A stretch of DNA of 64,000 nt from Nitzschia sp. pyKryTriq1 (taxonomy: Eukaryota; Bacillariophyta; Bacillariophyceae; Bacillariales; Bacillariaceae), in the NCBI GenBank assembly GCA_956465555.1, contig OY101118.1, forward strand, positions 1,054,001-1,118,000, given 5' to 3'. The translations under genes and the position numbers were made by a program. Shown here in pieces: positions 1-64,000 of the stretch. Position 1 is the stretch's first letter. Each line of letters starts with the position of its first letter. Below the pieces are notes generated by a model. That model was not told the origin of the DNA, searched no databases, and saw only the letters and a list, made by a program, of their open reading frames with translations.

Positions 1-1262
1 ATGTGCTACTTCCCAACAGCGTCGATGGGTGGTGGAATTTCAAAATGTACAACCCGCCCCTCGTAGAGGAAAAGGATTGGCACATTTCTAGCTGGGATTA
101 TCGGCGGGGGCTGTTGAAAGAAAGAATTCAAAAAGTGGATGCGGACGTTGTCTGCTTTCAAGAAATTGCACCCGAAAGCTTTCAAGACGACTTTTCCTTC
201 ATGTTCGACTTGGGCTACGACGGAGTGGAACTATACAAGAAAGGGCGCTTTCGACCGGCCACGTTTTGGAAGACTTCTCACTGCACCCTGGCCAGTCCTG
301 CAGTTCACAAAGACCGCTCTCTCTTGACGGCCTTTGATCTCAATGACTTTGCAACAGACTCGCAACCCTGGTACGTTGCCAACGTTCACTTGCAGGCAGG
401 CAAGAATGGGCCTCGGCGTGTACGACAGATCAATGATGCCATCAAGGGGGTGCTGACGCTGGCAAGAAAGCTCAAGGATCCTGAACCAGAGAAGAATATT
501 CGTTTGATTGTTTGCGGCGACATGAATGGTGGGCAGGAATGTGGGGCGGTGCACTACTTGGAGAAAGGTTTCGTAGACGAGCACTTTCTAGAGGACAATG
601 AACAAGTTTCCTCGGGGAGAAAAGATTTACCATTAGCACAGCCCATGATAGATGCGGCTGATTTCGCCGAGCGTTCCGATGGTAGCGGGTGTCCACCAAC
701 CATGGTGGTCGCAGAATTGATGTCATCGTTAATGCAAGACGCCACCTACGATACCCCTACCATGAGCCAGGACATGCTGGACCGACTAGAGCGGATATAC
801 AATCGGTTGGCGACAGGAGATGACGGGGTAATGACCCGACAAGATGTCGAGCAGTGGCTGATTAAAATTAACCACGAGCTTGGCCGCGGCGACGAATATC
901 GAAACGCCGCTCTGGAAATGGGATGGGTGGATCCAAATCCAGATGATGACGAAACCTGGGATGTTAAGAAAAGAAGAATCGAGCTTCCGGCGGAAGGTAT
1001 CCTTACTCTGGAAGGCTTTCAGAACGTATACCGAAAGGAACTAGAAGGTGGTAAATTTTGGGGGATTGCGCACGACATGGCAGTGCTGGCCGATCCTCTG
1101 CCAGATGAAGGTCTTTTCACCGCGCGATATGATCGGATGTATTGTTCGTGTGCACTGCAACCAACAGCTGTTTTGGACACAACAGCGACGAAGCCATGTC
1201 CCAGCAACGAAGAACCTTCGGACCATTTGCCGATTGCAGCCTCTTTTCAGTTGGCATCTTAA
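1..1262 (+). CDS. Endonuclease/exonuclease/phosphatase (EEP) family protein, 5' partial
   Basis: The gene runs in from outside the window; the first complete codon is at base 3. About 419 residues are visible. EEP signatures occur in order: a catalytic Glu in DVVCFQE (visible residue 54), NVHLQAG (about 128-134), GDMN (about 173-176) and C-terminal SDHLPI (about 406-411). EEP enzymes hydrolyse phosphodiester or phosphomonoester bonds in nucleic acids, inositides or nucleotides. The set of residues looks complete, so activity is plausible, but the substrate cannot be read from the sequence. About 200 residues lie between GDMN and SDHLPI. They include a degenerate EF-hand-like stretch (ATGDDGVMTRQD, about 272-283), which suggests calcium or regulatory control (inference). 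The stop is 17 bp from the convergent stop of the next gene. Confidence 0.8.
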   Translation, partial: VLLPNSVDGWWNFKMYNPPLVEEKDWHISSWDYRRGLLKERIQKVDADVVCFQEIAPESFQDDFSFMFDLGYDGVELYKKGRFRPATFWKTSHCTLASPAVHKDRSLLTAFDLNDFATDSQPWYVANVHLQAGKNGPRRVRQINDAIKGVLTLARKLKDPEPEKNIRLIVCGDMNGGQECGAVHYLEKGFVDEHFLEDNEQVSSGRKDLPLAQPMIDAADFAERSDGSGCPPTMVVAELMSSLMQDATYDTPTMSQDMLDRLERIYNRLATGDDGVMTRQDVEQWLIKINHELGRGDEYRNAALEMGWVDPNPDDDETWDVKKRRIELPAEGILTLEGFQNVYRKELEGGKFWGIAHDMAVLADPLPDEGLFTARYDRMYCSCALQPTAVLDTTATKPCPSNEEPSDHLPIAASFQLAS

Positions 1263-1279
1263 CAAATAGAACCAAACTG

Positions 1280-2746
1280 CTAAGAAGTGTTTTCTCCTTT
1301 CCTGGAGAGAAACTCTCGAATGCCGCGAGTCTTTTTTGCCTGTGACCCGTCGAGTGATTTAGTGGCACTTCTTTTGAGTCCAACGGATGGCCTGGTGCTT
1401 GTTTTGGTGACGGAAAGCCATCTATGAATGCTGGACTTGAACTGAACTTGCCGCTTTTCGCGCCCTTGGATCGCAGCAGCCATGCGAACTTCCGACCGGA
1501 CATCCGCTGGCAGTTGAGACAGCATGGATAAATCAATGCCTTGGCTATCAATTTGGGGTGCCCCCTTGGGACTTGGCGTGACTTCCAGTTGTTTATAATT
1601 GTAGACTTTCGGGTCCACATCTTCTTGCTCCGACGATTTCTCGGGAAACCCCGTCGCTAGCAAATCTGGGGAAGATGCCTCCTCGATGTCCTCCTGGGAC
1701 GCAAAAGAAACTACCGTAGCTTGTTGAGACTCTTCTTGGGATGATGGTTTGCAAATTTCCGATATCGGAAGAATCTCGTCAGAATTCTGAAAATCTTCAG
1801 TTTTCTTGTAGTTCGACCCCTGTACCGTGTTACCACCAGACGCTGGATGTGAATTTGCTTCCGTATTCTCAATTCCTGAACTAGGATGAATCATCCCTAT
1901 CGACGATGATTCTCCGTGAGCATCTGATTGAACTAGTACAGCATTTTGTTCTTTCGGCTCTTCCATTTCGACGCAATCGTCTTCTTCTCCTGGTGTCATT
2001 ATGCAGTTTATCAGAGATCTTGGCTCGTAAAAAAGGCGGACGGGGTAGTACTCTGCATCCTGCGATCTCGATCCGTCCCACGGAGACGGCGACTCAACAT
2101 CAAAGATATCCGAATTGGAAAGTACAACACGAACTTGTATGGTAGATTGTGCTACGAAATCGAGCATGAGAAAGGTTGCATGTGCACACAGTCGTTCATG
2201 CCACGTCCAAGCCCACAACGGACGACTCCACCAATGATGGTCCCATTCTCCTCCAGACGTCTCTTTCGCGCTGATGCCACGTGTCAGAGTTCCGAGACTA
2301 ACATTGCCGGTTGCCAAAACAAAACATGTTCCCCATTTCTTTTCATCGTATTCGTTGAAGCTCAAGGCGACCCGACTCGAAATCTCTCTCAAATCCACGA
2401 TTACTCCTTTTGAAGTCCGTTGTGGTTCAAGGGACTTTAGCAAGAGTGAAGGATTGTTAGTACACGAGTCGTCGTCGTCGTCGTCGTCGTTGTCCAAACG
2501 ATGAATCGATGGATCATCATCGCCCAACCTCTCCATGACCAAATCCACTAGCTTTCGGCGGTTGGATTTCCAAAATTCTGTATCGTATTCTTTGAGACAC
2601 CTTCCTCTTAGATAATTTTCCACGGCGACTTCGAGCTCGTCATGATCAGCTTTGGTACTTTCACGAGAATCATCAGTCGGGGTCAAGTGCGCCCAGATTG
2701 GGAAAGACTTCTTGCTGTTTGACGGAAGGTGATCCTTCAATTGCAT
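1280..2746 (-). CDS. Uncharacterised protein with a ubiquitin-binding UBM-like motif
   Basis: A single 488-aa exon with an ATG start. I do not recognise the N-terminal two thirds; it has a run of eight Asp (about residues 85-93) encoded by a trinucleotide repeat. Residues about 404-423 (IDLSMLSQLPADVRSEVRMA) match the UBM pattern (DL..L..LP..IR.EV) known from Rev1, Pol iota and HUWE1, where it binds monoubiquitin. The C terminus is basic and ends in TRGIREFLSRK, which resembles a degenerate PCNA-interacting box. The pairing of UBM and PIP-like elements suggests a nuclear role near ubiquitylated PCNA or DNA damage tolerance (inference). No polymerase domain is visible. The acidic, Ser-rich middle (about 260-390) is probably disordered. 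Confidence 0.65.
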   Translation of the reverse strand: MQLKDHLPSNSKKSFPIWAHLTPTDDSRESTKADHDELEVAVENYLRGRCLKEYDTEFWKSNRRKLVDLVMERLGDDDPSIHRLDNDDDDDDDSCTNNPSLLLKSLEPQRTSKGVIVDLREISSRVALSFNEYDEKKWGTCFVLATGNVSLGTLTRGISAKETSGGEWDHHWWSRPLWAWTWHERLCAHATFLMLDFVAQSTIQVRVVLSNSDIFDVESPSPWDGSRSQDAEYYPVRLFYEPRSLINCIMTPGEEDDCVEMEEPKEQNAVLVQSDAHGESSSIGMIHPSSGIENTEANSHPASGGNTVQGSNYKKTEDFQNSDEILPISEICKPSSQEESQQATVVSFASQEDIEEASSPDLLATGFPEKSSEQEDVDPKVYNYKQLEVTPSPKGAPQIDSQGIDLSMLSQLPADVRSEVRMAAAIQGREKRQVQFKSSIHRWLSVTKTSTRPSVGLKRSATKSLDGSQAKKTRGIREFLSRKGENTS

Positions 2747-3009
2747 AATGATATGTCGAAGGTATATGAGAGAGATGGCTAAGAAATTTCGTTAGGTACA
2801 ATCAGGATAAAAAGGCAACAACCCATTTGATCTCGGGATCGCTGCATGACGTCGAAATGCAACAAACTCAAAAAAACACCAACCAAAGCAACAAACAGGT
2901 TCGCGCCCAAAAGATGGGAGGCACAAAATTCCAACGGCAGCAAGCATAGAATACTAATATTTATTCAATTTACAGGCTATAATGTACTGAGCCGTACCAC
3001 AAGAAGACA

Positions 3010-3081
3010 TCCGACATAGTATAGTGGCTAGTATCCCCGCCTGTCACGCGGGAGACCAGGGTTCGATTCCCTGTGTCGGAG
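3010..3081 (+). tRNA. tRNA-Asp (GTC)
   Basis: A complete cloverleaf of 72 nt without intron. The acceptor stem TCCGACA pairs perfectly with TGTCGGA. The D-arm is TAGTATAGTGGCTAGTAT. The anticodon stem CCCGC/GCGGG carries the loop CTGTCAC with anticodon GTC. The T arm is CAGGG-TTCGATT-CCCTG. The discriminator base is G at 3081 and the CCA end is not encoded, as expected for a nuclear gene. It lies alone in the spacer between two protein genes; internal A and B boxes would drive Pol III transcription. Confidence 0.95.
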
Positions 3082-3317
3082 CTCGTTTTTGCATATGAGT
3101 GCGTTTTAGCAACGATCAGTACTGTGCAATAATTTTTCAGTCCTACTCTTCTTCTCTATTCTCTACTAGTAGTACACTGTGGTTTGTGTTAGCTCATTCG
3201 TCCAAAGATAGTTGAGCTGCTATTGTTGATATTTACAAGAAAGTATAATGCTACTACAGTGGATCCTCGGGCTTAGGAAAGGGAAAAGTTGCCTTCCCAC
3301 ATCAATGACAAAGAGCT

Positions 3318-5215
3318 TCAATAATCGCCATCTGATATCCGCCCACTGTCGGCGTGATCAGATCGACGAAACGATCGGGGGTATCGAATGCTCCCGCTCT
3401 CCCCCAGCGCAGCTTGAAACATCAGCATACAGTTGAAAACGGTCATTCTTTGCATCATGCTGGTGTCACGCTCCAGTAGGGCGATCGATCGCTCCAGCAG
3501 ATCAAACTCATTCGATGCATGGCACTTTTCGACGAGACCTGCGTTGATATAAAGTAATTCTACTCCGAACTTGGACATCTCCGACTCGACCTCTGATCCG
3601 GGAGCCACAGACTTGACATAGCCATCCGCTATCATCGAATAGTATTGATCAAAGTGCATCTCGTACCTACCGGTAGAAGAATGAGTGAACGAGACATGAT
3701 AGTACTAAGCTCTGACAAAATCATTAAAAATGACATGTGCGTCGACACGTACCTCCAACAACGACAACCTTGCCAAGTGGTGCGATGAGTCCCTTCCCAG
3801 TCAATTTTTCCGCTGAATATCCGAGTTTCAGCGTCAAAGGATATCTCGGTGAACCAAATCTTGGATGGAATGGGATTTCCATTATCCAGTGGTGGCCATA
3901 TAGATGTTCTTTCATGCTCATAGCTAATATAAGCTCCATCTTCAATTGTTTCCATGAAATGATACGAGGCGAGGCCCACTTTGAAGGCCTGACAAAAAGT
4001 GTTGCCCCAGACGGTGTCAGAATGGTACTCTGGACCTCCACTATTCATGGCATCTTCCGAAAGAGCATGATAGTATAATTGGGAGGGCCCAGAACCAAAA
4101 TTATATACTTTCAGATGATCTCTTGTTGGCTCACACGTTTCACGCGTCCAAACCATGCGCAGCTTTTGCATGTTTGAAGATGGTGCTGCAAACTCGATGG
4201 ATTCACCCACTCTGGTCTCCTTAGCTGCCAGGTCGTGCTTCGATTCTTGAATACTTGTACCTCCACTTTGGCAGACAGCTGGGTATTTGTTTTCCAGATA
4301 GCGAATTAACCAGGTTCGCACTTCTCCACCAAGTGGAAACTGAGTAGCTTCGATCCAGACATTATTGTGGACAATACACGTCTTGTCCTTACGCACAGAA
4401 CTGTCCGGCCAAGATACGCTCCACTGCCCATCTAAGGGGAATTTGCAGTCCAGTCTTTGACAAGCAACGTCGCTGCATTTGCTCCGTTTTTGAACTAGCA
4501 CGCCTCGTGATATGAATTGATAATCAGAGGAAAAGGCAATTGCGTACTCCCACTCGAAACTGCCCGAAACTCGATGACCGCACGAATCCCCCCATTTCAG
4601 TCGGCCATGAAATGTTCTCGTGGATTCATGAAAATGACAATCTGACTCGAAATATTTCTTCTCGGGGATTTTGTCACCATTTGCAAACTTCAAGTTCTCC
4701 ACTTTGCTGAAGTCAATATACGGTAGAAGTGGTTTATTGCCTTGACTCTTCGTTCCTTCTTCTTCCTCACTGTTGGAAGGAAAGTGCAGGCTATGATCCC
4801 CGACTCCTCGCGATCGATTGCGGACATAGATACGCCCTTTCAAATCTGTAGCTAGAATGTGGTGGTTTTTCTCAATAGCGAGGGTCGGGCCTGTCGACGG
4901 ATCGCCATCACTTGTAGCTGCTGTACGAGTATCTCTCTCAAGATCGAATAGACAAATCTCGCACCTGCACATGGGACACCGGCCTCGAGTGGGAACATCC
5001 AGATGAGAATCTTCGTCTGGCAAAACGCTGCTGTTCGAATCGCGATTGGCAGAACGTTGAACGGGAACTGAGAGAATCCGTTCCAAGCATGGAAGGCAGA
5101 CTTTATGTTGACATCGGCCTTTTACAAAGACAACGTCATCCAATAGGCAAACCGGACAGACTTCTTGGTCGTTGCCGCCGGTGCTTCGAGTACTGGGGCT
5201 CTCTTCCCGGCTCAT
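3318..5215 (-). CDS. RING-finger (C3HC4) protein with two copies of an unknown repeat domain
   Basis: Two exons: 5215-3753 and 3666-3318. The 86-nt intron has donor GTACGT and acceptor TAG; joining restores WRYEMHFD across the junction (603 aa). The RING has Cys20, Cys23, Cys35, His37, Cys40, Cys43, Cys80 and Cys83, with a long loop before the last pair, so it is a likely E3 ubiquitin ligase. Behind it two related segments are seen: ETRTFHGRLKWGD...FEWEYAIAFSSDYQFI and AETRIFSGKIDWEG...CWRYEMHFDQYYSMI. They form a repeated beta-rich module I cannot name. The frame is open upstream to about 5428, with in-frame ATGs near 5347-5353, so the N terminus could be longer. I chose the ATG just before the RING. 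Confidence 0.75.
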
Positions 5216-5428
5216 TTTACCGCTAGCACTACGAGACACGTTCTTGTGATAGTTGTACGACAGGTCGAATAACGGATACACAATATGTCTAGAGGGGAGA
5301 TAATGAAGTATACTGTAGCTACGATAACAATCAGGATCGTGAATCATCATCATGGCGAAGAGAGGGTTTCTGCGCGTTCTGCGAATAAACTGACAACGCG
5401 GTAGATCCACGACTGACACACGACTCAA

Positions 5429-5690
5429 ACGTCTATGAGTTTGCTTTTTTCTAACATATTAGCGACCAGCTACTGCTCGTAGCCTCAGTACCAGCTATGT
5501 ACTTGTTAATAAGTAAGCAGACCACAGTTTGTATCTCTTCGACGAACGTTTTGATGGGAGAGATTGACTCTATGATGATTCTTCAACATTTTTGTCTACA
5601 GTATTTCAGCAATCGTTCCCCTTGTCACCTTTTCCAGTGATAATATAAAATAATATATTCCCCAATAAAATTTTCCACGGCGTATTTTGC
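5429..5690. other. Spacer upstream of the RING gene and downstream of the plastid membrane-protein gene
   Basis: About 260 bp of AT-rich DNA. The right end holds the 3' flank of the next minus-strand gene. No further gene or recognisable element is seen. Confidence 0.5.
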
Positions 5691-6692
5691 TTATTTCTCC
5701 TTCTCTTCGTCGTCTCCTTTGAAAAAGTCGAGCACTTTTTCTGATTGAAACTTCGTGATGCGCTCTTGTGCTCGATCATATGTCTCTCGACTGAAGATTT
5801 CTGGAATTCGTTTCAATTGGAGCTCTGCCAGCTCTTCCTGAATGTTAGCCAAGTAATAAAGTCCGTCTTTAACAACATTCTCCACCTTTTCTACGACTTT
5901 TTCTTCGGTAGTAATAGCCTCATCATCACTCGTTGTCGCCTTCGTCTCCACCAAGGGTTCTTCCTTTTCTTCTTCTTCGATCTTGGGTGCGGCAACAGGG
6001 GGCTCCTCCTCCTCCTCCTCCTCTACTCCAACTCCTGCAGGAGGACTGGGAACTGACTTGGGTGGTGGAGGAACAGGTTCGGCTACAGCTTTCGTCACAG
6101 TAGTTGGTGCTTTTTTCGGTAGTCGTGATCGGATGAAGGAGACTACCGACACGACGCCCCACATACAAAAGACATGTTTGATAAGGCTGATGACATAATA
6201 GGGAACCAAAAAGATTGAATCGATCCACAGGGCCCCAGCAACAACCAATCCTGCCGTCGAAAGATATCTCGGCAATTTGGTCCATTGAAATTTTGTGGCG
6301 CGACTCATATCGAGGAAGGTAGACACCATGAATCGAACAACGAAAATGGTAAGAACGTGCTTGACGAGATTGAGGGGCCACTCATTGGCCATAGCTACTG
6401 CCATTGCAGGAGCTGCCGCATTTCGAAGCGTCACCAAAAGAGGTGCGAGAACTGCGCACGCTTTGCCCAGTACAGATTGCTTGGCTCCTTCTACTACCGT
6501 TGCATGCCGTGCCAGCAGTCGAGACCGCGCAATTGACGACTCGGGCTTGAACGTTGTTGTGAATCCGACTGGATATCGCGACGGTTTGTTCCTTTGAACA
6601 GGGGAACCTGAGCCAGGAATCAGGAATGCATCTCCACGCTGGAGCTCCAAGATTGTTAGAAGGGACACTATTATCCAACGGCAGTTAATCAT
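5691..6692 (-). CDS. Plastid-targeted multi-span membrane protein of unknown function
   Basis: 333 aa, single exon, ATG start. The N terminus is a hydrophobic signal peptide (about residues 5-20) followed by GDAFLIP. A Phe right after the predicted cleavage site is the ASAFAP-type motif that sends proteins into secondary plastids of diatoms. A Ser/Arg-rich transit-like stretch follows. About three hydrophobic segments lie between residues 75 and 190, including ACAVLAPLLV, LTIFVVRFMVSTFL and VVAGALWIDSIFLVPYYVISLI. Then come a Pro-rich linker, a Glu-rich tract (seven consecutive Glu) and a charged, probably coiled C terminus. I do not recognise the family. The likely location is an inner plastid membrane with a stromal tail (inference). 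Confidence 0.65.
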   Translation of the reverse strand: MINCRWIIVSLLTILELQRGDAFLIPGSGSPVQRNKPSRYPVGFTTTFKPESSIARSRLLARHATVVEGAKQSVLGKACAVLAPLLVTLRNAAAPAMAVAMANEWPLNLVKHVLTIFVVRFMVSTFLDMSRATKFQWTKLPRYLSTAGLVVAGALWIDSIFLVPYYVISLIKHVFCMWGVVSVVSFIRSRLPKKAPTTVTKAVAEPVPPPPKSVPSPPAGVGVEEEEEEEPPVAAPKIEEEEKEEPLVETKATTSDDEAITTEEKVVEKVENVVKDGLYYLANIQEELAELQLKRIPEIFSRETYDRAQERITKFQSEKVLDFFKGDDEEKEK

Positions 6693-7200
6693 GGTTTTCA
6701 GGTCGGAATGTGCTTCACTTGCGATCAGGCGCTACGAGCTACGAGCACAACAACAACACTGTACCTGGTATGTACCCGTATCATTGTCAGATGTCAGATT
6801 TCAGATTCTGATGTGATGCTGATGGAGCCGCAGTGGTCTTGCACCCGAAGGCAGTATCTCCACGATCCGTCCCCGCAAAGACCCCGGGCTGCACAGACAG
6901 TGTCACCGGATTGTGCTTTTTTCAATTAGTTTTTATACGTCAACGAAGCTCACGATATTTGTTGCGCTGGCAGGTACGCGTTTTCGGCGAGTAACGATAT
7001 ACAGACATGATATTATTGCAATGATCCCGACATGGGAATTTCAGACATTTAACGAAGCTTCACCCGTTGAGATCGCACCGTTCGACCGCGACCGTTGAGA
7101 GATACATACAGATACTGTACCTTGTACTGTACCGATACTCGTACCTGTCCGGTACTGTACTGGTACCGGTACAGTAGGTCAGTTGTGTCGTTGAGATGAA
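6693..7200. other. Host spacer with GTAC-rich short palindromes
   Basis: No convincing gene is seen. Positions about 7117-7176 are packed with overlapping words such as GTACTGTAC, GTACCGGTAC and TACCGGTA, which recur in other spacers of this window. The Helitron-like island begins shortly after. Confidence 0.6.
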
Positions 7201-7252
7201 CTCCGTTGTAATGGAAAGAACCCGGATATACAATTTTAACGAGCCCGGATAT

Positions 7253-7279
7253 AATTTTTTGTTAAATTAACAAAAAATT
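7253..7279. repeat. Palindrome copy 1 (perfect, left edge)
   Basis: Arm AATTTTTTGTTAA, one central A, then the exact inverted arm. Thirteen-bp arms with a one-base centre make it a perfect two-fold site. It lies downstream of the nucleotidyltransferase gene. Confidence 0.9.
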
Positions 7280-7360
7280 TATTCTATCTGTTAGATTATT
7301 ATAATAAAACATGAACAAGTTGAAATGAAATATCTCCCTTTGTTATGTATAAGCTCGTAA

Positions 7361-8347
7361 TTATGGTCCTTCTATAAAGAACGGTCCGTTATTTCCGGGT
7401 ATGTCATGTCGCGGGCAAAACCAGATTATGCAATTTATGTCCGATTTGTCATCTCCGATGCGACAATGCACTGTAAAGTCCCTTGAAATAATGGCCTTCA
7501 TACGAGGTTCGAGCATATCAAATTTTCTCAATGTCCCGCCGCAGTGTCCTGTTGATGTTAGAGATGCACGCAGATCATCACTGTTAGGTTGTTCCCATGG
7601 TAGGTCCATATCCTGAGCCTTAAACAACAGTCGAATGAGCGAACCCCCTGGTTGTAACAGATTCCGGATGCCAACAATACGAAGCACACCATGATAAATG
7701 AATGACGTGAACATAATCTCAGTTACCCAACGAAGAATAATAATCGGATCCACCCCATCCACACTCTGACCCGTGTTGAATTCAGTGTACAGCTGGTCTT
7801 CAATGTTCTTATACCTTTCACGGTTGCGCGCCGATAAATAATTGAGCAAAAAATCATCGGCATTATTGATATGTCTCTTACGACGAACGGTCACGTCATA
7901 ACCGACCATCACGGCGTTGATATCGAAGCCTTCAATGACTGCCGCTATATTTTTTTCGCATCCTTTTACGATGATGAAATTAATCAGTACTTGTCTCACA
8001 CCCAGTTCATGTACTTCATGCCATTGGTGAAAGATAAATGGTGTGTAAGAAAGTCTCGACCCAACGAGAAACTGTGTGTGTGCTGACTCAACAGGTGATA
8101 CATGACATCCAGGAACATCAGAAAGTTTATCGTATTGTTGGTATTTGTCGAGGAGATACAGGTATACATCGACATCATTATATTTCAGTATACCATCGAA
8201 ACCCCTGCCCATTGCAATAATCGAGGCTGGGTAAGAGCCGGCAATACCAAAATCAGTGGGGTCGAATAAATGATTGTTGTGGTGTTTGCTTAGCACCGTC
8301 GCTAGGTACATAGTAAGTCTCTCGGGGTCTACTGGGGGAAACGACAT
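7361..8347 (-). CDS. Nucleotidyltransferase-fold protein of the island
   Basis: 328 aa from the first ATG (8347). The sequence shows the signature of the Pol beta-type nucleotidyltransferase superfamily: GSYPAS (Gly37-Ser38), then a D-x-D pair in NDVDVYL (Asp58, Asp60), and a third acidic residue in GFDIN (Asp142) about 80 residues later. These would bind the two metal ions. A helical C-terminal part with ISL/NRERYKNIE-like helices follows. The class includes poly(A) polymerases, OAS/cGAS-like and MNT-type enzymes; I cannot assign the subfamily. It is transcribed away from the duplicated promoter region shared with the small gene at 8909, and palindromes flank it on both sides. A nucleotidyltransferase is not a standard Helitron gene. 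Confidence 0.6.
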   Translation of the reverse strand: MSFPPVDPERLTMYLATVLSKHHNNHLFDPTDFGIAGSYPASIIAMGRGFDGILKYNDVDVYLYLLDKYQQYDKLSDVPGCHVSPVESAHTQFLVGSRLSYTPFIFHQWHEVHELGVRQVLINFIIVKGCEKNIAAVIEGFDINAVMVGYDVTVRRKRHINNADDFLLNYLSARNRERYKNIEDQLYTEFNTGQSVDGVDPIIILRWVTEIMFTSFIYHGVLRIVGIRNLLQPGGSLIRLLFKAQDMDLPWEQPNSDDLRASLTSTGHCGGTLRKFDMLEPRMKAIISRDFTVHCRIGDDKSDINCIIWFCPRHDIPGNNGPFFIEGP

Positions 8348-8493
8348 TGGTAAAGAATTCAATTCAATTTTATAATTTTCAATATTGTGGTATGTACCAA
8401 AATTTTAGGTCCCAAATTGCATGCTGGGCCCGTCTTCTATGACACGTTCTTAAAACAAGGACAATGAGGTTTTTAAAAGTTGACGTTTGTAGC

Positions 8494-8520
8494 AATTTAT
8501 TGTTAAATTAACAAAAAATT
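8494..8520. repeat. Palindrome copy 2 (one-base mismatch in left arm)
   Basis: AATTTATTGTTAA on the left and the intact right arm. It sits in the divergent spacer between the nucleotidyltransferase gene and the 185-bp tandem repeat. Confidence 0.85.
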
Positions 8521-8540
8521 ACGCTAATCGCAAGTTGAAA

Positions 8541-8910
8541 CGAAATGGGTAGAACGAGTCAGTCTTGTTTATCGCCGATAATGAGTCCCGCAAATATGCC
8601 TATGATTAAAATACACGAATAGTGCAGTCCTGTGTATGATCAAGTTCATTAATTGACGACAATACAGAAACTGTTGCTCGTTTTGACTTCATATAATACG
8701 TAATTCACACACGAGACATAACCAACGAAATGGGTAGAACGAGTCAGTCTTGTTTATCGCCGATAATGAGTCCCGCAAATATGCCTATGATTAAAATACA
8801 CGAATAGTGCAGTCCTGTGTATGATCAAGTTCATTAATTGACGACAATACAGAAACTGTTGCTCGTTTTGACTTCATATAATACGTAATTCACACACGAG
8901 ACATAACCAT
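8541..8910. repeat. 185-bp tandem duplication upstream of the small gene
   Basis: Two head-to-tail units, 8541-8725 and 8726-8910, starting CGAAATGGGTAGAACG and ending at GAGACATAACC. By eye they are identical. The second unit runs into the ATG of the gene at 8909, so the duplicated segment is the promoter/5' UTR of that gene. It contains no ORF of note. Confidence 0.9.
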
Positions 8911-9292
8911 GCTTGATGCAACCGAGGAGCTCAAGTTCCTATTCAGTAGTCTTGAAATCAACGAGGCAACACTCGAAGTCGTGGTCTCACTGGGTATTAC
9001 ATCCGTTACGGATCTCACCGTATTCAAATCAAGTATCAAAGAATGCACAAGAGTATCAAGACAGGATAGAAACACTCTACGGCATGCAATAGATTGTCTT
9101 CGTAAATTCGAGAAAGTCAACAGGCGTCAAATTAATATCCTGACAGAGTTTTCCATGGATGTCTATCAAGCGTATTATGAAGAACGGAGAGCACAATTGA
9201 TAGCCACTTTCGATCAGATGATCAGTACAATGCCAGCAGACAGTGATTTATCAACAAGCGAAGAAATGGCAGATTTACTGATGAATGGTTAA
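8909..9292 (+). CDS. Small island protein, 127 aa, unknown function
   Basis: ATG start directly after the tandem promoter repeat. The protein is mostly helical and charged. An N-terminal piece (LEVVVSLGITSVTDLTVFKSSIKE) resembles the helix-turn-helix-like SAM or HhH patterns common in protist mobile-element proteins. No catalytic motif is seen. A second, 5'-truncated copy of the gene lies at 9484. Duplication of both its promoter and its body suggests selection for dosage or recombination-prone DNA (inference). The palindrome at 9383 lies 90 bp after the stop. Confidence 0.6.
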   Translation: MLDATEELKFLFSSLEINEATLEVVVSLGITSVTDLTVFKSSIKECTRVSRQDRNTLRHAIDCLRKFEKVNRRQINILTEFSMDVYQAYYEERRAQLIATFDQMISTMPADSDLSTSEEMADLLMNG

Positions 9293-9382
9293 AGATTATC
9301 ATTGGTTTTTGAGAAAAAATGAATGAATTTTAGTACTTGTTTGAGCGTTTCTTAAGTGACAACCTTTGCTCCCGTTTTACAT

Positions 9383-9409
9383 AATTTTTTGTTAAATTAA
9401 CAAAAAATT
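9383..9409. repeat. Palindrome copy 3 (perfect)
   Basis: Exact 13-bp arms around a central A, downstream of the 127-aa gene. It is followed by a segment (GTTGCAAACGTCAAATTTTT) that is repeated after copies 4 and 5. Confidence 0.9.
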
Positions 9410-9479
9410 GTTGCAAACGTCAAATTTTTTAAATCCCTTTCGTAGTAAGAATTTATTTAGGTTTTATTTGCTCCCGATG

Positions 9480-9783
9480 TGTCTCTCTGGGTATTACATC
9501 CTCTACGGATCTATTCAAATCAAGTATCAAAGAATGCACAAGAGTATCAAGACAGGATAGAAACACTCTACGGCATGCAATAGATTGTATTCGTAAATTC
9601 GAGAAAGTCAACAGGCGTCACATTAATATCCTGACAGAGTTTTCCATGGATGTCTATCAAGCGTATTATGAAGAACGGAGAGCACAATTGATAGCCACTT
9701 TCGATCAGATGATCAGTACAATGCCAGCAGACAGTGATTTATCAACAAGCGAAGAAATGGCAGATTTACTGATGAATGGTTAA
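9480..9783 (+). pseudogene. 5'-truncated duplicate of the 127-aa gene
   Basis: From GTCTCTCTGGGTATTAC on, this matches 8979-9292 with a few substitutions and one in-frame 6-nt deletion (CACCGT missing). It ends at the same stop. The first about 25 codons and any ATG are absent, so it is probably not translated. The reading frame is nevertheless open throughout, so the duplication is recent. The duplication also includes the downstream palindrome and its tail (to about 9955). Confidence 0.8.
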
Positions 9784-9873
9784 AGATTATCATTGGTTTT
9801 TGAGAAACAATGAATGAATTTTAGTACTTGTTTGAACGTTTCTTAAGTGACAACCTTTGCTCCCGTTTTACAT

Positions 9874-9900
9874 CATTTTTTGTTAAATTAACAAAAAATT
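9874..9900. repeat. Palindrome copy 4 (one terminal mismatch)
   Basis: Same site as copy 3 in the duplicated unit; the outermost left base pair is lost (C for the first A of the arm). Confidence 0.88.
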
Positions 9901-9975
9901 GTTGCAAACGTCAAATTTTTTGAATCCCTTTCGTTGTAATAATTTATTTAGGTTTTATTTGCTCCCGATGTACAC

Positions 9976-10002
9976 AATTTTTTGTTAATTTAACAAAAAA
10001 TT
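9976..10002. repeat. Palindrome copy 5 (perfect, centre T)
   Basis: Exact arms with T instead of A in the centre. It sits between the convergent small gene or pseudogene and the 3' end of the Rep/helicase gene. The 55 bp that follow repeat the tails of copies 3 and 4 and run into the helicase stop codon. Confidence 0.9.
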
Positions 10003-10049
10003 GTTACAGACGTCAAGTTTTTGAATTCCGTTCCATAACATGAATTTAT

Positions 10050-13000
10050 TTAGGTTTTATGTTTGTTGTGGTTCGAGTGAACATTGATGACCTTCTCGAG
10101 GAATGTAGTTGATAGTTTTGTATTATTCAACCAGTTGATCAGTGACTTTTCTTTGTCGGGTGGTAGCGCATTTGTCCTGTTGTTTCGTTCTAGATACGTA
10201 GTCCACATATCCCTCTTTGTGACTCTGGAAAATACTTTCCCGTCTTTTCCGTGTACCATGTCTGCAATACGATCAATTGACATGTTTTTACCATCGTAGT
10301 AAATTGCCGATGTCAGTGGATCATTCGTATTTCCGATGGTTGTTCCGCGTGAGGAACCCGAATAAAATAACCCAGGAGATTTCCCTTCGAAAGTATGGGT
10401 GCCAGGGTCAATTATGATCGACTCTGCCAAGAATTTACGGGTTGTTGTATTCGGGCCAACTGTTGCACCTTGGAAAGTATGGATCGTTTGTCCATATGCA
10501 AGTCTCAGTGGCACTTGTCGTCTCCAGCAACATTTGTGTTCACATTGAACATCCACTGGCGTGATGGGAATAATGGTTGGATGTGTAGATAGAAACACTG
10601 GACCAGTATAGCCTGGGAAGTCAACAAGTACGTAACTTGGTAGATGTTTCTGATTGGGAGATTCGTTTTCGTCGAATACAATGTCAACGACCGTGCCAGT
10701 TGCGTTGTTGTATAGTCCCCATTCTGGTCTTATATTCCTGCCTGTAATTGCTACCTTGGATTGTCTTGCAAGAATGACCGCCTTTGGAAGATTCAATGCA
10801 TGTACCGGTTTCCCTTCTCCTGTTCCTCTGTTGTCTTTCCCCCTGATTCTCGCTACCGGGTTTTCTTCTGACGAGTCTCGATAAAGACACCGCTCGTTGT
10901 GTCTTTCCATCGGTTCTCTGTTAGCAAATACATATACCGACCGTTGTTTTATGATCTCCTTGTCTTCTGTGTTGAAGCGTTCATGGTCTAAGTGAAGCTC
11001 CATCAGTCGTTCGCATGCGTTTTTTGATGTATACCCGGAGTATGTTTGTTCAAGGATTTCCCTAAACTCTGTTTCCTCTGACTGTCGAAAGTTTGTAAAC
11101 AGAGTCCTTACGTTCCGTCCCATTTCACGAAATACACTGAGTCCTCTAGCCGTGGCAATAGAGAGCGATTTGCGGTAATCTTGAAAGTCAAATGCGCCAA
11201 TACCAACTGATGGTAATTGCCCGTCGTCTCCGAAGAATAAGACGATGGGAATACCACCCCAGCCGTGCTTTGTATTCGTATTTATTCCGTCGTGTGCTGT
11301 TTGATCAATATACGATGCCATTGTACCAAGTGTGTCCGCAGCTACCATGCTACGCTCGTCGAGTATGAGAACACAAATGTGCTTGTTCTGTTTCCTCATT
11401 TTGTTGCGTTTCAGTATTCCAAGTATAAGATTTTTGACACCGATCACAGGAACGAGAAATCGGTTGTGGATAGTCTTGCCTCCGGCGTTCGATGCTCCAC
11501 ATCCAGACGGGCAAACGACCGCTACGCTGTCTTCTGTGTCGAATAATTGTTTGATGGCGGATACGATGGTGTGTATCAGCGTAGTCTTTCCTGTTCCTGC
11601 CTTGCCACGGATTGTGAGTCGTAATGGTGTGAAATTGTTCATGCTGTCTGTACTTTCCGTACATTCCAGCCATTCACGTATTTTAGACATGACCTCGAGG
11701 GCGATTGCCCTTTGTTCGTTTTCGAGGTCTTCCATTTTATATTGACCGTCTGGGCTATTGGGATTGTAAGGTAGTCTGACTTTTGTGTCTTTTGCATCGT
11801 CAATCTTTCGGACTTCGTCGTCTAGCCACGTTGATGCAGTGTTTGTGTCAATCACGAACTCTGTATGGTTATCTGACCAGTTATAGTCGATGCCAAAATT
11901 ATACTCATAGTCGTATGCTTTGTCAGTCTTTGCGTTGGAGGACAACCCTGCGTAGCAGTCGATTGCGTCTTGTAGTTCCGGATCGGCTTGTTCTCTTGCC
12001 TCTTCTTCGTCGATGTGATCTCTTGTTTCAGTGGGTTCGTTGGTTGAATGTAGTGCTCGATGTTTGTCTGCTTCATATTGTAACCGAAGTGACTTTGGGC
12101 AATCCGTGGACTGAAGAAAATGTCGTAGTTGTGCCTTGTAATTGATGGTGCCCAGAGGTGTTGTTTTACTCCACGGTTTGTTAATGATCAGTAGTACTTT
12201 CGAATTGTATTCCGTCAACGGAAAGACTGGTTGTGACCCCCGACCAGGGAAATGGGGAATATATGTCTTACCGAGGCGAATCGAGTATTTTTCGATATAC
12301 CAATTGATGAATGAGATTCGTCGATTCTTATGTTCAATAATAGAACGCGACGAATATTCCCTTAAGTACCTGTTCGTGCCATTTGTACCATCCTTTGTGA
12401 GCTTTGTATATCCTGAGAGGCTTATTCGTTCGAATCTCTCGCTGCAATTATACAGTTCGAGCCCTGCGAGCTGTACCATACATTCCTGCTTTGACATCAT
12501 CTTTTCTCCCAGGTATCGGTTGAGTATTTTTCTCGCTAAAGATATAACGTCTCTGACACAGCCGGACGTTTCTTGCGTTGCCAATATTATTGAACGAAGT
12601 TGGAGTTTCTCCGATTGTAGGGTTTCGGTTCCTTTCGAGGCATATGTCACGAGATAGTTAGTTACTTTCGTGATGTCCTTCGCGTCGGGGTTGAAGGGAT
12701 CACTTTCGTACAGCATGATCTTCACATCGCAATTTGCTCGCCATCCGAATGCCAGTGCCATCGAGGTTGGAAGAATGTTGCGTCGCAATTTTGGTTGTTG
12801 TCTCGGTAGTTCGAATCGTTTGTATCCTTCTGGTTGTCTGACGATACCGGCATATTTCATGTTCTTGAAACCTGGTGTGTCGGCTTTGCCTGCTGTTTTC
12901 TCTACCCCACATCCCGCACGGCAAATACGACGCTTCTTACTTTGCTTGTCCTCTGTTTTTGCACTGTGTTATTGAAAACAATATGATTAGTTATTGTCTT

Positions 13001-14967
13001 GGAGGTCTTCGCCTGTCTGTCGATGCAACTTACAAGATTTTTCGTTTCCGTAAGCAATAATCTGTGCATTTATGGTTCTGCATAGATAAGAGGATTTTTG
13101 CCCCGTCTTCCCAGAGGTTGTTCTCGTAACAAGCCGATAAGCGAGTCGAGGCGGGGTGGTTTCTGTCTTCTAAATTGGGTTTGTACTCTGTCGTATCGAA
13201 TACTTCTGGTATTGCCGTCGTCATACATAGTTCAGTCTCGGCCCATCGTTGATATATTCCAGCCCGTTCTTCTTCTATGTCGTCTGTTATGTCCCTCTCA
13301 AAAGCAGCGCCAATTTCATTTGCTTGTATTTTTGCATCATGGGCTTCTTTCTGCATTGACATGTTGTCCAGAATTAATAGACAATGAGCATGGATCTGAC
13401 CCCGACCTGGTGCGAATTCGAAACGCAACCAATGATGTTTGATGTTGAAAACATTTTTGCCTACTGTCTCTAGCCAATTTTTGACGCGTTTCTGAAAGTA
13501 TTCCTGGATTACCAGGGTATATTCGTTGACAAGTTTCGACGCGGAAGGTTCTTCTGATGTCTCTGCTTCGTATTTTCTTCTTTCCTTCAGCAGATCTTCT
13601 ATGTCGGGCCAGTAATGCTCGGCGCAACTGAGAGTTAGAAACACCGTTGGTGCTCCGTTTTTCTTAAGGATGTGATATTGAATCCAGGAGTAGATCTCGT
13701 CTCGTCGCTGTCTCCAGTACGGTGAAGTGCCCTTTACTGTGTTCCCGAAGTAACAGATCTTATCAATCCATGAATCGTCTCCCTTTTCGATTCTTTTTTG
13801 TAGCTCCTCGAGACTCTGTGGTTGGTCGTTCCCAAGAAATTGTTTCACGTAAAAGTTGCCTTGTTTCATATTGGCCCTCCTGTTGGCGTAATTAAGGGCA
13901 TAAAAGCACCAGATCTTGTCCTTTGCGAATCGCCCGTCTTCGAAATACAGTAGTTTTTTGGCCCATTCTTCTACCGAAAGTCCCTCTGTGCTCTTCACAT
14001 CTGCCCAATCGCCCGTCCCCCCGGGATATAACCATGGGAAGGCGAGACAAAATATACGAAGCGAATCGTCGTACTCATCGATTGCTTCGGATCCGACCTC
14101 TGGGAATTTCATGGTACATTGTCGTTCACCGGGTTTTTCTTTCAGATGTTCCTTTGGTGTGTTGGATGCCCGGCTTTTTTCGAACCCATCGATCGTGTCA
14201 ACGGTTGCTTTGTCTTTTCGTTTCGGAAGATCTGATTTGTCGTCGTGGCTGATCACACCGTATGATGGAACTTCTTCGTTTTCCTTGTCTTTGTCTCCCG
14301 ATAATCCCTCGTCGATTGGTTCTTCTTCTCTTTCGACCAGGGTAACCGGTAATTCGGCCTCTTCGACTGGTCCCATCCAGTCTAGGTTTCCCTTGTTGAT
14401 GATGATATCCTTGTAATATTTGTTGTGTCGTTTCAGCCACCAGAGGGCCTCAAGCACAATTGACTTCCTGATCATGAATGTTTTGTCTTCCACTTCTTTA
14501 TCTTTTGTGAGACTTGTTCTTACGACCTTGATTGCCTCGACTTTCTTTCTAGGAAGTTCGGTTATAAAGTCCTGTATTTCTTTCGGGAACGAACAGACAT
14601 GGCCTCGGCTTCCATGTGATCCTCCTTTCAGATATCTCAAAGGTACATAGGTCGACACACGCTGTATTAGGAGTTTTTCTCCTTCTCTTAGTATCCTAAG
14701 ACAGCGTGGCACGGTATAATGCTTGACACCACTCTCGTCTTCCCATGTGGGTAACCAGCCTGGACTGTAGTTTGCGTTGTTTCGAATCTGTGCTCTGCAT
14801 GGCCTGCATGTAGGATGGGTCTTCATGATATCAATATTCGTGGACACTTGTCTACATACGGTACATCGCTGATGACGGATGTCTTTATTCATTGATTCGA
14901 AAAGAAGATTCTCCTTATGGGCAGATGGATGCTGAAGGTATAGCGACACACCGTCTTTCGGTGGCAC
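10050..14967 (-). CDS. Helitron Rep/helicase (HUH endonuclease fused to Pif1-family helicase)
   Basis: Two exons: 14967-13034 and 12963-10050. The 70-nt intron (GTAAGT...ACACAG) joins KRKI-F-AKTED in frame to give at least 1615 aa. Numbering starts at the valine codon at 14967, since no ATG begins the frame there. An upstream mini-exon at 15181-15121 (ATG, then donor GTAACA) is possible. Seen in order: zinc-finger Cys35/38/54/57; Rep motif FLTLSCAEHYW (443-453); the HUH motif IHAHCLLIL (His526, His528); WRANCD; and the two-tyrosine motif YLVTYASK (Tyr748, Tyr752). The helicase has Walker A GKAGTGKTT (1098-1106), Walker B LILDERS (about 1178-1183) and a late TIHTFQG motif. The Rep nicks and joins single strands for rolling-circle transposition. 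All key residues are intact, so it may be active. Confidence 0.92.
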
Positions 14968-15038
14968 ATCTTCTCGTCTGTGTTCATTAATCCCGATTGA
15001 GTTAGATATGGGTGCAAATGATTGTATGGGATCAACGA

Positions 15039-15065
15039 AATTTTTTGTTAAATTAACAAAAAATT
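15039..15065. repeat. Palindrome copy 6 (perfect)
   Basis: Exact arms around a central A, about 70 bp upstream of the Rep/helicase reading frame. It may lie inside a 5' intron if the gene starts at 15181. Confidence 0.9.
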
Positions 15066-15313
15066 GACGTGAGACAGGTTGATTTTTTTCAGGGGATGTA
15101 TGAAGTGATCGATGTGTTACCTTGTTTTCGTGTTTGTCGTTGGTGTTTGTTTCGTTCTGACTGCATGTTTTGTTCTGCCATGTCTTGTTTTTATTTGTTT
15201 CGCGATACGGCCTATGAGATAGAGACGTGATTAGACGCGGAATGTTTTATATTTTCGTTAGACATGTATAGAGTAATTTCTCCGATGGTGTTGGTCTCCG
15301 GACGGTTTGACTC

Positions 15314-16660
15314 TTAAGGGTTGGCTTCGGGTGCAGTTTGGGTTTCGCCATACACGTATTTCTTGAGACCATCAGGGATGGATTTTGCCTTGACGGCTTC
15401 TTCAGTCACATTAACACCGGTACTGATTGCCAATGCTGTCACAATGTCTTTGGAGGTCATTATTTTTGAAAGACAATCGTACTCCACGATCTCGGCGTTT
15501 TCGGTTAGGGAACCCTCCATCATCGACCAGTATTTGCCGTTTTGGCCTGCTGCATGCGAGCGTATGGGGCTAAGCATCTGGTTTGCGGCGTCGTTCTCGG
15601 AGCCTGCCATATATTGCATGTGGTAACAGCTTTGTATCTCGATATCGTTGAAAATAGGACCGTATGATTCGAAAATGTAATTCATAATTTCGTGGTCTTT
15701 CAAAGTCCTGGGGAGAACGATCATGAATAGGTCACGGTAAAGCGTCAATGACCCGGTGCGGCCCTTCGTTGTGATACTTTCGGGAATATCGTTTCCGGCG
15801 GGGTCGCGGAGTCGTACCGCGGTCATGTATGCTAGGAACATATTAATTCTTTTCATTCCCTCGGTGTCGTCTGCGAACATACGGAGTACTTCTTCCCACT
15901 TGTTTGGACGATGGAGCCAATGCGTGAAGTTGCGCTTGGGGTTAACAAAGTCCAAAAGTGCAATCCGTACTTTTTTAAATTCGGGTTCGTTTTTTGGGAG
16001 ATGTACGATGGCTTTGATACCAGAACTTTTGATAACAGCCTTCATTTTTTTTGCAAACGAACCCATTTCTTCGGTAGTTTCTTCTTCGGATTTTGTCGCC
16101 GCACGTTTGTTGCCCGATATATATGGATTATCGGTTTTCTTCTTGTATGCCAGTGGGGGGAGATCATTGCCGACACCGTTGCCTGTTGCGAAACAAACGC
16201 TGTTAATGAAGACCGATGGTTAGAAAAATACGAGTATGATGTCGGCATTTTACGTTGTGGTCTAAACTTACTCTTCTTCGACTTGTTTCGTGGTTGATGT
16301 TTTCTCGGGTGATACAACATTGGTTGGGCGAGTCTGTTGTTTGGTATCTTCAAACTCTTGTAGATTTTTGAACCTCATCACTTCGAAAGTCTTCGACTCC
16401 CCTTTTGTAATTATGGTGGTGAGCACGGTGGGAAGGTCCTCTTCCTTCTCCACCGTGACATAACCGTTATCTGTTTTGATACAGAAGATGCTGTGATCAG
16501 TCGCAACAGGTGGGTCGTTGTCGGGGTGTTCTTCGGTCTCTTTTTCGTCTTCGTCGATTGTTTCGTTACTTTCCAGAGCTTCGTCGTCGACGACATCACT
16601 GGTTGTCTTCTTACCTTTGTCAGCTTTCGCAGCGTTCTTTTTTCCTCCTCGTGTTACCAT
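15314..16660 (-). CDS. Island protein of unknown function, 424 aa
   Basis: Two exons: 16660-16272 and 16199-15314. The 72-nt intron starts GTAAGT and ends TTAACAG; the join reads VEE-D-VCFATGNGVG in frame. ATG start (MVTRGGKKNAAKADKGKK). The N terminus is Lys-rich, then very acidic (about residues 20-50), then a compact piece with VTVEKEEDLPTVLTTIITKGESKTFEVMRF. Exon 2 encodes a mixed alpha/beta region without recognisable motifs. I cannot assign a family. The basic-acidic start suggests a nuclear or DNA- or histone-interacting protein (inference). It is divergent from the 916-aa gene and shares with it a 0.9-kb spacer that contains palindrome 7. Confidence 0.65.
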
Positions 16661-17564
16661 CTTGGCGAGAATAGAATGTTGTGGTTGTGTATTTGTAGTA
16701 TATATTTCTGGTTTTATGAGATGATGGGATGGTCAATTCGCACATGGACAGAACCTAGTGTGGTTGTGAGTGGTCGTGCAAGAAATCATTTCGTTGATAA
16801 CTGAAAATTTCATTTCGGTTGGCTCGCCAGATGATTATATTTTGTCTCTATGCATTTTGGTCGTCAAATTTTGGGGGTCGACGAACAATTGTTTCATAAT
16901 ATCGGTATAATGATCACGTGGTATTATTGGGTTCGTGTTCTCTACTTGGGTGGCGTTTGAAATTTTTATGTCTGTGAGTTTTTCTATTTGTTATTTCGTC
17001 GCCATTAAGTCTGTATTTATTTTGCTCCTGAAATTTGAGATTCGCCTAACCGTATCGTATTTATCAATCGTGAATATTTTCATAACGTAGGTGGAATTTC
17101 TTGTGTCGACGAACGCTTCTTGTCTCGATTTTTCCTCGCCATTGTTAGATACTGGGATTACTTTTTGGTTCTTCTGGTTAAATTTTTTGTTAATATGCCA
17201 AAAAATTTCGTTCAGCGCTCTGATTTTTGAACTTCCGTTCTTTGGTTGATTGACTGAGTCGTGTGGGTGTAGCGATAGTCATTCCTTAATTAAATTTGTC
17301 GCATGTGACATTCTAATCTGATTTGTTTACGCCAAATCTGTCTTCAACGGTTGATTATTTGTTTTCGGTGATTGATTTCAGATTTTCGTTGGTGATGTTG
17401 TCATCATTATATTCGTCGAAGGACGCCAGCCCGGTTGTGGCGATGCCAGTTGCAACTGTTGTGTTGTTCTGGGTTCGGAAAGCGTCGGTTGAAACTGTCA
17501 TCATCGCTTGTCTCATATTCTGATTCATCCATAATTCGTATTCGGTTGCACCGACTTGACAACC
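16661..17564. other. Divergent AT-rich spacer between the 424-aa and 916-aa island genes
   Basis: About 900 bp without a supported gene. It must hold both promoters. Palindrome copy 7 (degenerate) is at 17181-17207. Confidence 0.6.
17181..17207. repeat. Palindrome copy 7 (degenerate)
   Basis: Left arm intact (AATTTTTTGTTAA); right arm reads ATGCCAAAAAATT with changes near the centre. It lies in the divergent spacer. Confidence 0.75.
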
Positions 17565-20393
17565 ATGGCCCTTGACGAAGACTATTTGCGGACTTTGTTT
17601 TCCGACGCATTCGAGGATGAATTGTTGGAATACATAGAGTATGGGGAGCAGAGCACCGATGAAGCACAATCCCCTGTTTCTGTCCAAGGAGAGGGGTTCA
17701 TAACCAAATATACGAAATTATATCAGGTGCATACTCGTTGTCATCAACGCGTCAAAGAATATGTCTCGACAAGACACGTTGTCGCGAAATTTGGTGACAA
17801 CGGGTTGGTTTTGGATGTCCCTTACCATGGTAAGTACATTTACGTCGGGATTGTTTCGGTGTTTTGTGTCTTCGTGTTCTAATATAACGTACCATCTTGC
17901 ATTTCAGTCGGACACTTCGATGTCATACGGAAAAATGTCGATGATTACAATAGTCTTCTCGTGGATACAGATCGGGTTTTCGATAATGCGGTTAGTCATG
18001 ACGCCTACGGTAGTCATAAAAGAAGCATGTCAATCAAGGATAGTTCGATGTTCGTTGAGCAGACTGGTGTAACTCTGTCGCCTTTCTCGTTCTGGTTGCT
18101 TCAGGAACAGGATCCCCTTGGTATGGGCGAGGTCATGGCACCCACGGTTAACCATCGGATGGCTAATCAGACAACATTCGCCATCCCGGATAGCACTGGG
18201 CGATCGTCGACGGATCTTTTACGAGACGGGTCGACTGACGCCACTATGCAGCGTCTACAAAATGGAACTATTGTCTCCTTGCCGTATGTCATTGTTTCTT
18301 CGAGTGAGATGATGAAGGACCTCAAGGCACCTTTGTTCAGGTCACCAACTTCGTTCAACTGGCGTGATGACAGGACTGCGAAGCACAATGTCTGGATACG
18401 GGCATCTGGTATAGCCGTTAAACGGCCTTTCATCGATGTTTACAAGTCACTGGCCGTTTTCTTCGGTTACCATCTTTCTCTTGACACATTGCCACATGGA
18501 CGAAGGATCAAGGCCTATGAGGAGAAGGTGGATTTCAGTGCCCTTTTTTCCCGCTTTACGAACTCTACGGTGTTCAATGTCGGTATTCTTAATAGCATCC
18601 TGAGAGCTATGTCTTTCCCTTTCCAATATAAAGACAGGATGCAGTCCGGTGAATCGTCGACGACCCTCGCGTTTGCTCATTTTGCAGCACTGTTTCGGTT
18701 CATTACACCTTTACGACTGGCGCAGCTCGAAGGGGGTCATCGGACTTTTCTTCTCAATCGGGTCCTCCAAGGGTACGACTGTGCACATTCGACCATACCT
18801 TTGCGATATGCACAGCTTAACGAGAAGATCACCAAGCCTTTCATGAACACAGGTACTCTCATGTCGAACTTGGCGCTGTCTTTTGTATATTTAAGACCCG
18901 ACGGGGAGAGACAGTCGAAGTATGGTTTGACACAGACACCGGCGGATTTCGTCATCGAACAGGATGTGGCTTTGATGCAAGAGTACAGTCGTGTAACTCA
19001 GGACTTTCGTCTTGAAACATATACTGACACCTTCGGTCATGTTCTACGATCCGCGGTGTACAAAATTAATCTTCGTGAACCCAATCAGATGCTCGATGAC
19101 AACAAGTTTTGGGGGACAGACGCGACTTATTTCGTTCGACCGCCTAGGAAGGGCAGTGCAGGTGTCACATTCGGGACCTATTTGTCGGGGTGTTTGAAAA
19201 TTATGATCGATGAACTTTTTGGTTCTCGGTATTTCAAGGATTCGAACAAGGCAGGGGACATCCACGAAGCTTTGGCCTTGTATTGTGCTGGTCCAAAAGG
19301 AGACGCGAAGTTATTTGCTAAGTCGATTGTGAAGGTGCCATTCCCAGAGTCTGTCGACCATATTCCGGCTGCCGTATACTACGTCCGAAACATAACACCG
19401 GCGTACAAAAAAACCAACCAGTATTTATGGTCACTCTGGGTCTCTGTTTGGTTCATCAAAACAAGTCTTACCAGACCATCAACCTTCGCGGTTTTTCAAG
19501 ATTTCCTAGGAGTGGAGCATCTACAGCCATTGTTACATGTCAAGTGGCTTCATGACAGCATTATTGTTCCGGTTGAAACACTTGCGCGTCATTATCTCGC
19601 AAAGGCCAAAGCTTTTACCCCTATGGACAGACGAAAGGCAAAGCTCTACGGATACCTCAAGGCTGTCTTTCTGGAGTATTATTTGAGCCAATTGTCAAAA
19701 TTTGAAGACATTCCGACCTCGTTCGATCAAGGCAGTGGCGCGTTACAGTTGGGGAACTACGTGAACAATGATGTGAGGTGCCTCATGACACAGATCGAGG
19801 TTGCAAAGCGGCTCGAAGATGACTATCCTTCTCCTTATCTTTCTATTCTGTGTATTCTTTATGCGCAGAGTGTCCGTCTTAATACGGACGAGACGCATCT
19901 ATCGGATGTTATTCAACTACTGTCTTCGTCGACCGGTATGTTGGTTGATACCGGGACTGAGACTCGTCCGTCCTCAGAGAAGCTTCAAGAGTTTGTTACT
20001 GCGATTACGATTGATCCTTTCCCAGACGCGGGAAGCTCTCTCGTGAATTTCATTCGTTCCAAACTGGCAGCAGAATCAGTTGGAGGTTTTCCTTCCAGTT
20101 TAATCCAAGTTTTCGCTCCACCTGTTCACCATGCAAAGCGTAAGTCTGACGAATCTGACAAAGATCAGCCAGCAGCAAAGAAGGCTAATACGGACCTCGA
20201 GAAGGAAGAAGTGCATTGTTTGATTCAATGCGTTAATTTATATTTGAGCGGCAAGAGTAGAAAAAAAGAGGAAATTGCCAACAGGAAATTGCTGAAAGAG
20301 GCATTGCCTAAAATTCAAAAACTCGTGTCTCCATACAGTGACGAGGTGTCTATTGTCCAAAATAAATTCGTTGTCCAGCCAAAAAAGGTATAA
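17565..20393 (+). CDS. Large island protein of unknown function, 916 aa
   Basis: Two exons: 17565-17829 and 17908-20393. The 78-nt intron (GTAAGT...TTTCAG) joins PYH-V-GHFDVIRKNV in frame. ATG start (MALDEDYLRTLF). The body is long, helical and rich in aromatic residues, with no catalytic motif I recognise. Near residue 830 is a bipartite nuclear-localisation-like stretch (KRKSDESDKDQPAAKK), and the C terminus is Lys-rich. It is the longest unknown of the island and starts away from the divergent spacer; palindrome 8 lies 22 bp after its stop. The size, single copy and lack of enzyme motifs would fit a structural or DNA-organising protein, but that is speculation. Confidence 0.7.
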
Positions 20394-20414
20394 ATTAAAG
20401 GCAGCTACGTACGT

Positions 20415-20441
20415 AATTTTTTGTCAATTTAACAAAATATT
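20415..20441. repeat. Palindrome copy 8 (degenerate, right edge)
   Basis: AATTTTTTGTCAA, central T, then TTAACAAAATATT: two changes from perfect. It is the last copy and marks the approximate right limit of the island. Confidence 0.75.
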
Positions 20442-20445
20442 TCAT

Positions 20446-21291
20446 CCAATGTACAAGATTATATTTCATTTTTCCTCGTCGGTCAATCTATGCGACTAAT
20501 ATGACTTTCTTTCTTCTACCTTCCGCCCAAATCCGTCTTTTATTTGGCAGAGCCACCAATTATGCTACAAGAATGACTGTCCTTCTGTCCCCACTGCGGC
20601 GTGAGGGGTGGTACCAATGTCGGAGACACATACATCCTTCCCAGTACGTCAACCCCCACCTCTCGCGCTCAGCGACGACGCACTTTTAGTGCTACTTGTA
20701 GATACAAACTCCATCTTCTGCAAGGTCTGGGCTGACCGGCGTGCGATATTCTGATTTCAGCCAATTGGAACCCACACCGATGTCTGGAGAACGGCTTCCA
20801 CGCGTCACAATGACATGTAGCCGGCCGCTTCAAATTTTCAAAAAAGTCTCTTCACCGCCCTCGCCCCCTCTTGCAGATGTTAATACCGGTACATACCAGC
20901 AGGTACATACGTACAATGCATCGCCATCCTTCGCCACAGAACGACCAACGACCATGGACCATTGATAGATTACGTACAAGTACCGTTACTTCGTACTGGC
21001 ACGCTGGTACTCTCTATACTATGAATCTACTGGAGTAGACTAGCAAAGCAAAGGTAGCGTAAAGGTAGACTTCTTCTAGACTATCCTTGCGCTAGTAGGT
21101 TATCATGTTTTCGCTAGCCGGCGAGAGAACTTGTTCTAGCTAGCCAGCATTTTTTCAGTCTGGTAGAATGGAAATCGAAGCGGTATCATCATGTAATCTA
21201 AGAAGTGCATCCAATGTAGTCATTATTTAGAAAAAGATTAGGTTTGTTGAATTATCATCATTTTTGCATCAGTATTTCCCTCGAATCTTTT
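20446..21291. other. Host spacer, no gene seen
   Basis: About 850 bp holding short GTACC-type palindromic words and CTAG-rich stretches (for example 21070-21145). The right junction of the Helitron-like island must lie within the first part, but no repeat marks it. Confidence 0.5.
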
Positions 21292-22795
21292 CTATTTCTT
21301 TCCATCATCAAAGTCAGTCTTTGCTTGACTCAATGCATCAAAAATGCGTTTTGCCAAAAAGCGGTGCTCGGGTGGTAAATCATGAGTCTTGTCGGGGTGC
21401 ACCACGAGACTCGCCTTGAGGTATGCCCTTCTAACCTTACCATCATCCAAAACATCACCAATCGTAAGGGACTTCCATTTGGCACCAGGCCACAACACAG
21501 TATGAAGCGAAGCCAAAAGAGCTCGCAGTTGCTTTTTCTTCCCGTGTTCCTCCGACCAAGTTTTGATCTTTGGATCAAGTTGTCTACGAATAACGTCTTC
21601 TTGCTCTTCGTCTGACTTTTTCTTAGCTTCGCGTTCTTTGAATTCTTGCACTTTCTTATCCTGTTCCTCCGCCATCTTGGCCATTCGTTCGGCTCTGCCC
21701 TTTTGACCAGCAGCACTACTGCTCACGGGAGCCGAACCATCCAACTTGATACCAACAACCTTGGCCTTCGGAGCATTCTCGATACCCGATTTTGAGTGTC
21801 CTGGGGGCGCCGTGCCTGGTGCAACTTCCACCCACCGCTGATCGATAGGATCCCAGACTCGATTGTTGGCTGCTGTCTTTTCTTTGTGTTCGCGTTCACG
21901 CTTGAGGCGTTCCCAACGCTCTTCGTTCGGATTCCCTCCCATGGCTGGTGGAGACGACATGGTGTGGTGCAAAACCTTCCGATTGGCAGTAGGCGCAGCT
22001 GCCGGTGAACCACCAAAACCCATGAGATCGGCCTCTTGCTGTGGAGCCCGTGGTGGAGCCTGGTGGGCTCGGGATGGTGCGGCGGCAGGTCGGGGTTGAG
22101 CGGCTGGCTGGACCCTTGGTGCAGGTCGTGAAGCAGGAGCAGCAGCAGGAGCAGGCCGAGAACGAGACTGAATCGGTGGAGGGACACCTCCGTGTTTGGA
22201 GTTGACGTCATCGGTAGCCTTCACCAAGTCCAAAAGTTTGAACGTCAACACCGACACTGGAGGCCCTTGGCTCTCGCCGAGATCGTCACCAGCGACAGCA
22301 CTCGCCATCTTTCCCATCATTTTGAAAGCACCTTTCGCCGCCTTGGTAGCAGAGTCTGTGGCGGAGTGAGCTGGTTTGCTGGGAAACAACAATTTTCGAA
22401 GTTCGTACTGAGTGCTTTCTTTCACTGGGAGCTTTGCATTTCCGTCTTGAATATCCCACCAACTGAAACTTTTCTCGCCTCCCGCGGCAGCAGGTTTATC
22501 TTCCACCAAGACACGCCAGTGATAGCCTTCCGGGCCCATGTGACTCAATGAGTGCACTGCAGCGCAATGCCTGACGAGAAACAAGTGTGAATAATTTCAA
22601 AACATCATACCGTATATTGCACTTCAAAGGCAAGCTCTGGACGACTTACTGCTTGACGGCGTTCAACGTTGGCCCCTGCCCAAACGGCATGGAAAAGCAG
22701 TTGAAGAGTGGATCTGTGCTATCAGAGTCCGAATTCGTAATTCGGTAGAGAACGAGAACGCTCCTTCCGCCTTGGTGGTGTCCGTTCGCAGCCAT
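21292..22795 (-). CDS. Auxilin-like J-domain protein
   Basis: Two exons: 22795-22650 and 22570-21292. The 79-nt intron (GTAAGT...GTCAG) joins NAVK-Q-HCAAVHS in frame; 474 aa. The C terminus (about 380-474) is a J domain of auxilin type, with WPGAKWKSLTIGDVL, then the HPD motif in VVHPDKT, and the terminal helices. Auxilins recruit Hsp70 to clathrin coats and drive uncoating in the cytosol. The middle is Ala/Pro-rich and probably disordered (about 185-240), followed by a Lys/Glu coiled segment. The N-terminal about 130 residues (RSVLVLYRITNSDSD...WRVLVEDKP...FSWWDIQDG) form a domain I cannot name. No PTEN-like or kinase domain is present, unlike animal auxilin/GAK. Confidence 0.8.
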
Positions 22796-23885
22796 GGTTA
22801 CAGTATCGTGTGTTCAACTTGCTGGACAGACAATTTATGTGTACCGTACTGCCAGATTCGAAAGAAGGGGGGGAATTTAGAAAGGCAGTAGTGAGTTGTG
22901 TGTTCAAAATCGTTGCGACAGGGATATTGACAGGGCCCACAAACAAATGACGGTCGTAGCCACTCTTTAGGACCGAGACCCTCGCTGGGAGCATGAAATT
23001 TTCTAGCGCGATGAACGCAACGGATAGATCGTTCGCCAATGTCAGCTATGCATTCTCCTACTAGCTAGTGCTCTCCTCCGTGGCGATCCAGAGCAAATTC
23101 TTCCATTCCATGCCACAACAGTCAGCTCACCTCTGGAAGCTCCTACAGCCACAGATCGAGTGGGGAAGTTGGGAATTTCTTTGTAAAGGTCGGAAAGTCA
23201 ATGACTATCTTCTCTTGTCTCCTCCTGTCTTTTTTGTGGGAGATGATTTTCGAAGTTGCGAGCGTGGTGCGTGGTGCCGCCTCTCAACGAACGGTCGGCC
23301 CAAAAAATTCATCGGAGACGACGACTGAGCTCGTATGAGTCGTCGGGGAGTCTTTTTTTTAATGTATGTACTAACGTACCGTATTTATGTATGCTGCGAC
23401 AGAAGTCGCGCTGTGTTAGACCAGAGAGACCCATACCCCAGACCAGGGTCGACCGGGTCGACCGGTAGTGTAAGAGCTCAGCGCAGGCGCCAACCAGCCC
23501 TCAACTCTCTCGGACATTCTAGACCGATGAACATTAGTATCTCTAGTGTTTCAAATTCGTTGGCCTGCCCTACTCGACTTCAAACTGCGTAGCCATTCTC
23601 TGTCTTTCGGGTTACCCTTCGGTACATCACCTTGCCTTGTTCAAAGGTGTAAGGGATGGTGGGCAGGTTTTTTAAATCTATTCTTACTGGTAACTCGAAG
23701 TCAAAGTGAGGACGAGTCTTGAGCCTTGGGCGAAAGCGATCATAGAAAAATCTTTGTCATCAGTCGATGCACTCAAGGAGATGTACCAAAGGGTTCATCC
23801 CAAAGAACAAGACTCTACCGTGTGAGTCAAGTCAGAAGGACGTTCTAGGCCAACGAAGAACGACAACTAACTTTTACATCGGACA
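22796..23885. other. Spacer without a supported gene
   Basis: About 1.1 kb between the auxilin-like gene and a copia remnant. Several short open frames exist on both strands, but none has a motif or splice support. The right part may be older retroelement DNA belonging to the fragment at 23886. Confidence 0.5.
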
Positions 23886-24155
23886 GTAGTCCCAACAGAC
23901 TTCTCTACTACCGAACAAATTGCCGATATCTTTACCAAACCATTACCGCGCGATCAATTTATCAAACTGCGGAAAAGTTTCATGGTGTAAGGGCCTCACT
24001 CATCGTGAGGGAGTGAGAACGTACATATTGTACGTACGCGATACCTTGCCTACATTCGGAAGCCTTCATCACCATTCGTTGACTACGATAGGAGAAGACT
24101 TTACTGTACCTTTTAATTCATAGTTTTCTTTATTTGTTATTACGATATCTTCTCA
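23886..24155 (+). mobile_element. Ty1/copia remnant: last codons of pol, polypurine tract and 3' LTR
   Basis: Bases 23886-23990 encode VVPTDFSTTEQIADIFTKPL followed by the C terminus typical of copia RNase H (PRDQFIKLRKSFMV, then a stop). A purine-rich tract (GTGAGGGAG) follows and then a candidate LTR from TGAGAA (24014) to TTCTCA (24155), which are inverted ends. The 5' part of the element is missing. This LTR differs from that of the element at 32777, so it is another family. Confidence 0.75.
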
Positions 24156-24332
24156 ACAGTACTCCTCTACTCTAGAGAGAGAGCACGCTCACTCTCTTAG
24201 CTAGTAGGAGGGAGACGGTAGAGACTACTCATACTCCTGTCTCTACTAGAGAAGCCAAAATGTTACATCAACTAGAGAACTGGAAATCTTTGTTTTGGAA
24301 AAGGAGTACCGGTAGAACAAAAGTGAATCATC

Positions 24333-25247
24333 TTATTTCTCGGCAGCAAGAACTGACCTCGGTGACGCATCCGGACTTGCTGTCGAGACTGTAGACCGTT
24401 GGAGAAAAGATTTGGGTCTGTGTCGGTCCAAAGAACCAACAGAAACATCCTGGGGTTGTTCTGTATTGATATTTGCACTATCTATCAACAGGCCCGGTTG
24501 CAGTAGTGCCAAACTTTGCAGTTGCTCGAGTTCCTGTTCGAACGCTTCTCTATAGTCCAGAGCAAACTCGAGTCGCTCTTGGATTTCGTTGAGTGTACTC
24601 GTCTTCAAAATAGGTCGCAATTGAATCAAAACAGATGCAAGAGCAATCGATGATGCCTTGAATGGTAAGAACCTTGAATCAACCAACGCCATTCTCAGGT
24701 GTGCATTCAGCCTGTCTTGGATTATCGCGCGATCTGGTACCAACTCTAGAGGTACTAGGTCAAGAAGCCTGTCAGCTATTTCAAATGTCGTTGGCGGCTG
24801 CACGCGCCACTGCAAAGAGTAGAGAACATGAAGTTCCATGTGGTCAAGCTCTTCTTGAGAGAAGCATTCCCGGCTGATCTCTTGAATCTCAGATTTCTTG
24901 AACAGTCGCCTCGATTCGTTCATTTTGCGTGCTATGAGGAGGCAAACAAAGCATGAAAGCTGGTAGAGTTCAAAATCCTCTGTAATATCCTTGTCGATAG
25001 TTGATAAACGATCCAACATTGACTGCGCTGCTTCGACCGTTACTGGGTGGATGTCGTAGAGTTGCGCCGTGTCGAGCAACCATGAAGCCATGTCTCTTCT
25101 CCAGCCAAGATAGTCCCTGATTTTTTTCTTATTGCAGTCTGATATGCACAATACCCGAGGCAGGTAGAAGCTTTCCTCTCGCCGCTTAATCACTCTCAAA
25201 TGTTCTATTTCCATGCTTTCATCAGTGCTGGGCCAAAGGTATCGCAT
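24333..25247 (-). CDS. Diatom-type cyclin
   Basis: 304 aa from the first ATG (25247). The cyclin N-box starts with WRRDMASWLLDTAQLY, the counterpart of the MRAILVDWL helix, and continues through LSCFVCLLIARKMNE, KSEIQEIS and ELDHMELHVLYSLQWRVQPPTTFEIADRLL. The C-terminal cyclin fold follows (ALVDSRFLPFKASSIALASVLIQL). This arrangement is that of the expanded diatom-specific cyclin group, which links nutrient or light signals to cell-cycle entry through CDK binding. No destruction box is evident. The Ser/Pro-rich tail (about 265-304) could hold phosphorylation sites. Which member it is cannot be told here. Confidence 0.8.
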   Translation of the reverse strand: MRYLWPSTDESMEIEHLRVIKRREESFYLPRVLCISDCNKKKIRDYLGWRRDMASWLLDTAQLYDIHPVTVEAAQSMLDRLSTIDKDITEDFELYQLSCFVCLLIARKMNESRRLFKKSEIQEISRECFSQEELDHMELHVLYSLQWRVQPPTTFEIADRLLDLVPLELVPDRAIIQDRLNAHLRMALVDSRFLPFKASSIALASVLIQLRPILKTSTLNEIQERLEFALDYREAFEQELEQLQSLALLQPGLLIDSANINTEQPQDVSVGSLDRHRPKSFLQRSTVSTASPDASPRSVLAAEK

Positions 25248-25484
25248 CTTCCAACAAGCCAAAGAATTTATGTTGTGATTTCTTTTCTTGCAAGTTGGAC
25301 AAATTTACACAGGCGAGCTAGTAGGATGCTTCCTCGTGTCTATCCATAAAGGTCGGAACAGAACTCAGTGTGGTTCTTTGATTGCTCTTCGCCTTTTTTC
25401 TGTCTCGTGGCAGCGTCTCGAGAGTCGAGCCAAGATCGTCGTTGTCGTTGTTGTTATCGATGAAGAAGTCGGAATACCGAAGAA

Positions 25485-25506
25485 TAGTAGTAGTAGTAGT
25501 AGTAGT
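25485..25506. repeat. TAG trinucleotide microsatellite
   Basis: Seven uninterrupted triplets in the spacer downstream of the CDC-type cyclin start region. Confidence 0.9.
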
Positions 25507-26060
25507 GCTGGTATGGTGGCAGCATTTTATTTTTATTCTCCAGCGGCACCTTTCGCGGCATCTCCTTGCACTTCTTTGTTGTTGTTCTATCTTCTACCCA
25601 CGTGGCAAAATTTTGAAAATTCTGATACGGAGAATTATGGCTGGTTCTTCAATGACAAAGATCGTAATAAGCCCCATTTTCCGGTGGAAAGTGGACAATT
25701 CCAGTATTTATGGGTGGTTTCGGATCTTTATTCTTGTGATTACGAGGACAAGTACTGGTACAGCACGAATATATAAGCCAGAAGTCTCATACTCGTATTC
25801 AACAACTCGATACAATTTGCGTGCGTGCGTGGTCGAAACTGATAAATATTTATTATGGACACGAGTTTTCGTTTATGCCCTGCACTACTTACGAGTATTA
25901 ACTACTGTACTTGTACGTGTACTTGTACACGCTAGCTACCAATGTTCTTGCCCGCTGGGTGTGTCTACACTCGGATTACCGGTATGTACGTACCGCTGGT
26001 ATGAGCCCCGTAGTACGTGGCAACAATAATGCGACACCATATTTTTCTGCGCGAAACAAC

Positions 26061-26084
26061 TACGACGACGACGACGACGACGAC
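26061..26084. repeat. ACG/GAC trinucleotide microsatellite
   Basis: Eight triplets (TAC followed by GAC units) in a non-coding spacer. Confidence 0.9.
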
Positions 26085-26582
26085 TCACTCCGCCTCCTCC
26101 TCCTCCTCTGGAGCTATTAGCTAGGTGATGATAATATTATTTACAGTATGATGAGTCTTCGTCGAGAAAGAAATCGAACTCTAGTAGAGTAGAGTACCGA
26201 GTAGACTACTGACTACCGACTACTGACTAGTCTTGATACTATTTTATGGTTGTTGCTCAAGCAAGTCGCCATCAGTTCTGAACACTCGTCTCTTTCAACA
26301 AGAAAGGTGTCGTACTCTAGTAGAAATCATTTGACAAATCATCGAGGCCCAACACCACTGCACTACAATAAATAGGAACAAAGTAAACCGAATTCATCTA
26401 TAACCATATCGCGTTTGATCCTTTTCAAGCAATAAAAGAATGATCCAAGGAAAATAGAGATTTTGAAAAATACTCCTTTTCTACCGGTAGGGTATTAGAG
26501 TACAGTACACCACTCCGCGGTGTAGAGCGCACTGCAGCTGGAGACTGCTCGTAGTAGTAGTCGATGAAACTTCTTGAAAACC

Positions 26583-26948
26583 TTAGATTGACGCTTGTTC
26601 GTTCTTTTGTCGGATTCGTAGTCGCCGGCTCAATTTGAGATAGCGCATAATTTCTGAATCTTCTGCCTCTTCATTGGGGATGCGCCTCAGCACGGCAAGA
26701 GTGGGGGGTGGAGTTGCCAGATCTCCGACCCAAGCTGGATACTCTTCCCTCGGTCTGACGACAGGAGGTTCTTCGTTTTTGAAGACACCGAGACTCTTTA
26801 AGACAGTCCCTGGTTTCATCGGTAGAGCACAAGAGGGAGTACCTCCAAAACACCGGGAAGCAGTCTGAAGGCACAAATCAGACGATGACGCCGTTGCCGC
26901 ATTGCCTAGCAATTTTCTCAAAACAACTGTGGAACGTGAAGGAAACAT
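26583..26948 (-). CDS. Mitochondrial large-subunit ribosomal protein mL54-like
   Basis: 121 aa, single exon, ATG start. The first about 35 residues are rich in Arg, Ser and Ala with almost no acids (MFPSRSTVVLRKLLGNAATASSS), a typical mitochondrial presequence. The conserved core is EYPAWVGDLATPPPTL...YLKLSRRLRIRQKN, which fits the mL54 family (yeast MRPL37), whose C terminus has the pattern [P-W-hydrophobic] ... [RxLRxxxIxxxN]. It would be a structural protein of the mitoribosome. The short size is normal for the family. Confidence 0.65.
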   Translation of the reverse strand: MFPSRSTVVLRKLLGNAATASSSDLCLQTASRCFGGTPSCALPMKPGTVLKSLGVFKNEEPPVVRPREEYPAWVGDLATPPPTLAVLRRIPNEEAEDSEIMRYLKLSRRLRIRQKNEQASI

Positions 26949-27433
26949 GATCGTGTCTTGATTGAACGGCGATGGAAGCTGCGATAATTCTCTGGTATTA
27001 GTTCACTTTGGTTCTTGTATCGTTGTGTTGGTGGAAGAGAGTATTTCGCCACAAGCCAGTACCTGGTATCGTACTATTTTGGCCATTGTTGCTCGTCGCT
27101 CGTCGCGTTAATATGTTGTGAAGATCGTTCGTTGCTTTGCTTGATGATGATCTTCTTCGTTGTGCGGCTGTGCGATGAAGAGCGCGAGGTCTCGTTGATC
27201 AGCTACATGCGAGGTCCCCACTATCCACGAGACGGGCAGAATAATAGGGAGATATGAGTCGTGGTGGTCGACCCAGAAGATCGAAGATCCCTTTCGATCT
27301 TTGATTTTTTGTGAGTTGACGATGATGAAGCGAGACGCTCTGCGTCGTCAGCCTCCCGACCGCACATTATCCTTGCTATCTTTGAGATCACCATACTACG
27401 AAACAAAGTACTGTACAAGTGAACTCTCTTACC
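26949..27433. other. Spacer between divergent mL54-like and M13 peptidase genes
   Basis: About 480 bp; presumably both promoters. No further feature seen. Confidence 0.5.
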
Positions 27434-29772
27434 ATGACATCTCACAACGTCAAATGTCCCTGCTGCAACAATCCGTGGAGCGCTGCCACGGGGGACTTTT
27501 TCGCCAAGTTTTGCACCGACTGTGAGACGCAGGAACAGCAAGGAAAGGGCTTGGCCCGCTCCAACATGGACTTTGACGTTCATCCGAAGGAAAACTTTTA
27601 CCTCTATGCAAATGGAAACTGGTTGAAAAATAATCCCATTCCATCTGGTTACCCCAACTGGAATTCGTTCTTGACACTTCACGTGCAAAGCCAAGAAAAC
27701 CTCAAGGATATTCTCACGGCATTGGCGGCGTCAAGCAGTGACTTGAGCGAAGACGAGCGCAAAGTCTCGACATTTTACAAGGCGGCTGTAGATGAAGAGA
27801 CTATCGAGAAAGTTGGCTTGGAGCCTCTTCAAGGACTCTTGCAGTTTTGTCAGACGATCGTGGACGAATACTCTATGGGTGATGGTGCCGAGAGTAAAAA
27901 ATCTTCTTTGGCAAAGAATCTAGGCACTCTGGCTTTCAAATATGGCATTTCGCCCTTCATCGGCATCGGCGTCAGTCCCGATAAAATGAATTCCGAGCAC
28001 TCGATTGCTCAGGTTTCTCAGGGTGGTATTGGGTTGCCGGATCGTGATTATTACTTTGATGAAGACAAGGAAGACAAACGCGAGGCGTACAAGAAATGCA
28101 TTGCCATGATGTTGACTCTCCTCGACGACCCCAACGCCAAAGAAGCCACAGACGACAACACAGCACTCGCCGAGAAAGTTTATACACTCGAGCGCACCCT
28201 CGCAGAGTCGCACATGACCAGGACCGAGAATCGGGATCCCCATGCTACGTTCAACAAAATGACCATATCGCAGCTCACCTCTAGCACCAACGATTCGTTT
28301 GACTTTGCGGCATATTTCCTTGGGGCGACTGGCAAAACCGTGGAAGGGTTGGGAGATATCAATGTTCGCAACACGAAGGCCGTTGAAAAGGCTGCCGAGG
28401 TAGCTTCGACTGTGGAACCGGCTACTTTGCTTGGCTATCTCCGATGGAACGTGGCGGAGTCCTCCGCCCCGTACCTTTCCAAAGCTTTTGTCGACGCGCA
28501 CTTTGACTTTTTCGAAAAGACCCTCTCTGGAACGAAGGAAATCAAACCGAGATGGAAACGGGCCATGGCATTCACAGAAAGTGCACTTGGAGAAGCTCTT
28601 GGCAAATTGTACTGTGCGAAGTACTTTGATGAATCCAGCAAGCACCGAGCGTTGGAGATTGTCGAAAAGGTCCGACAGGCATTGGAGGATCGTCTTACGG
28701 AAGTCGATTGGATCAAGGCAGAATCTACTCGCAATGAAGCTCTTAAGAAAATGGGGAAATTCGGAGTTAAGATCGGGTAAGAATTCGTTGCGTTTTGGAG
28801 GGATGAATCAACCATCGTGCTTTTGTTGTGGTGATTTTGCTAACCTTGCTCCTTCCGATTTGATATTCATCAATCTAAAGATACCCCGATGAATGGATCG
28901 ACTATGGACCCTTCGACATTAACGAGGGGGATTCTTTTCTAGAAATGGTGTTCAAGGCTCGTGAATTTGAAAATATCCGAGACACTGAAGAAATGAATGC
29001 GCCAACTAACAAACAGAAATGGGTAAGCTACACTAAGGGCAGGCGCATCGCATCAAGCCCGTCTCAACCATCAACTCGCTCTAACCAGAAATGATTGGAA
29101 TAATCATCCTTTCGCATGTTCTTGACTACTATATAGTTCATGACGCCACAAACTATCAACGCGTATTATCATCCGAATTTGAATGAAATTGTCTTTCCGG
29201 CCGCAATCCTGCAACACCCATTTTTTGATAAAGATGCCGATGACGCGGTAAACTTCGGTGCAATGGGTGCAGTCGTTGGGCATGAAATGACACACGCCTT
29301 TGACGACAAGGGACGCAAATTCGACTTCAAGGGCGTTCTCAATGACTGGTGGACGGAAGAGGACGGGAAAGAATATGAAAAACGTGTAGAAGTAATGGTG
29401 GAGCAAGCTAACAACTATCAAGTTCATGGTCAACATGTTCAAGGAAAGTTGACTTCTGGGGAAAACATTGCTGATTTGGGGGGACTAAGACTGGCTCTAA
29501 GAGCTCTTCGGGCCACTGAGGGGTTCGACTCCAAATCGACTATTGATGGCTTCACTCCTATTCAAAGGTTCTTTCTTTCTTGGGCACAGTGCTGGAGGCA
29601 AAATATCACCCAAGAGCGTTCCTTGCAGCTCTTGACAGTCGATCCTCATGGTCCTAATGAGCTTCGTTGCAATGGGCCGCTGTCCAATATGTCGGATTTC
29701 CATGAGGCGTTCCAGGCCCAAGAAGGTGATCCAATGTTCAAGTCAGAAGAATCACGCGTCAATATTTGGTAG
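27434..29772 (+). CDS. M13-family zinc metallopeptidase (neprilysin/PepO type)
   Basis: Three exons: 27434-28776, 28881-29022 and 29137-29772; joins read KIG-YPDEW and QKW-FMTPQ; 706 aa. The catalytic motif is HEMTH (His544, Glu545, His548). The third ligand and its helper are in GENIADLGG (Glu604, Asp608). NAYYHPNLNEIVFPA, the substrate-binding strand of M13 enzymes, precedes them. M13 proteases cut peptides in a closed chamber. Unlike animal neprilysins there is no membrane anchor or signal peptide. Instead the N terminus carries CPCC...CTDC (Cys8, 10, 11, 27, 30), a possible zinc ribbon. A soluble intracellular oligopeptidase is therefore likely (inference). Confidence 0.9.
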
Positions 29773-30262
29773 CCAACGATCGAATGTAGAGTAGGTTATG
29801 CTTGCTCAAGAGCTAGAACTACGGTATGTAGTCGAGAGAGACCATGACAGGTTTAGAACCCCAGTACCAGGCACTGTACAGTGTACAGTACTAGTACTGT
29901 CATGGACCATAATTATTGGTCCATCAGTACTGTACGGTAGAAAAAAATCGCGCTAGTCAATTTATTGAATCGGGTCAATCGAATGGCGCCTTTCATGCGT
30001 ACTCGTACGCTTGCTTCGTTTTGCTCGACGCAACACACAACATTCTACTAGCTAGCGTGTTGGTATATCTACCCAAAAACGAGACACCGGTACGAGATGA
30101 CCATGACACAAACAGCTTCTCATATGCTACCGTACTACATACCCGGCAGAGATAGTCTAAGGGTTTCCATCTGAAAGGGAACAGATTACGGCTGCTATAT
30201 ATACTATGGCATAGTTCTGTGTGCCGGCTATCTTTGATCCAATAGGTTTTTTGCTGTCATCG
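29773..30262. other. Spacer with palindromic cluster
   Basis: About 490 bp. Positions 29861-29938 contain stacked inverted words (GTACAGTGTACAGTAC, and TGGACCA-TAATTAT-TGGTCCA). No gene seen. Confidence 0.55.
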
Positions 30263-31816
30263 ATGGAGGTTCATGAAGACAACGTCAACGTAGATGGGGG
30301 TTCTCCTGGCGAAGGCGCCATCAGTGGTGACGATGGTGATGATTCTTCTGCTGGAGGTAGTGACCTGCGGTCCCCTCTTCTTGCCCATGATACTCGGAAC
30401 CATCTACGGCAACGAGGTACCCGGACAGTGGACGTAGAAGCGGAATCGTTTGCGACGGCAGACGGCTCCAGAATCCTTGATCGGAGTAGGGCCTTCCGTC
30501 AGTCAAGAGGGCGATGGAGTGTTCATCGACAGTCACGGCATCCTCATCATTTTTTGGGGAGGATATGGAATGAATGGAATCTTGGGGGGTGGTTTCATCG
30601 GCTGGCATATCAGCGCACTGGCATATTGATGTTGATTCTCTTTCTTGTCTACACGTCCATCGTCGTCTTCTTTGCGGCCATATACTTGACCGTTTCACTA
30701 CTGGGACAAACTATTGAGAGCAATCCCGATGGATCCGAAAAGCATATTCCGTTTTGTCACATGGAGATCAACAATCGAATGGAAGCCCTTTATCTTAGCC
30801 TTTCGACAATGGCAGCCATTGGCTACGGAGGTGAGTCGATGGTTTGCTTCTTACTGTAGTACCTGTGGAAAGCTCTACCTGTATGCTGTCACCAAGACAT
30901 TGGCGAAGTGATGATTTTGGAACAACAATCTCATCAGGCATTTGCGTCATTATTTTCTCTTTTAGTTTCCAACTACTACTTCGGAGAATGCTGGACGCCT
31001 CTGTTCCTTGTTTTAGCTCAGGTATGTTGTGCGATACTATTTGACGCCGTGGCGGTCGGGCTGTTGTTTCATCGAATATCTCGAGGGCGAAAAAGAAGCC
31101 GCACCATTGCGTTTTCCGATAAGGCGGTAGTTCAAAGGGTAAAGGGTGTTCCATACCTTATGTTTCGATTGGGCGAGCTCAGAAAATACCATTTGATTGG
31201 TGCGACCATTCGTTGTTACTGTGTACGCCATGAAAGAACAGGCACAACAACGTCTGGAGCAGTATCTGTGGAAACAACTTATTTCATAAGTCGACAGATG
31301 AAGCTTGTCCATCCAGATCAGAGATGTGGGTCAGACCTTTGGATGGGCCTCCCACAGGTAATTGTTCATCGCATGGATGGGGAGTCGCCATTGGTTCCTC
31401 CAGCCACGTGGTACGACGGGTCAGGGTCCTTGCACACTTACCTGGAGTGCTCGTCTGTTGATGGAATGGGCGAGAATGATCCACACAATTCTCCAGCAGA
31501 AAACATAGTAGAAGACTTGGAGTCCATCGGGGACTTCTTGATTGATAGAGATGCCGAAATTGTCGTTCTTGTCGAGGGCACGGACGAAGGAACTGGTGCA
31601 ACCGCACAGGCTCGCCATTCGTACAAGGTTTCGGACCTTGCCTGGAACCATACCTTTGCACCTTGCGTCTTTCCCTATGGCGGCGAGACTGGCCATCCTC
31701 AACCGTCACCTACAACGAGACGGGGTCTCCCAGTATGCAGCATAGATTTTTCGAGGTTCCACGAAATTGTTCCGAGTCCTGAGGACTGCGAAGCCTGTGC
31801 CTATGTACCCAACTGA
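30263..31816 (+). CDS. Inward-rectifier-type (Kir) potassium channel
   Basis: Two exons: 30263-30830 and 30966-31816; the 135-nt intron (GTGAGT...TTTTAG) splits the selectivity filter and joins IGYG-V-SNYYFGECW; 472 aa. Visible parts are an N-terminal cytosolic region of about 120 residues, TM1 (about 122-146, ILMLILFLVYTSIVVFFAAIYL), a pore helix with filter AAIGYG (to Gly189), TM2 (about 200-225, FLVLAQVCCAILFDAVAVGLL), and a long C-terminal Kir beta domain starting ISRGRKRSRTIAFSDKAVV. That last pattern (ISRPKKRxxTIxFS) is diagnostic for Kir channels. It should pass potassium across a membrane as a tetramer. The acidic, Gly-rich N terminus is unusual in length. Confidence 0.88.
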
Positions 31817-31987
31817 TTGCGTTATACTATACGAATACGTGGTACTCCGGTAAGTTAGCTATAGAGAATTACATAGATTTAGATTGAAGCCCTGTAATGT
31901 GATAACGAAAGAGCATACTTTTTCGGTGGGCGAGCCTCAGTCTGCGCGTAAATTGTCGCAACTGGAGAGGAAGCGCTAGCACGTCAT

Positions 31988-32596
31988 TCAGAATGCAACT
32001 TTTGCTTTCTTGTCCTTCGCTTGGTTCAAGATGTCTGTTTTTAAGGGAAGGACAGGTTCAATATTTGTGGCTGGTGATGAATCCTGTTCATGCTTGGCCC
32101 AAAACACGTCCAGAAGATCAATTTCTCCCTTTCGGAACTTTCCTTTTTCTTTGGCTAGTCGTTTCTCTCGGGCGCCATTGTGCAAAGGACAAGCAACCTT
32201 CCTTAGACCTCCCACTACTGGGATGAAGCCTTTCTTGCAAGGAGTGAATGGCAGAGTGCGCCCGTCACCGAAATCAACCGCCGCTTGCTTAATGGCCTTG
32301 CCTTGGGGTGTCAACTTGGCAGCGGAGGAATCAATATAATGTGCTCCTCCATATAGGTCTCCCTTGGCAGTTGGATAGCCACAGACAAACCCCCATGGAA
32401 CTTCCTCGGTAATGCTCGCAGCAATCCGATATCATTCGCTCGGCAGAATCCCGCAGTCTTGAAGCCAGGCAGCGTCCGTCGCCTTTGGGCGGTAGCACTC
32501 GCGTTTGGGAAACATTTCCGTGCTTGTGCCAGAGTCGTCGGCCTGCCGCTTAATTCCCGCTAATCGGCTGGACCTTCGAAAGCTTTCAGACGCCAT
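31988..32596 (-). CDS. Unknown small protein interrupted by an in-frame TGA (possible selenoprotein or pseudogene)
   Basis: From ATG 32596 (MASESFRRSSRLAG) the frame runs 54 codons to TGA at 32434-32432. It then continues in the same frame for 147 more codons (YRIAASITEEVPWGF...GGLRKVACPLHNG...) to a stop at 31988. The downstream part has no Met, so it cannot start on its own. No GTAAGT-like donor lies near the TGA, unlike every other intron here. Possibilities are selenocysteine recoding (diatoms have selenoproteins), a broken gene, or an assembly error. I do not recognise the family. The copia element at 32777 is inserted 181 bp upstream of the ATG. Confidence 0.5.
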
Positions 32597-32776
32597 GCTG
32601 AATACTGTCCAGAGTTTGTGGAGATAGGTCCCCAAGAATGGAATGAATGGAAGAAGTACGACACCTGGTACTTCGGACTTCGGTGCTCTTGTGGGTTATT
32701 GTCTCTTTTGTTGTAGTGGTACAAGCTACCGTATACTGTACGCCGTGCGGCAGCGAATTGGAATGGGACGCCAGCC

Positions 32777-32993
32777 TGTGAGAATATATGATCTCCGAGA
32801 ATGACGTGACGCGCATGACGCGCACTGAATGGAGAAGATCTTGTATAAACATCTCGAGGCGGTCTATGAAGACACTTCGACCTCCGGAATGACCCTCTGC
32901 GAGAAGCGAGAAGAATCAAGCAATACAGAATGTATATTAATAGATGTCACAATTAATTCGTAGCTCATCCTTAAAAAGCAATATCAATTCACA
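32777..32993 (+). repeat. 5' LTR of the copia element
   Basis: 217 bp, begins TGTGAGAATA and ends CAATTCACA. It contains TATATTAATAGATG, an AT-rich candidate promoter region, near its 3' third. Confidence 0.95.
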
Positions 32994-33027
32994 CGCTTCC
33001 TCTGCGCTTACAGAGCATTAGAACAAG

Positions 33028-34572
33028 ATGTCGAGGAGAGGAGGTACCGAAGGAAATAATCTACTGGATGCACAGCAATTGGCACAGATCGTCAATGCGA
33101 TCCAGCCATTGATCAATCCTCAGCAATTGCCGCAACCACCGGCACAATTCTCCTTGACACCTTATGGTCGAGTACTGGACCCATTGAGCAAAAGAGATGG
33201 GGACCTGTACTCACAAGCCATCAAAAAGTTTGAGCCACAGTTCGATGGACAACTAATCCACCTGCAGTCGTTCGTGGACAAGGTAAAACAGCGAGCGGCC
33301 CACTTGCAATGCAGTGGAATTTATGACCTGACCATGGGACAAATGACCATGAACCTATTCGAAAGGTACACTACCATCTCACAGTCAGACATGACGGCGG
33401 CTGCGGTCCTGAGATGGGCGCAACCAACGTGGGCAAAACAAGCGAGCTACATAATGGGAGTAGTGATCATGGAATCTTTGGATGACTCGTTCCGCACAAG
33501 AGTCATTGACAAAAAGAGTGAATACCTAATCACAGACGAGAATGAGCAGAAGACCGATGGACCACTACTGATGAAGACGATCTACGGCTTGGTTTCTCCG
33601 GAAACTACGTACACTTCTCTTGCGCTCTTTCAAGAAATAGCGGCATTATCGCCCATGGATCATGGAAATGACCTGATCAAACTGCACCATGCTTTCCGCC
33701 TGCTAGTGCAACGAATCCACGCAAGCAGTACCGGGTCGCAAGCCATGCCTGAAGAATTACAGAGGTTCTATTTGATGCAAGCCTACGAGAAGGTCCGGTG
33801 CGACGCTTTCCGAGACTTTATTAAACAAATCAAGAACGACACCCTTCCAGGTTTAGAGCTCCTTATCCAGAGATCTGAAGCCAAATTCCAAGACTTCACA
33901 AAGACAGGCGAGTGGACGGCCGTTCCGAAGGACGAACAACTACTAGCCCTGCACCTGAAGACCCAGCAATTGGAAAGGGAGAACCAAAAGCTAGCGAAGA
34001 AAAAGGAAGAAGTGAAGAAAGGCAAAAAGGCGGCCAAGCGAGTCGTCAAAGACAACAGCGGTTTCCAGGTATATGCAGACGCGGATTTCAGTGGAGGTTT
34101 CGACAAGTCAAACCCTGAAGATCCATCGACGGCAAAATCGAGGTCAGCGTACAGTGTGATGTACAACGGATGCCTGATATGCGCTTACTCGAAACTGCAA
34201 ACCGAGATCGCATTGAGTACAACGGAGGCTGAATACGTGTGCCTTTCTCAATCACTGCGCACAGTGATAGTCCTGATACGCTTCTTTAAGGAATTATCGA
34301 AAAGAATCAAGGCTTTCAAGTACACGAAACCAAATTTTCATTGCAAGGCCTTTGAGGACAACAACGGAGCATTGGCGCTGGCACAGGCACCGAGCATGAA
34401 GCCGAGAACTAAACACATCAACCTGAAGTATCATCATTTCAAGTCTGCGGTCAAAAGGGGACTAATAACTCTCGAAAAGATCGCTACGGAGGAGCAAATA
34501 GCGGACATCGGAACGAAACCATTGAACCGAAAGGCGTTCGAGTATTTGCGTAAAAAGTTGATGGGGTGGTAA
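33028..34572 (+). CDS. Copia Gag fused in frame to C-terminal RNase H
   Basis: 514 aa, ATG start 35 bp after the 5' LTR. Residues 1 to about 340 are a Gag-like helical protein ending in a Lys-rich stretch (KKGKKAAKRVVKDNSGF). Then, without a zinc knuckle, comes the RNase H of copia pol: VYADADFSGG, SRSAYSVMYNG, STTEAEYVCLSQ, CKAFEDNNGALALAQ, TKHINLKYHHFK and EEQIADIGTKPLNR. The acidic residues of RNase H (Asp in ADADF, Glu in TEAEY, Asp in EDNNG) are present. An internal deletion kept the frame, so one protein with particle-forming and nuclease parts may be made. Confidence 0.9.
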   Translation: MSRRGGTEGNNLLDAQQLAQIVNAIQPLINPQQLPQPPAQFSLTPYGRVLDPLSKRDGDLYSQAIKKFEPQFDGQLIHLQSFVDKVKQRAAHLQCSGIYDLTMGQMTMNLFERYTTISQSDMTAAAVLRWAQPTWAKQASYIMGVVIMESLDDSFRTRVIDKKSEYLITDENEQKTDGPLLMKTIYGLVSPETTYTSLALFQEIAALSPMDHGNDLIKLHHAFRLLVQRIHASSTGSQAMPEELQRFYLMQAYEKVRCDAFRDFIKQIKNDTLPGLELLIQRSEAKFQDFTKTGEWTAVPKDEQLLALHLKTQQLERENQKLAKKKEEVKKGKKAAKRVVKDNSGFQVYADADFSGGFDKSNPEDPSTAKSRSAYSVMYNGCLICAYSKLQTEIALSTTEAEYVCLSQSLRTVIVLIRFFKELSKRIKAFKYTKPNFHCKAFEDNNGALALAQAPSMKPRTKHINLKYHHFKSAVKRGLITLEKIATEEQIADIGTKPLNRKAFEYLRKKLMGW

Positions 34573-34616
34573 GGTCAAAGAAAATGTAACGATAGCCGCC
34601 TCTCTCTGAGAGGGAG

Positions 34617-34833
34617 TGTGAGAATATATGATCTCCGAGAATGACGTGACGCGCATGACGCGCACTGAATGGAGAAGATCTTGTATAAACATCTCGAGGC
34701 GGTCTATGAAGACACTTCGACCTCCGGAATGACCCTCTGCGAGAAGCGAGAAGAATCAAGCAATACAGAATGTATATTAATAGATGTCACAATTAATTCG
34801 TAGCTCATCCTTAAAAAGCAATATCAATTCACA
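34617..34833 (+). repeat. 3' LTR of the copia element
   Basis: 217 bp, identical by eye to the 5' LTR; followed by the target duplication CAGCC. Confidence 0.95.
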
Positions 34834-34838
34834 CAGCC

Positions 34839-35170
34839 AGACGGTTTGGATAATGATCGCATCGCAGTGAGCAGCGCAGAGCTACTATTAGCTAGAGAGA
34901 GCTGAGCTCTCTCTCTACTAGCTACTCTACTAGAGGGAGAGTACTCGTAGAGAGTATGATAGAAGATAGTAGACAGTCTACCCGAAAAGAAGAGTATGAG
35001 TAGCCAGTCTATTAGGGGAGGAGACATCGTCTATTCGTAAGAACGAAAACACAGCGCCTCTTGTAGCTTGCAGGTGGACATGCGAGAGTTGCCGACTCTC
35101 GTGACTGACTCCCTTGTAGTAGAGGAGGCATACTAGTTTAGCTACAAAGCTTCTCTCTAGAAATAGTTTG
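34839..35170. other. Spacer with CT/AG-rich hairpin
   Basis: About 330 bp. Around 34892-34916, AGAGAGAGC and GCTCTCTCT face each other with a three-base loop. Similar CTAGAGAG-rich DNA lies at 24160-24250. No gene seen. Confidence 0.5.
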
Positions 35171-36688
35171 CTAAATCTTTCCATCAATGATATCCTGCCG
35201 AATGCTTGCCATTAGATCCGTCATGTATTGAATGTTGTGCTGTGCTGCCAATGCTACCGCAATAGGCTCATTCGCTTTGAACAGGTGCCAGAGATACGCT
35301 CGGTCGTAGTGTCGACACGTCTTGCAGGTACAATCCTTGTCGATCTTTACGCCAAATTGTCTGGCGTATTTTCCAGATCCAATCTTGATCGATCTCCCCT
35401 CATCCTTGCTCAAGACTGTACCATGCCGAGCGATTCGAGTTGGATAACACGAGTCCAAAGTATCGATTCCATTAGCGACTGCATTTCGAATGCTCTCTTC
35501 ATCGGCGATACCCAGCAAGTGCCGCGGCTTGGATTTTCGTTCTTTGTTCTCGTCGAAAAGTGGCATCATCCATTGCAGAAGCTCTTTGAGTTCTTGTTTG
35601 CCATTTCCAAGCGACCCTCCAATCGCATATCCATCAAAGGGCAGCGAGGTCAAATACTTCACGCTTTTAGTGCGAAACTCTCGATCGATTCCTCCGTGTA
35701 CCACGCAATACATTGCCTGCCCTTGAACATTTTTGAGGTGTTCCTTCAATGATCTAGCTTCCCATCGATGGGATCGGTCTACAGACTCACCCAGGACGTT
35801 ACGATCAATATGATACGGAGGCAATTCATCTAGAGGGATGATGATGTCGGCACCAATATCTTTCTGCGCTTGGACTGTGCTTTCAGGTGTGAGCAAAAAC
35901 TTGGATCCATCCCGATAACTCCTAAATATGACACCCTCTTCTGATACTTTGACGGCATCCTTTCCCATTACGTGACCTCCTTTAGAAGAATCACCTTCCG
36001 AGTTTTTCTTTCCCCTTTTGGCTCGTTTCAGTTCACCTTGTGATGACAATTCCTCGTGGACACTCCCATAGGCCAAGCTAAAGACTTGAAATCCACCGGA
36101 ATCAGTGATGAACGGTCGATCTCGCCGTCTATTGGTCCATTTATGAATCCCACCAGCATCTCGAATAATATCCGTTCCCGGGTGTAAAATCAAATGGTAG
36201 GTGTTGGCAAAAATCAGTTGCTGACCAGCATCATCGTCGGCGTCTCGAAAATCAACGCCTTTCAGTGCTGCGTTTGTGGCAACTGCCACGTACCCAGGCG
36301 TGTCAATGATACCATGCGGCGTGTGGATCCGTCCTACTCGAGCTTGACTCTTGGTGGAATCGTGTAGGACTTCAAATCGGAAATAGTCTCTCGGCTCATA
36401 GGACCAGTCGGGGAAATCCGAAGGTTCGGGCAGTGGAGGTGGCGGTGGTGTCGCAGCCTTGAATTTGGAACGTCGGATTTCTTTGCTGTTGTTGATTTTC
36501 GTGCAATTTACCGGCATGGAGGATCCATCTTGTGTCACCATGAATCGCCCAAAATTATTGGAGTACGGACGAGACCCTTGTTGCCAACCGAAGAATCGAA
36601 ACGAAGATGATTCCGAGATTGACAGCAGAAAAAGACTCAAAGAACCCATGACTAGCAAGGCTTTTCTCTGTGAGACACAAATCCTCAT
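35171..36688 (-). CDS. tgt: Plastid-targeted tRNA-guanine transglycosylase (queuine/preQ1 type)
   Basis: 505 aa, ATG start. The enzyme swaps guanine for a 7-deazaguanine at the wobble base of GUN-anticodon tRNAs. Visible features are DSGGFQVFSL (catalytic Asp196), the nucleophile Asp287 in PLDELPPYHID, VVHGGI, GGSLGNGK, the LLGIAD strand, and a zinc site Cys453, Cys455, Cys458 and His484. The start is a signal peptide followed by SSSFRFFG, an ASAFAP-like Phe junction, and a basic Ser-rich stretch; this points to the plastid. The DELPPY form around the nucleophile resembles bacterial rather than animal enzymes. The insert at about 215-245 (Lys/Gly/Ser-rich) is unusual. A mitochondrial location is less likely. 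Confidence 0.87.
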   Translation of the reverse strand: MRICVSQRKALLVMGSLSLFLLSISESSSFRFFGWQQGSRPYSNNFGRFMVTQDGSSMPVNCTKINNSKEIRRSKFKAATPPPPPLPEPSDFPDWSYEPRDYFRFEVLHDSTKSQARVGRIHTPHGIIDTPGYVAVATNAALKGVDFRDADDDAGQQLIFANTYHLILHPGTDIIRDAGGIHKWTNRRRDRPFITDSGGFQVFSLAYGSVHEELSSQGELKRAKRGKKNSEGDSSKGGHVMGKDAVKVSEEGVIFRSYRDGSKFLLTPESTVQAQKDIGADIIIPLDELPPYHIDRNVLGESVDRSHRWEARSLKEHLKNVQGQAMYCVVHGGIDREFRTKSVKYLTSLPFDGYAIGGSLGNGKQELKELLQWMMPLFDENKERKSKPRHLLGIADEESIRNAVANGIDTLDSCYPTRIARHGTVLSKDEGRSIKIGSGKYARQFGVKIDKDCTCKTCRHYDRAYLWHLFKANEPIAVALAAQHNIQYMTDLMASIRQDIIDGKI

Positions 36689-37361
36689 CAGCGATGAATA
36701 TATATACCGGTACTATTTCTATGTTCCCAAGGGTCGGCAGAGGAATCTCTTTGTTTGTGCATGGTGTGATGGAAAGAAAAACGGTGACGGGTGGTGTTGG
36801 GGCAGGTGCCATCAGTTGGCAGTTAGCATTTTGATTTTGATGAATGGATCTGCGACTGATGGCTTTCGGAAGACGACGACGGACGGACGGATGAACGATC
36901 TCAGTCGATTGAGTCGAAAGTTCTTTGTTCGTTCTCTGTCCGTCGCACGTCCCGCCTCAACCCTGGCTGGCATGCTCAGCAGGGCATGCTCGCTTGCTCG
37001 TTGCACGCGCGCGTACCCGACACCCCCAGCCAGATACGAGTACCGTACGTACGTACGTACGTACTGTACGTCTTGTTGTACAAGATCAAAGAGTAGACAC
37101 AGTACAGTACACCAGTGCCCGGTATGGTACATACCAGTACACATCACGCAAAATAAAACAGGATTTGGAAAGTGCCCAATGATGAATGATGAAGTTTCCA
37201 CGATGGTGAACGTTGATCATTGGGAATACCGCCGTATTCAAACCACAAACCACAAACCATTCCATCCACCTCTGTCCTCCACACTTCCAACTTGCCGTAG
37301 TCTAGAGGGACAATCTCCATAGTCAGACTTGCATGATTGCCTGGACAATACCGCCGGCAGT
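36689..37361. other. Divergent spacer between tgt and the ArfGAP-DENN gene
   Basis: About 670 bp. It contains a GTAC tetranucleotide run (about 37047-37070) and CAGTACAGTACACCAGTG words up to 37140. No gene seen; open frames across it are shadows. Confidence 0.55.
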
Positions 37362-40300
37362 ATGCCTACTAAATCCAAGGATGGTCCTTCGGTAACCAAG
37401 ACTCTCGTTTCTCTGATTCAGTCGGATCCTTCGAATCGAAGTTGCGCCGACTGTCTTTCCGCCTTGGTAGATCCCTCGGACGTGTATGCGTCTCTTTGCC
37501 CGAGCTTGAAGGATATTTTAAAAAGAGGTGATAAAAACTCGCAAAAAATTGCTGTCGCCATTTATGACTTTCAGCTCACACATCGAGCCTTTGCTCCACC
37601 AGATGTCAAGCGAAAAAAATCATCCTCTAAATTTCGACCCGATCCGGCTACCAGCATCAACCAGAGATTCGGAGGGCATGGGCTGTTCATCTGCGCCAAA
37701 TGTGCCGATGCACATAGAACACTGGGTGATAACATTGCCAAAGTCATGGCTGTACAGGATGCTGTAGCTTGGACAAAGGAAGAAGCTGAGTTTATGAAGA
37801 AAAGTGGAGGAAACGCTCGATCTCAAACAATTTACGAAGCCTACATCCCCCAAACGTGGAAGCGAAAACGCCCAACTTCGACAAGTGCTCTGGATGATAG
37901 AGTTGTTTTCTGTAAAGCCAAATACGAAGCTCTAGCTTTTGTCATGCCACAACCGGGGCCCTTGTCGAAACTCGCCTGGGCATCTATTTTGGAGCGAAGC
38001 GAAACAGGCAAGCGCTTCAACTCACCGGGTCTTCGGAATATCCACCGCCTCGTACCGGCTCCTTCTTCTGCGAGTCCTTCGAAAAGGGGCGTCACCGGAA
38101 CAAGCAGTGGTGGTGGTGTGTTACCAGATCGGCTTATCGACTTCTTTTGCGTCGTCTCTAGCTCCCTCCGGCTCCATCCCAGTGAATTCGGCAGGGATCT
38201 ATCCAAGATTTCTTCACTGGAAGAGCTCAATCTGTGGCCAGAAATCGCGGATTGCTATCCATCACAGGATGCATACAGTGATATGATGTTTCCAGAACAT
38301 TTGCCTAGTTTTGTCCTACCCAATGGCTGCTGCCCGAGCATGACGCAAAAAGCACCAACATTTTACACCTTTGTTTTGACGCTGGGAGATGGAGATCGTC
38401 TATATGGAGGCGCCCTACAAATTTATGATGAGCATATTGAAACGGAAGAACTGAAAGAGATGATTCTTTCGTCAGGATACGAAGGTGCTTTGCCGCGCTT
38501 TCTGGAGAAAGAATCTGATCTTGTTTTCTTACCGAAATGTCTATGTCTCGTTTCACATTGGAGATTCTTCGATCTGTTTAGGGAGTCATTATTGCAGCTT
38601 TATCGGATTACTCTTGTTGAGGCACCGCTCCCCGTAGAGAGATACATTGCAAATTTGGTTTCGGAAGTCCCGCTTCCGCCACAAGGCAAAATTCGAGTAG
38701 AGTTTGGCTTCACATCGATGCGGCTCATTCGCATTGAAAGACCTCCCGCCAATCAGTTGCCTCTAGCCAATTTTTCCTACCGGCCATTGTTTGCATCTTT
38801 AAGTGTGGGAAACATTATGGTCGTTCTCGGTTGCTTGATGGAAGAGTGTAAGGTGGCTTTACTGTCGAGCCACTGCAGTGTCCTCACTCCAGTCGCTGAG
38901 GCTTTGCTGAGTGCTTTGTTTCCGTTCGAGTGGCAGGGCCTTTATATACCAATGATGCCATACTCCATGCTGGATATCTTGGATGCTCCTGTTCCTTTTT
39001 TGATTGGTCTTGATTCCCGGTACCTTCAAGAAGTTCCTCCCAAGCGAAGACCAATGCATGTTGTATTTGTGGACCTTGACCGCGACGTGATCCATTTGGG
39101 CATTGATGACCTCACCAATAAGAACCGTAGAGTTCCTCCACTGCCACCTCGGGATGCGCTAAAGCTTAAAACCTCCTTGGAAGAGGCCGGTGGATCAGTG
39201 TACCTGCTTCCGACCAGTGGGATCAAGGGTTGCATAATGGAAGGCCACAAAGAACTACTTCTCCTCCCGAATGAAGACCGTCCAAAATATGCACAGATGC
39301 AGAGTGTGACACTCGACGTCGACGCTCTTTGCAGAAAGGACGTCCTGGCCAGAACAAAAAAGGCGTATGACGAAGCCGAATTGGCAGAAACCATTCCTGG
39401 ATTCCGAACTGTGCACGGGCAACTGAAAGAACAGGACGATGGCAATGAGAGCGATTCTTCGGCTGATTTCAATGGAAAACGGTCGTCGAGAAAGCTCCGT
39501 AAACCAAAGTTTATGAGAAACAAACGAGCGGACATGTTGGCAAGCAGCATGGCTGCAGGGGGGCAGGCTCATTTGCTGGACATGGACGATCCGAGTGGTT
39601 TCTCACCATCCGATGTTCGAAATTCCTTTTTACGCTTTATGGTTGCCACGTTTGCCAATTATGGGAAGTTCATCATTGAAAAAAATGGGTCAGGGTTGTT
39701 TGACGAATATAGATTTCTTCGTGATCTCGGCGAAGAGAAAGAGCCAACAGCTTTTGTCGGGCGCTTTCTGAAGACGCAGATTTTTCAACGATTCCTTGAG
39801 GAGCGCATGGATAATCCAGAATATCACGAAATTCGATTCTTCGATGAATCAATTTTGGCGAAACTAAACCGTAGTAAAAGGTCCAAGATGGCAAAGGGTG
39901 GTCCTCTCCCAACTCCGTTCTTGGAAGATGAATCTGGCAAGGTACGAATCTGGAATGCGGTTTGTGTGGCTCTATCTCTACTTTCTCATTCTCACACTAT
40001 TTGATTTCGTAGATCACGAAAACGTTCACCCCACCTCCCCCTAGTAATCAGGGTCTTCCTGACTCAGTCGAGGCCTATCACTACAACAAATTCCCCTCCC
40101 TCGACCCGTCACTCGTGGGAAGAGTTCGTCCACCAATCATTTGGGACGATAAACGAAACCAGTCGAAACGCATGCGATCATCTCGGAATTTAAGCATGCA
40201 AAAGACTCAGCTGGATATAGTGAAGAGAGCAATGCTGCCTTTGATGGCTCCCTCGGCGATTGCTGCTGCTGCTCGAAAATCTGCAAAAGATCTTGAAACG

Positions 40301-42359
40301 GCGCTATCTTCTCTTAAAGGGCTTCACTGGGACAAAGGCTTATTACGGAGAACGAAGTCTTCGGGTAGTAGGTCCTCTAACGACACCCCCAGCAAGGCCA
40401 AAAACAAATCCAAGGTGGGTGGTCGCACGCTGAAACATGTACAAAGCACAACATCAGTTGAAATCACGGAATCGGAACGCACGGTTACAACTCTTTCAAA
40501 GGCGGATACAATTATGATGAACGCTCGAAGAAAACAATCCATTCTTCTCGATCTTGTTATTGCGCTTCAAGCAACATGGCGCATGTATATCACCCGTAAA
40601 CATTACTCAGATTTCCGAAAGGCGCTTGTTCATTTACAAAGGTGTTTTCGTCATAACCCGACCTTGGAGGCGATGGGTGGCAGGCTGAGCTCCAATGTCA
40701 GACTTGTCCACATTTTGGCCATCCAGCGTGACGCCAGAAGATTTCTTGCCCGCAAGATGATGGAAAAGTCGAAGAGGGCAGTTGTAACCCTTCAATGCAC
40801 AGCCCGGGGGCACGTGGCACGACGGCGTTTCACTCGACAGAAGGTCAGTGCACTCATTATCCAGAAACACTTCAATGGAAGAAGGGACCGTTTCGCCTAC
40901 AATATGCTGAGGATCATGATCTGTAAGGTGCAAGCTTGCATTAGAGGTTTTCATGTACGAAGGACTCTTCAACTTATCTTCGAATCTAGGATGGCACTCT
41001 ACCGTCGGGAAATTGTAGCTTTGTGGCAAGCAAGTCATGTCCCACTGTCGCTTCGGACGAAGCTATGGCCGGCATTTTCATCGGCGGCTGGCTTCGCACG
41101 GCTTCGTCTTGCAGAATCTGAGCTGAAACGGATGTGGCAAACTCTTGGTATTGAATTTGAGAAAAAGGGTCTGGGCGTTTCCGACGAGACCACGAAATTG
41201 GCAAAATTAATTGGGATCGATACGAAGAATTATTGCGCCTGTCAAGAGGTCAGCCTGTTTGTGGACTATGGTACGCCTTTCGAATCTTTGCGTCCAGCAC
41301 TGATGCAGGCTTACGAATTCGAGGAAGCCGAAAGGCTTCAAATTCATGAGCGCTTAGACGCAAAAGCAGCCGAGAAGGAAAACGGATCGCGTTATAACGA
41401 ATTCGGTATTCCTTCCAGCGAGAAGATGAAGAAAGTAGCCCTGGCAAGGGCGATATGTAAGTCAAATTGAAACGATTCCACTCGATGAGAAGACGAAAGC
41501 AACTAATGTTCCACTATCTATTCGACACCTGCATACACGTACAGGGTCAAAATATTCCCTCGCTGGCTCCTCGCGATCGACCATGTTGTCCCTTTTCCCC
41601 GAGCTAGAAGATGGTCTCAACATTGCGTTTCAAAATGCTTCAAGCAAAAGTAAGCGACGTTTCAAAAACGCCCACAAGTCCCCATCCACGATGCTCGTTA
41701 GCAGAGACTTGTGGGACGAAATATCTCTGGATAGACTTGTTAAAAGACACAACAAGGAAGTCACTCATCTCTACATGACCAAAGTGCCGAGTTTCATGGT
41801 CAAACTCGATAACATAGATAGGAGAAAATGCGACAGCTGGCGTTCATTGCGCTTGGTGCTACGAGAAGGTGACACGGCTGCATGGAAAAGCTTAAGCGAA
41901 AGAGAACATGAGCTAATCCAGAATTACTTGTACCCGAAAATGACGCAAATTCAGTACGAAAAAGGAAACAATCATCTTGCCGACTCGGAGACCATGGCAG
42001 TTAATGCATTCCAAAAAGAAGCCCCACGAATCAATTCCATCAATGGCTGTCAAATTCCAGACATCACTTTGGAGGCAGCTCTCGGGGGCGATCCGGTAGA
42101 AAACGCCCACTTTCCCGACATTGGCTTTGGCGAGGCTAAGGACGACGACCCGGTGAAAAACGCTCACTTTCCCGACATTGGCTTGGATGAAGCTCCTGAA
42201 GACGATCCAGTGAAAAGCGCCGAATTTCCAGATATTGGCCTGGATGAACCGTCATCTGTTGAAAATGGTGGGGTGCCACATGTGGAATTCCCCCTTGTGG
42301 ATGGCCTCAATACTGAAGACTCGCCTCCAGAACCTACCAACTTTCCAGACTTGATGTGA
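37362..42359 (+). CDS. Giant ArfGAP-DENN-IQ protein
   Basis: Three exons: 37362-39941, 40013-41456 and 41545-42359; joins read SGK-ITKTF and ARAI-W-SKYS; 1612 aa. The N terminus has a split ArfGAP-like zinc finger: Cys28/Cys31, then a 79-residue insert, then Cys111/Cys114 in FICAKCADAHRTLG with the arginine finger Arg119. Residues about 250-700 are a tripartite DENN region: LIDFFCVVSS start, FCLTL-like FVLTLGD, then the cDENN core (MVVLGCLMEECKVALLSSHCSVLTPVAEALLSALFPFEW...PMMPYSML) and dDENN. The third part has IQ-like helices (LVIALQATWRMYITRKHY, AVVTLQCTARGHVARRRF, ALIIQKHFNGRRDRF) for calmodulin binding. Near the end is a 17-residue repeat containing AHFPDIG. It probably couples Arf inactivation to Rab activation in membrane traffic (inference). 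Confidence 0.85.
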
Positions 42360-42525
42360 GCAAGAGTAGACATCAAGAACACTAGTCGACAACCTACAGT
42401 AATAGCATGCCCTTGTAGCTACATATCTTGAAAAGTCTTTCAAACGATACTCGTGCAGGTATAAAATATGGGCGACTAAATAATTCGATTTTGGTCACAC
42501 TTGATATTCCTTTGATTCGATCCGT

Positions 42526-43662
42526 TTACTGTTCTTCCGGCGCATACACAAAATAACCAAAGTCATCAAAGGTGCATCGAAAGACATTTTGAAAGAATTG
42601 GTCTCTTGGCTGAAGGGGGCGGAAATTCTCCCCTGTGCTGGGGTCCACTGCGGTATCGAACTCGCAGGAAGAGTCTCGGGATTGTGTCAAAAGTCTCTTC
42701 AATTGCTTGTACTGGCGCCTAGAGATTTGCATGGGCTGTTCCAACACGCGCCACTGGACACCGGTTGTGCATGGTGGTGTCGTGAGCGAACCCGAATAGC
42801 CATAGTACCAGATGGTACTCCACAAATTATAGGGATAAATGCGACGGCGAGGAGCCAGCGGCTCGCAACCTCCTCCAAAGCGATCGGTAGCGCAAGGCGA
42901 GGGTCGAAATTGCAGCTCTCGTTCCTGGTCTTGGTTAGTTTGTGGAACCTCGTCAGTCGGTCTAGGCTTCAATTCAAAATCGGAGACTTTTCGCAATTGG
43001 CGACGGCTGCAGCCCTGCGCCTCTTGTTCGGCCACCTGCTGCCATTGTTGCAACATCCATTCAAACTCGAGATGATCCACAGAGGCAGTGGCTTCAATCA
43101 AGAGACTGACCGCCAACAGCTGTCCATCTTCCACACCCACACCAGCATGCATCATTTGCAATTCGGCATCATAGCGCTTTCCTTCAATGACATGTTCGGA
43201 TCTTGCATGAAGTTCCATCCACAAGAGTTCAAAATCATCAAAACGACCCGACACAGTAAGAGAGGGACGGACACAGGTGCTGTTCGACAAGGGAAAGGAT
43301 GCCCTCAACGAGTATGGAGTGATGTCAAAGGACAAGTCTTGGCGAGTACAGTCAGAGTCCGTTATTTGGCGAGGAAGCAATTCATGAACATCGTTGCACT
43401 GCGACGAAATTGCTTCCAGGTGCAAAGGAGATGGCCGAGATCCAGACGCGCACTGATTGCCAGCTTGATCCACCAAGGGATTGCTATAATCAACCCAGGG
43501 GCCCGAACCTTCCACATCCCCCCATGCACTGGGACCATTTTCTGCGTTGGCATCATACGAAAAGTCAAGATTATAGGAGTCCTTCCAATTCTCAGCTTGC
43601 ACCAGAGCACTCTGCGATGCTAGGAGAAACGATGCAAAGAAAATCGATGATAGACGCAACAT
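42526..43662 (-). CDS. Alpha-carbonic-anhydrase homologue lacking two zinc histidines
   Basis: 378 aa from the ATG at 43662. A signal peptide (about 1-23) is followed by an alpha-CA fold with SPL, LWMELHARSEHVIEGKRYDAELQMMHAG and GSLTTPPCTTGVQW. In active enzymes the second motif reads HFHxxSEH...E[VL]H. Here the three zinc positions are Glu150, His152 and Gln169. The proton-relay Glu in ARSEH and the Thr of SLTTPP remain. By analogy with CA-related proteins it may be inactive as a hydratase, or use another metal (inference). Cysteines 71, 89, 105 and 130 suggest disulphides and a secretory or outer-plastid-membrane location. An insert about 215-265 (Gln/Arg-rich) is unusual. Confidence 0.8.
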   Translation of the reverse strand: MLRLSSIFFASFLLASQSALVQAENWKDSYNLDFSYDANAENGPSAWGDVEGSGPWVDYSNPLVDQAGNQCASGSRPSPLHLEAISSQCNDVHELLPRQITDSDCTRQDLSFDITPYSLRASFPLSNSTCVRPSLTVSGRFDDFELLWMELHARSEHVIEGKRYDAELQMMHAGVGVEDGQLLAVSLLIEATASVDHLEFEWMLQQWQQVAEQEAQGCSRRQLRKVSDFELKPRPTDEVPQTNQDQERELQFRPSPCATDRFGGGCEPLAPRRRIYPYNLWSTIWYYGYSGSLTTPPCTTGVQWRVLEQPMQISRRQYKQLKRLLTQSRDSSCEFDTAVDPSTGENFRPLQPRDQFFQNVFRCTFDDFGYFVYAPEEQ

Positions 43663-44486
43663 GGTATTCGTTGAGAAGTGACTGGAGTAATAGAAATATA
43701 TCACTTTCGTGCAAAAGACGAATGAAATGTAACTGCCAAGGACAACAACACAACTCGAGATTGCTTTCTTTCTTTCTTTCTTTCTCTTGTTCTTTCTTCT
43801 TCATACAACCAACAAAAATGGCTGCCATCGGCTACTTGTACGGTATCTCGGTCGTGTTGACAACTACTTTCACAAGATCGGAAATTCTTATCTTCATTCC
43901 TGTAGATGAACATTGAATGTTTGTGCGCGAGCATACTTTCGCGCGCTCTTTGACTAATCCGACTGAATATAATTCTGGTTGGGGTTGGGGACTGCAATCT
44001 CATGGAAATTTGCTCCAATGGAAAATGGTGCAATACACACGGTCTACGCGACTCGTACGACCATAGTCTGCCCGTCGTCGGTAGATAATGTCCTGAAGGA
44101 TCTTCCACGTTAGCTAGTGCGCGCCGTGAATGCGCAGACGCGCTAGCCACGACCAGTCGATGACGTGGTCGGCCCGTAATGACTCGGGTGCGTGTGAGAC
44201 GCGCGACGTACGACTGGCCCCCGTCCGTTGCAAAGACTCAACAGAAACTACAAGTCTATGATGTACTAGACTACAACTGCCAAACAGGCACCAAAAATAG
44301 CTCACCACATAAAAAGAGGTTCACACCACATGAAATAGATTCATCTGGTCAACCATGTGAAAGTCATGCAAGACTAATATTTCGCCATAGAACGATTCTA
44401 CGAAAGAAGTAGTATTCCCTGATGTTTTTGTGTTCTCAATACGACATTTGGATCAAAAGTTATGACCGAAAACGTGATAGGATCCG
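43663..44486. other. Spacer with TTTC microsatellite
   Basis: A CTTT repeat lies at about 43764-43785, shortly upstream of the carbonic anhydrase homologue. No other gene is supported; the end adjoins the Helitron fragment. Confidence 0.5.
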
Positions 44487-45011
44487 GATTACTGCTTACA
44501 GAAACAAAAAATCTTGTAAGTTACATCGACAGACAGACGAAGACCTCCAAGACAATAACTAATCATGTTGTTTTCCATAACATAGTGCAAAAACAGAGGA
44601 CTAGCAAAGTAAGAAGCGTCGTATTTGCCGTGCAGGATGTGGAGTAGAGAAAACACCAGGCAAAGTCGACACACCAGGTTTCAGGAACATGAAATATGCT
44701 GGTATCGTCAGACAACCAGAAGGATATAAACGATTCAAACTACCAAGACAACAACCAAAATTACGACGCATGGTAAAAACATGTCGATTGACCGTATTGC
44801 AGACATGGTACACGGAAAAGACGGGAAAGTATTTTCCAGAGTAACAAAGAGGGATATGTGGACTACGTATCTAGAACGAAACAACAGGACAAACGTGCTA
44901 CCACCTGATAAAGAAAAGTCACTGATCAACTGGTTGAATATTACAAAACTAACAACTTCATTTCTCGAGAAGGTCATCGATGTTCACTCGAACCACAACA
45001 AACATAAAACC
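44487..45011 (+). mobile_element. Internally deleted fragment of a second Helitron Rep/helicase copy
   Basis: 44487-44770 matches the reverse strand of 13062-12779, including the 70-nt intron. 44771-45011 matches the reverse strand of 10293-10053. The two blocks have exactly the same lengths as their counterparts (284 and 241 nt), so only a 2485-bp internal deletion separates them. That deletion shifts the frame, so no protein is possible. Identity is about 93 percent by eye, with many transitions. Neither palindromes nor ends are present; the match stops one codon before the helicase stop. Confidence 0.92.
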
Positions 45012-45417
45012 GGACTCATTCTTGGCGATAGACAAGACTAAAGGACAATCCGGTGACAATGTGGGCAGCCCGGGGTCTTTGCGGAGACGGATCGTGGAGA
45101 TACTGCCTTCGGGTGCAAGACCACTGCGGCTCCATGATACAAGCATTATCGGCGCACACATGCGCACTACCGGATGGCGCACAGGCCTGGAATCCGGAAT
45201 CACTACTTCATTTTAAAAACAAACGATGGCATTACTCCCTGCCGTTTCGTCACACGCCGTTCTCGTCAACTCGCCTCTCTCACACCTACATAATATGTAT
45301 GTATCTCTACGACGTATTGTGAGGCATCATCGATAAAATAAACGGATTTTGGTATCTCACTACTTGTACAGCAAAAAGACACTGCCAACTTTACTCTTTC
45401 CAGTTCAGATTTCTGGT

Positions 45418-46995
45418 ATGGCCCACCAGGGAGGAAATTCCAATGTCGCCGGGCAAGTGGAGGTGATGCAGTTGACCGAAGCCTCGCAACGAGATCGGTT
45501 GACCCATCATGCGATGCTACTCGACTTGGAAGCCAAACAGCGGGCCTTTCAGGTCGATGTGCCAACCTTGCCTTCCGATGTCCGCAGTGCTCTGCGGATA
45601 ATGGGTCAACCTGTTCGGCTGTTTGGAGAAAATCTTGCCAATGTGCGAGACCGGTTGCGTCTTGAACTCGCCAAACGAGAAATCCTTCACGAACGAGGCA
45701 TCAAATTGGAAGATGCCTTTGCGGAGACAAAACAGCCTCCCAGACACCTGCCAGAAGAAGAAGAAGTTACAAAATACAGTCGTGCTTTACCAGAGCTCAT
45801 CCAGGCGAGAGAGATCATCTCCAAGTTTTCGTTACAGAGAGCGAAGGAACGTCTAGCCAAGGAACGAAATTATCGCATTCAGTGGCAGCGTAAGCGAGTC
45901 AAAATGACATCACTCGATGAGGTCAAAGATAATCCCGATGAATACATTGAAGTGACTCGCTTGGATGAAGAATGCACGAAAACATACAAGAAATTGCGAA
46001 ATATAGGGCTAGAGGGATCTCAGTACGGCGACTCTCGGCCCATATCTTCCATTGCTACTTCCAACCTTCCTGTGGCCGGAGTTCCCCTAGTGGCAACCGG
46101 AAGTTGGAGTGGAACGATCAAACTCTGGGATGGTTCTAGTTCAGAGCTCAATTTAGTGGCAGAAAAAGGAATGGCTCACGAAGATCGTATCATGGGAATT
46201 GCTATCCGTCTTCCACCAGACGGCACTGACGCTTCTTCGGGAGTGGAGAGCACTATGTTGGCGACAGCGTCCATTGACTTGACAGCCAAGCTGTGGAAAG
46301 TGACGCGACGAGATGTTGTCATGAATTCAAATGATGATGATGATGATGACGACGAGAGGTTTAAGTTTACCGTTGAAGAAGCCGCTCATCTCAAGGGACA
46401 TGCCGCGCGGTTGTGCAGCGTCGCCTTTCATCCCCAGGGAGACTACGTAGCGACGACGAGTTTTGATCACACTTGGCGGCTCTGGGACGTGACGACTGGG
46501 GCAGAGATATTGCTACAGGATGGGCATTGGAAGGAAGTTTATGGGGTGGGATTTCATCCCGACGGATCGTTGTGCTCCACCACAGACTACGGTGGTATCG
46601 TACAAGTGTGGGATTTACGAACAAGCAAATCGGTTTGCCACTTTTTGGGCCATGCCAAACGCGTTGTATGCGCCGAATTCAGTCCCAACGGCTTTCAATT
46701 GGCGACTGCCGGGGACGATGGAACAATCAAAATCTGGGATCTGCGAAAACGAAAACAATTTGCGTCCGTCCCGGCACATTCCAACCTGATCACACAACTA
46801 CGATTTGATCGTCATCACACTGGGGAGTTCTTGGCTTCGAGTTCTTTTGATGGAACTACTAAAGTATGGTCCACTCGGGATTGGAAAATGCTGAGTTGTG
46901 GACGGGGACACGCAGGCAAAGTCATGGGCGTCGACCTTCTCAAGGACAGCCTGGTCACTTGTGGCTTTGACAAGACTATTAAACTATGGAGATAG
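45418..46995 (+). CDS. PRPF4: U4/U6 snRNP protein PRPF4 (Prp4)
   Basis: 525 aa from the ATG at 45418, single exon. The N-terminal splicing-factor motif is SALRIMGQPVRLFGENLANVRDRLR (about 57-81), diagnostic for the PRP4 domain, followed by a helical region with MTSLDEVKDNPDEYIE. Residues about 215-525 form a WD40 propeller with repeats ending in LWD, LWK, LWDV, VWD, IWD, VWS and LWR. It is a core protein of the U4/U6.U5 tri-snRNP in the nucleus and binds the U4/U6 duplex region with Prp3. A DDDDDDE-type acidic loop of repeat origin (about 304-310) lies between blades. The short introns here would be its substrate. Confidence 0.92.
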   Translation: MAHQGGNSNVAGQVEVMQLTEASQRDRLTHHAMLLDLEAKQRAFQVDVPTLPSDVRSALRIMGQPVRLFGENLANVRDRLRLELAKREILHERGIKLEDAFAETKQPPRHLPEEEEVTKYSRALPELIQAREIISKFSLQRAKERLAKERNYRIQWQRKRVKMTSLDEVKDNPDEYIEVTRLDEECTKTYKKLRNIGLEGSQYGDSRPISSIATSNLPVAGVPLVATGSWSGTIKLWDGSSSELNLVAEKGMAHEDRIMGIAIRLPPDGTDASSGVESTMLATASIDLTAKLWKVTRRDVVMNSNDDDDDDDERFKFTVEEAAHLKGHAARLCSVAFHPQGDYVATTSFDHTWRLWDVTTGAEILLQDGHWKEVYGVGFHPDGSLCSTTDYGGIVQVWDLRTSKSVCHFLGHAKRVVCAEFSPNGFQLATAGDDGTIKIWDLRKRKQFASVPAHSNLITQLRFDRHHTGEFLASSSFDGTTKVWSTRDWKMLSCGRGHAGKVMGVDLLKDSLVTCGFDKTIKLWR

Positions 46996-47598
46996 TAGCT
47001 GGTTTTACAAAGGAACAAGGAGTAGTTTTGCAGACCCTGCCACAAGACTGGTAGACGTTTGACGATGATTTCTACTGGAGATCTTGCTGTGGAGGAGGTC
47101 TTACTCTAGACTCCTCCTCCTCCTCTATTGCTGATTCTCTGGTAGTATAGAAAGGTGCCAGTGCAGCCATGCTAGACCACATCCGAACGAACTGGATTAG
47201 ACACGTACCTGTACGTACAGTACCTGGTATGGTACAACAGTACTGGTACAGGAAGTACAGTACTGAACGTACCGGTAGACTACTGGTACTGTACTGTCCT
47301 GCCCTGCCTGTATGATACATGATACCGGTACGAGTACCATACCGGGGTACCGTATGATACCGGCACTCTACGGTCGACGGACACACATAGACCCAGTCTC
47401 CTGTCTCAAGTCTCAAGGAAAAAGAGTCGAATAAGTCACATCAACCACGACTGGACATGTTGTATTTTACAGTACATATTTCTTTTGAAAAGCTGAAAGC
47501 TGACCGAAACGATTAATCCTGCGGAGATCCTGTTGCATAAGCAATGACAAAAGCTATTTTCATGTTTGGAGACTTTGAAGCTGCGGTACATATACATC
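46996..47598. other. Spacer rich in GTACC-type palindromes
   Basis: About 600 bp. 47204-47372 is almost entirely built of GTAC, TACCGGTA and CAGTACTGGTAC words. No gene seen. Confidence 0.6.
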
Positions 47599-50357
47599 AT
47601 GAGAAGAGCCACTATATCCAGCAGTCGACGGCCTCGGTCTAGCCATTCGACCGACAGGAGCGGAGCAGCACTCGGCAACAACAACGAGGAAGATCTCGTC
47701 GAGCAAGATGAGTTCGAAATGGCGGGGGCTCCCCCAATGGACGCATCGATGGTGTGCATGACTGTCGTCGAAGATGGTCCTTCGATTGCATTTGCGTGCT
47801 ATGACGAAGAGCGCAATGAGATTCTCTTGGAGGCTCTTCACGCGAGTGATGACGCCGAAGTCATTGTGGAGAGATTCATTCAAACCGCGCGGCCCAACCT
47901 CGTGCTGGTCGGCAACAAGATTGTGAACAACGCATCGTTTCTCGAGATGATCACAAAGCCACCCCCGGTATTACCCGACGAGCAAGAGACCGACCCGAAC
48001 GCCACAGATGACACGAATGCTGGTGAAACGGACTTGGGTATGAGACCTTCCGCACAGTCACTTCCGTACAGGATGTTGAAAACTGGTGCATTCGAGATTC
48101 GTGCGTGCAAGGCTTTGATTCTGCAGAAATTGCGAGTGATCTCTTTGTTGCGCCAAGAAGCTCGCGAGCATGCTGTCGGCTACGACGACCCCTACAGGGC
48201 CCAGCGCCAGTTTCCTCTCGCGGGACCCTTGGACTGGTACCAGCCGTCCAGTTACCATTCCTTGGCAGCTGTAGTCGATTTCGACTCGAAAGTGCAGATT
48301 CAAGCGCTGGGCGCTCTCCTTTCGTTCTTGCAGGGAACTGTCTTTCGCCTCGAAGATAGTGGTATCGTGGAAGTCAATCGTATTGTTCAAGCCAAGTCGT
48401 CTCTGTACATGAACATAAACGCATCCACATTCTCGGCCTTGCATATCTTCTCCACCGAGCATCACCCACTCATCGCCAAAGGGCCCGGCAACGCCAAGGA
48501 AGGCTTCAGCCTCTACTCCCTGTTGGACCGCACACAGAGCAAGGGCGGCCGACAACTTCTGAGAGAGTGGATGATGAAGCCACTTATTAACCTTGAGGCC
48601 ATACGAGAGCGACAAGATGCTGTCGAGCTCTTCATGCAGACTCCCCTGCAGACAACCACGGGCGTCCTTCTCACTTTCTTGGCGAAAGTCGGCCCAGTGG
48701 ACAAAATCCTAACCCGAATGCAAAAGTGCTCAACTCAGCCTATGGATTTCATTGTGCTGACTCGCACGCTGGCCGCCGCCGTGGCAATCAGCAACATTCT
48801 ACACAGCGATATACTTCCTGCGCTGGAAGCGTCGAACGACCAAAGTCATAAGTTCCTTTACAATATCTTCCATAGATGCAACGCACGAGTCTTGACCGAC
48901 CTGCAACAAGAAATTGTTGATATCGTCGACGACGAACTAACTTCTGAGCTCAAGACGTCGGTAGTCGTTCGTCGAGGATTTCATCAGCAGCTAGACGAAA
49001 TGAAGGACCAGTATGAAACTCTTGAAGACACCTTGGAAGACGTTGGGGCCGAAATTCAACGACAACACCCAGAACTTGCTTTGAGCGTTGTCTTTGTACC
49101 ACAGGTCGGCTTTCTTGTAGCATTGGACAAAGCAACGGTTTTGTCCAACGCTATTGAATTGCCCGAAGATTTTAGTCATATTTTCAATCAGGACGATGAG
49201 GCCTTTTTCAAGACTGTGGAAATGAGGGAACTTGATGATGATATTGGGGATCTTCACGGACTCATCAAGGACACAGAGTGCATGATAGTCACTGATCTCG
49301 AGGAGACTCTCCTAGATTCGGAACCCGAACTTCGTGAAAGTTTCAAGGCCCTTTCAGAACTAGATTGCATTCTGGCTTTCGCCGACTGCGCGTGCGATCT
49401 CAAGTTTGTTCGTCCTCAAATCACAGAGGCGAGAATCAGCCGCATCTATATCAAGGAAGGGAGGCACCCACTGCAAGAAATCATCACCGAGAGACAATTT
49501 GTTCCCAATGATGCGCACATCAACCAAGAAGAACGTGTCAATGTCATCACCGGTCCAAATTTCAGTGGAAAGGTACGTTTTGGTCCATCGATGACCCATC
49601 CCCGCAGCTGGCTCACAGTTTTCTTTGCTCGTGGATAAAACAGAGCTGCTACCTGCGACAAGTTGGCGTATTGGTATACATGGCCCACATCGGTTCCTTT
49701 ATACCTTGCCAAGAGGCCGAGATCTCTATTGTGGATCAAATCTGCGCCCGTATCAGTGCTGTCGAAACATGCGCGGTGCCTCAAAGTAGTTTTCAGCTCG
49801 ACCTGACCCAGATGGCTGCAATTCTTGTACGGTGTACGTCAAGATCTCTTGTTCTCGTCGATGAGTTTGGCAAGGGAACCAGCCCGGCTTCTGGTATCGC
49901 GATCTTGGGTGCGGCAATCAAGAAACTGGCCGCCATCGGATGCAAAACTATTTGCACCACTCATTTCCTTGAGCTTTTCTCGATGGGGGTGATCAAGGAC
50001 GGGGAAAGTGGCATCAAGGCTCGGCGAATGACTATTCACCTTCCTCAGGGGAACGACGATGGTGCTGCTCCATTATTCAAACTAGAAGATGGCGTCGCCT
50101 CATCGTCTGCAGGTTTGATTTGTGCGAAGAAAGCCGGTGTCCACCCAAAGATAATCGCACGAGCGAAGGAGATCATCCAAACAATGAGAGATCGCCGTCC
50201 AATTGTACCGTTGAAGGAGGCCATGCCACAAGGAGCAGAGCTTGGTGAAAGCGAGGTAAAAATGCTCGATTTCTTTTTTTCGGTCGAAGGATGGGCAAAT
50301 GCAACAGACGACCAGATTCGTCTGCTCATTCAAAAGCTTTCTCGTATTGAAGTTTGA
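47599..50357 (+). CDS. MSH5: MutS homologue MSH5
   Basis: Two exons: 47599-49572 and 49644-50357. The intron (GTACGT...ACAG) lies inside the Walker A motif and restores GPNFSGK-SCYLRQ (652-663); 895 aa. The ATPase then shows SSFQLDLTQMAAIL, the Walker B LVLVDEFGKGTSP, and the His-containing ICTTHFLEL. The domain order (connector, lever, clamp, ATPase, no mismatch-binding Phe-x-Glu domain I) and the wording GSFIPCQEAEI/ VDQICARISA match MSH5. With MSH4 it forms the MutS-gamma clamp that stabilises meiotic recombination intermediates and promotes crossovers. The N-terminal about 45 residues are Ser/Arg-rich. The gene argues that the species has meiosis. Confidence 0.88.
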
Positions 50358-50406
50358 AGCTGCTTCCGAGGAGCCAATTTCGCAAAAGAACTTGGATCGA
50401 ATGCGT

Positions 50407-53400
50407 CTATAGATGCCTCGCAAGCTTGTCTAGGTCTGATATCCATAATTCTTCAGGTTGCATGGCCCGTACATTTCTTAGCTCTTCGTCGATTTTTTGA
50501 GCTTCTTGGTGCAAACTTGCTATCTTCTCCTTCGTCAAGCTGAACAGCGGCATCTTCAATAGGTAGTCATAGTCCGAATGTTCTTGGGAGATAGAGTCAT
50601 CGACATCGCCTTCGAGTAGCTCCAATTCCTCTTCATCCCTTGCCAGGGAGTGCGATTTCTTTATCGAGTCAAGCTCGGGGGCAGTACTGAAACCATTGTC
50701 CCTCAGGATTCTCGAAGCTTCGACTCGAGAAATCCTTCCACCCACCAAATCTATCTGACTATCAGACACCATCTGAATAAAACGCGCCTTGTTGCGTTGC
50801 TTCGAAGCGGAATATTCCATTTGAGCTTGCAAGACAGACTTTCGATCGTGGTAGAGGGACAAACGGATAGGGAAATAAGCGTCAGCGATAGCTTCAGCCG
50901 ACTCAAACTTCTGAATTTGACCCTTCTTGTCGAATGCATTCATGTTTGTGAGGAGAAGGTTTGAGTTGAGGCGAAATGCTTTCTCCAGACCACTATCCTC
51001 CATTCTTTTCAGTTGACTTGGCTTCAGTCTTACGGTGAAAGAAACCTTTGTTGTCGTGTGGTCTTCGACAAAATCAGACACTACGCCCTTCGACTGCATT
51101 CGCAAAAGGTGCGCCTTGTAGTTGCTCGTCCACACTCCAATGGGCAGTTCATCAATTTGAACCGTCTTGCTGTCTAATTTCTTGATCGTCCCATAACTGA
51201 CGTATCCGGTACCGCATTCAAGACGTTCAATTCTTCCTCGAAAGCCATTCGCGTAAGGCTCGATTGATGGTAGCTGCGCTTGACGCTCAAGCTTTCCCCT
51301 TATGTAATCCAGAACGCTCATAGGATGATGCTGGGGGATGAAGGTGCTCCATCCAGTTCCGATTCCTTGGCTTCCGTTGACCAGTAGAAGGGGAATGATG
51401 GGACAATAGTACTTAGGTTCGATCAGCTGACCATCGTCTTCCAAGTATTCAAGAAGGATGTCGTCTTCCTCTGGGAAAAGGTACCGGGTAGCAGGTGAAA
51501 GGTGGGTAAAGATGTATCGTGGTGATGCCGCGTCAGCCCCTCCCGCCAAGCGTGTTCCAAACTGTCCCGATGGAACCAACAGATTCAAATTATTTGATCC
51601 AACAAAATCTTGTGCCATTCCAATAACTTTGAAGGAGAAAACTCATACAAAGTAAGAAACGGGACTACGTCTTTGCTCTTTGACTCATCGTACCAGACTT
51701 ACTTGTTCCTTGAAGAGATTGTTCCCCATGATGATAGGCAGTATGTTCAGCACAATAGCCAGAGAGTTGTGCTACCTTGACCTCCGACTTGAGCTTTCGC
51801 TTGAAACATGCATATAGGACTTTCCTCTGTGATGGTTTCAGCCCATCAATAGCACTTGGTAAAGAGCGAATGTTGTCTGCGTTGCTGAAATGAATCATTT
51901 CTTTGTTGATAAAATCTTCGAAAGCAACGGAACTGTCATGATCGGGGCTAAAGTCGAGGGTTGCCTCAGCGTCGTACTCGTTGGTAATCCAGTCACGACG
52001 ATCGGCAGCCCTTGCTTTATCAAAAACTTTATCTAGGAGCTCGCCGTCAACTTCTGAACCCCAAAGAAATGGACGGTGGTGCTTGTCGAATTCTGAGAAG
52101 TAAACCTTTGCTTCAGCAGGGGTGCTGGTACCCAAACCTTTGTAGTACTTGATTTTCCACTGCTTCAACTCGTTGGGGTCATCGATCGAAGCCCGCCACT
52201 TGTTGAAGTCTGCCATTGAGTAAAAAGATAGCTCATCTTTCTTCCGAGTAGCCTTCAAGAGTGGTGTTACGAAGGACGACAAGAACGGCTTTCCCAAGGG
52301 ATCATCGACGGCAGGCTTCAAGAGTTTGGGCCAAAAATGCCGGAAGAAGTTGATGACAAGCCCCTTGATGTGCGACCCGTCAGTATCTTGATCCGTCATC
52401 AACATAACATGGCCGTAACGCAACTCGTTCCGCTCGTCAGTGGTGTCGTATTCTTTGTCAAAATCCAAGCCAAGTATCGAAATCATGGCTTTCACCTCTG
52501 CATTTTTGGCTAGCTGATCGACTGTCGCATGGCGAACATTCAAGAATTTGCCGCGGAGGGGAAAGACTCCATAGTGCTCGCGCCCGATCACTTCCAGACC
52601 GGCGACTGCAAGTGCTTTCGCCGAGTCTCCTTCCGTCAGAATGAGGGAACAATCTGAACTCGCTTTCGTTCCTGCAGCGTGCGCATCCTCCAACTTGGGG
52701 ATCGCCAAGAGCTGCCGTTTAGTCTTCTTCCCGCCCACTTGTTTGAACAAATTAGCCTGTTGCCGACCTCTTGCAACTCGGATAACTTCTTCTATTATTC
52801 CTGGCCCACCATCTTGCTCCGACTCAACGAGTTGATTCAAAAAACGTTCACTGAGCTGATATGAGCTCCCAAAGCTGCTAGGGTTCGAGGTCAAGTACTC
52901 CTTCATTTGAGAATCAAAAGTTGGGTTCTCGATCAAGGCATTGCACGAGACAAACATATTTCTCCGTATTAAACCGGGGTTCAAGGTATCTGCTAGATCA
53001 GGTTCAAGTTTTGACGCCTTTTCTTGCACCCTTTTGACCACCTGGTTGATAATCGAATTGACGTGTGTTCCGCCTCTGGGAGTAGACATTCCATTCACAA
53101 ATGAGACTGATTCAAAAGAGTGACCATCCGAAAGCCCAACGCCCACAGTCCATCTAGAATTAATATTTGCGAAATGCATCTTCGTTGCCTGTTCGTCACG
53201 ATACATATTGCTGTAGTCGGCAAAGGAAGCAAGTGAAACATCCTGCCCATTCAAAAATACTTTCAACTTCCCTGCGGCGCACCCAGCTGCGTCGACGACA
53301 CGTCGGCACATGATTGCATAATCTTGCGGGTCGATGCATAATATACCGCTACTTGACGATGATGGTGATGATTCCCCACCGAGTCGCTCCATGTCAGGCA

Positions 53401-54409
53401 CAAACGTTATACTGGTGTAATCTTCTGTCCCCGAATCGATTGGCGTGATTTCAGGTGGAGAGTACGTTGACATATTGTCTAGCCAGGTTTGCTTGTACCG
53501 AAGTCGTTTTTTTGAGTCCACCGTCTCGATTGTGAAAGACTTGCTAAATATGTTGGTCAACTTGGCTCCATATCCATGGCGCCCACCTTTTTGCGATCAA
53601 AAAACAATACATAATAAATCAGTGACCAATGAATGAATCATCGTCCAAAGCTCGTGCTTGCATGCATGCATGCTTCTTTGCTCACCAGTCAATCTCTTTT
53701 CTTCGTCGTCAAAGTTTGAACCAGTCAACAAATGGCCAAATAACATTTCGGGTAGGTACATATTCTCTTCGGAATGAACTTGAACTGGGATCCCCTTTCC
53801 GTTGTTGTATATTCGTATGCAAGGCGCCCTATCGGCACTTCCGGGATCGATTCGAACGTCCAATGTCGTGCATGTCTTGGGATTTCGAAGCCGATTGTCC
53901 GATGCATTAACCAAAATTTCATCAAAGATTTTTATCAAAGCTGGCACAAGACCGTATTCCTTGCTTTTCATCCGAAAGGTCTGAATTGTAGACGACAACG
54001 CCTCTTTGGATACTGTGGTAGACGATGATTCTTCTTTCGAGAAATCAAAGGGCTCAGGTAGTGGATCTAAAACCCAACAATGATTCGGAGGAAGTCGTTC
54101 CACTGGGCCTACATACATACCTGGCCTTAACAGAACATGTTCGAGTGGTGTCTTTTTGCTGTATTGCTCCTCGATTGACTTTTCTCTCAGAGTATGGGAA
54201 GTTTCGATGTCCTCATCAAGTACAGATCCCGAGAAGAATCGTCGACATGGGTTCACGCCATGTCGCAGATGGGAATGAACAAAGGCACGCCGCAGCCTGA
54301 TGGACGATCGTACATTACTTGATTGGTTTTGAATGCATACCCTACTAGCAGATCCTTGACGTGAAACACACAGAGAGGCAAAGCGACGACTCGAGATTCT
54401 CGAAAGCAT
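50407..54409 (-). CDS. TOP2: DNA topoisomerase II (eukaryotic type IIA), probably mitochondrial
   Basis: Three exons: 54409-53686, 53586-51703 and 51626-50407; joins read LTG-GRHGYGAKL and GT-I-IGMAQDFVGS; 1275 aa. The GHKL ATPase has EILVNASDN, GKGIPV and GGRHGYGAKL. The TOPRIM has EGDSAKALA and MTDQDTDGSHI. The breakage-reunion domain has the catalytic Tyr907 in ASPRYIFT. It passes one duplex through another using ATP. The N terminus (MLSRISSRRFASLCVSRQGSASR...) is rich in Arg and Ser with no acids for about 45 residues, a typical mitochondrial presequence. The long C-terminal regulatory tail of nuclear enzymes is missing. An organelle-specific paralogue is likely (inference). Confidence 0.9.
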
Positions 54410-55009
54410 CGAGTAGTTGTGATTGATTTATGTATGTACCAGTACTCGTAGTCTACTAGTAGAGTGGTAATGGGAACAACAAGGGATAAAGGCAAAAGAG
54501 ATGGGGGGAAACTATTCATGTGCCTTTTATTTGATCGGATGCGCATAAATTTCTCTACCGGTACTGGTACTGTAGATTCGAGTGCACCGGCTAGCTAGGG
54601 GAATTCACTACTTTGGGGCCTAATTCGGGTTACAACTCGGGGAAAGCCCCCGATTCGGCCCAGTACAAGTACCTGTACATACAAGTGGCGTTCTGATTGT
54701 CCGAGAGTGGTTTGGGCGCTCGCTGGCAGCTATGTGTGGGTGCCGATGCCGTGTTATTCGGATTCTGCGTCCGTCGTGCGTACGCGTGCGCCGGAGCATT
54801 CATTTTCACGAAAACATCGCGCTGATTCCATCAAATACGTTCAATCGACCATGGCACAATGCGGACACTCCAAAGTGTATCCTAAACACCTCCATTTAGA
54901 CAGCCCTCGTAGTATACACTCTGCAATAGTCTTCCAAACAATACTCTTTGAGGGCTGCCTTCAAAACGCCTCAGGTATTAAAATATTGGTGAGCGCCGTA
55001 ACGTTCACT
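54410..55009. other. Spacer, no gene supported
   Basis: About 600 bp with GTACCGGTAC words near 54560. Octamers CAGCCCTC and GAGGGCTG form a loose inverted repeat around 54902-54957. No coding signal. Confidence 0.5.
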
Positions 55010-55522
55010 CTATTTTGACCAACGCACCTCCAGCTGGTCCAATGCGTTAAAGTCGGCGGTAAGTAGGCTAACTAAAATTGAAACCAAATGGTGGTGGCAC
55101 GAGTTGGCACTCTGCCGAGAAATCGGTCTTGAAGGGACGGATAAAGCCACTGCACGTGAGATGTTGACGGTGGTGGTCGTCCGATATTTGCGAACGTCCT
55201 GCATGCTTTTGATTTGACCATTCTCCTTCCGCTCTGTGGACATGAGAAAGTGTAGTACAAATTTGGGGTTGAGACCTTTGTATTTAAGGTTTTCCTTGTA
55301 CCGCCCCCCATAATGAAACTTGACTTCATCTTGGAGATCAGTTGGGGAAACTCGTTTTACACCGATATCATAATAGTCGGGACAATTCTTGTCCCGCCAA
55401 AACTTGGTGATTTGGGCAATGGGGCACGACCGATAATCCTTTCTGCAGACTCTCTTTGCCTCTTTTGCTGGGGAAGGCTCCACAAGTGGTGGTTGCTTGT
55501 TTGTTTCAGTTTGATTAGACAT
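55010..55522 (-). pseudogene. Fragment resembling a Crypton/tyrosine-recombinase N-terminal region
   Basis: 170 codons, ATG start. The readable part (about 25-118) includes CPIAQITKFWRDKNCPDYYDIGVKRVSP, KYKGLNPKFVLHFL and MQDVRKYRTTTT. A SxxDVRKY(H/R)DAI-like motif ahead of the catalytic domain is seen in Crypton-type integrases of stramenopiles. Here the sequence turns into unrelated residues right after DVRKY. The catalytic R-H-R-Y domain is absent. I take it as a truncated element or domesticated fragment; the family assignment is tentative. Confidence 0.35.
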
Positions 55523-56507
55523 GTTAGAATAGTAACAAAGTCAGGGAGATAAGAGTTGTTTTATACCTGGCAGCAGTAAATGATCTTCTTCTTGAGCTGT
55601 GGCAAACGAGAGAAATTATGTAGGGCAGAGAGCCAGAACTGGCCGAGGACCTGCAGAGCCTGCAATTTTGCAGAGCAAAAATGAGATATGCCTCCCCAGC
55701 ATGGATCTGGGGAAATTTTTGAGATCTGATCCTAAAACCTCTTTTAAAAAAGAGACCCAAGAGAGCCAACAGCTTTTCCCCCTAGACTAACTTAGTCCTT
55801 TTCCCGATATGATGACATCACCGTAAGCTGGTACCGGTGCGGTACAATAAGTACGGAAGATTAAAAAAGATAAAGAACACGACCAACTGATCCAATCAAT
55901 AAGAGTGAGTCGTCGTCGTTGTCGTCATCACAACGTGTACCGGTAGTACCCGACGGAACTCCCCCGCCCGGAGGGTAAATCGTCTGTGCGGTATCATATA
56001 TGCCCATTTTTCAGAAATGTGCGCGACGGACAGACGTGGCAGATTGATGATTCGTCTTCATTCCGTTTTTTTGAGTTCGTTCATTATTGTGAACCGTTCC
56101 GGCTTGGTACCTGGTACTGGTAGCCGCTAGTAGAGAGTAGCAGATACAAGTACTTACTGTACCTGGTACACGTACCGGTAGCGCCGCGCGGGAGTACACT
56201 ATCATGTTGTACTCCTGGCGCCGCGACCCCACGCGACGATGACCGCTTACGAATACCGTACGAGCACAGTACCAGTACGCGGTACCATAACGGCAGGACA
56301 CAGTTGGTACAACATCTTCTTGTTGTTTTCCTCTAAAAACGGTGTGCGGTGTGCAGAAGATCCTTTTCCATTTTCTCCCTTTTGTTTACCTGGTGTTTCT
56401 AATTTACGACCACGTTGAGAATCATCATATTCTAAAGGGAGAGTTACAGTAGTTTGAAGGTACAAGTACCGTACATACATACCGGTACCGCGAGACGCCC
56501 GCTTACC
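55523..56507. other. Spacer with GTACC clusters
   Basis: Nearly 1 kb without a supported gene. 56094-56290 and 56455-56490 are dense in GTACCGGTAC-type words, the latter just upstream of the next ATG. Confidence 0.55.
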
Positions 56508-57773
56508 ATGGAAATCATTCAAGTAACGGACTACGATGTACTATCTGACAAAATGCCTGGGCAGCGGTACATCCTTGAAGATTACCGGAGGCATATCGGC
56601 AACACTCGTTTCTCTGTGCTTGTCGACATGTATCGCGAAGCCTATGATATGGTTCACATGCGCGGGAACGATTCCGAGTGCGATAAAATTGTGGAACGCA
56701 TCGTCGGGGTTGCTTGCCACAAAGATGTCGCTATCACAGTGAACAAGGGCAGGTTCCTCATCCGCCGGAACGGAGAAGGGGATTGGATTTGCTTGGAGGA
56801 AGACGAGAGCAAAGAAGTTGTGCGCCAGGCACTAACAGCACCTACGACTATTTTGGAAGAGGACTCGTCTGTGGCTGGAGAGGTTTTTACTTCCACTGCG
56901 TTCAGTGCGATGCACCTGGGCGGAGGAGGGTCAAACATTCCTATTCTGCCGCCGACTAGTGATAATCCCGAATTCAATAATGATAAGAAACGAGGGCGGC
57001 GACGGTCGCTGCTGCGCCGTTCCGCGTCGGAGTCAACTATGATGGACGATAAAAAGAAGCTGCAGATTCGAGGGCTGGGACTGGACACTATGGTCAGCGT
57101 GGCCGTTGAAGACGAAGACGACGACGATGACCTGGCTGTGAACTTCACTGGTGAAATCCCTGGCTCTTCCTCTGGACTTTCGGTGCGACCTCTGGCTCCG
57201 GTGGGTCTGCTATCTAGACAATTTAGTGCGCCAGTCATCTCACATTCCACCGAACAAATCCAGGAATGGAAAGGGATGGATGTTGTCTTGTCGGCAAGTG
57301 GTCGGACGCTTACGACTAAGGAGACCGTTGTGGGCAATAACAGATTACAGGTTATGATCTCAATACAGAAAGACAAGTACAAGACGGTATCACCCGACGA
57401 ACAGGACAAAATTGCCGATGATCTTGTGAAGGCTGTCTGCCAATATTGGGGAGGCAGAATTCTAATTGACCAAGGCTTCGCCTACGCAAAGCTTGGCGAT
57501 GCTCAAGCTTCTCTGGCCATGAAAAATCTTCTGGATCCGGATGAAGCACAAACCATCATTGTATCGACACCCGCCCCATCGAAGCCACTTCTATCAGCCC
57601 CGCCAGTTCCAGACTTTCTAAGGAATGCCTCGCTGGAGATTCTAGCAGGCAATGGAGTGGGGAAACCCGTAAGCATGCAGTCCAATGCTGTTAAGAGTCT
57701 GCAGGAACGAAAGGCCAAGCGGACAATGACAAACAGCCTCGGTCGGCTCGACGCGCATGAAGAAGCTATTTGA
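56508..57773 (+). CDS. Protein with two DUF6824-like domains
   Basis: 421 aa, ATG start, single exon. The first domain (about 5-110) reads VTDYDVLSDKMPGQRY...HIGNTRFSVLVDMYREAY...KIVERIVGVAC...GRFLIRRNGEGDWICLEEDESKEVVRQAL. This follows the DUF6824 pattern (DVL.G...GN..F..L......Y......K..IA..IV.....GRFL....W..V....A..KV..AL), a family greatly expanded in diatoms with unknown role. A second, more divergent copy (about 255-345) reads DVVLSASG...VGNNRLQVMISIQKDKY...IADDLVKAVCQYWGGRILID...ASLAMKNLL. The linker is Ser/Arg-rich with an acidic tract DEDDDDD. Diverged glycines in the first loop suggest altered binding. Confidence 0.7.
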   Translation: MEIIQVTDYDVLSDKMPGQRYILEDYRRHIGNTRFSVLVDMYREAYDMVHMRGNDSECDKIVERIVGVACHKDVAITVNKGRFLIRRNGEGDWICLEEDESKEVVRQALTAPTTILEEDSSVAGEVFTSTAFSAMHLGGGGSNIPILPPTSDNPEFNNDKKRGRRRSLLRRSASESTMMDDKKKLQIRGLGLDTMVSVAVEDEDDDDDLAVNFTGEIPGSSSGLSVRPLAPVGLLSRQFSAPVISHSTEQIQEWKGMDVVLSASGRTLTTKETVVGNNRLQVMISIQKDKYKTVSPDEQDKIADDLVKAVCQYWGGRILIDQGFAYAKLGDAQASLAMKNLLDPDEAQTIIVSTPAPSKPLLSAPPVPDFLRNASLEILAGNGVGKPVSMQSNAVKSLQERKAKRTMTNSLGRLDAHEEAI

Positions 57774-58344
57774 GTGAATGAATTATCGCCGCTTTGAGTG
57801 AAAGGAGAATTTTCTTTTTCTTACAGAAGCATTATTCTTCTTATCCGTGCCGCACGTGTAGTGAGACTGAATTGAAGCGATTTAACATGCAACTTTTCGT
57901 ACCAGCGCATTATATTATCAAGTTCATTTCGTTGCTCTTGAAGGGTGCCTTTCGGGTCCCGTCAGAATGAAGCGTCAGCTTCACATCATACCGGACAGTA
58001 CTATACTATAGATCTACCGGTACCTGGTACTGTAGCTCCTCTTTTTAGTACAAGTAGACTAGTAGTCTACGACTTGTACCAGATAGAGAGAGGAGGAGGA
58101 TTGAGTCCGGCGAACAGACGAATGACGACGACGACGACTCCTTTGACTGACCGTAGATTTTCCGCAGCGGCGGTCAGACGGTGGTGCACGCACAAAGCAT
58201 GAGATGAAAGATTCACACGTGTGAATAGTAAGTGGTGTACTGAAGCAGGAAGCAGCCATTTCTTGCTTCTCAGTTCCGATTTGTTCTTGCTTTGGCAAAC
58301 GTTCCCGGAAAGCCTTTGCTGCGCCTCCGTCATCTCAAATAACA
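57774..58344. other. Spacer with GTACC words
   Basis: About 570 bp; 58003-58085 is rich in TACCGGTACC and AGTAGACTAGTAGTCTAC inverted words. No gene seen. Confidence 0.5.
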
Positions 58345-59382
58345 ATGACGACTCATGGAAGGCTCGTATCGAAATTGGTAATTAGTGGCCTAGTCGCTGG
58401 TGCTTCGTGTTTTGCCAATGGAGATCAGTTTCCAAAGCTCTATGGGAGTGAACGACTGACGCGATCGTTCTCATCGTCTTTGGATGTAAACAAGGCGCAG
58501 CAAGTTCAGCGGACGATTTCTTTCGGTGGAATTATTCGGGGAGGTATTGGTGGTTCTTCAACGACCTTGGGTCCTCTGTACGGCGAAGTCGTATCCACAG
58601 AAACCACTGCTGTTTCAAGAAGGGCGGCCACTTCATACTACCTCATTTGGTCGCAAGGCTTTCTTCAGCAATTCGGTTTCATAACGGCAGCACTACTTGG
58701 CCTCCATTGGACTGGTGTGGCTGGACGAATGGGTGCTTTTCTGTCTCAAGGCTGGCACAGTCACCTCTCGGGCCCTCTGCAAAGTGTCCTGGCGACTAGC
58801 GTTCCGAATGTGTTGCTCCCCTTGTTGTCGAGCTCTTGTTGCCTCTTGCAACTCATGATCAATGCATTGGTTGGGGCAGGAGGGTGCGCAGGTTTCAATT
58901 CGCTTCTGGGTCCAGTGCGGCCTATGTTTCTTTCTCTACTCGTATATTTGAACTGGTCGGCTCGCCCGCCATTGTCGAAAGGAATCGTCCGCCTGTCGCT
59001 CGCTTTGTTGCCCGAGTTGGTCCATGTGTGGAACCAATGGTTAGTCATCGCCTGGCAAAGGAAAGGTGATAAAAAGATCGATGCTAGTGCTTTTTTGGCG
59101 ACTGTAGAAGTTGAAATTCCAACGATGGGTTGCGTGGCGTGTGTTAATAAGATTGATACGTCCTTGCGGCAGAGCGTCCCTGACCAGATTGTTGATGCGA
59201 CATCCTGGCTGGATGCTGAAAATAAAAAAGGAGGGAGAGCCAAAGTGCGCTTAGCTCTTGCGTCTAGAGAAGAGCTGGACTCCGTCAATGAACTGATTTT
59301 GAAGAGCATCGTTGGTGCAGGTTTTTCGGGATCTAGCATAGCCAGTGTACATGTTGAAGACAACAACGAGAAGGCAAGATGA
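58345..59382 (+). CDS. Membrane protein with C-terminal heavy-metal-associated (HMA) domain
   Basis: 345 aa, ATG start. The N terminus could be a signal peptide (KLVISGLVAGASCFA). Several hydrophobic stretches follow (about 98-121, 145-175, 193-205, 213-236). The last about 95 residues form an HMA-like ferredoxin fold: ATVEVEIPTMGCVACVNKIDTSLRQ with the metal-binding Cys263-x-x-Cys266, then RAKVRLALASREELDSVNELILKSIVGAGFSG. HMA domains carry copper(I) or zinc. Here the domain follows the membrane segments, whereas in P-type ATPases it precedes them, and no ATPase motifs exist. A metal-sensing or transfer role at a membrane is inferred. Confidence 0.7.
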   Translation: MTTHGRLVSKLVISGLVAGASCFANGDQFPKLYGSERLTRSFSSSLDVNKAQQVQRTISFGGIIRGGIGGSSTTLGPLYGEVVSTETTAVSRRAATSYYLIWSQGFLQQFGFITAALLGLHWTGVAGRMGAFLSQGWHSHLSGPLQSVLATSVPNVLLPLLSSSCCLLQLMINALVGAGGCAGFNSLLGPVRPMFLSLLVYLNWSARPPLSKGIVRLSLALLPELVHVWNQWLVIAWQRKGDKKIDASAFLATVEVEIPTMGCVACVNKIDTSLRQSVPDQIVDATSWLDAENKKGGRAKVRLALASREELDSVNELILKSIVGAGFSGSSIASVHVEDNNEKAR

Positions 59383-59767
59383 TCCAGAGGAGTTGCACAA
59401 AGCTCGTCAAAAGGGTGTCCTTACTGTAGTTTTGACTGTCCTATTCCATAATATAAACAGTACACGAAGAGGGTATTACAGTATAGACTTTTGTACTCGT
59501 AGCTGACTTCAGGGCATCCGTACCACTTGTGATCCCAACAAGAAGGAACTCATGTACCAAGAAGTACTCGCGGGAGGTACAGGTTTTCTATGGCATCGGT
59601 TCTGCTCCGTTTCGATCCGCAACGGCGAATCCGATTCGTTTTGGGGTGTGGCGTTGACCAAGTAAACTGGCACATACTTCCCAAGTTAATCACATCAAGT
59701 AGTGCGAAGAGTGCAAAAAGACGAAAATACAGAAGAATCAAAACTATGTTGACAAAATTTAACCTCG
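59383..59767. other. Convergent spacer
   Basis: About 385 bp between two convergent genes; no further feature seen. Confidence 0.5.
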
Positions 59768-61381
59768 TCATGCCGCTCCAGTCACATTTTTCAACCACTC
59801 CTTGGATCGGTAAAAATGCTTAACGACCACTTCATTTGTTGATGTATTCTGTTTGCAGTTCACATTGTAGGCAAGATACTCGTTTCCAGCTGCCATTTCG
59901 AACTCATCGCAGGTTTCTGGACTGGATACCACAAATCTCTCAATAAGATCGAAAAGAACTTCTTTTGGAAGCCTAAAGTTGTTGTTGTTCCAACGACGTC
60001 CACCTCTACAGGGTTGGGTAGCGTTCGCATGCGCGCAGCCCGGAGTGTCTGCCTTTTTCAGCGGATAGCCAATGTGATTCAAATCTGTTTCTCCGAAGAT
60101 TACCCCCAACGGTGTGGTACCATTAACACTTCGCGTCCACTGTCCCCATCCGTCGGACCTAATCCACGGAAGCAATTCCACCACTAGAGAGCCTTCGCTC
60201 ATCCAAATGGCATCTGTTAGCTGCGCTCCATGGATACCGATCAATGCCGACAAGTTCGCATGACTCAGAACATGCCCAATGGGATGATCAAAGGGCGCTT
60301 CTTCAATATTGACCTCGACACAGAGTATCTTTCGAGCTTGGAATTTTTCATTGCATATCTTCACCAGACGATCCAAGTCGAGCCACTTCCGGCGAAGCGT
60401 CCGTTGCGCCAATCCTACAATCTTGATATCCCCTCCTTGGCACCTGTCCTGCTCTTTCTGCACACAATAATGCTTTCTGGTCTCATTCATTTGGTAGTTT
60501 AGATGAGGTGTAGTAGATTCGTCTGTCACGCTCTTCTTCATAAACTTTCGAATATCATGCCACGGTACGTCTGTTTTCCCACCCCTTAATATTTCCCCAG
60601 CAAGTGTCAAGTTGGTAGAGTCGGTACCAGTACGGTATTTAGCTCCATATCCACAAAAGAAGACTCGTTTCATACACTGACACTTTGGGGTTTGCAACAA
60701 GCGTTGAAAATCAAGCAATGGATTCGACGTGAAGGGGGCAAGGAACAAGTGGTGGCTGTCCAAAAGATCGTACCGGACGTCTTTGTGAATGTACATTTGC
60801 GTTTGAACTCGAAATTGATCCAAATCAACCCCTGCAATATGTCGGAGCTGCTGACTGAGTACGTAAAGCCATGAGACCACTCGTACATAGAATTCACCCA
60901 GCATTTTGCTGAAAATAGAATGCAAGATCATGTGGTTGGGAACGGGTGATGTAGTGCAAGTTGCCGTGTTTTCAGGGATGGTACGTTGGGTGACAATGTA
61001 TCTAGGGGAAACTTTGGTGAAGGCAAAGTCGCTGTGTCCGTTTGGTTCTAGCAGATCGAGTGAAAGTTGAGGTTGGTGCTTAGAGTTGGAAGGTTTGTAG
61101 AACCAATGGGTAAGGTAATGGCACAAATCTTCCACATAAAAACACCGACTGTTGTCTGGCAACAATTTCCACTTTTCCTCATCAAACCAGTCATCGCCTC
61201 GCCCCACCACCGCTATAGTGTCCTGCTTAGTGGTTAACTGTTTTACGATGCGTGACGTGCCCTTCATCGTCCCCCATAATTGACCTATTAACAACGTGGA
61301 GAACCACACGATGAGAACAATCCGCGGGTAGTAGTATCTCGTTCCTCGAAGAGCCCCATCAATAAGTGACTCTTTTCCCAT
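59768..61381 (-). CDS. GT61-family glycosyltransferase (type II membrane protein)
   Basis: 537 aa, ATG start. A single N-terminal anchor (IVLIVWFSTLLIGQLW, about 21-36) follows a short cytosolic tail, giving the type II topology of Golgi or ER glycosyltransferases. The C-terminal part has the GT61 (DUF563) signature: ARKILCVEVNIEEAPFD, then HANLSALIGIHGAQLTDAIW and MSEGSLVVELLPWI. GT61 enzymes transfer xylose, arabinose or GlcNAc to N-glycans, wall polymers or EGF repeats (EOGT). Which sugar is used cannot be seen. Eight or more cysteines in the lumenal part suggest disulphides. Confidence 0.82.
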   Translation of the reverse strand: MGKESLIDGALRGTRYYYPRIVLIVWFSTLLIGQLWGTMKGTSRIVKQLTTKQDTIAVVGRGDDWFDEEKWKLLPDNSRCFYVEDLCHYLTHWFYKPSNSKHQPQLSLDLLEPNGHSDFAFTKVSPRYIVTQRTIPENTATCTTSPVPNHMILHSIFSKMLGEFYVRVVSWLYVLSQQLRHIAGVDLDQFRVQTQMYIHKDVRYDLLDSHHLFLAPFTSNPLLDFQRLLQTPKCQCMKRVFFCGYGAKYRTGTDSTNLTLAGEILRGGKTDVPWHDIRKFMKKSVTDESTTPHLNYQMNETRKHYCVQKEQDRCQGGDIKIVGLAQRTLRRKWLDLDRLVKICNEKFQARKILCVEVNIEEAPFDHPIGHVLSHANLSALIGIHGAQLTDAIWMSEGSLVVELLPWIRSDGWGQWTRSVNGTTPLGVIFGETDLNHIGYPLKKADTPGCAHANATQPCRGGRRWNNNNFRLPKEVLFDLIERFVVSSPETCDEFEMAAGNEYLAYNVNCKQNTSTNEVVVKHFYRSKEWLKNVTGAA

Positions 61382-62142
61382 GGTAGTTGTACATCAGATA
61401 CAATTGGAAATATTGTTTATTGTTTATCCACAAATCAACATCGATGATGATGATGATGATGATTCTTCGTCTTCGTTCTTCCCTTTTCCCTTTTCGCTTC
61501 GATGAGCGTTCAACGGACGTCACCTGCGATTTAGCGTTTCGCGCCAAAATAATTCCTGCTTCCACCCCACCCCCCACCCCCAAATCCTCGTCTCCCCCCG
61601 ATAGTGAGTACATTATCTGTATGTATCTACAGTACCAGTACCAGTAGACTGTAATGGCTCGGACTTTTGGGCGAAAGGGGAGAGCCGCGGAGTTCTTGTC
61701 GCCATCCGTACATTCGGCCAGACATACATTTTGCATGAGATTACTGTTTTTTGATTGGTTTATTAGCCACGTCTGAATGATATCTACAATTGTTATTTTT
61801 TTTAGGTGACATCCATTTCGTCCTTCGCTTTTTCCCCGCGCGTCTGACACCAGTCACTCTACCAGTTCGTACCAGTATCCTCCACACCCTGCGCCTCTTC
61901 CCTTCGCACATTTCTGAGCGTCATCGCGTCGTCGCCTAACTTTGCTCTTCGCATCGCACCCGAAGATGAATCTTCATCATCCATCTTGCCTGAAGAATTC
62001 CTGCCAATCTAATCCTTTTTCCAATACTCTAGTAGTAGCCGCAGTCATTTAAAAAGACAGAACTGCTGGTCGCAAGCGAGTCTCTGAAGATCCCACCCTA
62101 CTTCTTATCATATTTTTCCGCGAAAAGCTTGGTTACAATATC
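61382..62142. other. Divergent spacer between GT61 and aminotransferase genes
   Basis: About 760 bp. An ATG/GAT triplet run is at about 61445-61463. It presumably contains both promoters; no gene seen. Confidence 0.5.
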
Positions 62143-63808
62143 ATGCCTTACTCGGAAGAGCGGTCATTGTTGATTGTGTCATCGTTTCTCTTCGGAATTT
62201 CGGCGTACTGGAGGTTGAAGGGATTGGCACAAGAAAAACGTGACAAGGAGTGTTGTACTACTTCGACCCCGAAGCAGGCCGAAATCGCCGAGGGATCGAA
62301 TGTGAGCAAACGATGTATCGGAGCTCTGGCTCCGGCGACACCCTATCTGGAATCCTTTTTGAGAGGTCTTGCATACCAATGCGACCCAATCAACAGCCCT
62401 GATGGATTCATTCCGTTTTGCATGGCTGAAAATAAACTTGCGATCGATTTATTGGCTGAGCGCCTAATGAATTCTGGAACAGCGACGGCAGCATTTTCGG
62501 ATTCGATCGTCTACTGTTACAATTCGTTCTTGGGTCTACCTGTCGCACGTCAGGCCGCTGCATACTTTATTGCCAAGCGATTTTACAAGCCCGACCTGCC
62601 AAACCTTTCTCCCGATCAAGCGCTAGCTGCCGTCAAACCGGAACATATCGGAATTGGGCCTGGAGCTGCGGCACTACTGAATTCGCTCTTTTATCTTCTG
62701 GGCGAATCGAATGATTCCTGTTTAATACCTGCTCCGTACTATGGTAAGTTTTTCATTGATGGAATAGTAACGTCCTTTCTTGTCTCTCTTTTGATACGGC
62801 TAATCTATTTATTTGTGTCCCTCTGGTAGCCGCGTTTGAAAACGACATGTCGGTAAGTCCTACTCCAATCTCACAGACATTTTCATGAACACGATTCGTT
62901 TTCAATGTCTAATAACGCCATCTCTTCGGTAACAGATTGTAGCCGGAATTGTACCATTTGCCGTTCACATGGCCAACCCGACATTCGGACCGACGGAAAG
63001 TGAACTAGATATGGGGTTCATGCAGGCACGTTCAAGGGGGTTGAACCCTCGTTTCGTTCTGATCACAAATCCGAACAATCCGTTGGGTATCATTTATTCA
63101 CCCGAGGTTATCGAAAAGCTTGTGCGATGGGCTAGGAAGCGCAACCTTCACACTATCATGGATGAACTATATGCACTGTCAACACATAAAAAGACGGGCC
63201 ACAATTTTCAGTCGGTGATTCGTGTTCTAGACAACGACCTTGGCAATGATGTGCATTTTGTGTGGTCGGTATCGAAGGATTTTGGCGCCAGCGGTCTCCG
63301 GGTCGGCTTTGTATATTCCCAGAATGCAACTTATATTCAAGGCTTGGCGAATTTGAACATCTTTTCTGGAGTAAGCAATCCCATTCAAATGGTTGTATCC
63401 GAGCTCCTGACAGACGACGAGTTTGTGGACGTATATTTGGACGCCTCTAGAGAGCGACTAAAAGAGTCGTATCTAATATGCGTTGAAAAGCTTGAAGAGA
63501 TGGTTCTTCCGTTCATACCAGCTGAGGCGGGGATGTTTGTTTATGTCGACTTCAGCTCGTTGCTACCAGAGAAAACGGCGGAGTGGGAGGCGAAGCTTTC
63601 ACAATTATTGGTGGACTACGCTAGACTTATTCTGACTCCCGGCGAAAGTCAGAGAGAACGAATGCCGGGAATGTTTCGTATTTGCTATGCGTGGGTATCA
63701 CCTGAAGTGCTGAAGATTGGTATGGAGCGATTAAGTCGGGTTGTTGCTAAGGTGCGGAGGATGGACTGGAATGATCTAAACGAAATCACACTTAGTGGAG
63801 TCCTATAA
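62143..63808 (+). CDS. Class I/II aminotransferase, ACC-synthase-like
   Basis: Three exons: 62143-62743, 62830-62852 (only 23 nt) and 62936-63808; joins read PAPYY-A-AFENDMS-IVAG; 498 aa. The PLP fold type I landmarks are FCMAENKLAIDLL, the NPNNPLG motif (253-259), MDELYA (Asp284) and the PLP lysine 322 in SVSKDFGASGLRVG, followed by the carboxylate-binding Arg in MFRICYA. These follow the ACC synthase/alanine aminotransferase-like branch. In plants ACS makes the ethylene precursor from S-adenosylmethionine; many homologues outside plants lack that activity, so the substrate is open. A hydrophobic N-terminal segment (LLIVSSFLFGISAYW) may anchor it in a membrane. Confidence 0.85.
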
Positions 63809-63847
63809 TACTGAACAGACAGCAAATCTGCCAATCGACTAATACAA

Positions 63848-64000
63848 TCATATAGCAAACTGTACCCGTCGTCGTTTGACTTTCTGGTCCTCGGTATGTT
63901 GCGTCTCCAGATCTTGACTCCTCTTTCGATTACCCGTAGGACCGGCCACAAGCGGATTTGTGGCGGAACTCGTAATGAGTCGAAGATTTTTAAGCAGGAA
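63848..64000 (-). CDS. 3' end of an unidentified gene
   Basis: Reading the minus strand from the window edge gives 50 sense codons (FLLKNLRLITSSATNPLVAG...KVKRRRVQFAI) and a stop at 63850-63848. The basic end KRRRVQFAI and the close convergent stop of the aminotransferase gene (40 bp away) make a real C terminus plausible. Too short to name. Confidence 0.4.
   Translation of the reverse strand, partial: FLLKNLRLITSSATNPLVAGPTGNRKRSQDLETQHTEDQKVKRRRVQFAI

Follow-up and report, generated by a model that had tools for sequence, protein, structure and literature searches.

How much of a gene-rich locus in the genome of the diatom Nitzschia sp. pyKryTriq1 belongs to a single mobile element? The stretch of DNA analysed here, a window of 64,000 nucleotides from contig OY101118.1, contains a Rep/helicase gene, four further genes and a repeated palindrome. 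In the usual description, Helitrons encode RepHel and no more than RPA, OTU or endonuclease additions, any other genes being regarded as captured passengers. The extra genes of this locus might be parts of the transposon, host genes beside or within it, or the genes of an integrated virus. As to the host, the silicon-transporter family is typical of diatoms, and eight matches to it were found in this genome, all above the family cut-off, which supports a diatom origin well; 14 control genomes gave one match, under the cut-off.

Ends, junctions and the Rep/helicase gene

The ends of the element were set by aligning the window copy against 12 other copies from the same genome, and they are common to all 13 copies, which we term family A (Table 1). 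The 5′ end reads TGGAGCCGCAGTGG directly after an A, and the 3′ end consists of the hairpin GCACT-TTT-AGTGC, with a 5-bp stem 6 nt from the element end, followed by TACTTG and then a T. The first-pass annotation had placed the bounds at 7200..20445, with palindromes as the boundary; other copies continue past these palindromes, which rules them out as ends, and the element extends 430 bp to their left and 257 bp to their right. The 5′ junction base was A in 22 of 22 distinct junctions counted and the 3′ junction base was T in 18 of 18, as expected of an element that, like others of the Helitron superfamily, inserts between an A and a T and duplicates no target site. No clean empty site was found in this genome, so the A and T could formally belong to the element. 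For one copy (C3:1688113), the right flank was found at six other loci; two of these were inspected, and neither has its left flank.

The Rep/helicase gene proved to be intact and spliced, as first annotated: its two exons are separated by a GT-AG intron, and the encoded protein, counted from the first Met, has 1590 aa; upstream of this Met the frame remains open for another 118 codons. Searches of the exons against Pfam returned Helitron_like_N (E = 2.4e-20), DUF6570 (E = 4.8e-20) and PIF1 (E = 9.5e-17), and comparison with solved structures picked out PDB chains of Pif1 (E = 2.2e-11). The HAH (residues 501–503), YLVTY (723–727) and Walker A (at 1073) motifs are all intact. The gene thus encodes a HUH, two-tyrosine Rep fused to an SF1/Pif1 helicase, the arrangement that defines the Helitron superfamily.

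Table 1 Coordinates of the element, its genes and repeats, and a deleted relative, as positions in the window.
Feature	Position	Strand	Remarks
Whole Helitron (family A)	6823..20698	+	13,876 bp; ends from 12-copy comparison and junction bases
5′ terminus	6823..6852	+	30 bp identical in eight family B loci
Subterminal inverted repeat, 5′ copy	6827..6836	+	GCCGCAGTGG
27-bp palindrome 1	7253..7279
Putative nucleotidyltransferase, 328 aa	7361..8347	-	Motifs GSY...NDVDVY, FDIN
27-bp palindrome 2	8494..8520
127-aa protein gene	8909..9292	+
27-bp palindrome 3	9383..9409
Partial duplicate of 127-aa gene	9478..9783	+	Residues 25–127, 96% identity
27-bp palindrome 4	9874..9900		Inside duplicated stretch
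27-bp palindrome 5	9976..10002
Rep/helicase exon 2	10050..12963	-	Y-x3-Y, Pif1-type helicase
Rep/helicase exon 1	13034..14892	-	Zinc-finger-like motif, HUH Rep domain
27-bp palindrome 6	15039..15065
424-aa protein exon 2	15317..16199	-	Conserved core
424-aa protein exon 1	16272..16660	-	Homologs P0002–P0007
27-bp palindrome 7	17181..17207		Imperfect
916-aa protein exon 1	17565..17829	+
916-aa protein exon 2	17908..20393	+	Homolog P0001, 42% identity
27-bp palindrome 8	20415..20441
Subterminal inverted repeat, 3′ copy	20591..20600	-	98 bp from 3′ end; kept (11 bp) in family B
3′ hairpin and terminus	20680..20698	+	GCACT-TTT-AGTGC, then TACTTG
Deleted family A relative	44487..45134	-	5′ end and two Rep/helicase pieces, 93–94% identity

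Accessory genes in other copies and in a second family

All four further gene units named in the first pass are present, those for the 424-aa and 916-aa proteins being spliced. None of the accessory proteins gave a match that we accepted in NCBIfam, PADLOC, PHROGs or Pfam; two weak hits under the curated cut-offs were set aside, one of the 127-aa protein to DUF4636 (E = 0.0016) and one of the 424-aa protein to Ku (E = 0.026 with exon 1, 0.34 with the whole protein). Nucleotidyltransferases share the signature hG[GS]...DxD plus a third carboxylate. The 328-aa protein carries these signature motifs, but none of the four libraries gave it a significant match (the best was PHROG 1614, E = 0.067), and a protein search among 839 candidates yielded no homolog at E ≤ 0.001, so that the enzyme assignment stays putative. 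Sequence searches of this protein and the 424-aa and 916-aa proteins against solved structures returned nothing significant (one chance hit, E = 1.9), and a scan of prokaryote genomes for the 424-aa family was unproductive. Both the 424-aa and the 916-aa protein have homologs on metagenome contigs of 10–13 kb; the contig of P0001 measures 10,383 bp and those of P0006 and P0007 measure 11,843 and 13,390 bp. By our own reading of its sequence, the 916-aa protein ends in a basic, nuclear-signal-like tail.

We mapped 14 other family A copies for the gene pieces that they retain. Pieces of the nucleotidyltransferase gene were retained in five copies, of the 127-aa gene in two, of the 916-aa gene in seven and of Rep in one, and two of the 14 keep a 33-bp piece that spans the beginning of the 424-aa gene. 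These copies are internal deletions in which the retained pieces stand in the same order as in the window, and their deletion junctions recur, one type at three loci and another at two; one derivative, a 361-bp copy, keeps just 40 bp of the 5′ end. Only the window copy has all five genes. The window also holds a deleted relative, for which no 3′ end was found.

Would the extra genes be found apart from the transposon? In this one genome, every returned match lay in a Helitron copy: eight of eight for the 916-aa protein, eight of eight for the nucleotidyltransferase, three of three for the 127-aa protein and, with the homolog P0007 as query in place of the window's own 424-aa protein, one of one. 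No host copies were returned. Matches confined to Helitron copies in this genome, together with deletion derivatives that keep the pieces in order, identify the extra genes as parts of the unit and rule them out as host genes lying beside a plain Helitron. The set is not universal, since nothing in the 10 kb read of an older Helitron relic (C1:2661091) matched an accessory gene.

A second Helitron family, family B, has first 30 bp identical to those of family A and a 3′ hairpin, GCACC-TTC-GGTGC, in which one stem pair is changed on both sides. It encodes diverged relatives of two accessory proteins, the nucleotidyltransferase-like and the 916-aa protein, at 30–33% identity. The block FDINAV(M/V)VG(Y/F)DV of the former is well conserved, and both genes face the same way with respect to the ends as in family A. 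Family B is known from deletion derivatives only, and searches found in it no Rep, 127-aa or 424-aa relative. The presence of two relatives at corresponding places in so distant a family makes the extra genes look like long-standing parts of the element rather than passengers.

Collectively, the ends, the A/T junctions, the intact RepHel motifs, the ordered deletion derivatives with shared junctions and the two genes in common with family B bear out the proposal of a gene-rich Helitron lineage. The locus is very probably a complete, recently active diatom Helitron whose mobile unit includes the four accessory genes.

Palindromes and competing explanations

The first-pass annotation held that one palindrome bounds all genes and that its even spacing argues for the genes travelling together. 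Eight 27-bp copies are indeed present, but they do not mark the element boundary, and their start-to-start distances (1241, 889, 491, 102, 5063, 2142 and 3234) range from 102 to 5063. The genes do travel together, on the evidence of the deletion copies and not for the reason first given. Palindromes whose arms span 10 or more and whose loops do not exceed 3 occur at five places in the element, versus 0, 1 and 0 in three dinucleotide shuffles; the 43.3 kb of the window beyond its right end contains two, both simple-sequence-like. Genome-wide, all 28 sites with the palindrome core lie inside family A copies, and a reversed-pattern control gave 0. The palindromes are thus internal and element-specific. 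Family B has its own, different palindrome downstream of the nucleotidyltransferase gene, where it is degenerate, and of the 916-like gene. That these sequences are functionless AT-rich repeats spread by duplication is rather unlikely: their low-complexity composition, the imperfect copy at 17181 and the copy that arose when the 127-aa gene region was duplicated would suit such an origin, whereas their restriction to family A and the different palindrome at comparable places in family B argue against it.

A similar weighing applies to the origin of the genes. Capture of host sequence by Helitrons is documented, though seldom at full length (PMC6431247), and all five genes are intact in one copy only, as might be expected if a plain Helitron had recently picked up neighbouring host genes through end bypass. 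Bypass, however, would append genes past the 3′ end, and here all lie inside the shared ends; the lack of any returned host copy, the similarly oriented family B relatives and the existence of 424-aa and 916-aa homologs elsewhere also make passengers quite improbable. Less probable still is an integrated DNA virus, or a virus–transposon hybrid, with a Helitron-type Rep, in which the 424-aa and 916-aa proteins would form part of the virion. The compact two-strand layout, in which palindromes occupy the spaces between genes, the two large proteins without known relatives and the 10–13 kb contigs would be compatible with a virus, but the ends, junctions and deletion derivatives are of Helitron type, no capsid or packaging family was matched in Pfam or PHROGs, and the tail of the 916-aa protein looks like a nuclear signal. 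Six viral-contig scans, covering the Rep/helicase, nucleotidyltransferase, 424-aa and 916-aa proteins, returned no relative; four of them were single-sequence scans, whose reach is limited to close relatives. The viral alternative raised in the first pass therefore gained no positive evidence from these scans or from the solved-structure sequence searches, which is not disproof.

Known relatives, possible mechanism and significance

Likened by description, the element comes closest to a multi-gene proto-Helentron known from Phytophthora infestans (PMC4067079), which is similarly long (~14 kb), has a RepHel without endonuclease and several extra proteins, and inserts between A and T with no target duplication; its ends (5′TT and 3′CTAG) and its extra genes (a SET-domain protein and two hypotheticals of 218 and 266 aa) are unlike those of family A. 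Helitron1/Helraiser (PMC4778049) has in common with family A the HUH motif, two tyrosines, SF1/Pif1 helicase, A^T insertion, a 3′ hairpin near the end and deletion derivatives, whereas family A has four accessory genes, a subterminal inverted repeat and the termini TG...CTTG, and thus departs from the canonical 5′-TC / CTRR-3′. Helitron2 has asymmetric terminal inverted repeats and a hairpin at either end. As in Helitron2 (PMC3627910, PMC5148889), short asymmetric inverted repeats (10–11 bp) lie near the ends and a 3′ hairpin is present, and the orientation of the RepHel gene may be opposite; unlike Helitron2, family A has no convincing 5′ hairpin, its junctions are A/T, and its 3′ repeat, at 98 bp from the end, does not immediately precede the hairpin. 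Helentrons (PMC4067079, PMC9741609) are likewise large and carry, besides RepHel, additional domains or genes (OTU, VTD, RPA), but their TT insertion and AP endonuclease are not seen in family A; no AP endonuclease domain was matched in the Rep/helicase exons.

By homology to Helraiser, the Rep domain would nick between A and TGG, and the Pif1-type helicase would peel one strand away until the 3′ hairpin stalls it and the second tyrosine cuts after CTTG; the freed strand would then circularise and insert at AT. The 916-aa and 424-aa proteins may act in the nucleus on a single-stranded or replicating intermediate, a place that RPA fills in plant Helitrons, and the putative nucleotidyltransferase might modify nucleic acid of the element or the host. 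Both families have a palindrome at matching places, each in a version of its own, so these sequences could serve the element's genes as binding sites or mark where their transcripts begin or end. A broader proposal, which we consider unlikely, is that diatoms and other microbes harbour an old, distinct Helitron lineage that has developed from a transposon with two domains toward a small autonomous replicon. This replicon would have a nucleic-acid-modifying enzyme of its own and two new nuclear proteins, which would substitute for RPA or protect the single-stranded circle; one of these proteins would read a family-specific palindrome at gene boundaries, for coordinated expression, replication or even packaging. 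If so, the 10–13 kb metagenome contigs with homologs would be whole relatives of the element.

For studies of eukaryotic rolling-circle transposition, the element supplies a defined set of uncharacterised proteins and a DNA site, and natural deletion derivatives such as the 361-bp copy offer small substrates. Two accessory genes have been kept in their arrangement across both families (~31% protein identity) while the element bodies diverged, which suggests that selection acts on the element itself.

Genes of the window element

The genome holding the window comprises 40.65 Mb in 20 contigs; of its eight silicon-transporter family matches, all eight exceeded the family cut-off, which indicates a diatom. 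All five genes proposed by the first-pass annotation, a Rep/helicase and four further units (hereafter accessory genes), are present. The Rep/helicase matches Helitron_like_N, DUF6570 and PIF1, and carries a zinc-finger-like motif, HAH, Y-x3-Y, Walker A and B motifs, GDDGQLP and SSR. Mutations at the equivalent histidines, tyrosines, Walker lysine and motif-VI arginine abolished transposition of Helraiser (PMC4778049). The window element is real, and its transposase is ordinary. Separately, the 127-aa gene is itself duplicated (491-bp spacing, 99% identity); this and the tandem duplication in the table are recent, local changes within the element.

Features of the window element and of a related copy in the same window
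Feature	Position in window	Strand	Description
Window element (family A)	6823-20698		
Five genes together	7361-20393		
Putative nucleotidyltransferase		-	328 aa
127-aa protein gene		+	with partial duplicate
Rep/helicase		-	1590 aa, spliced
424-aa protein gene		-	spliced
916-aa protein gene		+	spliced
Tandem duplication	8539-8723 / 8724-8908		perfect, 185 bp, upstream of 127-aa gene
Deleted relative of the same Helitron	44487-45134	-	97 bp of 5' end; two Rep/helicase pieces, 93-94% identity; 3' end not found

Ends and insertion sites

The outer palindromes had been taken as the bounds of the element. Comparison with 12 other copies revised this, as homologous sequence extends past them on both sides. 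Sequence shared within the family (family A) has its left limit at A|TGGAGCCGCAGTGG and its right limit at GCACTTTTAGTGCTACTTG|T, and the window element therefore spans 6823-20698. Wherever an end could be recognised among the fetched loci, A preceded 22 of 22 distinct 5' junctions and T followed 18 of 18 distinct 3' junctions; these counts leave out loci that lacked the other end or where it lay beyond the sequence read, as well as L048 and L050 (5') and L074 (3'), loci with ends too unlike the search strings. This matches the A^T pattern of Helitrons. A clean empty site was sought in the same genome and none was found, so the flanking A and T could formally belong to the element.

The C3:1688113 copy (L049) is flanked on its right by a 71-bp repeat that starts ≤3 bp from the insertion point and recurs at six other loci (including L084 and L085). 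Five loci (L048, L050, L051, L052 and L075) each have a single recognisable, partly diverged Helitron end and are probably more families or decayed copies.

Accessory genes in related copies

We mapped 14 other family A copies onto the window element. Most have internal deletions; only a 3' part is seen in C12:184 and C1:4092, and no 3' end is seen in C4:1099. Pieces of the nucleotidyltransferase gene are kept in 5/14 copies, of the 916-aa gene in 7/14, of the 127-aa gene in 2/14 and of Rep in 1/14, and a 33-bp piece covering the 424-aa gene start in 2/14. Retained pieces follow the window order, which bears out the earlier claim that the genes travel together. Two types of deletion junction recur, one shared by three loci and the other by two, with 98-99% identity; therefore, some derivatives were themselves mobilised recently. 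Genome searches with the accessory proteins scored best candidates only, making the counts lower bounds: among the matches listed, 8/8 for the 916-aa protein, 8/8 for the nucleotidyltransferase, 3/3 for the 127-aa protein and 1/1 for P0007, a metagenomic homolog of the 424-aa protein, lie inside Helitron copies. The proposed check for extra genes away from a Rep/helicase element thus placed every match listed in this genome within Helitron copies. The accessory genes move with the element. One deleted family A copy (L037/L015, C3:1561491-1565303) holds a ~3-kb foreign insert near its 5' end, partly a tandem array of AACGTCC-like units.

Eight loci match the family A 5' end over the first 30 bp only (100% identity) and form family B, whose members are ~96-100% alike across stretches in common. 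Beyond these 30 bp, the likeness between the two families is limited to ~55 bp (82%) close to the 3' end. The B 3' end, located at four loci, reads GCACC-TTC-GGTGC-TACTTG|T; relative to A, one pair of the hairpin stem is changed on both sides, and a subterminal repeat is retained in both families (10 bp in A, 11 bp in B). Nucleotidyltransferase relatives (30-32% identity) lie at two B loci, close to the 5' end and antisense like their counterpart in the window, and a 916-aa relative (31-33%) lies in sense orientation at one. In one B element of 2,082 bp, a piece of the nucleotidyltransferase is accompanied, before the 3' end, by a 916-like C-terminus (the latter read by eye). Relatives of Rep and the 127-aa and 424-aa proteins were sought in the B loci, and none were found.

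Outside the genome, protein searches of metagenome contigs returned one homolog of the 916-aa protein (P0001; 42% identity, longest contig 10,383 bp), six of the 424-aa protein (37-71%, contigs up to 13,390 bp) and none of the nucleotidyltransferase at the cut-off. Viral contigs scanned with the Rep/helicase, nucleotidyltransferase, 424-aa and 916-aa sequences encoded no relative. Within the genome, L034 (C1:2661091-2661435; 22% identity) and C2:1018223-1018679 (45-58%) are relics of other Rep/helicase genes that belong to neither family. The former is an older Helitron relic; the 10 kb of surrounding sequence that was read gave no accessory-gene match, which counts against universality of the gene set.

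Palindromes, proposed mechanism and known elements

Eight 27-bp palindromes all lie in gene gaps of the window element. Searching the genome for their 19-base core (≤1 mismatch) returned 28 sites versus 0 for the reversed-pattern control, all 28 within Helitrons: 7 in the window element and 21 in 12 other copies. By coordinates, every gene stop in the element has a palindrome ~20 to 250 bp downstream; palindromes also occur upstream of gene starts and are therefore gene-boundary sites, not terminators alone. The palindrome of family B is another one, GTATTTTG...CAAAATAC, which occurs in 3/8 B loci read and is absent from the window and 214 kb of other fetched, mutually overlapping loci. In the longest B element, the 916-like stop is followed after ~155 bp by one copy, and the nucleotidyltransferase stop after ~30 bp by a degenerate copy. 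Because such family-specific sites stand at comparable places, their arrangement suggests that each family's palindromes are used by its own proteins or transcripts.

Judging from homology to Helraiser, transposition would begin with a nick by the Rep domain at A|TGG, and the helicase would unwind the DNA until stalled by the 3' hairpin; the strand would then be cut after CTTG and circularise, and the circle would insert at AT. The C3:1688113 copy is 361 bp long and keeps 40 bp of the 5' end. If its deletion preceded insertion, the derivatives fit mobilisation in trans through ends of as little as 40 bp on the 5' side. The 916-aa protein, P0001 and the family B reading have a basic, nuclear-signal-like tail, from which we interpret the accessory proteins most simply as putative nuclear helpers of transposition.

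The window element has neither canonical Helitron TC/CTRR ends nor, when tested for it, the Helentron endonuclease. In the Helitron literature surveyed on diatoms, algae, stramenopiles and protists, mostly as titles and abstracts, no description of the element appeared. The nearest published element found, likened by description rather than sequence, is proto-Helentron-Pi of Phytophthora infestans (PMC4067079), reported as ~14 kb, with A^T insertion, a RepHel without endonuclease, and genes for two hypothetical proteins besides a SET-domain protein. On that account, multi-gene Helitrons in stramenopiles are already known; the gene set of the window element appears to differ, by the same description. 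Unusual in the window element are its conserved accessory genes and gene-boundary palindromes.
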